From: Pseudomonadales bacterium
GTDB taxonomy: Bacteria > Pseudomonadota > Gammaproteobacteria > Pseudomonadales > Pseudohongiellaceae
DNA: 32,486 bases
Direction: 5' to 3'
Assembly (NCBI GenBank): GCA_023257855.1
Contig: JALRBG010000142.1
Coordinates: 1 to 32,486 of the forward strand
Shown piece by piece: positions 1 to 32,486 of the stretch. Below the pieces are notes generated by a model. It had not been told where the DNA came from. It did not search any database and saw only the letters and a list, made by a program, of their open reading frames with translations. Position numbers and translations under genes: made by a program. Within the stretch, counting starts at the first letter, position 1. Every line of letters begins with the position of its first letter.

Positions 1-172
1 TGGCACGGCGGTTCACCGCCCGCACCGTGTTGTCTTTCATGAGTGACGGCAGGCGTGACGGTACCGGCCAGCGCAGACTGCGTTCGCGCACGACAACACC
101 GGACACTTTCTTCCCGAGGATATGCGGGGCGATGCCACGCCGTGTGGTTTCAACTTCGGGTAATTCGGGCAT
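1..172 (-). CDS. mutM: formamidopyrimidine-DNA glycosylase, N-terminal part (cut by window edge)
   Basis: Only the first 57 codons lie in the window; the gene runs off the left edge. The reverse strand from 172 reads MPELPEVETTRRGIAPHILG and continues with an RERSLRWPV segment, which is the Fpg/MutM N-terminus. In this family Pro2 is the catalytic nucleophile exposed after Met removal, and Glu3 and Glu6 (PELPEVE) are conserved; all are present. The enzyme excises 8-oxoguanine and formamidopyrimidines from DNA in base excision repair. It is divergent from the hydantoinase-like gene with about 85 bases between the two starts. In enterics mutM lies next to rpmG-rpmB-radC; here those genes are about 18 kb away, so the intervening block interrupts a known neighbourhood. 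Identification is near certain from the N-terminus alone; the zinc finger cannot be checked. Confidence 0.95.
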   Translation of the reverse strand, partial: MPELPEVETTRRGIAPHILGKKVSGVVVRERSLRWPVPSRLPSLMKDNTVRAVNRRA

Positions 173-185
173 TGGGCTTTCCAGT

Positions 186-191
186 TATAAT
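186..191 (+). promoter_or_regulatory. possible -10 box for the hydantoinase-like gene
   Basis: A perfect TATAAT lies in the mutM/hyuA divergent gap, 66 bases before the chosen hyuA start. The sequence 16-17 bases upstream (TTCGGG, inside the start of mutM) is a poor -35 match, so this is a weak call based mainly on the -10 hexamer. Confidence 0.35.
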
Positions 192-257
192 GCGGGCTTT
201 CTGTGGCCTCTGAAACATCAGTCAGTTACGGAACAGGACACTAAACTGGAGCAACGC

Positions 258-2258
258 ATGATTCTCGGTGTGGATACAGGTGGCACATTCACCGACTTCG
301 TGCTGCTTGTCCCCCCCGCCGAGGCTGCCGGCCAGGCCATGCTCAGGACGCACAAGGTGCTGTCCACCCCCGATGCGCCGGAGCGCGCCATTCTACAGGG
401 CATCAGAGAAATGGGTCTAGCCGATGCCATCGGCACCGGGCGGCTCAGGATCATTCACGGCAGCACCGTGGCCACCAATGCGGCTCTGGAAGGCAAAGGT
501 GTAAGAACGGCTTTCATCACCAACACGGGTTTTCGCGACCTGCTGAGCATTGGCCGGCAGACAAGGCCGTCACTCTACCGCCTCGAATCTCCGCCCATCA
601 CTCCACCCGTGCCCCGGGAATTGTGCCTTGAAGCAGAAGGCCGTATCGACAGCACCGGTGCTGAACTTGCCCCGCTTGCACCGGCCAGTCTCGAGGCGCT
701 GGCCAGGTCGCTCAATACCCTGCGGCCGGATGCCGTGGCGGTCTCGCTGCTGTTTTCGTTTCTCGCGCCGGGGCACGAGCAAACCCTCGCGGCATACCTT
801 GAAGAGCATCTCGATTATTCACCTTTTATAACCTGGTCGAGCGACGTGCTGCCTGAATACCGGGAATATGAACGCGGTATTGCCACCTGGCTCAACGCAT
901 CGCTCGGCCCCCTGGTTCGTGACTACCTCCTGCGGCTGCAAGCAGACACATGGCCCTGTTCGCTGTCAGTGATGCAATCTTCCGGTGGCACCATCGATGC
1001 CGAACAGGCCTCGCGCAAATCCGTGAACCTGCTATTGTCCGGCCCGGCCGGCGGTCTCGCCGCTGCCGCCTTCTTGGCCGAACTCACCGGCCAGCAGAAA
1101 CTCATGACCTTCGACATGGGTGGCACCTCGACCGACGTGGCGCTTATCGATGGCGCCATCGGGCTGACCACGGAAGGCCGGATCGGCGACTACCCGGTCG
1201 CCGTGCCCATGGTCGATATGCATACCATTGGCGCAGGCGGCGGCTCCATCGCGCAGGTGGATGCCGGCAACCTGCTCCAGGTGGGCCCGCAGTCCGCCGG
1301 TGCCAGTCCTGGACCTGCCTGCTACGGCCTTGGCGGCACGCGCGCCACCGTGACCGATGCCAACCTGGTGTTAGGCAGGTTGCAGCCGGACGCCTTTCTC
1401 GGCGGCAGCATGCACCTGGACGAAGCGGCCGCCAGGGCTGCCTTGATGCCCATTGCCAGTGCACTGGACCTGTCACCGGAGGCAGCGGCCGAGGGGGTGA
1501 TCCGGGTAGCCAACGAGCACATGGCGCGGGCATTGCGCGTCATTTCCGTGGCACGCGGTCATGACCCGGCAACGTTCCGCCTGTGTTGCTTCGGCGGAGC
1601 CGGGGGCCTGCATATCTGCGCCCTGGCCGATGCCATGGGCATGAAGGAAGCCCTCGTCCCGGTGAACGGCGGCGTCCTGTCCGCAATGGGCATGTTCCTG
1701 GCCCCGGTCGAGCGCCAGTTGTCCCGCACCCGCCAGTGCCTGTTTTCCAGCCTGGATATCGGGGCGACGGAAGCCCTGTTCGCTGAAATGGAAACCGAAG
1801 GCCGGCGCCAGCTGGAAGCCGAGGGCGTCGCCGCGACGGCCATTGTGACTGAACGCAGCATGGATCTGCGCTATGCCGGCCAGTCGGCGAGCCTGAACAT
1901 CGGCTGGAGCACGCCACCGGAGACTGCGGAGCGCTTCCATGAAAGCCACGAATTGCGCTATGGCCATCGGCTGCCTGCCGAGATTGAACTGGTCAACCTG
2001 CGCTCACGTATAAGAGAGCAGAAACCGGCCCCGTCGCTGGCCAAAATCGGTGCAGGCAATCCTGGCCGCCGGGTGCGCAAGTCCGTGTACGGCGTCGAAG
2101 GGCCGGTTGCGGTGATTGACCGGAACACCCTGGGTGTCGATGACAGCCTCGAGGGCCCTGCCTTGATCATCGAAACCAGTGCCACCACCTGGCTGGAGCC
2201 GGGCTGGAAAGCAGTCTGCGACCCCTGGGGCAACCTCATGCTCCAGAAAACGGCTTAA
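258..2258 (+). CDS. HyuA-type hydantoinase/oxoprolinase family protein
   Basis: A 666-residue cytoplasmic protein of the N-methylhydantoinase A / 5-oxoprolinase / acetone carboxylase-beta superfamily, ATP-dependent enzymes built on the actin-like ATPase fold. The start at 258 is chosen because the family N-terminus ILGVDTGGTFTDFVLL begins there; the frame is open back to 27 but that part overlaps mutM on the other strand and matches nothing. Phosphate-binding motifs are visible: DTGGTFTD (6-13), HGSTVATNA (68-76), FDMGGTSTDVAL (285-296), HTIGAGGGSIA (322-332) and GPACYGLGG near 352-360. The family usually works with a HyuB subunit encoded next door, or as a fused protein; neither is present here, so the substrate (hydantoin, oxoproline, or another cyclic amide or ketone) cannot be assigned. 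There is no clear operon link to the envelope cluster 283 bases downstream. Confidence 0.85.
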   Translation: MILGVDTGGTFTDFVLLVPPAEAAGQAMLRTHKVLSTPDAPERAILQGIREMGLADAIGTGRLRIIHGSTVATNAALEGKGVRTAFITNTGFRDLLSIGRQTRPSLYRLESPPITPPVPRELCLEAEGRIDSTGAELAPLAPASLEALARSLNTLRPDAVAVSLLFSFLAPGHEQTLAAYLEEHLDYSPFITWSSDVLPEYREYERGIATWLNASLGPLVRDYLLRLQADTWPCSLSVMQSSGGTIDAEQASRKSVNLLLSGPAGGLAAAAFLAELTGQQKLMTFDMGGTSTDVALIDGAIGLTTEGRIGDYPVAVPMVDMHTIGAGGGSIAQVDAGNLLQVGPQSAGASPGPACYGLGGTRATVTDANLVLGRLQPDAFLGGSMHLDEAAARAALMPIASALDLSPEAAAEGVIRVANEHMARALRVISVARGHDPATFRLCCFGGAGGLHICALADAMGMKEALVPVNGGVLSAMGMFLAPVERQLSRTRQCLFSSLDIGATEALFAEMETEGRRQLEAEGVAATAIVTERSMDLRYAGQSASLNIGWSTPPETAERFHESHELRYGHRLPAEIELVNLRSRIREQKPAPSLAKIGAGNPGRRVRKSVYGVEGPVAVIDRNTLGVDDSLEGPALIIETSATTWLEPGWKAVCDPWGNLMLQKTA

Positions 2259-2541
2259 TGACGGTCAACCGGAGGGCAACTGCCCCGTTATTTGGACGTC
2301 AGGGCCAACTTCCCGGCAATTTTCGTGGCATCGGGCGGTCTGTTTAACAGGTTGGGCAGGTGGCTCCGATTCAGTGCGGATTCAGCATGAAAATGCGAGA
2401 ATTCCGGCTTAAATAGCATCGGGAAATATTTCCTAAAACGGTTGACCTGATGGCGTCTAAGGCGGAGGATAGTTGGTCCGAATCCTGTTCCTGACCCGCA
2501 ATTTCGGGCCTTTCAGCCAACCCGAAGGAGGTAAGGAGTAA
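2259..2541. other. non-coding gap and probable leader before the envelope cluster
   Basis: This is the longest gene-free stretch in the window apart from short spacers. It holds no convincing ORF or terminator. A TTGACC hexamer at 2442-2447 resembles a -35 box, but I see no good -10 at the usual distance. Near the end there are two purine-rich Shine-Dalgarno candidates, GGAGG (2527-2531) and AAGGAG (2533-2538), serving the ATG codons at 2542 and 2548. A promoter for the downstream cluster is expected here but is not pinned down. Confidence 0.4.
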
Positions 2542-3774
2542 ATGGCAATGCCGTTGAAAATGACGTTTGGAAAGTCGCAAAAAGCCAAGTTAAACATCCG
2601 GTCCACCCTCACCCAAGGTTCGCTCACCAACAGACAGGGCGCTGGTTCCTTGCGCACCATTTTAGTGCTTGGCCTGGCGACAGCCGTCCTGGCGGGATGC
2701 CAGACCTCGTCCAGCTCCTCGTCATCGAGCAGTATGCCGAGCATGCCGAGCCCGTCCAGTTCGCCCAGCTCGCCAAGCGCCCCGAGCATGCCCAGCACCT
2801 CGTCGTCCAGCATGCCCAGTTCATCGCCCAGCATGCCGAGTACATCGTCCTCCAGTTCATCCGGGTCGCCCAGCTTCCCGACGGCCAGCTCGTCCAGCAG
2901 CTCATCGCGGTCCAGCAGTGCTTCCAGCTCGTCCAGCAGCTCATCCAGCCAGTCGCAGCCGGGCCAGCAATCCAGCCAGCAGGGCGGGCAGCAGTCCAGC
3001 CAGCAATCCGGCCAGACTGCCTCCACATCCGGCGGGTTCGAGTCTTCCCCGCAGTCCGGCACTGATGGCCAGAGCAGCGGCAATATCGGTTTCGAGAATG
3101 CCGGCAGCACCGGCACGGATGGCAGTACCGCGCAGAACGGCACCCAGGCCGGCAGCCAGAGCAATGGCGGATCCGACCAGGCCGGCGGCCAGAACAGCGG
3201 CGGTTTTGACACCGCTGGCAACAACAATGGCGGTGGTCAGAGCAACGGCAGCTTCGAGGGTTCCCAGACTGCGGGCCAGGGCAATGGCTCCGGCGACGAC
3301 CCCTTCGCCGACCTGTCCGACGGTCGTGGCCAGGTCATGACCGCCTCGGAACGACGGGCGGCCCTGGATGCGCGCCTGGATGAAGGCTTCGCCGAATTCG
3401 ACGGCATGATCCTTGGAGAACGCGAGCGCGTACAAGCCCAGGCCGATGATGCCGGCAGCGGCGTCATGTCCGGCGGCGGCAGTGGTACAGGTAATGGCGG
3501 GGAAGTCGGCCAGCCCGGTGGCCCACTGGTTATCGCCTCGGGCCCGCAGACACGCGGTGGTGGCATCATCGTGCCACCGACAGCCACCGGCCGCCAGGGA
3601 GATTTCGAGACTACCCAGGAAGAAAGCTTCCCGGTTCCGGACGACATACCGCCGGACGCCAACGACGACGTGGTGGCGCGCCAGTTGCGCGAAGCCGCCA
3701 TGCGTGAACCCGACCCCGAATTGCGGGAAAAGCTGTGGGATGAATACCGCGCCTATACGGGAATCGGCCAGTAA
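2542..3774 (+). CDS. Ser/Gly/Gln-rich outer-membrane lipoprotein, first gene of the envelope cluster
   Basis: A 410-residue protein of no known family that I can name. After a basic N-terminus there is a hydrophobic segment (residues 38-52) ending in the lipobox VLAGC (Cys53), so it should be a lipoprotein; the +2 residue is Gln, not Asp, which favours the outer membrane. Residues 56-150 are almost pure Ser with Pro, Met and Ala in degenerate SMPS/SSPS repeats; residues 140-260 are rich in Gln, Gly, Asn and Ser; both should be disordered. A more ordered acidic C-terminus (about 360-410, with DDIPPDANDDVVARQLREAA and a LREKLWDEYRAY helix) looks like the functional part. ATG 2542 follows two Shine-Dalgarno candidates; Met at 2548 is an alternative. 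It leads the co-directional cluster, suggesting a flexible tether reaching from the outer membrane into the periplasm. Confidence 0.8.
   Translation: MAMPLKMTFGKSQKAKLNIRSTLTQGSLTNRQGAGSLRTILVLGLATAVLAGCQTSSSSSSSSSMPSMPSPSSSPSSPSAPSMPSTSSSSMPSSSPSMPSTSSSSSSGSPSFPTASSSSSSSRSSSASSSSSSSSSQSQPGQQSSQQGGQQSSQQSGQTASTSGGFESSPQSGTDGQSSGNIGFENAGSTGTDGSTAQNGTQAGSQSNGGSDQAGGQNSGGFDTAGNNNGGGQSNGSFEGSQTAGQGNGSGDDPFADLSDGRGQVMTASERRAALDARLDEGFAEFDGMILGERERVQAQADDAGSGVMSGGGSGTGNGGEVGQPGGPLVIASGPQTRGGGIIVPPTATGRQGDFETTQEESFPVPDDIPPDANDDVVARQLREAAMREPDPELREKLWDEYRAYTGIGQ
2704..2965 (+). repeat. low-complexity Ser-codon repeat tract inside the lipoprotein gene
   Basis: Degenerate short repeats built on TCC AGC, TCG and AGC ATG CC(C/G) units encode the poly-Ser/Pro/Met tract. 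Both TCN and AGC serine codons are mixed, so the tract is maintained at protein level rather than being a recent slippage product. It creates long spurious open frames on both strands. Confidence 0.75.
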
Positions 3775-3828
3775 GTAATCTCCAGGCCGGTCCGGTTAAA
3801 GAGAGGAACTGAAAACAGGCAATTGAAC

Positions 3829-5022
3829 ATGTACAGACTGTATCGCTACCTGCTCATACTCACACTGCTCACTGGTGCAGCCGGCTGTGCCACACAGACG
3901 GTCAAAAGCACGACCTTCACGCCCATTGTGGAGGACAGCGCGCCGATTGTGGAAGAACAACTCCTGGATATCGGCATCGGCATTTTCCAGCCCGGCCTGG
4001 ATGATGTCCCCCGCAACCGCGAAGAGCTGACCTTCTCCGACGTGCGCATGGCGGAAACCTATTTCGCCTCCTACCAGCTGGCGCAGGCGCTGCAAAACAG
4101 CGGCAACTGGGGCGTGGTACGAGTGGTGCCCGGCAGGCTGGAAAGTGTCGACCTCGCCATCACCGGTACCATCCTGCAGTCTGACGGCGAGACCATGCGC
4201 GTGCAGGTACATGTCCAGGATTCCACCGGCATGACCTGGATCGACAAGGAATACGAGGAAGTCGTCAGCAAGTACAGCTATGACCCGCGTATGCGTCGCA
4301 GCGAGGACGCCTTCCAGGGCCTGTTCAACAAGATCGCCAATGACCTGCTTGCCTACAAGCAGCGCAACATCAGCGCGGCTGACGCCGTCAATATCAGGAC
4401 GGTTTCGAAGATCCAGTTTGCCCGCGATTTCGCCCCCCAGGTGTTCGATGAATACCTGGCGGAAAACCGCAATGGCATCCTCGAAGTGAAGCGCCTGCCC
4501 GCCCAGAATGACCCCATCCTGAACCGGATTGAAAACATACGCGAACGCGACTTCCTCTACGTTGACGCCCTGCAGGACTACTACTCCAATTTCGTCAGGC
4601 AGATGGAAGTGCCATACACCGAGTTTCGTCGCATGAGTTACGACGAGGTCATGAAAATGGACCGGTTGGCAGCTGATGCACGCCGCAACATGATCATGGG
4701 TGTCGCCGCCATCATTGGTGGTCTCGCCGCCACCCAGAGCAACAATGCCGCAGCGTATTATTCCTCGCCGGTCATACTGGCCAGCGGCGGCTGGCTGATC
4801 AAGGACGCCTTCGATAAGGGCGATGAGCGCGCCTTGCATGTCGAGGCGCTCGCCGAACTCGGCAACTCGCTGGAAATGGAACTTGCCCCGCAGACCATCG
4901 AACTTGAAGAGCGCACCATCACGTTGTCCGGTTCTGTTGAAGCACAGTATGAACAGTGGCGTGAAATCCTTGCCGATATCTATGCCAACGAAACCGGGGA
5001 GGCAACCAGCTCCGAGCAGTAG
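3829..5022 (+). CDS. predicted outer-membrane lipoprotein with CsgG/TolB-N-like region
   Basis: A 397-residue protein starting at ATG 3829, nine bases after an ACAGG; the TTG at 3823 is less likely. The signal sequence ends in LTGAAGC with Cys20, and Ala at +2 predicts outer-membrane sorting. Residues about 35-130 (AETYFASYQLAQALQNSG, then VDLAITGTILQSDGETM) have the pattern of CsgG/TolB-N-type lipoprotein domains: an early helix followed by strands that test a parameter. A charged helical middle follows. Near residues 288-330 a Gly/Ala-rich hydrophobic stretch (MIMGVAAIIGGLAATQS...) could be an amphipathic or membrane-inserting hairpin. The C-terminal 60 residues are acidic and helical. It lies 54 bases after the Ser-rich lipoprotein gene. 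The CsgG resemblance is my inference from pattern; pore formation is not shown. Confidence 0.75.
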   Translation: MYRLYRYLLILTLLTGAAGCATQTVKSTTFTPIVEDSAPIVEEQLLDIGIGIFQPGLDDVPRNREELTFSDVRMAETYFASYQLAQALQNSGNWGVVRVVPGRLESVDLAITGTILQSDGETMRVQVHVQDSTGMTWIDKEYEEVVSKYSYDPRMRRSEDAFQGLFNKIANDLLAYKQRNISAADAVNIRTVSKIQFARDFAPQVFDEYLAENRNGILEVKRLPAQNDPILNRIENIRERDFLYVDALQDYYSNFVRQMEVPYTEFRRMSYDEVMKMDRLAADARRNMIMGVAAIIGGLAATQSNNAAAYYSSPVILASGGWLIKDAFDKGDERALHVEALAELGNSLEMELAPQTIELEERTITLSGSVEAQYEQWREILADIYANETGEATSSEQ

Positions 5023-5068
5023 TGATGAAAAGGCCCCAGGCTAATTCATTGATCGCGAGCAGCAAGCC

Positions 5069-6625
5069 ATGGCTGATTCAGATTTCGACAACATTACTCC
5101 TGCCGATCTCAACCTGAGCGGCAAGAAGCCCCCGACCGATGCTGTCCCCGAACCCGGCACGCCAACCCTTGGTGTTGCAGAGATCGAACGCAGCGATGAG
5201 GAAAAAAAACGCCAGTCGCGCATCCTGACCGGCATTTTCTTTTTACTGCTTGTCCTGGTCGGCGGCGTGATTTTCATTCTGCCCAATTTCGTTTCACCGC
5301 CTGACCCTGCTGCCAGTCGCGTCGTTGTCGTCGACACGCGTTCAGACACTGCCGCCCCGGCAGGCCAGGTGTCTCCCTTCGAGGAAGCCCAGAAACTCCG
5401 CCAGCGTGAAGCGGCGCAAACTGTCCTCGCCGAACTGCTCGATCTCCAGGAATCCCTGGAAGACAAAGAAGCAGAAACCTGGGCGGAGGAACGTTTCGCT
5501 CGCGTTTTCGATCTTGCCGCGCAGGGCGACACCGCTTATCGCGAGCAGGACTTTATCGAAGCCAGGGATTTCTACCAGCAGGGACTGGATATCCTGCAGG
5601 CACTGGATAACGACCTGCCCAACGTCTTTGCGCGCTACATGGCCACAGGCGAACAGGCCATACTGGATGGCGACCCCGAACTCGCCGAGACATCTTTCAA
5701 CATCGCCGTACTGATCAGTCCCGACAGCGAAGAAGCTGTGTCCGGCTATGACCGCTCACAGATCCTGGCAGAAGTGCTCGCGATCATCGAGCAAGGCGAA
5801 GCCCTGCATGAGGCCGACCAGTTCGAGCAGGCGCGCGAGTTCTATCGCCAGGCGCTGGCGCGTGATTCAGAGCATGTCGGTGCCGCCGCCATGCTCAGAC
5901 AGGTCAACCAGGATATCCTCGACCGTGATTTTTCCGCGGCCATGTCCCGCGGGTTTGCGGCCCTGGCCAGCAACGACCCGGAGCAGGCCGAAACCGCATT
6001 CCGGCAGGCGCTTGCCCTCAAGCCGCAAGCACCGGAAGCGAATGCCGCGCTTGAGCAGACTACCGGCCAGATGACGCTCAGCGCCATCAACATCCACCTC
6101 GATGCCGCCCGCGACCTGGTGACACAGGAGCAGTGGAAACAGGCCCTGGTCGAATACGATGCGGCGCTGGCCATCGACCCCAACCTGGTGAGCGCGCGGG
6201 AAAACCGCAGCGAGGCCAACAGCCGCAGCAACCTGGACAATTACCTCGAAACGATCAACAACAATCCCCTCAGGCTGGCGGAAAATGCCGTTTACCAGCA
6301 GGCCGTCGGCATTTACAACGAGGCATTGAAGATCAGCGGTGACTGGCCGCGCCTCGACGGACAACTGCGCACCCTGCGCAATTTCCTGGAACGGGCCACC
6401 GAACCTGTCACCGTCCATCTGCAATCCGACGGACTCACCCGCGTCACCGTGTACCAGGTGGGTGAACTCGGCCAGTTCACCAACCAGACCCTGGACCTGA
6501 CTCCCGGCACCTACGTGGCTGTCGGTATCCGGGCCGGATACCGGGATGTCCGCGAGGAATTTACCGTGGGTTTTGACGGACAGTCTCCCGTCATTACGGT
6601 CCAGTGTATGGAAGAAGTCCTGTAG
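5069..6625 (+). CDS. inner-membrane-anchored TPR protein with PEGA-like C-terminus
   Basis: 518 residues with an acidic cytoplasmic tail (1-50), one transmembrane helix (about 52-72, ILTGIFFLLLVLVGGVIFIL) preceded by the basic stretch EKKRQSR, then a long periplasmic part. Several TPR-like helix pairs follow: around 146-178 (GDTAYREQDFIEARDFYQQG), 230-270 (ALHEADQFEQAREFYRQAL), 292-325 (DPEQAETAFRQALALKP) and 343-376 (WKQALVEYDAALAIDP). The last 45 residues (LTPGTYVAVGIRAGYRDVRE) resemble a PEGA-type beta module like those in the next gene. The positive-inside rule puts the TPRs in the periplasm. It is 46 bases after the preceding lipoprotein gene and 35 before the PEGA/SUMF1 gene, so all are probably co-transcribed. 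Likely role: a periplasmic scaffold of the same complex. Confidence 0.8.
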   Translation: MADSDFDNITPADLNLSGKKPPTDAVPEPGTPTLGVAEIERSDEEKKRQSRILTGIFFLLLVLVGGVIFILPNFVSPPDPAASRVVVVDTRSDTAAPAGQVSPFEEAQKLRQREAAQTVLAELLDLQESLEDKEAETWAEERFARVFDLAAQGDTAYREQDFIEARDFYQQGLDILQALDNDLPNVFARYMATGEQAILDGDPELAETSFNIAVLISPDSEEAVSGYDRSQILAEVLAIIEQGEALHEADQFEQAREFYRQALARDSEHVGAAAMLRQVNQDILDRDFSAAMSRGFAALASNDPEQAETAFRQALALKPQAPEANAALEQTTGQMTLSAINIHLDAARDLVTQEQWKQALVEYDAALAIDPNLVSARENRSEANSRSNLDNYLETINNNPLRLAENAVYQQAVGIYNEALKISGDWPRLDGQLRTLRNFLERATEPVTVHLQSDGLTRVTVYQVGELGQFTNQTLDLTPGTYVAVGIRAGYRDVREEFTVGFDGQSPVITVQCMEEVL

Positions 6626-6660
6626 GCAAGGCCACAGGCACACCGGCATCAGGAAACGGC

Positions 6661-8751
6661 ATGGCTGACGAGAAGTTGAATTCACCCGCATCGGGCAACG
6701 GAGGTTTTGACGACCCCATTGCCCCGATTGATTTCACGCCGATCGATGCCGGCGCCCGCAAGCGGAAGCTGAAACTCAGCCCCGTCAAGATCGTGGTGTC
6801 GGTTGTGTTGCTGATTTTTGCCGGTGCCGCCTGGTTCGTGCTTTCCGCACGCTCCGTTTTCCTGGATGTGACACCTGGCACCAGCATGATCAGTGTCAAC
6901 CATCCCATGGCCATCAAGATCGGTCCCCGTTATCTCGTCCTCGAAGGCGACCTGCCCATAATCGTGACTGCCGAAGGTTATTATGAACTCGATACAGTAC
7001 TCACCGTTTCCGACCAACAGGCGCAGACCTTCGTCATCGACATGCAGCCGCTGCCGGGTTTCCTGTCAGTGACCGCGGGTGACCTGGCCGGTGCGACAGT
7101 GCTGGTCGATGGTCTCGAAGCCGGTGTGACGCCAATGACCGATTTCGAACTGGCATATGGCACGCACACCCTTACGGTGACCCTCGACCGCTATGAGCCG
7201 GTGGAAACCACCGTATACATGGAGGGTCGGCAAACCCGCCAGGGTCTGGATGTTGAGCTGCTGCCCGCCTGGGCGAACGTGAGTTTTGCCACGCAGCCGG
7301 CTGGCGCCACAGTCACCATCGATGGTGAGGACCGCGGCATCACGCCCCTGGTGGCGGAAATTCTCGAAGGTGATCACGAGATCCTGGTCAAGCTGGCCTC
7401 GCACAAGGCGTGGACCGACGACATCGAAGTGATCGCAAGGCAGGACTTCAGCCTGCCGCTGATCACGCTGGAACAGGCCGACGGCCTGGTGCTGCTGCAG
7501 TCCACCCCGAGCAATGCCAATGTCACGCTCGATGGCAGCTTCCAGGGCCAGACCCCGCTGGAGATAACCGTACCGCCGGGGCGCTCGCACCAGCTGACCT
7601 TTTTCCTCAACGGTTACGAATCCGCTACCCGCGCAATCACGACCCGTCCCGAAGAGGAAGCCTCCCTGCACGTCACCCTGCAGCCGATCCTTAACTCCGT
7701 CGAAATCAGCGCGGTGCCCGCCGATGCCGAGCTGTATATCAACGGCGAATACATGGGCAATGCCAACCAGACGGTGGAGCTGCTGGCGGCCACACAGGTG
7801 ATCGCCATCCGCCGTGAAGGCTATGTCGATTTCGAAACCGAATTCACTTCGCGCCCGGGACTCGAGCAAAAACTGGAAGTCACGCTGAAGACCCTGGAGC
7901 AGCAGCGCCTGGAAGACATCAAGCCGTTCATTACCAACGCCGCCGGACAGAACATGAAACTGGTCTACCCGGGGACATTCGAAATGGGCGCATCACGCCG
8001 GGAGCCGGGCAGGCAGGCCAACGAGGTCCTGCGCAACGTCACCCTGACACGGCCGTACTACCTGTCACTGATGGAGGTCACCAATGCCCAGTTCGCCCGT
8101 TTCGACAGCGAACATTCCTCCGGCGTGGTGGAAGGGCGCACACTCAGCAACAACAACCAGCCGGTCGTGCGCATCACCTGGGAACAGGCCGCCCGTTTCT
8201 GCAACTGGCTCAGCGCCCAGGAGAACCTGCCGCCTTTCTATAATGTCGAAGGCGATCGGGTTACCGGTTTCAATCCGTCCAGCACTGGTTACCGCCTGCC
8301 CACCGAGGCGGAGTGGGCCTGGTCTGCACGCGTCAACGGCAGCCCCGACAACCTGCTGAAATTTCCCTGGGGTGAAACACTGCCGCCGCCGGCCAACCAG
8401 GGCAACTACGCGGACATCTCCGCCGGAATTTTCCTGGGCAGGATCATCGCCGATTACAATGACGGTTATCTGGGTACCGCGCCGGTCGGCTCTTTTGCGC
8501 CGAATCCCAACGGCTTCTTTGATATGGGCGGGAACGTCGCGGAATGGGTGCACGACTTTTATGGCTCCACCGGCCAGGTCGGCGCCTCCGTGGAAACCGA
8601 TCCCATGGGACCGACCACCGGCACCTACCATGTCGTGCGCGGCTCCAGCTGGGCCCACGGCACCATCACGGAACTGCGGCTTTCCTACCGCGATTACAGC
8701 AATGAAACCCGTGACGACGTGGGTTTCAGGGTAGCCCGCTACCTGGAATGA
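6661..8751 (+). CDS. inner-membrane-anchored PEGA-repeat protein with SUMF1/FGE-like domain
   Basis: 696 residues. ATG 6661 is chosen because AGGA lies 6 bases upstream; the open frame extends to 6604 but that part overlaps the previous gene. Order: cytoplasmic tail (1-41), basic RKRKLKLS, TM helix (43-63), then at least three or four PEGA-type beta repeats between about 130 and 410 (for example ATVTIDGEDRGITPL, ANVTLDGSFQGQTPLEI, AELYINGEYMGN), and a SUMF1/formylglycine-generating-enzyme-like domain from about 430 to 696 with YRLPTEAEWAWSAR (544-557), GGNVAEWVHDFYG (623-635), VVRGSSWAHG (658-667) and VGFRVAR at the end. The copper-binding Cys pair of true FGE is missing: the region between GSSW and GFRVAR has no Cys. 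It is therefore probably a binding domain rather than a sulfatase-activating enzyme. It should be periplasmic and part of the envelope complex. Confidence 0.88.
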   Translation: MADEKLNSPASGNGGFDDPIAPIDFTPIDAGARKRKLKLSPVKIVVSVVLLIFAGAAWFVLSARSVFLDVTPGTSMISVNHPMAIKIGPRYLVLEGDLPIIVTAEGYYELDTVLTVSDQQAQTFVIDMQPLPGFLSVTAGDLAGATVLVDGLEAGVTPMTDFELAYGTHTLTVTLDRYEPVETTVYMEGRQTRQGLDVELLPAWANVSFATQPAGATVTIDGEDRGITPLVAEILEGDHEILVKLASHKAWTDDIEVIARQDFSLPLITLEQADGLVLLQSTPSNANVTLDGSFQGQTPLEITVPPGRSHQLTFFLNGYESATRAITTRPEEEASLHVTLQPILNSVEISAVPADAELYINGEYMGNANQTVELLAATQVIAIRREGYVDFETEFTSRPGLEQKLEVTLKTLEQQRLEDIKPFITNAAGQNMKLVYPGTFEMGASRREPGRQANEVLRNVTLTRPYYLSLMEVTNAQFARFDSEHSSGVVEGRTLSNNNQPVVRITWEQAARFCNWLSAQENLPPFYNVEGDRVTGFNPSSTGYRLPTEAEWAWSARVNGSPDNLLKFPWGETLPPPANQGNYADISAGIFLGRIIADYNDGYLGTAPVGSFAPNPNGFFDMGGNVAEWVHDFYGSTGQVGASVETDPMGPTTGTYHVVRGSSWAHGTITELRLSYRDYSNETRDDVGFRVARYLE

Positions 8752-8752
8752 G

Positions 8753-9004
8753 ATGATGAAACCGTTTGCCAGCATACTCGCGACCTGGCTGTTGGCGTCC
8801 CTGCCCCTGCTGGCTGCCGAGGATGACAGCAGCGAAGGTACTGCAGCGGAACCGGAACAGCCGGCAGCAGTCACCGGGACAGAAGCGCCGGACCCGGACA
8901 GCGGGCTGACACCGCCGCCAAGCGAAGATCCGGCGAGCGAGGATTTTGTTCCCAGCATTCGTATCACCGAGGATTTGCCCGTGGCGTTCCCGGTGGACAT
9001 CTGA
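8753..9004 (+). CDS. small exported protein of unknown function
   Basis: 83 residues, beginning two bases after the stop of the PEGA/SUMF1 gene (ATG 8753 or 8756). A clear signal peptide (FASILATWLLASLPLLAA) is followed by an acidic, Pro/Glu-rich, probably disordered segment and a more hydrophobic C-terminus, SIRITEDLPVAFPVDI. No Cys follows the signal, so a soluble periplasmic protein is expected. I do not recognise a family. The position between the PEGA/SUMF1 and MotA-like genes, with tight spacing, argues that it is real and works with them; the C-terminal motif may be a docking tail. Confidence 0.7.
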   Translation: MMKPFASILATWLLASLPLLAAEDDSSEGTAAEPEQPAAVTGTEAPDPDSGLTPPPSEDPASEDFVPSIRITEDLPVAFPVDI

Positions 9005-9043
9005 GGCACGCAACACAGAGCAACCCAACAACAAGGCTAGAGC

Positions 9044-9862
9044 ATGAAACAACAGGGCATCATTTCCGATTTCATTTACCAGGTCTTCGCGCTGATCATT
9101 TCGGTCATCGTGGTTCACGCGGTCTATGTCGCCGTCATTCGGCCCAGTGCCGATGCCGTGATGGAGCAGCAGGCAGCCCAGCAGGCCATCGATCCCGACT
9201 ATGTCGGTGAGCGCTCCCTGTTCGTGGTAATGAAGGACTACGAGCAGGAGACCTGTATCATCCTGATGTTCTGGGCGATGTCGATCATCGGCCTGAAGAT
9301 CATGCGCAACCGCAACGAGAACAACCTGCTGCAGCGCCGGCTGCTGAATCTCTCCGAAGGCATGAGCATCCTGCCCGAGGACGCCCGCGATTATGCGCGG
9401 CCTGTGCAGGCCCTGCCGGCCGCGGAACGCGAGTTCCTGCTGCCACGCGCCGTGCTGGCGGCATTGCAGCGTTTCGGCTCGACCCGCAGCATCACCGACG
9501 TCGCAGCAGTTATCAAGGATATCTGCAGCACGGAGGCGGAACGGCTGGAAAGCGAACTCACCATCGTGAGATACATTGCCTGGGCCATTCCCTCCATCGG
9601 CTTCCTTGGCACCGTGCGCGGTATCGGTGAAGCGCTCGGGCAGGCGCACCGTGCCGTCAGCGGCGACATCGTCGGTGTCACGGTCAGCCTGGGCGTGGCG
9701 TTCAACTCGACGTTCATCGCCCTGGTGGTCAGCATCCTCATCATGTTTTTGTTGTACCAGCTGCAGCTGATGCAGGACAGGCTGGTGCTCGACACGCAGA
9801 ATTACTGCGACAACTACCTGATCAGGCACCTGCAGGTACCGGAGAAGGATGAGCACCAGTGA
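9044..9862 (+). CDS. MotA/TolQ/ExbB-family ion channel subunit
   Basis: 272 residues with four predicted membrane helices: about 11-33, 70-87, 176-197 and 208-238, with a large cytoplasmic region (90-170) between helices 2 and 3, as in MotA rather than three-helix TolQ. The signature core is present: AIPSIGFLGTVRGIGEAL (181-198) and GVTVSLGVAFNSTFIALVVS (211-230). In ExbB/TolQ the corresponding helices line the ion path and carry two conserved Thr; Thr190 (FLGTV) and Thr223 (NSTFIAL) fit those positions. Family members form pentamers around two TolR/ExbD/MotB-type subunits and turn ion flow into motion. The partners are evidently the two TM-VWA proteins encoded downstream. The stop overlaps the next start by four bases (GTGA), implying translational coupling. 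Confidence 0.9.
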   Translation: MKQQGIISDFIYQVFALIISVIVVHAVYVAVIRPSADAVMEQQAAQQAIDPDYVGERSLFVVMKDYEQETCIILMFWAMSIIGLKIMRNRNENNLLQRRLLNLSEGMSILPEDARDYARPVQALPAAEREFLLPRAVLAALQRFGSTRSITDVAAVIKDICSTEAERLESELTIVRYIAWAIPSIGFLGTVRGIGEALGQAHRAVSGDIVGVTVSLGVAFNSTFIALVVSILIMFLLYQLQLMQDRLVLDTQNYCDNYLIRHLQVPEKDEHQ

Positions 9863-11190
9863 GTACCCATATCATCGAACTGAATGACCGCAACCTCAGG
9901 TTGCGCAGCCAGGATGATATCCTGGTGCAGAGTCCGGGCTTCGCCAACATCGCGGAGAAAAAGCCGCGCTTCGGTGAAGAGGCTCGCCGCATCGCCCGCC
10001 TGCATCCGCGCCAGACCTTCACCCAGTTCTGGTCACAGCTCAGTCTCGACCCGCTGGCAAACGCCAACGATCACTTTCGCCACCATGCCGACCTGGCTTT
10101 CGCCCATCTCAACGACATTTTTAACGACGTTGCCAGCCAGCAGGGAAAGAAGGACGAAGTGATCTTTGCGGTACCCAGCAACTACAATCGCAACCAGTTA
10201 TCGATACTGCTCGGCCTCGTGCAGTCCTGTGAATTCGATGCTGTTGGTCTCGTGGATTTGCCCCTGCTGGTCGCCGGCAATGCCGACAGCCGCGAAATGA
10301 TCGTGTACCTGGACATCCAGTTGCACCAGTCCGTGCTGACCACCTTTACCGCGGGCGATGGCAAGGTCACCAGGAACAAGGTCGTGCAGATTCCCGGTAC
10401 GGGACTGCTCGCCCTGCATGATGCCTGGGTAAACATGGTGACTGATGAGTTCATCAAGCAGAGCCGCTTCGACCCCCAGCACAATGCCGAAACTGAGCAG
10501 TACGTCTACAACCAGCTCGAGGAATGGATCGCCAAGGCGCAGCGCGACAACGAAATCCTCATGGAGATCAACAACAAGGGCTCCGTGTTCCAGGCGCGCG
10601 TGAACCGCGGCCACTTCGAACAGCGGACGCGCAACATCTTCGGCCGCATCAAGACGGAACTGGAAGGCCTGGCCGGCGGGCAATACGCCCTGCACTTACC
10701 CGATACCCAGGCCGGTTTGCCGGGAATCGACCTGTACCTGAACAACCTCCAGGCCGTGAATGAATCCATGCTGATGGAAAACTGTTTCCGGCACATGGAC
10801 CACATCAAGGGCAAACCGGGATCACTGAGTTTTGTCACCAGCCTGCCAACCAGCACAACCCCGGCCAGCAAGGGGGCCACTGCAAGTGAAAGCCACGCGC
10901 CCTCGCATGTCCTGATCAACAACAAGGCCTATGCCCTGCCGGCATTTCTGGCCTACGGCCCCGTTAACGGCAGCGCTGCCGGTGCGGGTGCCATCCAGGT
11001 TGCAGCGGCCGGCGGCAGCGGCGAGATCCGCCTGTCGCTTTCCGACCAGGGTGCGGTTCTCGACTACCAGGGCGTCGGCAGCATAGAGCTCAACGGCAGC
11101 AAGGCCGCCGCCCGCGAAACCCTCAAGCTGGGCGATGTCATCAGCCTGCCCGGATCCAATACCACCTTGCGCCTGATAAAGGTGACGTAA
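9859..11190 (+). CDS. degenerate HSP70/actin-fold protein with FHA-like C-terminus
   Basis: 443 residues, no signal or membrane helix, so cytoplasmic. It starts at GTG 9859, overlapping the channel gene stop, with AAGGAT at 9845-9850. The layout recalls HSP70-family actin-fold proteins: an N-terminal beta hairpin (IIELNDRNLRLRSQDD), a VIFAVPSNYNRNQLSILLG segment like the HSP70 VPA strand-helix (about 103-121), then EFDAVGLVDLPLLVAG and YLDIQLHQSVLTTF where HSP70 has its second phosphate motif. The Gly-rich phosphate motifs (DLGTT, DLGGGTFD) are not conserved, so ATPase activity is doubtful. The last 80 residues (GVGSIELNGSKAAARETLKL, then GDVISLPGSNTTLRL) resemble the end of an FHA domain, without its phosphothreonine-binding GR/SxxH residues visible. 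Likely role: cytoplasmic adaptor or regulator of the motor. The fold assignment is inference. Confidence 0.6.
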   Translation: MSTHIIELNDRNLRLRSQDDILVQSPGFANIAEKKPRFGEEARRIARLHPRQTFTQFWSQLSLDPLANANDHFRHHADLAFAHLNDIFNDVASQQGKKDEVIFAVPSNYNRNQLSILLGLVQSCEFDAVGLVDLPLLVAGNADSREMIVYLDIQLHQSVLTTFTAGDGKVTRNKVVQIPGTGLLALHDAWVNMVTDEFIKQSRFDPQHNAETEQYVYNQLEEWIAKAQRDNEILMEINNKGSVFQARVNRGHFEQRTRNIFGRIKTELEGLAGGQYALHLPDTQAGLPGIDLYLNNLQAVNESMLMENCFRHMDHIKGKPGSLSFVTSLPTSTTPASKGATASESHAPSHVLINNKAYALPAFLAYGPVNGSAAGAGAIQVAAAGGSGEIRLSLSDQGAVLDYQGVGSIELNGSKAAARETLKLGDVISLPGSNTTLRLIKVT

Positions 11191-12320
11191 TGGCAAATAG
11201 CCGTGCGGCCAAGCGCGAATTCAACCCCATCAGCCTGTCTTTCCTGGACGTAATGTCCTGCGGCTTCGGTGCGGTTGTACTGATCTTCCTCATCCTCGAC
11301 CACTCCACCAGCGTCAGGAACCAGGTGGACAATCCGGACCTGGCCGCCGAGATCAACCTGCTCAATGAAGAGATCAGCGACGGCGAGCAAAACCTGGTAC
11401 GCGTCCGCAACACGATTTCCGACGTGGACTTCCAGATGGTCGAGGCCCAGGGCCTGGCCCGTTCCATACAGCAGGAGATAGACAACTTCCTGGAGGAACT
11501 CGCGCAGCTGGAAAACTCCACGCTTGCCAAGGAAGAAAGCGTTGAACAGCTGAAGGCGGACATCCAGAACCTGGAAGAGGAGCTGGAAAGACTGCGTGGG
11601 GCGCAGGACTCCTTCACAGGCAACTTCATTCGCCCCTATGTCGGCGACGGCAATCGCCAGTACCTGACCGGCCTCATTCTCGGCGGCAGCCGCATCCTGG
11701 TCCTGGTGGACACTTCCGCCAGCATGCTGGATAACACCATCGTCAATATCATCCGCCGCCGCAACATGTCCGAAGACACCAAGATCAATTCACCCAAGTG
11801 GGTGGGCGTGCGCAAGATCGTCGACTGGCTGACCACCCAGCTGCCTCCGCCCAGCCAGTACCAGATCTACACTTTCAACGAGGATGTCCAGCCACTGGTT
11901 CCCGGTACCCTGGGCTCCTGGCTGGAGGTGGCCGACGAGGCCCAGCTGAACGAAGCCGTGAACAACCTGAACGCCACCGTACCGGCCAACGGCACCAACA
12001 TGGAACGGGTCTTCCAGGCCGTAGCAGCCATGAACCCCTTGCCGGACAATATCTACCTGATCACCGACGGCCTGCCGACGCTGGGTTCCATGGATAGCGG
12101 CTTTTTTAACCGCCGTGACGACGACGGCAACCAGAACACGGTATCCGGGCGTGAACGTGAAGCCATTTTCCGGACGGCCCTGGGGGAATTACCTTCGGGA
12201 ATTCCGGTCAACGTGGTATTGGCGCCGCTCGAGGGCGACCCGATGGCGGCATCACTGTACTGGAAACTGGCCGTCTCCACGGGCGGCTCGTTCCTGAGCC
12301 CGTCCCGGGACTGGCCATAG
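11190..12320 (+). CDS. TolR/ExbD-like transmembrane helix + coiled coil + VWA domain protein (copy 1)
   Basis: 376 residues; its ATG overlaps the previous stop (TAATG). Residues 13-37 (ISLSFLDVMSCGFGAVVLIF) form one membrane helix whose beginning matches the TolR/ExbD motif (P-[FL]-[IL]-D-V-[ML]); Asp20 sits where the proton-carrying Asp lies in ExbD/TolR/MotB. A long charged coiled coil follows (about 50-140), then a von Willebrand A domain (165-376) with an apparently complete metal-ion-dependent adhesion site: DTSAS (174-178), the Thr of NGTN (267-270) and ITDGLPT (291-297). Topology is N-in with a periplasmic VWA. Known family partners end in OmpA-like or short periplasmic domains, so a VWA output is unusual. 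It probably assembles with the MotA-like protein and with copy 2 as the moving axle of the motor. Confidence 0.88.
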   Translation: MANSRAAKREFNPISLSFLDVMSCGFGAVVLIFLILDHSTSVRNQVDNPDLAAEINLLNEEISDGEQNLVRVRNTISDVDFQMVEAQGLARSIQQEIDNFLEELAQLENSTLAKEESVEQLKADIQNLEEELERLRGAQDSFTGNFIRPYVGDGNRQYLTGLILGGSRILVLVDTSASMLDNTIVNIIRRRNMSEDTKINSPKWVGVRKIVDWLTTQLPPPSQYQIYTFNEDVQPLVPGTLGSWLEVADEAQLNEAVNNLNATVPANGTNMERVFQAVAAMNPLPDNIYLITDGLPTLGSMDSGFFNRRDDDGNQNTVSGREREAIFRTALGELPSGIPVNVVLAPLEGDPMAASLYWKLAVSTGGSFLSPSRDWP

Positions 12321-12370
12321 GTCAGGGAAAGAGGAAAGAAAAGCTACTTTCATTTACCTTAATGTAAACC

Positions 12371-13372
12371 ATGGCACGCAGAGAAACTGAAACATTCAAC
12401 ATTTCCTTCCTGGATGTCATGTCTTGTGGCTTCGGGGCTATCATCCTGTTGCTGATGATCACCAAGTCGTCGGCACCGACCCCGCTGGAAATATCCGATA
12501 CCCCGAGAGAGGGGAGTGTGCTGGAGCTGCAGCGCCAGCTCTTCGAGATCCGTGGTGAAACCAACATCCTCAACCGAGACCTCAATGCCAAACATGAGCA
12601 GCTGTCCCAGTACGAGGAGCGCATTGCCCGCCTGCGCCGGGAGCTGAGCACGCTCCGCGGCCAGTTCAACAGCACCAACCAGCAGTCCACCGTCGACGAA
12701 ATCCTGGAAGGCCAGCTGGCTATTGCCCGGCAGGAGCTCACCGACGAGATGCGCCGGCTGCAGGCCAACCTTGACCAGGAGCGCCTGGACGATTCCGTGG
12801 GCGGCGTACCCGTGGACAGCGAGTACATTATCTTCCTGATCGACACTTCGGGCAGTATGTTCAATTACAGCTGGTCGCGCATGCTCGAGGTCATGGTGGA
12901 CACCCTCGATATCTACCCCGAGGTCAAGGGCATCCAGGTAATGAACGACATGGGTGAATACCTGTTTTCCAGCTTTCGCGGGGACTGGATCCCGGATACC
13001 CCGGCCAGGCGCCAGGCCATCCTCCAGCGCCTCAGGACCTGGAATCCCTTCAGTAATTCCAGCCCGGTGGAAGGCATCACGGCCGCCATCCGCACGTACT
13101 ACGATCCGGGCAAGAAAATCAGCCTGTACGTGCTCGGGGACGAGTTTCCGCCCGCCAGCGGCTCGATTCGGGAAGTCATAGACACCGTGGACAGGATAAA
13201 TGTGGAAAATGCAAACGGCGACCGCCTGGTACGCATCCACGGCATCGGTTTCCCCGTATATTTCTCCCAGCCGGACCGCTACCAGGCCACCGGCGAACGC
13301 TTTGCCACCCTCATGAGGGAGCTGGCCCGCAAAAACGGCGGCACCTTCGTGGGACTGAACGATTTTTACTAG
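12371..13372 (+). CDS. TolR/ExbD-like transmembrane helix + coiled coil + VWA domain protein (copy 2)
   Basis: 333 residues, 50 bases after copy 1, with no Shine-Dalgarno close to ATG 12371 (a purine-rich stretch sits about 35 bases upstream). The N-terminus FNISFLDVMSCGFGAIILLL (9-28) is nearly the same as in copy 1, including the Asp (Asp15) and the CGFGA motif. A coiled coil covers about 48-140. The VWA domain (150-333) has a DTSGSM metal site (158-163), with LGDEF (255-259) where copy 1 has ITDG. Outside the first 30 residues the two proteins are only distantly alike, which suggests an old duplication and a heterodimer rather than redundancy. It is probably a second axle subunit of the same ion-driven complex. 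Confidence 0.87.
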   Translation: MARRETETFNISFLDVMSCGFGAIILLLMITKSSAPTPLEISDTPREGSVLELQRQLFEIRGETNILNRDLNAKHEQLSQYEERIARLRRELSTLRGQFNSTNQQSTVDEILEGQLAIARQELTDEMRRLQANLDQERLDDSVGGVPVDSEYIIFLIDTSGSMFNYSWSRMLEVMVDTLDIYPEVKGIQVMNDMGEYLFSSFRGDWIPDTPARRQAILQRLRTWNPFSNSSPVEGITAAIRTYYDPGKKISLYVLGDEFPPASGSIREVIDTVDRINVENANGDRLVRIHGIGFPVYFSQPDRYQATGERFATLMRELARKNGGTFVGLNDFY

Positions 13373-13412
13373 GACCCGTGGAAGCCCCGGAAACCGGGAT
13401 ATTCCGCGGATA

Positions 13413-13440
13413 TTGATGTAACCGCAAACTGGAGTACACT
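13413..13440 (+). promoter_or_regulatory. predicted sigma-70 promoter for the lipoprotein gene at 13506
   Basis: TTGATG (13413-13418) and TACACT (13435-13440) are separated by 16 bases. A transcript from here would have a leader of about 60 bases that contains the hairpin described separately. The position just after the second VWA gene suggests that the lipoprotein/protease genes can be transcribed apart from the motor cluster. Confidence 0.5.
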
Positions 13441-13450
13441 AGGGAGCCCA

Positions 13451-13495
13451 CCTCCGGAAACCGGCAGAACCCTGCGTTTTCCGTGCAACAGGAGG
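13451..13495 (+). promoter_or_regulatory. leader hairpin reaching the Shine-Dalgarno of the 13506 gene
   Basis: CGGAAA (13455-13460) pairs with TTTCCG (13478-13483), enclosing an inner GCAG/CTGC stem (13464-13467 with 13472-13475). In addition CCTC (13451-13454) can pair with GAGG (13492-13495), which is the core of the AGGAGG ribosome binding site. The structure could partly mask the binding site; the outer stem has an 8-base bulge and may be weak. Confidence 0.35.
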
Positions 13496-13505
13496 GTAAG
13501 ATTTT

Positions 13506-14159
13506 ATGATCACCAGAGTTAGCCTATCGCAATTGCCACAGGCCGCCAGGACGCTCTTCCTGCCGGTTGCCATTATTTTGCTGGTCTCCTGCTCGGCGGC
13601 CACCATCGATATCAGTGGCACCTACCCCGCCCCGCTGGTGCAGAAGCTGCCGCTGACGGTCGGGGTTTACTATGATGATGCTTTCACCAACTACAGCTTC
13701 ATCGAGATCAACGACAACACCGGCGATGACCAGTACATCATCAATTCCGGCGCCTCGCAGGTCGAACTCTTCAATACCATGCTGCCGGCGGTTTTCGAGC
13801 AGGTTGTCCACCTGGACAGCATCGACAGCGCCGCCAACTTCAACAACCTCGACGCCGTGTTTGTGCCCGCTATCGAGGAGTTCCAGGTTGGCCTGCCCCA
13901 GAAGACCCGCCTGAACGTTTACGAGATCTGGGTGAAGTACAACATGCGCCTGGCCAAGGCCAACGGCGACTACATTGCCGACTGGGTAATGACGGCTTAC
14001 GGCAAGTCGCCGGAAGAAACATTCCAGTCCGTGGATGCCGGCGTCAACGATGCCGCCAACGTTGCCCTGCGCGACCTGGCCGCCAGTTTCACCCTCGGTT
14101 TCAGCAACATCCCCGAAGTGAATGAATGGCTGCGGTCGCAGAATGCGCTCGCGGACTGA
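13506..14159 (+). CDS. predicted outer-membrane lipoprotein
   Basis: 217 residues with a strong AGGAGG ribosome binding site (13490-13495). The signal sequence ends in the lipobox LVSC (Cys29), with Ser at +2, predicting the outer membrane. The mature part (PLTVGVYYDDAFTNYSF, a central NFNNLDAVFVPAIEEFQVG, and NVYEIWVKYNMRLAKANGDY) alternates strands and helices in the way small CsgG/YajG-like lipoproteins do, ending in a long helix. I cannot name the family. It has its own likely promoter, directly after the VWA genes, and is followed by another lipoprotein, so it may be an accessory outer-membrane part of the motor system; this is inferred from position only. Confidence 0.8.
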   Translation: MITRVSLSQLPQAARTLFLPVAIILLVSCSAATIDISGTYPAPLVQKLPLTVGVYYDDAFTNYSFIEINDNTGDDQYIINSGASQVELFNTMLPAVFEQVVHLDSIDSAANFNNLDAVFVPAIEEFQVGLPQKTRLNVYEIWVKYNMRLAKANGDYIADWVMTAYGKSPEETFQSVDAGVNDAANVALRDLAASFTLGFSNIPEVNEWLRSQNALAD

Positions 14160-14298
14160 CAGGATCCGGACAACAACAAAGCAATAATTGAATTAATAAA
14201 AGATATTTGAAGGGAAATAAGCGGTTTTATCCAGGAAGTTGAAAAGGCAAAACAGCAACGACATGTAAACGCCACATACCGATCGCAGAGTTATCGCC

Positions 14299-14976
14299 AT
14301 GAGTACAATCGCTACATTCAAACAACTAGTCCGTCTGGTATTCGCCCTTCCGGCAGCTGCCATAATCAGCAGTTGCACCACTACTGAAATCGACGAATTC
14401 CGGCAAAGTGCCACCACCATCGGTGAGAATGAAAGCATCGTCATTCTCGGCCGGCGCCAGAACAACAATTACGAAACCGAGGGAAGCTTTGTCGACTGTG
14501 TCGCGAACGTGGTCGCCAGCGGCCAGAACGGCATCAACGTGGTAAACGAGCAGGAATTCCTCGATGCCATGTTTCCCTTCTTCGAGCCCCGCACGGCACC
14601 CATGCGCACCGGTCACCTCGAGCAGCTCATGGCCGTCGACATCGCCGCGCAGAAAATAGAAGAATTCGGCATCGAGTACATCGTCTGGCTGGACGGCATC
14701 ACCCAGCGTTCCGACCAGTCCGGTTCCATCTCCTGCACCATCGGTCCGGGCGGCGGCGGCTGTTTCGGTTTCGGCACCTGGTCCGATGATTCCAACTTCG
14801 AGGCGGAAATCTGGGACATGGATACTCTCTCGACCGTCGGCTCTATCAGCACCGAAGCCAACGGCCAGTCGTACATGCCTGCCGTGGTAGTGCCCATCCC
14901 GCTGATCGCCAGGGTCGAAGCCAACGCCTGCAGCGGCCTGGGCAACCAGCTCAAGCAATTCATCAACGGCACCTGA
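14299..14976 (+). CDS. predicted outer-membrane lipoprotein, cysteine-containing
   Basis: 225 residues. The signal sequence ends in IISSC (Cys26), with Thr at +2, so outer-membrane sorting is expected. The mature protein begins with a segment including ESIVILGRRQNNNYET, then DCVANVV, and has a Gly/Cys-rich loop SISCTIGPGGGGCFGFGTW; four further cysteines (in DCV, SCT, GCF and ACS) may form disulfides. The alternating strand/helix pattern is compatible with a CsgG/TolB-N-like fold, but I do not recognise the family. The 139 bases upstream are AT-rich and lack a clear ribosome binding site or promoter, so the start is the best available rather than proven. Confidence 0.75.
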   Translation: MSTIATFKQLVRLVFALPAAAIISSCTTTEIDEFRQSATTIGENESIVILGRRQNNNYETEGSFVDCVANVVASGQNGINVVNEQEFLDAMFPFFEPRTAPMRTGHLEQLMAVDIAAQKIEEFGIEYIVWLDGITQRSDQSGSISCTIGPGGGGCFGFGTWSDDSNFEAEIWDMDTLSTVGSISTEANGQSYMPAVVVPIPLIARVEANACSGLGNQLKQFINGT

Positions 14977-14987
14977 AACGCCGGCGT

Positions 14988-15004
14988 CTTAATATTTGAT
15001 TAAG
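14988..15004. promoter_or_regulatory. AT-rich inverted repeat upstream of the M48 protease gene
   Basis: CTTAAT-ATTTG-ATTAAG is a perfect 6-base inverted repeat 24 bases before the protease start. It is followed by CTTTATT, but the stem is AT-only apart from its end pair, so an operator or promoter element is as likely as a terminator. Confidence 0.3.
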
Positions 15005-15027
15005 CTTTATTCCGTTAGGATGTAACC

Positions 15028-16470
15028 ATGGTTAAAGCCTATCTGAACAACTTCATCAGTCTCCGCCAGCTGCTTTGTGCTGCCGGCATGGTTGCGCTTG
15101 TCACCGCCTGCGCGAGCAACCCCACCGGCGGCGCCAATTTCGTTCTCATGTCCGAAAGCACTGAGATCGAGAAAGGCCGAGAGCTGCACCAGGAAATGCT
15201 CAACCAGAACCAGGTCTACAATGACGCGGAACTGGTGGCTTACGTCAATCGCATCGGCCAGAAGATGGCGGCGATCTCCCACCGCCCGGAACTGGAATAC
15301 GTCTTCACCGTTATCGACAGCCCGGACATCAACGCCTTCGCCCTGCCGGGCGGTTTCGTTTATGTAAACCGCGGACTGCTGACCTATCTCAACTCCGAGG
15401 CGCAGCTGGCCGCCGTGCTTGGCCATGAAATAGGCCATATCACCGCCCGCCATGCCGTCCGTCAGCAAACGGCCGCCCGCTCTGCCAATGCCGCCTCCAT
15501 TGCCCTGATCTTCGCCACCGGCGTAGACCTGCGCGAAACCACCAGCCTGATCAGCGGCGCATTGATCAGCGGCTACGGCCGCGACATGGAACTGGAGGCG
15601 GACAGCCTGGGTGCGGAATACCTGTACAAGGCCGGCTATGACCCGAATGCCATGGTGGAAGTCATCGAGGTGCTGAAGAACCACGAGGATTTCATGAAGC
15701 GCACATCCAACCGCACGGCGGTTGCCTATCACGGCCTGTTCGCCTCGCATCCGCGTAATGACACCCGCCTGCAGGAAGTAGTCGGCAAGGCCGGCACGCT
15801 GTCAGCACAGCAGGTGGTGCAGAAGGACCCTGCCGAATTCCGTTCACAGATGACGGGGCTCATTGTCGGCCCGAGCCCGCAAAATGCGGCAGGTGGCGAA
15901 CAGCGCAATCGCTATTACCAGAGCCTGTTGAATTACACGCTGATATTCCCCGAAGGCTGGCTCAAGGAAGAAACGACGACAACGGTAACCGGCCTCAGCG
16001 CCGATGGCGGTAGCCGCCTGAAAGTGGAAGCACAGCGCCTGCAGAACGCCAAGGATCCCCGGCTGTTCATTCGTGAAAACCTGGGCATCGAGGACCTGCA
16101 GCGATCCGAAGCCCTGAACCAGTTCGGCCTGTCCGGGTTCACCGGCATCAATCCGGGCAGTGGTGAACGCGTTGCCGTGCTCTATTACGGTCCGCGCGCC
16201 TTTATTCTTACCGGCAGTGCGGGCGAAGGGTCTTCCGACGACCAGATCCTGGAGTCCATCCGCAGTTTCCGCCCCATCCAGCGCAACGAAACGCTCTTTG
16301 CCAACCCCGTATCGCTCTCGTATATCCAGGCGGACGGCAGGATCAAGTATGCCGACCTGGCAACGCAAACACGCTTGCCGGAACACCAGGAAGAAATGCT
16401 GCGCCTGTTGAACGGCGACTATCCCTTTGGCGAGCCCAAGGCCGGCCAGTGGGTCAAGATCGCCAACTGA
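15028..16470 (+). CDS. M48-family zinc metalloprotease lipoprotein (BepA/LoiP-like)
   Basis: 480 residues. The signal sequence ends in the lipobox LVTAC (Cys28, Ala at +2), so it is an outer-membrane lipoprotein facing the periplasm. The protease domain (about 45-270) has the zinc motif HEIGH (133-137), preceded by the usual INAFALPGGFVYVNRGLL, the third ligand Glu188 in ELEAD (188-192), and the conserved FASHPRNDTRL. In E. coli related proteases (BepA, LoiP) degrade or repair misassembled outer-membrane proteins. The C-terminal 200 residues form a separate domain ending in LRLLNGDYPFGEPKAGQ, seen in other bacterial M48 lipoproteins; TPRs like those of BepA are not evident, so the match to BepA is only to the protease domain. 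AGGAT precedes ATG 15028. It could process the lipoproteins encoded just upstream. Confidence 0.92.
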   Translation: MVKAYLNNFISLRQLLCAAGMVALVTACASNPTGGANFVLMSESTEIEKGRELHQEMLNQNQVYNDAELVAYVNRIGQKMAAISHRPELEYVFTVIDSPDINAFALPGGFVYVNRGLLTYLNSEAQLAAVLGHEIGHITARHAVRQQTAARSANAASIALIFATGVDLRETTSLISGALISGYGRDMELEADSLGAEYLYKAGYDPNAMVEVIEVLKNHEDFMKRTSNRTAVAYHGLFASHPRNDTRLQEVVGKAGTLSAQQVVQKDPAEFRSQMTGLIVGPSPQNAAGGEQRNRYYQSLLNYTLIFPEGWLKEETTTTVTGLSADGGSRLKVEAQRLQNAKDPRLFIRENLGIEDLQRSEALNQFGLSGFTGINPGSGERVAVLYYGPRAFILTGSAGEGSSDDQILESIRSFRPIQRNETLFANPVSLSYIQADGRIKYADLATQTRLPEHQEEMLRLLNGDYPFGEPKAGQWVKIAN

Positions 16471-16503
16471 GCCCCGAGCCAGCGCGCGGCTGCAATTTTC
16501 CGC

Positions 16504-17046
16504 TTACCTGCCGAACAGGTGATACAGGTAGTCGTAATCCGGCTGATGTGTGATGCCCTCGGTGGGGGTGCCCGGTTTGAACGCATCGTGACAACCCTCG
16601 CAACTTGCCACCAGTACGTCACCGGTGCTGCCCAGGAGAAACTTGTCCTTGTTCTTGGCAGCATCCAGGGCCAGCATAGCCGCATTGGTCATGGTGCGTG
16701 AATAACTGGTCCACGCCTCACTCTTCGCCCAGGCATCGTCCATGTCCCCGGCGCCACCCAGTGCGATCAGGGGGGCGGAACCGGCCAGCTGGATGGCATA
16801 GTACTCGATTGTGCGCCATTCTTCATCGGTGATTTCCCGCTGCAGGGCGGCAAAATCCCAGATGTAGTGGGCGGAGTGGTCGATCAGCGTCACCATGAGG
16901 GCATTGACGCTGACAGGCACATCGATGCTGTACTGCTCTTCATGGGCAGTCAGCGACCCGGTCAATGCAGTGGTCAGTGCCGCGATCGTCAGCACGGGAA
17001 TTGCCAGCCGGCTGCATACAGGTGAGAAAATTTTTCGGAATTTCAT
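16504..17046 (-). CDS. periplasmic monohaem c-type cytochrome (cytochrome c'/c556-like)
   Basis: 180 residues on the minus strand, convergent with the protease gene. A signal peptide (cleavage after about LTA, residue 34) exports it. One haem c motif CEGCH (149-153) lies near the C-terminus in the context VLVASCEGCHDAF, the placement typical of four-helix cytochrome c'/c556 proteins. The rest is helical (EEWRTIEYYAIQLAGSAPLI). The protein is somewhat longer than classic cytochrome c' and I cannot name its electron partner. A sixth haem ligand is not evident. Its divergent neighbour is a zinc-ribbon membrane protein; no functional link is visible. Confidence 0.85.
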   Translation of the reverse strand: MKFRKIFSPVCSRLAIPVLTIAALTTALTGSLTAHEEQYSIDVPVSVNALMVTLIDHSAHYIWDFAALQREITDEEWRTIEYYAIQLAGSAPLIALGGAGDMDDAWAKSEAWTSYSRTMTNAAMLALDAAKNKDKFLLGSTGDVLVASCEGCHDAFKPGTPTEGITHQPDYDYLYHLFGR

Positions 17047-17190
17047 GTCGCCATCCTCGGATTGGGTCGAAGTTCCAGTATCGGCTTTTCACGAAAAGGA
17101 AAGTTGACCCTGGTCAAACCGGTGATGGATTTAATTCACGGCGGCTCCCGTGGTAACTTTGTCCTGTACCGATCGGGATCATAGCCAAAA

Positions 17191-17490
17191 ATGTCCAAAG
17201 TTTTTCACGAGTGCCCCCACTGCCACCAGAAGCAGATTTCCAGTTTCCAGAAACTGTTTTCCGTTTCTTTTTCCCCGGCGATCTGCCCCGTGTGCAACCA
17301 GCCGAGCAATGTGCCGATCGTTCACGGTCTTATGACCCTGACTGCCTGGATCCTTCTGACGTGGCTCTTCATCGGCCTTTCCATCATGGCAGGCATGTCT
17401 TTCTTCCTGCTGGGCACCATCCCGGCATTTATCGTCTGCGTTGACAGGTATCTCCTGAAAGCGCCACTGGTTCCCCGGGAGTTCCAATGA
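17191..17490 (+). CDS. zinc-ribbon membrane protein
   Basis: 99 residues. Two CxxC pairs, CPHC (8-11) and CPVC (32-35), form a predicted zinc ribbon at the N-terminus, followed by two hydrophobic helices (about 46-63 and 66-84) with a short turn. The zinc ribbon is probably cytoplasmic. I know no function for this arrangement. The stop overlaps the ubiX start (ATGA), so the two are translationally coupled, which is the only hint of role; UbiX itself is soluble. The Shine-Dalgarno is weak (GGGA about 11 bases upstream). Confidence 0.75.
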   Translation: MSKVFHECPHCHQKQISSFQKLFSVSFSPAICPVCNQPSNVPIVHGLMTLTAWILLTWLFIGLSIMAGMSFFLLGTIPAFIVCVDRYLLKAPLVPREFQ

Positions 17491-18065
17491 GCAAGCCCCG
17501 CATCATCGTCGGCATCAGCGGTGCATCCGGCATCGTTTACGGCATCAAGGCGCTGAAGACACTGCAGTCTCTCGGTATCGAAACCCATCTTGTCGTCACC
17601 CAGTCGGCGAAAGTGACACTGAGCCAGGAAACCTCCCTGAAGTATGCCGAGCTGGCGGATCTTGCCGACGTGAACTATGCCAACGCCGACATTGGCGCCG
17701 CCATCGCCAGCGGCAGCTTCCAGACCCTCGGCATGCTGGTGGCGCCCTGCTCCATCCGCACGCTGTCGGAAATCGCCACGGGCGTGACCTCTTCCCTGCT
17801 CAGCCGTTCAGCAGACGTGGTTCTCAAGGAGCGGCGCAGGCTGGTTCTGATGGTGCGCGAGACACCTCTGCATGCCGGCCACCTGGAAAGCATGCTCAAG
17901 GTCACGCACATGGGCGCCATCGTGAACCCCCCGGTACCTGCGTTTTACACGCAGCCGAAAAGCATCGACGGCATCGTGCAGCAAAGTGTCGGACGTGTGC
18001 TCGACCTGTTTGGCCTGGACAGTGGAATGGTAAAACGGTGGGAAGGGAACCAGCCCAGACAGTAA
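17487..18065 (+). CDS. ubiX: flavin prenyltransferase UbiX
   Basis: 192 residues. UbiX joins a dimethylallyl group to FMN to make prenylated FMN, the cofactor of the decarboxylase UbiD in ubiquinone synthesis. The N-terminal flavin-binding motif GISGASGIVYGIKAL (9-23) is intact, as are the family features APCSIRTLSEIATGVTSSLL, RADVVLKE-like SADVVLKERRRLVLMVRETP, and HLESMLKVTHMGAIVNPPVPAFY. Length is normal. ubiD is not in the window. The gene follows the zinc-ribbon gene with a 4-base overlap and ends in a strong hairpin that includes its stop codon. Confidence 0.96.
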   Translation: MSKPRIIVGISGASGIVYGIKALKTLQSLGIETHLVVTQSAKVTLSQETSLKYAELADLADVNYANADIGAAIASGSFQTLGMLVAPCSIRTLSEIATGVTSSLLSRSADVVLKERRRLVLMVRETPLHAGHLESMLKVTHMGAIVNPPVPAFYTQPKSIDGIVQQSVGRVLDLFGLDSGMVKRWEGNQPRQ

Positions 18066-18092
18066 CGAGACGCGTTGCTGCCTGGGGGTTTT
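18054..18092 (+). terminator. rho-independent-type terminator after ubiX
   Basis: A 14-position stem (18054-18067 with 18073-18086) with one A/C mismatch and one G-T pair, a 5-base AGACG loop, and a short TTTT at 18089-18092. The stem includes the ubiX stop codon. The T-run is short, so readthrough into the convergent rpmG is possible, but the stem is very stable. Confidence 0.7.
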
Positions 18093-18114
18093 GAATACGT
18101 TAAGCGTTAGCCGC

Positions 18115-18270
18115 TTACTTGATCTTGGCTTCGGTGTAGACGACGTGCTTGCGGACGACCGGATCGAATTTCTTGATTTCCATCTTTTCCGGCATGTTGC
18201 GCTTGTTCTTGTCCGTGGTATAGAAATGCCCGGTGCCTGCGCTTGAAACCAACCTGATTTTATCTCTCAT
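18115..18270 (-). CDS. rpmG: 50S ribosomal protein L33
   Basis: 51 residues read on the minus strand: [20 protein letters not shown], then [20 protein letters not shown] and a short [10 protein letters not shown] tail. This is standard proteobacterial L33 of normal length, a structural protein of the large ribosomal subunit. It is the Cys-free form (no CxxC zinc motif). A GAGG (in AAGAGGCAAAG) precedes the ATG. It lies 36 bases after rpmB, the usual rpmB-rpmG operon order. Confidence 0.97.
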
Positions 18271-18306
18271 GATCTTTGCCTCTTGATTCCAGGATTGAAC
18301 CCGGAC

Positions 18307-18543
18307 TTATACCTTGACGCCACTGGCGCGAAGATCGGCCAGTACCTGGTCGATGCCGCGCTTGTCGATTATGCGCATGCCCTTGCTGGACAGACGCAGT
18401 TTGACGAAACGATTTTCGGATTCCACCCAGAACCTGTGAGTGTGAAGGTTCGGGCAGAAACGGCGGCGGGTCCGGTTCTTGGCGTGGGATACGTTATTGC
18501 CAGTCACGGGGCGTTTGCCGGTAACCATGCATACTCTGGACAT
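18307..18543 (-). CDS. rpmB: 50S ribosomal protein L28
   Basis: 78 residues from the ATG at 18543, giving the family N-terminus [20 protein letters not shown] and continuing with [18 protein letters not shown] and a C-terminal [17 protein letters not shown]. The reading frame is open further upstream to 18627, but that part covers the promoter and does not match L28. GAGG lies just before the start. First gene of the rpmB-rpmG operon. Confidence 0.98.
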
Positions 18544-18617
18544 TGTATTGCCTCGTAATTCCCGATTTTCCGGCCGTTTGCGGCACTCGGGAAAAGTCGC
18601 TGAAAAAAAGAGGGCGT

Positions 18618-18646
18618 ATTTAAGCAAAACACTCCTTGAATTACAA
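18618..18646 (-). promoter_or_regulatory. sigma-70 promoter of rpmB-rpmG
   Basis: On the minus strand a TTGTAA -35 box (18641-18646) and a TTAAAT -10 box (18618-18623) are separated by exactly 17 bases, about 75 bases before the rpmB start. The frameshifted radC reading frame runs across this promoter, which supports the restored radC stop at 18682. Confidence 0.6.
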
Positions 18647-18681
18647 GACGATATGCGGCGAAAGCCCCAATTTCCCTGCCT

Positions 18682-19355
18682 TCAGAGCAGGCCCTGTTCG
18701 GCCAGCGATCGCACCCCCCCTCGCCCACGATCAGGTGATCCAGGGTGCGGATGTCCACCTCCTCCAGCAGGCGCTTCAGGCGCCGGGTGATGCTGATGTC
18801 GGCCTGGCTGGGCTCGGTGACACCGGACGGGTGATTATGGGCCAGGATCAGGGCAGCCGCATTGTGGAAAAGGGCCCTTTTGACCACCTCCCGCGGGTGC
18901 ACGGTGGCCCCGTCAATGGTGCCCAGGAACAGCTCCTCCTGGGCGATCAGGCGGTGGCGGTTGTCCAGGAACAGCACCAGGAACACCTCCCGGCCCCGGT
19001 GGCCCAGGCGCGACTGGATGAACCGGCGGGTGGTGCCCGAGTCGGTGAAGGCATCGGCCCGCTGCAGCCGCTGTTCCAGGCTGCGCTGGGCCAGCTCCCG
19101 GATGGCCTGGAGCTGGGCATACTTGCTGTCCCCCATGCCCGGAATGGCACAAAATGCCGCCCTTGGGGCCTCCAGGATACCCCTGAGGCCGCCCAGCCGG
19201 TGCAGCAGCGCCCGGGCCAGGTCGACGGCACTGGCGCCGCGGGTACCCGTGCGCAGGAAAATGGCCAGCAATTCGGCATCCGACAAGCTGGCGGGGCCGC
19301 CACGCAGCAGCTTTTCCCGCGGCCGTTCGGTTTCCGGCCAGTCAGAAATGCGCAT
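18682..19355 (-). pseudogene. radC: RadC/JAB-domain protein with a C-terminal frameshift in a G-run
   Basis: The RadC family (UPF0758) starts [20 protein letters not shown], has an N-terminal helix-hairpin-helix-like region with [12 protein letters not shown], and a JAMM/MPN+ domain with [15 protein letters not shown], where His and Asp are metal ligands. The sequence is normal up to [10 protein letters not shown], then goes out of frame at a run of seven G (C at 18714-18720 on the plus strand) and would continue 66 residues of unrelated sequence through the rpmB promoter into rpmB. With one extra G the ending becomes [15 protein letters not shown] followed by TGA at 18682-18684, exactly the family C-terminus. 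So either a real one-base deletion or, quite possibly, a sequencing error. Despite the name, a role for RadC in DNA repair is not established. Confidence 0.88.
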
Positions 19356-19384
19356 TGGCGCCCCCCTTTGCCAACGCTAAGTCA

Positions 19385-19401
19385 TTGACATTCAATTGAA
19401 T
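19385..19401. promoter_or_regulatory. TTGACA box overlapping a 12-base palindrome between radC and coaBC
   Basis: A consensus -35 hexamer TTGACA (19385-19390) overlaps the perfect palindrome ATTCAATTGAAT (19390-19401) in the radC/coaBC divergent gap. There is no good -10 at the expected distance on the plus strand; a separate TATAGT at 19495-19500 lies closer to coaBC. This could be an operator or part of either promoter. Confidence 0.3.
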
Positions 19402-19536
19402 TTTTCCTTCCAGGCTGTTAGGCTTCGCCGGGTCTTGCGGGGGCCTACAGGGTAAATGGCGTGCCGGATTCCCCTGGCGCCTCCCGGTATTTACTATAGT
19501 CCAGGTTTTGCCCCTGCGCGTGAGTAGCGTCTGTCC

Positions 19537-20763
19537 ATGCTGAGTCTGTCCAACAAGCAGGTGATCCTCGGGATCACCGGTGGTATCGCCGCCTACAAGG
19601 CTGCCGAGTTATGCCGCCTGCTGATGAAGGCCGGGGCCGATGTCCGCGTGGTGATGACGCCCTCCGCGCTGGAGTTCATCACCCCCCTGACCTTCCAGGC
19701 CCTGTCAGGCAATCGCGTTTACACCGACCTGCTCGATGAAGAAGCCGAGGCGGCCATGGGGCATATCGAGCTGGCGCGCTGGGCTGACCTGATCCTCGTG
19801 GCGCCTGCCAGCGCCAATTTTATCGCGCGCCTCGCCCAGGGCCGCGCCGACGACCTGCTTTCCACCCTGTGCCTGGCAACGCCGGCAACCATCGCCGTGG
19901 CGCCGGCGATGAACCAGGGCATGTGGAATAACGCATCCACGCAGGACAACGTCAGCCTGTTGCTGGATAAGGGCATCCAGGTTTTCGGCCCCGATTCCGG
20001 CGAGCAGGCTTGCGGCGATATCGGCCCTGGCCGCATGCTGGAACCCGAGGACATTGCCCGGGAAGCGGCGAAGCTGTTCGACACCGGCACGCTTGCCGGC
20101 GTCAATGTTACGATCACTGCAGGGCCCACACGCGAAGCCATAGACCCCGTTCGCTATATCAGCAACCACAGCTCCGGCAAGATGGGCTATGCCCTGGCCC
20201 GTGCCGCCATGGAAGCCGGCGCGAAAGTCATTCTCATCAGCGGTCCCGTCGCCCTGGAGCCGCCGCCGCGGGTGAAGCTGGTGTCAGTGGAAAGCGCGCG
20301 CCAGATGCTTGACGCCTGCCAAGTGGTGCCAGGTGACATTTTTATCAGCGTCGCCGCTGTCGCCGACTACCGTCCGGAAACGACGGCCACGGAAAAGATC
20401 AAGAAGAACGACAAGACCATGACGCTCAACCTGGTGAAGAACCCCGATATCCTGGCCTCGATTTCCCTGTCGGAAAAAAGACCCTTCTGCGTCGGCTTCG
20501 CTGCGGAAACGGAAAACCTCGAGGATTTTGCGAAGAAGAAACTCGTCGACAAGAAACTGGACCTTATCTTCGCCAACAATGCCGCCCAGACCTTCAATAG
20601 CGAGTCCGCACTTGCCACGGCCTACTGGCCCGGCGGCGAGCAGGAATTCCCCCGCAGCAGCAAGGCGGTCCTCACCCGCGACATGATCGCCCTCATTGCC
20701 GCACGCTACCGGGCTGCCGCCAAACCCGCGAAAAAACGCTCCCGGAAAGCCAGCAAGCAGTAG
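19537..20763 (+). CDS. coaBC: bifunctional phosphopantothenoylcysteine decarboxylase/synthetase
   Basis: 408 residues covering two steps of coenzyme A synthesis: CoaB joins cysteine to 4'-phosphopantothenate using CTP, and CoaC decarboxylates the product with FMN. The N-terminal CoaC domain (1-185) has GITGGIAAYKAAEL (12-25), the catalytic His76 in MGHIELA, the PAMNQGMW motif (123-130) and the catalytic Cys159 in QACGDIGPGRM. The CoaB domain starts near 187 with VTITAGPTREAIDPVRYISN, followed by SSGKMGYALA and AVADYRP. The C-terminus adds a Lys/Arg-rich tail. Length is normal. No strong Shine-Dalgarno is visible before ATG 19537. Its stop overlaps the algC start. Confidence 0.97.
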   Translation: MLSLSNKQVILGITGGIAAYKAAELCRLLMKAGADVRVVMTPSALEFITPLTFQALSGNRVYTDLLDEEAEAAMGHIELARWADLILVAPASANFIARLAQGRADDLLSTLCLATPATIAVAPAMNQGMWNNASTQDNVSLLLDKGIQVFGPDSGEQACGDIGPGRMLEPEDIAREAAKLFDTGTLAGVNVTITAGPTREAIDPVRYISNHSSGKMGYALARAAMEAGAKVILISGPVALEPPPRVKLVSVESARQMLDACQVVPGDIFISVAAVADYRPETTATEKIKKNDKTMTLNLVKNPDILASISLSEKRPFCVGFAAETENLEDFAKKKLVDKKLDLIFANNAAQTFNSESALATAYWPGGEQEFPRSSKAVLTRDMIALIAARYRAAAKPAKKRSRKASKQ

Positions 20764-22163
20764 TGACGGTGAAGGTCCCCGACAATATTTTTCGTGCCTA
20801 CGATATTCGCGGCATCGTCGACCAGGGCATCGATGAAGACATCATCGAGCTCATCGGCAAAGCCGTGGGCACGGAGGCGCTCATCCTGGGTGAGCGCTCA
20901 CTTATCGTCGGTGCCGATGCCCGCCTGTCGAGTCCGGCCTTTGCCGTTGCGATGGTCCGGGGCATCCTGTCCACCGGCTGCGACGTAGAAAACATCGGCA
21001 CGGTGCCTTCACCGGTGCTGTATTTCGCCACCCATACCTGCAGGTCGAACTCCGGTGTCATGATCACCGGCAGCCATAATCCCCGCGACTACAACGGGGT
21101 GAAGATCGTGCTGCAGAACCAGTGCCTTGCCGCCGACCAGATTACCCGCCTGAAGGAGCGCATCCAGCGTGATGATTTCCGGAGCGGCGAGGGCAAGGTC
21201 AGTGACATCGATGTCATGCCCGCCTATATCAAGCGCATCTGCAGCGACATACACCTGGGCAGGGCCTTCAAGGTGGTTATCGACTGCGGCAACGGGGTCG
21301 CCTCCAACAGCGCACCCATGCTGTTTTCCGCCCTCGGTTGCCAGGTGGCGGCGCTCTATTGTGAAGCCGACGGCAATTTCCCCAACCATCACCCCGACCC
21401 GACGCGTGCTGAAAACCTCGTGGACCTCATCGCCCGCGTACAGGTGGAAAACGCCGATCTCGGCATTGCCTTCGACGGCGACGGCGATCGCCTGGGGCTG
21501 GTCAGCAGCAGCGGCAGGATCATCGATGCCGACAACATGCTGCTCGCTTTCGCCGGCGACATCCTGCCCGACAATCCCGGGACTGCCGTGATCTTCGATG
21601 TGAAAAGCAGCCGGCGAATTCCACTGCTCGTTGCACAGCTGGGCGGTATACCCGTGATGTGCAAGAGCGGCCATTCCTTCGTGAAACGGCAGATGCAGGA
21701 AAGCCAGGCACTGCTGGGTGGTGAATATTCAGCGCACCTGTTTTTCCGCCATCGCTGGTACGGTTTCGATGATGGCCAGTATGCCGCGGCTCGCTTCCTG
21801 GAGCTCATGGACAAACACGGCTGCTCCGCCGATACATTGCTGGATGCGCTGCCGCAGTCTTTCAATACCCCCGAACTGCAGGTGCCGGTAAGCGAAGCCG
21901 ACAAGTTCGAAATCATGGGGGGTCTGTGTGACAGTCTGGACATTGCCGGCGCCAGGATTTCACGCCTCGACGGCTTCAGGGCCGATACACCTGATTCCTG
22001 GGGACTGGTGCGGGCATCGAACACCACACCTAACCTGATCCTGCGCTTTGAGGCCGACACCCAGGCAGCGCTGGAAAAGATTCGCACACAATTCAGGATT
22101 GGCATCGCGGCGCTGTTCCCTGCCCTTGACCTTGCATGCCTCGAGGCCGCCCTGGATGGCTGA
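20763..22163 (+). CDS. algC: phosphomannomutase/phosphoglucomutase
   Basis: 466 residues starting at GTG 20763, which overlaps the coaBC stop (TAGTG). It belongs to the alpha-D-phosphohexomutase family and should interconvert mannose-6-P and mannose-1-P, and the glucose equivalents, for exopolysaccharide and lipopolysaccharide precursors. The active-site phosphoserine is Ser104 in GVMITGSHNPRDYNG; the metal loop is DGDGDR (238-243); the sugar-binding loop is GEYSAHLFF (320-328), where Pseudomonas AlgC has a GEMSGH version; the phosphate-binding end is RASNTTPNLILRFE. Gene order coaBC-algC-argB is like that of Pseudomonas, minus dut. It overlaps the next gene by 8 bases. Confidence 0.95.
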   Translation: MTVKVPDNIFRAYDIRGIVDQGIDEDIIELIGKAVGTEALILGERSLIVGADARLSSPAFAVAMVRGILSTGCDVENIGTVPSPVLYFATHTCRSNSGVMITGSHNPRDYNGVKIVLQNQCLAADQITRLKERIQRDDFRSGEGKVSDIDVMPAYIKRICSDIHLGRAFKVVIDCGNGVASNSAPMLFSALGCQVAALYCEADGNFPNHHPDPTRAENLVDLIARVQVENADLGIAFDGDGDRLGLVSSSGRIIDADNMLLAFAGDILPDNPGTAVIFDVKSSRRIPLLVAQLGGIPVMCKSGHSFVKRQMQESQALLGGEYSAHLFFRHRWYGFDDGQYAAARFLELMDKHGCSADTLLDALPQSFNTPELQVPVSEADKFEIMGGLCDSLDIAGARISRLDGFRADTPDSWGLVRASNTTPNLILRFEADTQAALEKIRTQFRIGIAALFPALDLACLEAALDG

Positions 22164-23664
22164 CGCAAACTTCTACGCCAGTCTTCAAACCGGCATGCTG
22201 GCCGCCAGTGACAAGCCCTTCCTGGTATCACCTGACGGGCATGCGCTCGGTTATGCCGAGTGTGACCGCATCAGCGGCAGCCTCGCCAACCTGTTCACGG
22301 CTGCAGGCCTTGTTCCCGGTGACCGCCTGCTCGCCAGGACGGAAAAGTCCCCGCTGGCTCTCCTCGTCTACCTGGCCTGCCTGCGCAGCGGCGTTATTTA
22401 TGTCCCGGTAAACCCGGCATGCACCGAGGATGAAATGGCCTATTTTGCCAGGGACACCACGCCGTCCCTGTTTATTGGCGATGCGAAACACTGCGACCTG
22501 GTCGACAGCGCAACTGGCATCACAACGTTTACGCTGGATGCCGATGGCAAGGGGACGCTGGCAGAAGAGGCTGCAAGAGAATCCTCCAGCCATGACGTGG
22601 TTGCCAGCAATGCCGGCGATGTCGCCGTGCTGATCTATACCTCCGGCACCACGGGGGCACCCAAGGGCGCGATGCTCAGCCACGGCAACCTGGTCGCCAA
22701 TGCGGCAACACTCTATAAAAGCTGGGGCTGGTCCAGGGAGGATGTGCTGCTGCACTGCCTGCCGATCTTCCATGTACACGGATTGTTCGTCGCCACCCAC
22801 CTGGCCCTGCTGGGCACCTCCACGCTGCTGTTCGAGCCCCGTTTCGACTCCCGCAGGGTGATCGAGCTGCTACCGCAGGCAACCGTGTTCATGGGTGTGC
22901 CCACCTACTACACGCGGCTGCTGCAGGAGGACGCTTTCACCCGGGAAGCCTGCAGTCATGTGCGCCTGTTCGTCTCTGGTTCGGCGCCCCTGCTCCCGGA
23001 AACATTTGTCAGTTTCCGCGATCGCACCGGCCACAACATTCTCGAGCGCTACGGCATGTCCGAAACCGGCATGCTGGTGTCCAATCCGCTGGCCGGGGAG
23101 CGTGTTGCCGGCACCGTTGGCTACCCGCTGGCGGGCGTCGAAACCCGCGTGTGCGGCGAGGACGGCAGGCCGGTAGCAAAAGGCGGGATCGGTGTATTAC
23201 AGGTCCGGGGGCCGAATGTGTTCAGCGGCTACTGGAACAAGCCCGAGCTCAACAGCACCGAATTCCAGGACGGTTATTTCATCACCGGTGATCTTGTCGA
23301 GGTGGCTGAAGACGGCCGCATCAGCATCGTCGGGCGCAACAAGGACATGATCATCAGCGGGGGGCTGAACGTCTATCCCAAGGAAATCGAAAATGTCCTG
23401 GACGCCCAGCCGGGCATCCGCGAATCCGCCGTCTTCGGGGTGCCGCATCCCGATTTCGGTGAAGGCGTGGTCGCGGCGGTGGTTGCCCAAGCCGGGGCGT
23501 CCCTAGACACCGACGCCCTTATCCGCGCCTGCCGGGACCACCTGGCAGGATACAAGACGCCGAAAAGCATTCTCATGCTGGGTGACCTGCCCCGCAACAC
23601 CATGGGCAAGGTGCAGAAAAACCGGCTGCGCGAAGAATACGCGGACCTTTTCAAAACCCCCTGA
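22156..23664 (+). CDS. matB: malonyl-CoA synthetase-like acyl-CoA ligase
   Basis: 502 residues, start at ATG 22156 (MADANFYASLQTG), eight bases inside algC; the frame is open further upstream but only within algC. It is an adenylate-forming ligase: P-loop YTSGTTGAPKGAM (161-173), A5 motif RYGMSETGM (298-306), ITGDL (376-380), the hinge near GRNKDMIISGGLNVYPKEIE (393-412) and the catalytic Lys485 in NTMGKVQKN. The sequence after A5, SNPLAGERVAGTVGYPLAGV, is close to MatB malonyl/methylmalonyl-CoA synthetases, which make malonyl-CoA from free malonate and CoA with ATP. Substrate is inferred from family resemblance. MatB is not a usual member of this neighbourhood; here it lies between algC and argB. 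Confidence 0.87.
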   Translation: MADANFYASLQTGMLAASDKPFLVSPDGHALGYAECDRISGSLANLFTAAGLVPGDRLLARTEKSPLALLVYLACLRSGVIYVPVNPACTEDEMAYFARDTTPSLFIGDAKHCDLVDSATGITTFTLDADGKGTLAEEAARESSSHDVVASNAGDVAVLIYTSGTTGAPKGAMLSHGNLVANAATLYKSWGWSREDVLLHCLPIFHVHGLFVATHLALLGTSTLLFEPRFDSRRVIELLPQATVFMGVPTYYTRLLQEDAFTREACSHVRLFVSGSAPLLPETFVSFRDRTGHNILERYGMSETGMLVSNPLAGERVAGTVGYPLAGVETRVCGEDGRPVAKGGIGVLQVRGPNVFSGYWNKPELNSTEFQDGYFITGDLVEVAEDGRISIVGRNKDMIISGGLNVYPKEIENVLDAQPGIRESAVFGVPHPDFGEGVVAAVVAQAGASLDTDALIRACRDHLAGYKTPKSILMLGDLPRNTMGKVQKNRLREEYADLFKTP

Positions 23665-23673
23665 CCTTTCCTG

Positions 23674-23701
23674 GCCCCTAGCCCCTAGCCACTAGTGACC
23701 A
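23674..23701. repeat. period-7 tandem repeat upstream of argB
   Basis: GCCCCTA GCCCCTA GCCACTA followed by a degenerate GTGACCA: three to four heptamer units directly before the predicted argB promoter. Confidence 0.7.
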
Positions 23702-23707
23702 GTACGC

Positions 23708-23736
23708 TGTAACCTTTTTCCCGTTTCCCTTATAAT
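23708..23736 (+). promoter_or_regulatory. predicted promoter of argB-slmA
   Basis: A perfect TATAAT (23731-23736) with TGTAAC (23708-23713) 17 bases upstream. The -35 is weak but the spacing is ideal. It lies 45 bases before argB and directly after the heptamer repeats. Confidence 0.55.
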
Positions 23737-23771
23737 CCCTGCATCTTTTTGTTAGTAAGCATTCGCTTTAA

Positions 23772-24680
<909 letters not shown>

Positions 24681-24705
24681 AGCTTCATCACGGGCGGGTA
24701 CAGTT

Positions 24706-25305
24706 ATGGCTAGAGAACCAGGCGCAAAGAAGGAAGCAATCCTCAGGGCACTGGCCCAGATGCTGGAAAACAACCCCGGCGGGCGCATCACCACCGCCGC
24801 ACTGGCCGCAGAAGTCGGCGTGTCGGAGGCGGCCCTTTACCGTCACTTCCCCAGCAAGGCGCGGATGTTTGAAGGCCTGATCGGCTTCATGGAAGACACC
24901 CTGTTTACGCGCATCACCCGCATCGTCAGTGAAGGCTCTACCGCCCTGGTGCAGTGTGAAAAGATCATCCTGCTGGTGCTGACTTTCGCAGAAAAGAATC
25001 CCGGTATCAGCCGCGTGCTCAACGGTGATGCGCTGGTCGGTGAGACCGACCGCCTGCGCGATCGTGCCAGCCAGGTTTACAATCGCCTCGATACCCAGCT
25101 CAAGCAGATTTTCCGCGAGGCCGAAATCCGGGAAGGTGTCAGGACGAGGCTGAGCCCGTCCATCACGTCAAACCTGGTCCTGACGTTCATCGAGGGCAAG
25201 ATCAGCCAGTACGTGCGCACGGATTTTCAGCAGAAACCCACGGACTTTTTCTCTGACCAGTGGATGTACCTGAACCAGGAGCTGTTCCGCCAGCCCGGCA
25301 GTTAG
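24706..25305 (+). CDS. slmA: nucleoid occlusion factor SlmA
   Basis: 199 residues, TetR family. SlmA binds sites spread over the chromosome and blocks FtsZ assembly over the nucleoid. The N-terminal helix-turn-helix is at about 28-50 (ITTAALAAEVGVSEAALYRH), and the ligand-like domain contains the family stretch LTFAEKNPGISRVLNGDALVGE. Length matches E. coli SlmA (198). Next to argB here and upstream of pyrE-rph, as in the enteric dut-slmA-pyrE order, supporting the assignment. It is convergent with the DUF4124-type gene after 34 bases. Confidence 0.95.
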   Translation: MAREPGAKKEAILRALAQMLENNPGGRITTAALAAEVGVSEAALYRHFPSKARMFEGLIGFMEDTLFTRITRIVSEGSTALVQCEKIILLVLTFAEKNPGISRVLNGDALVGETDRLRDRASQVYNRLDTQLKQIFREAEIREGVRTRLSPSITSNLVLTFIEGKISQYVRTDFQQKPTDFFSDQWMYLNQELFRQPGS

Positions 25306-25339
25306 GAAAGGGTTTTCAGGGGGAGGGCCGGGGCGCCGC

Positions 25340-25954
25340 TCAATTCAGGTTGAGCAATTCCCGCAGGCGACTGATGTTTTTCTCGGCGGTTTCCACCGTT
25401 TCCGCTTTTTCGTTTTCAACACGTTCTACCTGCCTTTGCAGGCGGTCGCGTTCTTCCGTGGCATTTTCAAGCTGGCTCAGGAGAGTCTCCGGGGGATTGG
25501 CATTGCCATCCACCTGACCCTGCACGCTGTCCAGGCGGCGCTGGGCATCATTACGTAGACCGGTGAGCGCGGTAATCTGGGCATCCAGCTGCTCGACGGT
25601 GCTGTCGCGGCGGCGAATAACTTCCTCGGGGGAGCGGTACAGCCTGAGCAGGAGCCTGTCCTCTTCTTCCTGCCGGGCCCGTTCTTCCTGACTCTGCTGC
25701 TGCGACTACTGGGCAAGTGCCTGCGCTTCGCGCTCTTCTTCCGTCAGTGCCCGCGCCACGGTCTGGATGACCTGGCCCTTTTCATTGAGCACTTCATAGC
25801 CGTTCTTCACGAATTCCGGCGGCACCTGTGAGCCGTGGAACAGGTTGCCCTGGTTATCGTAGTAGCGGTAAATATTGGCAGCCATGGCAGGCAATGACAG
25901 CAGTGCTGACAGGGCCAGGGTCCATGTGATGAGTTGTGCCGGGAATTTACGCAT
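25340..25954 (-). pseudogene. DUF4124-type periplasmic protein gene interrupted by an in-frame amber codon
   Basis: Read on the minus strand, a signal peptide (ITWTLALSALLSLPAMAA) is followed by NIYRYYDNQGNLFHGSQVPP, the start typical of DUF4124 proteins (a small periplasmic beta domain of unknown function). The frame then meets TAG at 25706-25708 (codon 83) in LTEEEREAQALAQ-stop-SQQQSQEERARQEEE. The same frame stays open for 121 more codons with fully protein-like coiled-coil sequence (LSQLENATEERDRLQRQVER) to the stop at 25340. The codon lies in a run of Gln codons, so a CAG-to-TAG change (C to T on the coding strand) explains it. Either a real nonsense mutation or one wrong base. The intact protein would have about 204 residues. 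Confidence 0.85.
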
Positions 25955-26031
25955 AGGTCTCAGTCGGGAAATGTATTCGGGATCAGGCTAATGATCAGAT
26001 GCTTTATGCAGCCTGAACGCGTCCTCCATCC

Positions 26032-26679
26032 TTATATACCGTATTGTTCCTGGTAGGCCTTCATCGCCCCCAGGTAGGTCGCCAGCGTGTCATCCTGCTG
26101 CTCCTCCAGGTAGCCGATAATCTGCTGGAGGTTGATAATGCCGATGACCGGAATTGAAAATTCCTGTTCTATCTCCTGTATCGCGGACAGGTTGGTCTTG
26201 CCTTTTTCCTGCCTGTCCAGGGCAACCACGACACCGGCAGCCTGCGCCCCTGCCGCGGCAATTATCTCCATGGTTTCGCGAATGGCCGTACCGGCCGTAA
26301 TCACGTCATCTATTACCAGGACCCGGTTCTTCAGCGGCGAGCCTACAATATTGCCGCCTTCCCCGTGATCCTTGGCTTCCTTGCGGTTGAAACACCACGG
26401 AATATCCTGCTTGAATTCCTGCCAAAATGCAATTGAGGCCGCCGAAGCCAGGGGAATGCCCTTATAGGCCGGGCCGAAGATAATATCAAATTCAAGGCCC
26501 GAGTCTTTGACGGCCTTAGCATAACAGCTGCCCAGAAAGCCCAGGGCGGCGCCGGTATTGAACAGGCCCGCATTGAAGAAATAGGGGCTTTTCCGGCCCG
26601 ATTTCAGGGTAAATTCGCCGAACCGCAGTATTTCGTGCTCGGTGACGTAGTTCAGAAACTGCTTCTGGAAGTCCTGCAT
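26032..26679 (-). CDS. pyrE: orotate phosphoribosyltransferase
   Basis: 215 residues from the ATG at 26679 ([20 protein letters not shown]), close to E. coli PyrE (213); the upstream extension of the frame to 26766 lies inside rph. It joins orotate to PRPP to make orotidine 5'-phosphate in pyrimidine synthesis. Visible motifs: [12 protein letters not shown] (27-38), [10 protein letters not shown] (69-78), [13 protein letters not shown] (97-109), the flexible catalytic loop, and the PRPP motif [13 protein letters not shown] (120-132). It follows rph by 28 bases on the same strand, as in the rph-pyrE operon of enterics, but that spacer is too short to contain the known enteric attenuator hairpin. 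Confidence 0.97.
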
Positions 26680-26707
26680 GGCTTGATTCCTGTGTTCTTG
26701 TAGATTG

Positions 26708-27445
26708 CTAAGGCGCCAGATGCCCCAGAGTGGATTTTTGCACCTCGAAGAGCCGGGTAATGCCATGGCGGGCCAGGTCGATCATAGCATTCAGGTCATC
26801 CAGGCTGAACTCGCCATCTTCGCCGGTACCCTGGATTTCGATAAATCCGCCACGGTCGGTCATGACCACATTCATGTCGGTCTCGGCAGAAGAGTCCTCC
26901 ACGTAATCGAGGTCCAGCACCGGGGTGCCCCGGAAGACCCCGACAGAAACCGAGGCGATCATCTGCTGCAGCGGGTTTTCACTGATCAGGTTTATCTCCA
27001 GCATATGGTTGATGGCATCGGCCAGTGCCACGCAGCCGCCGGTGATGGATGCGGTGCGTGTACCGCCGTCGGCCTGGATGACATCGCAATCGATCTTGAT
27101 GGTGTTCTCGCCCAGCTTTTTCAGGTCCACGGCCGCTCGCAGTGAGCGCCCGATGAGGCGCTGTATCTCCTGGGTGCGTCCGCTCTGCTTGCCACGGGCC
27201 GCCTCACGATCCATGCGGTCACCGGTGGAGCGCGGCAGCATGCCGTACTCGGCGGTCACCCAGCCCTGGCCGCTGCCCTTCAGGAAACGGGGAACATTTG
27301 TCTCCACCGACGCAGTACATATGACGCGGGTATCACCGAACTCCACCAGGACCGATCCCTCGGCATGCTTGGTAAAGTTGCGGGTGATGGCGATTTCGCG
27401 CAGGTCATTCGCCTGCCTGCCGCTTGGTCTGGTTGTTACTGACAT
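26708..27445 (-). CDS. rph: ribonuclease PH
   Basis: 245 residues from the ATG at 27445 ([20 protein letters not shown]), preceded by AGGGGAAG. RNase PH is a phosphate-dependent 3'-5' exoribonuclease that trims tRNA 3' ends. Family features: [32 protein letters not shown], the Arg-rich [20 protein letters not shown], the catalytic [18 protein letters not shown], and [16 protein letters not shown]. Length is normal and, unlike in E. coli K-12, there is no C-terminal frameshift. It is divergent from yicC. Confidence 0.97.
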
Positions 27446-27509
27446 GACTTCCCCTGTGTTGATCCCGGTACGGGATGTGTACTTCATCATTGATGCAAGC
27501 GGCGTATTT

Positions 27510-27515
27510 TATAAT
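27510..27515 (+). promoter_or_regulatory. possible -10 box in the rph/yicC divergent gap
   Basis: A perfect TATAAT, 59 bases before yicC. A TTGATG at 27490-27495 lies only 14 bases upstream, too close for a standard -35, so the promoter call is weak. Confidence 0.35.
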
Positions 27516-27573
27516 GGATTGCAAATCCGCTATAGTTCGTTCCCACTTTAATTCGATCGCTCCGGTCCATTCT

Positions 27574-28440
27574 ATGACAAGCAGTATGACGGCTTTTGCC
27601 CGCAAGCAGGCTGATTTCCCGTGGGGCTCCCTGATCTGGGAAATCCGCTCGGTCAATCACCGATACCTGGAACCGGCATTTCGCCTGCCCGAGCAGTTCC
27701 GTCACATCGAAACCGGCTTGCGCGACCTGCTGCGCAGCAACCTCAGCCGCGGCAAGATCGAAGCACAACTGAAGTTCCAGCCGGATGCCTCTGAATCCGG
27801 CAGCATCCCCATCAACGAACCCCTGCTGGCCCAGCTGGCCAAGGCCATCGCCCAGGTCGAGTCGCAAGCAGACAATACCGCCAGCCCAAGCCCGCTGGAG
27901 ATCCTGAAGTGGCCCGGCATCATCCAGGAACAGGAGCAGGATGCCAGGGAGCTGGAGCAGCAGTCGCTGGCGCTGTTCAAGGCGACCCTCACCATCCTGT
28001 CCGAACATCGTGCCCGCGAAGGCGCCGAGCTCAAGGCTGCCGTGGAAAGCCGGCTTGCCGCGATCGAGGTCATCATCGCTGACATCCGCGCGTCCCTGCC
28101 TGACATCCTGGCCGCCCAGCAGAACCGGCTGCGCGAACAGATCAGCGGTCTGGCGCAGGAAGTCGAATCCGGGCGCCTGGAGCAGGAACTCGTCCTGGTC
28201 ATGCAGAAAGCCGATATTGCCGAGGAACTGGACCGGCTGGAGGCGCACGTGAAAGAGATCCGCCACGTGTTATCGCGCAAGGAGCCGGTCGGCCGCCGTC
28301 TGGACTTCCTCATGCAGGAGCTGAACCGGGAAGCCAACACTATCTGCTCGAAGGCCGTGGTCACAGAAACCACCCTCAACGCGGTGGAACTGAAAGTTCT
28401 CATCGAACAGATGCGCGAACAGGTGCAGAATATCGAGTAA
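27574..28440 (+). CDS. yicC: YicC family endoribonuclease
   Basis: 288 residues from ATG 27574 (MTSSMTAFARKQADFPWGSL), matching the family N-terminus SMTAxAR and the E. coli length (287); the frame is open further upstream but without homology. Other family marks: WEIRSVNHRYLEPAFRLPEQ and the C-terminal domain with RRLDFLMQELNREANTICSK and a final VLIEQMREQVQNIE. YicC-like proteins are reported as endoribonucleases involved in RNA turnover. It heads the yicC-gmk-rpoZ-spoT series, the usual neighbourhood, and is divergent from rph. Confidence 0.95.
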   Translation: MTSSMTAFARKQADFPWGSLIWEIRSVNHRYLEPAFRLPEQFRHIETGLRDLLRSNLSRGKIEAQLKFQPDASESGSIPINEPLLAQLAKAIAQVESQADNTASPSPLEILKWPGIIQEQEQDARELEQQSLALFKATLTILSEHRAREGAELKAAVESRLAAIEVIIADIRASLPDILAAQQNRLREQISGLAQEVESGRLEQELVLVMQKADIAEELDRLEAHVKEIRHVLSRKEPVGRRLDFLMQELNREANTICSKAVVTETTLNAVELKVLIEQMREQVQNIE

Positions 28441-28489
28441 CCCGGCACTGCGGCCGCGTCCACCTCGCCCTTATTGAGCTTGTATATAA

Positions 28490-29140
<651 letters not shown>

Positions 29141-29199
29141 ATTCATGTCGGATGGCGGCCATAAATGGCCTGATCCGACCTGCAATAACCGCGGGTTTC

Positions 29200-29235
29200 C
29201 CTTGCTTCCTTGCTCCTTGTACCTTGTATCTTGTC
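29200..29235. repeat. period-7 tandem repeat forming the rpoZ promoter region
   Basis: Five heptamer units: CCTTGCT (29200-29206, one extra T), CCTTGCT (29208-29214), CCTTGTA (29215-29221), CCTTGTA (29222-29228) and TCTTGTC. One unit supplies the -35 hexamer of the rpoZ promoter. Confidence 0.7.
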
Positions 29236-29245
29236 CCTTTATAAT
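29217..29245 (+). promoter_or_regulatory. sigma-70 promoter of rpoZ
   Basis: TTGTAC (29217-29222) and a perfect TATAAT (29240-29245) with a 17-base spacer, 51 bases before the rpoZ start. The -35 lies inside the heptamer repeat, so changes in repeat number could move alternative -35 boxes. Confidence 0.7.
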
Positions 29246-29296
29246 GCCCGCCCTTGGCTGAAATGCCGCCAACTCCCTGAAAATATAGGAATTACT

Positions 29297-29653
29297 ATGG
29301 CCCGTATCACTGTTGAAGATTGCCTGGACAAAGTCGGTAACCGTTTTGACCTGGTTATGGTCGCAAGCAAGCGCGCCCGCCAGTTGCAGACCGGCGGCAA
29401 GGACCCGATGGTTTCCGAAGACAATGACAAGCCAACCGTACTCGCCCTGCGCGAAATCGCTGAAGGTTTCATCACCTCCAATATCATGACCGAAATCCCC
29501 GAAGAAGAGCCGGAAGACACCCTGGTCGGTATGGAAGCCATGAAGCGTCACGACATTTCCATCGAGGAAGCCATGGATGCCGTACTGATTCCCGAAGCCG
29601 AAGACGAAGCTGTCGAGGCGCCGCAGCCGGACGTAGACGAAGACAGCGAATAA
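29297..29653 (+). CDS. rpoZ: RNA polymerase omega subunit
   Basis: 118 residues from ATG 29297 ([20 protein letters not shown]), with AGGA upstream; the longer open frame from 29210 covers the promoter and is not coding. Omega assists assembly of the beta' subunit and is part of a ppGpp-binding site in enteric polymerase. The family core [20 protein letters not shown] and [17 protein letters not shown] is intact. The protein is longer than E. coli omega (91) because of an acidic tail rich in Glu and Asp. It is followed by a terminator and then spoT. Confidence 0.97.
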
Positions 29654-29674
29654 CAGCTGCTGGCAGAAATATCG

Positions 29675-29701
29675 AAAGGGCGACATTCAGTCGCCTTTTT
29701 T
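29675..29701 (+). terminator. rho-independent terminator after rpoZ
   Basis: GGCGAC (29679-29684), loop ATTCA, GTCGCC (29690-29695), followed by six T (29696-29701); A-T pairs and one G-T extend the stem. A classic intrinsic terminator, so spoT needs its own promoter or readthrough. Confidence 0.9.
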
Positions 29702-29715
29702 ATTTGTACCTCCCA

Positions 29716-29767
29716 TTTGTGCTTCCCCTGTGTGCTTCCCCTTTGTGCTTCCCCTTTGTGTTTCCCG
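29716..29767. repeat. four 13-base tandem repeats upstream of spoT
   Basis: Units TTTGTGCTTCCCC, TGTGTGCTTCCCC, TTTGTGCTTCCCC and TTTGTGTTTCCCG in perfect register, between the rpoZ terminator and spoT. No open frame of credible coding character covers them. Confidence 0.85.
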
Positions 29768-29865
29768 GCTTTCCCGTAAAACGCCCGTCCCGCACGTAGC
29801 CGCTTGTCTTCTTGCCCGCCAGCCCCCATCATAGCTATCCGCTGTCTGAAAAATGACGCCCGTTT

Positions 29866-31977
29866 ATGATGACCATTGAACACTTCACCAAGGACCTGAA
29901 CAGCTACATGGGCGCCGCCCAGGTGGACCTGGTAAAGCGCGCCTACTTTTATGCCGAGCAGGCACACGACGGTCAGTACCGCCGCACCGGCGAGGACTAC
30001 GTGACCCATCCGCTGGCCGTCGCGGAAATTCTGCGTGAAATGCACATGGACCACCAGAGCCTGATCGCCGCCATGCTGCATGATGTCATCGAAGACACCG
30101 GCATCACCAAAGAGGCCATCCAGGGCCAGTTCGGTGAAACCGTGGCAAACCTGGTCGACGGCGTCAGCAAGCTGAGCCAGATCGAGTTTTCAACACGCGC
30201 CGAAGCCCAGGCAGAGAATTTCCAGAAGATGGCCCTGGCCATGGCCAAGGACATTCGCGTCATCCTGGTCAAGATCGCCGACCGCATGCACAACATGCGC
30301 ACCCTGGAAGTTCTCAGCCCCGACAAGCAAAAACGCATCGCCAGGGAAACCCTGGAAATCTACGCACCCATTGCCAACCGCCTGGGGATGCACAATATCC
30401 GCCTGGAATTCGAGGAGCGCGGCTTCAAAACACTGTATCCGCTGCGCGCCCCGCGTATCGACGCCGCGGTCAGGAACGTCAGCGGCTATCGCAAGGAGCT
30501 GGTATCGCAGGTGCAAACGGCGCTGGAAGCCTGCCTGAAGCGTGAAGGCCTGCCCGGACACGTGATCGGCCGCGAGAAGCACCTGTACAGCATCTACCGG
30601 AAAATGCGCGACAAGCGCCGCTCGTTCCGCGAAATCACCGACGTGTTCGCCTTCCGCATCGTTACCGACGAAGTCGATACCTGCTATCGCATCCTCGGCG
30701 CCGTGCACAGCCTGTACAAACCGGTACCGGGCAAGTTCAAGGACTACATCGCCATTCCCAAGGTGAACGGCTACCAGTCACTGCATACCACGCTGTTCGG
30801 CATGCACGGCGTGCCCATCGAAATCCAGATCCGCACGGAAGAGATGGACCAGATGGCCGGCAACGGCATCGCCGCGCACTGGCTGTACAAGTCTTCCGAT
30901 GACACCCCGAACCAGAGTCACATTCGCGCGCGCCAGTGGGTGCAGGACCTGCTGGAAATGCAAAAGCATGCGGGCAACTCCCTGGAATTCATCGAGCACG
31001 TGAAGACTGACCTGTTCCCTGACGAGATCTACGTGTTTACTCCCAAGGGCGCGATCCTGGAACTGCCCGCCGGATCCACACCGGTGGACTTTGCCTATGC
31101 CGTGCACACTGACGTCGGTAATTCCTGCGTCGCCTGCCGCATCAACAAGCGCCTGGCGCCGCTGAGCGAACGCTTGATGAGCGGCCAGACCGTTGAAATC
31201 ATCGCGTCGGGGAACCAGCCCAACCCGGCCTGGCTGGGCTTTGTCGTCACCGGGAAGGCACGCAGCAATATCCGCCACTTCCTGAAGAACCAGCGCCGCT
31301 CGGAAGCCATCGCTCTTGGCCGGCGCCTGCTCAACAAGACCCTGTCCAGCTTTGGCTATCACCTGTCGAATATCTCCAAGGACAAGATCGGCGGCCTGCT
31401 CGAGCAAACGGACTTCGAAGTCCTGGATGACCTGCTCGAAGACATCGGCCTCGGCAACCGCATGGCCTACATCGTCGCGCGCCGACTGATCCCCAACGAA
31501 AACGGCGAAGAACTGCCTGTGAACCAGGACGACTCCTCCATGGCCATTCGCGGCGCCGAAGGCATGCTGATGAACTTCGCCAAGTGCTGCCATCCCATTC
31601 CGGGCGACCCCATCGTCGGTTATGTCAGTGCCGGCCGCGGCATGATCGTGCACAGGGAAACCTGCAACAATGTCGCCGAGATTCGCAACGACCCGAAGAA
31701 ATACATCAACCTGCGCTGGGACCCGAGCGTGGGTGGCGAGTTCACGGTGGAGCTGCGCGTCGAGCTGGAACACCAGCGCGGCATCATCGCCACGCTGGCC
31801 AATGCCATCAGTTCAGCCGAGGGCAATATCGAAAAGATCGGCACCTCGGATCGCGATGCCCGCTTCAGCATCGTCAACCTGACGCTGAGCGTGCGCAATC
31901 GCGTACACCTGGCAAGCGTGATGAAAAAAGTCAGGATGCTCAAATCCGTGTCGAAGGTGACACGCGTGAAGAACTAG
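29866..31977 (+). CDS. spoT: bifunctional (p)ppGpp synthetase/hydrolase
   Basis: 703 residues, like E. coli SpoT (702). It hydrolyses and makes the stringent-response alarmone (p)ppGpp. The N-terminal HD hydrolase is intact (THPLAVAEIL, AAMLHDVIEDTG, KIADRMHNMRTL). The synthetase region (about 230-350) has REKHLYSIYRKMRDKRRSF, DVFAFRIV and IEIQIRTEEMDQMA; SpoT synthetases are often weak, and I cannot judge activity. TGS domain at VFTPKGAILELPAGSTPVDF, a zinc-finger-like AKCCHPIPGD segment, and a C-terminal ACT domain (about 625-703). Two ATGs (29866, 29869) are possible; neither has a clear Shine-Dalgarno. Next to rpoZ, which fits the shared link to ppGpp. Confidence 0.96.
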   Translation: MMTIEHFTKDLNSYMGAAQVDLVKRAYFYAEQAHDGQYRRTGEDYVTHPLAVAEILREMHMDHQSLIAAMLHDVIEDTGITKEAIQGQFGETVANLVDGVSKLSQIEFSTRAEAQAENFQKMALAMAKDIRVILVKIADRMHNMRTLEVLSPDKQKRIARETLEIYAPIANRLGMHNIRLEFEERGFKTLYPLRAPRIDAAVRNVSGYRKELVSQVQTALEACLKREGLPGHVIGREKHLYSIYRKMRDKRRSFREITDVFAFRIVTDEVDTCYRILGAVHSLYKPVPGKFKDYIAIPKVNGYQSLHTTLFGMHGVPIEIQIRTEEMDQMAGNGIAAHWLYKSSDDTPNQSHIRARQWVQDLLEMQKHAGNSLEFIEHVKTDLFPDEIYVFTPKGAILELPAGSTPVDFAYAVHTDVGNSCVACRINKRLAPLSERLMSGQTVEIIASGNQPNPAWLGFVVTGKARSNIRHFLKNQRRSEAIALGRRLLNKTLSSFGYHLSNISKDKIGGLLEQTDFEVLDDLLEDIGLGNRMAYIVARRLIPNENGEELPVNQDDSSMAIRGAEGMLMNFAKCCHPIPGDPIVGYVSAGRGMIVHRETCNNVAEIRNDPKKYINLRWDPSVGGEFTVELRVELEHQRGIIATLANAISSAEGNIEKIGTSDRDARFSIVNLTLSVRNRVHLASVMKKVRMLKSVSKVTRVKN

Positions 31978-31993
31978 GCCAGGACCGGCTAAC

Positions 31994-32031
31994 AGCCCGC
32001 CTAATCTGCCGTTACTTTCAGCGGGCTTTTT
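31994..32031 (+). terminator. probable terminator after spoT
   Basis: AGCCCGC (31994-32000) pairs with GCGGGCT (32021-32027) over a 20-base loop, followed by T28-T31. The loop contains the last codons of the convergent EAL gene. The long loop lowers confidence. Confidence 0.55.
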
Positions 32032-32486
32032 CCCCGTACCTTGACGCCACCCTTTTTACTGCCGCTCTTGCCGGTTTTGCGATCGGCCTTGCTGATGGCC
32101 AGCGCATCGGCGACGAGCTGCCTGGCTTCCCCGAGCGGCACTGCCTTGCTGTAGATATTGCCCTGAATGACCGGGCAATTGAGCTTACGCAGGTAGCGCA
32201 GCTGGAAATCCTCTTCCACACCCTCGGCAACCATCTCCAGTTTCAGTCCCTTGGCCATATGGGCAATGGCCTCGATGATGGACATCTCGGAATCCTCTTC
32301 CATGTCATTGATGAAGCTGCGGTCGATCTTGAGACGATGGATAGGCAATTTCTGCAGCAGGCTGAGTGACGAGTAGCCGGTGCCGAAATCATCGATGGCG
32401 ACATACACTCCAACCTTGTGCAGCTCATCGAGTTCCCCACGGTTTGGTCGATATTGTGCATCAGCATGCTTTCAGTGATTTCCACT
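32001..32486 (-). pseudogene. EAL-domain protein, C-terminal part, with a frameshift in a G-run (cut by window edge)
   Basis: The 3' end of a gene on the minus strand; its start lies beyond the right edge. EAL domains hydrolyse cyclic-di-GMP. Visible motifs: VEITESMLMHNIDQTV in one frame, then VYVAIDDFGTGYSSLSLLQK, HRLKIDRSFI and MVAEGVEEDFQLRYL in another. The frames change at four G (32435-32438); adding one G gives IDQTVGELDELHKVGVYVAI, the normal family sequence. The metal ligands of DDFG and the Lys of KIDRS are present, while the usual QGYLFSKPL is QGNIYSKAVPL. The tail after the domain is Lys/Gly-rich. Real mutation or sequencing error, as for radC; upstream sensory or GGDEF domains cannot be seen. 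Confidence 0.85.

Follow-up and report, generated by a model that had tools for sequence, protein, structure and literature searches.

Which machine is encoded by nine genes that pair a putative ion channel with parts for each layer of the cell envelope, and what work might it do? The genes lie in a 32,486-bp stretch of DNA from a marine Pseudomonadales bacterium of the Pseudohongiellaceae (contig JALRBG010000142.1), referred to below as the window. Ion motors of 5:2 stoichiometry drive flagella, Tol, Ton, gliding and Zorya. We compared the genes with the parts of these systems and examined their conservation in other genomes.

A conserved unit of twelve genes

All nine genes were confirmed between positions 2542 and 13372, where the first-pass annotation had placed them. 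They run in one direction, on the forward strand like every feature described here, and neighbours either overlap slightly or lie 0-55 bp apart. These nine form part of a larger conserved unit of 12 collinear genes (g1-g12), which continues on the 3' side through two further lipoproteins and an M48 protease to position 16470. The genes do recur as a block elsewhere, a point on which the first-pass annotation had staked its reading: g6-g10 keep the same order and strand in 50/50 full-length 21-kb loci from other genomes, of which 48-49 also contain g2-g4, g11 and g12. This conservation is far above chance expectation. The 12-gene unit is seen in several gammaproteobacterial families, and the marker gene g9 was present in 36/36 sampled genomes of the window's own family. 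The distribution is patterned by family and follows lineage, with the cluster split in two in some genomes. A search of plasmid and phage collections with g9 gave no match, so the cluster is not mobile in those collections. A weak g9 match in one genome (G041) was discarded as an unrelated coiled-coil protein that has a signal peptide and lacks both a transpore helix (TPH) and a vWA domain. Promoter and terminator scans of the region gave signals no higher than those in shuffled sequences.

Several products are lipoproteins. The first, g1 (2542-3774), is rich in Ser and Gly and has a long low-complexity linker. Its lipobox, LAGC, is followed by Q (outer-membrane type at +2, judged by eye) and was detected in 92/114 relatives. 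The protein had no Pfam match, but its C-terminal helix motif (segment 3640-3765), DDD[IV]VARQ[IL]REAAxxExDPxLREKLWxEYRxY, is retained even in the most distant clusters. In g2 (3829-5022, the start probably being at 3829), the lipobox Cys20 is invariant and a PelC/TolB-N-type domain precedes a long helical region; the AlphaFold2 model (pLDDT 70) matched PelC (E 6e-4), TolB and LptE in Foldseek. The small exported protein g5 (8753-9004) ends in the conserved peptide ISEDLxVxFPxDI-COOH. Past the nine genes lie the small lipoproteins g10 (13506-14159; 50/50 loci, lipobox in 108/121) and g11 (14299-14976; 49/50 loci, lipobox in 78/117), followed by g12 (15028-16470; 49/50 loci), a BepA/LoiP-like M48 metalloprotease lipoprotein (Pfam E 8e-39).

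A probable ion-motor core with vWA subunits

The channel protein g6 (9044-9862) belongs to the MotA/TolQ/ExbB type, as first annotated (Pfam MotA_ExbB, E 1e-13). Alignment with the genome's own TolQ/ExbB types places T190 and T223, invariant in 122/122 sequences, at the pore threonines of such proteins. The genome has five MotA/TolQ-type genes, and g6 is the only one without an ExbD-family neighbour; the window contains no ExbD-family gene, four occur elsewhere in the genome, and the genome's own TolQ/TolR-type pairs likewise sit elsewhere.

The place of the missing partner could be taken by two proteins that each consist of a transmembrane helix, a coiled coil and a vWA domain. In g8 (11190-12320; Pfam VWA, E 3e-7), the TPH contains D20 (11247-11249, within SFLDVMSCGFGA), which is found in 125/125 sequences, and the D/S/S/D residues of the MIDAS are present in 126/126. 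In g9 (12371-13372), both the TPH aspartate D15 (12413-12415) and the MIDAS (DxSxS and second Asp) are invariant in 129/129. The vWA domain of g9 is weak in Pfam (E 0.045; 7/12 relatives match, best 0.009), in contrast to its invariant MIDAS. Alignment with the genome's own ExbD/TolR types shows that the membrane aspartate of both proteins is of the TolR/ExbD type. Neither carries the OmpA-like peptidoglycan-binding domain of MotB in Pfam, the hallmark looked for in a flagellar MotAB stator. PDB sequence searches with g6, g7, g8 and g9 returned nothing useful apart from coiled coils and, for g9, a weak integrin I-domain match.

Judged by sequence, the motor signature is very strong: across more than 120 sequences, the TPH aspartate, MIDAS and pore threonines show virtually no variation. 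This conservation agrees with the initial proposal of an envelope-spanning, ion-driven core with two TolR-like vWA proteins as B subunits. The accompanying suggestion of metal-dependent adhesion is too strong as it stands: the invariant MIDAS makes adhesion possible, but the vWA domains should point into the periplasm rather than outwards from the cell surface.

The core matches a class described by Williams-Jones et al. (2025; PMC12204202), an uncharacterised family in which a TolQ-like gene accompanies paired 'transpore-helix vWA' genes without tolR, and for which AF3 models predict a TolQ-like pentamer with the vWA pair in place of TolR. The shared features are a TolQ-like gene adjoining a heterologous TM-vWA pair (g6-(g7)-g8-g9 in 50/50 loci), a cluster lacking tolR, exbD and motB, and the conserved TPH aspartates and threonine ring counted above. 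The likeness to the Idiomarina family of that paper is one of described features and not of direct comparison. In its sections on this class, the paper describes the motor and vWA genes and not g1-g5, g7 or g10-g12, and mentions neither a tail motif nor a kinase/FHA link. The first-pass view that no known system has this part list is thus superseded for the core; literature searches for PEGA with TolQ, or vWA with TolQ and FHA, gave no description of the whole cluster. The full part list around the motor core appears to be new.

A proposed cytoplasmic adaptor and a tail motif on the scaffold

Pfam confirms the domains of the two inner-membrane-anchored scaffolds proposed earlier. The bitopic g3 (5069-6625) has a short cytoplasmic tail, a transmembrane helix and periplasmic TPRs (E 3e-17); in deep relatives a Ser/Thr kinase is fused N-terminally to it. 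The second scaffold, g4 (6661-8751), likewise has a cytoplasmic tail and a transmembrane helix, followed by four PEGA domains (E 7e-50) and a non-catalytic FGE/SUMF1 domain (E 1e-40). Its reading frame is open from a GTG at 6604, but the likely start is the ATG at 6661. The catalytic Cys pair of FGE is absent in all listed relatives. Dead-FGE proteins can assemble, as in the oligomers of bacterial OCTIN (PMC5915273), and the FGE domain of g4 would probably form a ring. In some deep lineages g4 also bears an FHA domain.

The cytoplasmic protein g7 (9859-11190) has an HSP70-like fold according to structure prediction (AlphaFold2 pLDDT 85; Foldseek Ssz1/HSP70, E 1e-15), with no match by sequence. 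The phosphate motifs of an HSP70 ATPase are not preserved, GIDLGTT and DLGGGT being replaced by IELND and DIQLHQ; the Q of DIQLHQ is found in 95/114 sequences. The annotation as a degenerate HSP70-like protein was correct as to fold, but it overlooked the C-terminal FHA-type β domain (10906-11187), as well as the scaffold tail motif described below and the kinase fusions in relatives. FHA was recognised in g7 relatives at Pfam E 1e-9 to 2e-12, above cut-off in L161, L166 and L180; the window protein falls below detection with this profile and has lost the pThr-binding residues. The window lineage has neither a g3 kinase nor an intact FHA domain, so any phospho-control would at most be an ancestral trait there. 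Some lineages lack g7 and keep the remainder of the cluster, which indicates that g7 is not essential to the motor.

Where g7 is lost, the cytoplasmic tail of g4 also lacks a short motif, hxPxxF (IAPIDF(TP) in the window, 6718-6735), the proposed docking site for g7. The motif is present in 101/104 loci with g7 and in 0/11 without; shuffled g4 tails contain it in about 7% of cases by chance. The motif was defined after the first loci had been seen, and it held in the later, hold-out set (15/15 with g7, 0/1 without), giving 0/12 for g7-less loci across both sets. In these cases g7 is missing from the whole genome and not from the locus alone, and in genomes with a split cluster the unlinked g4 still bears the motif. 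The tail of g3 has a similar sequence (ITPADL, 5093-5110), and the strict motif occurs there in 41/104 relatives having g7 and in 0/11 lacking it. On the tree, about four independent changes in g7 are each paralleled by the g4 motif; here L063 and L165, scored as having the motif in the locus count, were treated as motif-less (start or transmembrane segment mis-set). The association is weaker than a naive Fisher test (p 5e-13) makes it look, since the phylogeny-corrected test has only four pairs (p 0.125).

This co-loss suggests that g7 binds the tail, and evidence for a chaperone-like inner adaptor gripping a short peptide tag on a frame appears to be new. There is a parallel in type IV pili, where PilM binds a short cytoplasmic part of PilN (PMC4471445). 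In PilM-PilN, as in GspL-cyto, a cytoplasmic protein of the actin/HSP70 superfamily holds the short tail of a bitopic scaffold; the present cluster differs in its HSP70-type fold with FHA, in the peptide, and in having no assembly ATPase. A general rule by which the FHA domain binds a phosphorylated Thr of 'DFTP' was abandoned: conservation does not extend to this Thr, and the motif is strong in the window lineage, where the FHA residues are lost.

A proposed trans-envelope motor and its alternatives

We consider it fairly probable that the cluster encodes a trans-envelope 5:2 ion-driven motor with g7 as adaptor on the scaffold tail and outer-membrane upkeep as its most likely job. Five g6 subunits would form the inner-membrane channel, and one g8 and one g9 would stand in for TolR/ExbD/MotB, their N-terminal helices lying in the pore, each with an ion-carrying aspartate. 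Coiled-coil stalks would hold the metal-binding vWA heads in the periplasm, where their movement, possibly rotary, could pull on a frame built from g3, g4 and the outer-membrane lipoproteins g1 (as tether), g2 (PelC/TolB-N-like), g10 and g11. From inside, g7 would dock on hxPxxF in the g4 tail, and often that of g3, as PilM does on PilN, and hold or clutch the frame. In deeper lineages, the kinase fused to g3 and the FHA domains on g7 and g4 may add phospho-control. Outer-membrane maintenance, i.e., handling of lipoproteins or OMPs with the M48 protease, is the leading guess for the task, drawn from protein types. It would parallel Tol-Pal, which shares a TolQ-type channel with a B subunit, a TolB-N/PelC-like lipoprotein and outer-membrane lipoproteins; in contrast, the cluster lacks TolA, the TolR periplasmic domain and the Pal/OmpA domain, and profile searches of it did not find TolR, TolA or Pal.

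Type 9 secretion (T9SS) and gliding machines also couple a 5:2 motor to a dead-FGE ring. A machine of this type, in which motor, PorK/GldK-like ring (g4) and TPR parts drive export or a surface track, is unlikely, though it is the strongest competitor. The FGE part of g4 does match PorK/GldK (NCBIfam E 7e-32, with a GldK score of 111 that falls short of the family cut-off of 350; solved PorK structures in the PDB, E 5e-17), but many FGE structures match equally well, and g4 is a bitopic PEGA-FGE protein, unlike the lipoprotein GldK. Moreover, vWA proteins take the place of GldM, and profile searches found no GldL, GldM, GldN or SprA-like large outer-membrane pore, only a weak GldJ hit, itself of FGE fold. 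Somewhat less likely still is a signalling device, in which the periplasmic side senses the state of the envelope (peptidoglycan, Ca2+, crowding) and reports inward via the g3 kinase, FHA and g7, ion flow being a switch and not a drive. The kinase on g3 and FHA on g7 and g4 in deep relatives, the binding folds vWA and PEGA, and a g7 that would touch the scaffold with no obvious motor contact fit this. However, few residues vary as little as those of the motor, whereas kinase and FHA come and go and the window lineage has no kinase and no intact FHA.

A Zorya-like anti-phage system is very improbable. The MotA-like channel with a TolR-like partner in an operon recalls ZorAB, and there is a weak ZorA2 score (E 0.002). 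However, profile searches of the cluster genes confirmed the initial observation that no nuclease, helicase or ZorC/D/E-type effector is present. With no ZorC/D or ZorE next to the ZorAB-like pair, a Zorya identity was rejected. The long ZorA tail is also missing, the B subunits are vWA proteins with large periplasmic parts of their own, and the cluster occurs in every genome sampled from the family, following lineage, and is absent from the plasmids and phages searched.

Within the preferred reading of an envelope-spanning motor, a bolder version is conceivable: a new rotary trans-envelope class with vWA arms, in which a pseudo-ATPase HSP70-FHA 'clutch' binds the frame tag and 5:2 engagement was originally switched by the kinase. 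We regard this as tentative. The account of the vWA class in PMC12204202 points to undiscovered 5:2 ion motors. Our analysis adds a full, stable part list for one such motor in cultivable genera (Microbulbifer, Pseudohongiella, Pseudohalioglobus and Seongchinamella), together with a specific candidate for a cytoplasmic adaptor, a short motif that it may bind, and natural deletion lines. With these, a family of predicted motor genes becomes directly testable.

Gene content and conservation of the cluster

ORF and domain analysis confirmed nine codirectional genes at 2542-13372, but the unit is longer than the first-pass annotation had proposed. The nine genes encode a Ser-rich lipoprotein (g1), a second lipoprotein (g2), a TM protein with TPR (g3), a TM protein with four PEGA domains and an FGE domain (g4), a small exported protein (g5), a MotA/TolQ/ExbB-type protein (g6), an HSP70-like protein (g7), and two TM-coiled coil-VWA proteins (g8 and g9). 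The cluster continues through two small lipoproteins (g10 and g11, 13506-14976) and an M48 metalloprotease lipoprotein (g12, 15028-16470). At 17487-31977 lie housekeeping genes, assigned by Pfam as a ubiX-like flavoprotein, dfp/coaBC, a phosphomannomutase-type enzyme, an acyl-CoA ligase, argB, and a slmA-type regulator, followed by yicC-, gmk-, and spoT-like genes recognized from sequence alone.

The window is one contig of a gammaproteobacterial genome (G000) 2.6 Mb in size. This genome contains g9, as do all 35 other genomes sampled from the same family. At the order level, g9 was present in 61 of 246 genomes and 29 of 110 genera, at the class level in 21/276 genomes, and in the phylum sample in 9/249, seven of these nine belonging to one genus outside the class. 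In a GTDB scan, the closest relatives of the window were Gammaproteobacteria MAGs, with Pseudohongiella more distant.

The first-pass annotation had asked whether the genes co-occur as a block. This is the case in a set of 50 GTDB loci with the full length of 21 kb, spanning Pseudohongiella, Halieaceae, Luminiphilus, Microbulbifer, Sessilibacter, Marinibactrum, Exilibacterium, and others: g6-g10 are collinear on a single strand in all 50, g2-g4 are present in 48, and g11 and g12 in 49. BLAST under-detects g1 and g5 due to low complexity or short length; profile searches recover both in most distant loci. The remotest families retain a core of g1-g4, g6, g8, and g9.

Several rearrangements were observed. 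In one genus (L219-L221 with L035, L050, L056, and L057), the cluster is split into intact g1-g4 and g5-g12 blocks that are genomically far apart. In another (L037, L177, and L178; G012 and G017), g6, with 43% identity to that of the window, is upstream and divergent, still adjoining the cluster, and in a locus from another family (L162, genome G349) it lies downstream of g9. Some genomes of one family (G265, G130, and G174; loci L173, L194, and L196) carry beside the complete cluster a second, strongly diverged copy without g7, g5, and g10-g12.

The predicted motor core

The N-terminal helices of g8 and g9 are nearly identical (SFLDVMSCGFGA) and agree in position and sense with those of the genome's own ExbD/TolR proteins (PLIDVVFLLLIFF and similar). 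Their Asp is invariant (g8, 125/125; g9, 129/129 sequences), the TolQ/ExbB pore threonines T190 and T223 of g6 are kept in 122/122, and all tested MIDAS residues are kept in the vWA domains of g8 and g9. Of the five MotA/TolQ-type genes in the genome, g6 is the only one without a nearby ExbD-family gene; each of the other four has one in the same direction nearby on its contig. MotAB, ExbBD, TolQR, and ZorAB are 5:2 ion motors, and by this precedent g6, g8, and g9 would form such a motor with a g8:g9 heterodimer as the B component. A 2025 study likewise concluded, with AF3 models, that a TolQ-like protein and paired 'TPH-vWA' genes form a 5:2 motor (PMC12204202); the motor core is therefore already predicted there and is no discovery here.

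The HSP70-like protein and its candidate docking motif

The AlphaFold2 model of g7 (pLDDT 85) matched Ssz1 and HSP70 nucleotide-binding domains by Foldseek (E 1e-15), in agreement with the earlier assignment as a degenerate HSP70-like protein. Modeling and sequence together predict a degenerate HSP70 fold with an FHA-type domain. Since the HSP70 phosphate-binding motifs are not retained in g7, it is probably a pseudo-ATPase. Three distant families have an unmistakable FHA domain at the g7 C-terminus (Pfam E 1e-9 to 2e-12), bearing the SRxHC phosphothreonine-type signature, and the g3 proteins of these families carry a Ser/Thr kinase fused at the N-terminus (Pfam E 1e-29 to 1e-41); locus L198 gave a weaker kinase match (Pfam E 3e-10). 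In the lineage of the window, the g3 kinase is absent and the FHA signature has decayed. Several deep g4 proteins, including some from clusters without g7, have an FHA-like N-terminus below the cut-off (Pfam E 0.005-0.03). In region L166, an extra ORF with a Hanks-kinase-like start (170-1492) lies immediately upstream of a kinase-bearing cluster.

A short motif, hxPxxF, occurs in the cytoplasmic tail of g4 and often of g3 (IAPIDFTP and ITPADL in the window, respectively). Scored as [ILV].[PA]..[FY], it is found in the g4 tail of 101/104 g7-bearing loci versus 0/11 g7-less loci (Fisher 5e-13, uncorrected), and shuffled g4 tails match at about 7%. Of the three misses, one is a near match (IEVIDFEP), one comes from a truncated gene, and one has a mis-set start. 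In 20 regions retrieved once the pattern was fixed, it was present in 15/15 g4 tails from genomes with g7 and absent from the sole intact g7-less g4. A g6+g8+g9 tree requires four g7 changes, and the motif tracks 3.9 of 4 independent pairs (p 0.125). The sharpest case is genome G267, which has lost both g7 and the motif-bearing tail, both kept in its congeners. Genome-wide absence of g7 was found in G267, G155, G453, G373, G564, G577, G532, G407, and G504. An unlinked g4 retains the motif. PilM belongs, like g7, to the actin/HSP70 superfamily. It interacts with a short cytoplasmic part of PilN (PMC4471445). Because presence and loss of the motif follow g7, we infer that g7 binds the g4 tail in a similar fashion.

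Proposed frame proteins and machine

The FGE domain of g4 has lost the pair of catalytic cysteines; its matches are to structures of FGE and PorK/GldK. Bacterial OCTIN is an example of dead-FGE proteins that build high-order assemblies in the periplasm, and fusions of PEGA with FGE are on record (PMC5915273). The N-domain of g2, an OM-type lipoprotein, resembles PelC, TolB-N, and LptE, a model-based likeness of modest confidence. With its lipidated N-terminus, long disordered linker, and strongly conserved C-terminal helix, g1 has the layout expected of a tether. In g5, a free C-terminal peptide, ISEDLxVxFPxDI (8933-9001), is far more conserved than the remainder.

Judged by the papers searched, a collection without most subscription journals or any bioRxiv preprints, the following appear to be new: the conservation of the 12 genes as a unit, the identification of g7 as an HSP70-FHA protein, the tail motif and its loss together with g7, and the fusions with kinase and FHA domains.

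In the proposed mechanism, ion flux via g6 would rotate or stroke the g8:g9 pair, whose vWA heads, borne on coiled-coil stalks, would contact the frame (g3, g4, g2, and g1) and act through it on the outer membrane. From the cytoplasmic side g7 would grip the frame, and in deep lineages the kinase/FHA pair could gate this hold. We are fairly confident of this architecture. The lipoproteins and the M48 protease in the cluster suggest outer-membrane upkeep as the task of the machine, which is a guess; a role in secretion or motility is a less likely alternative.
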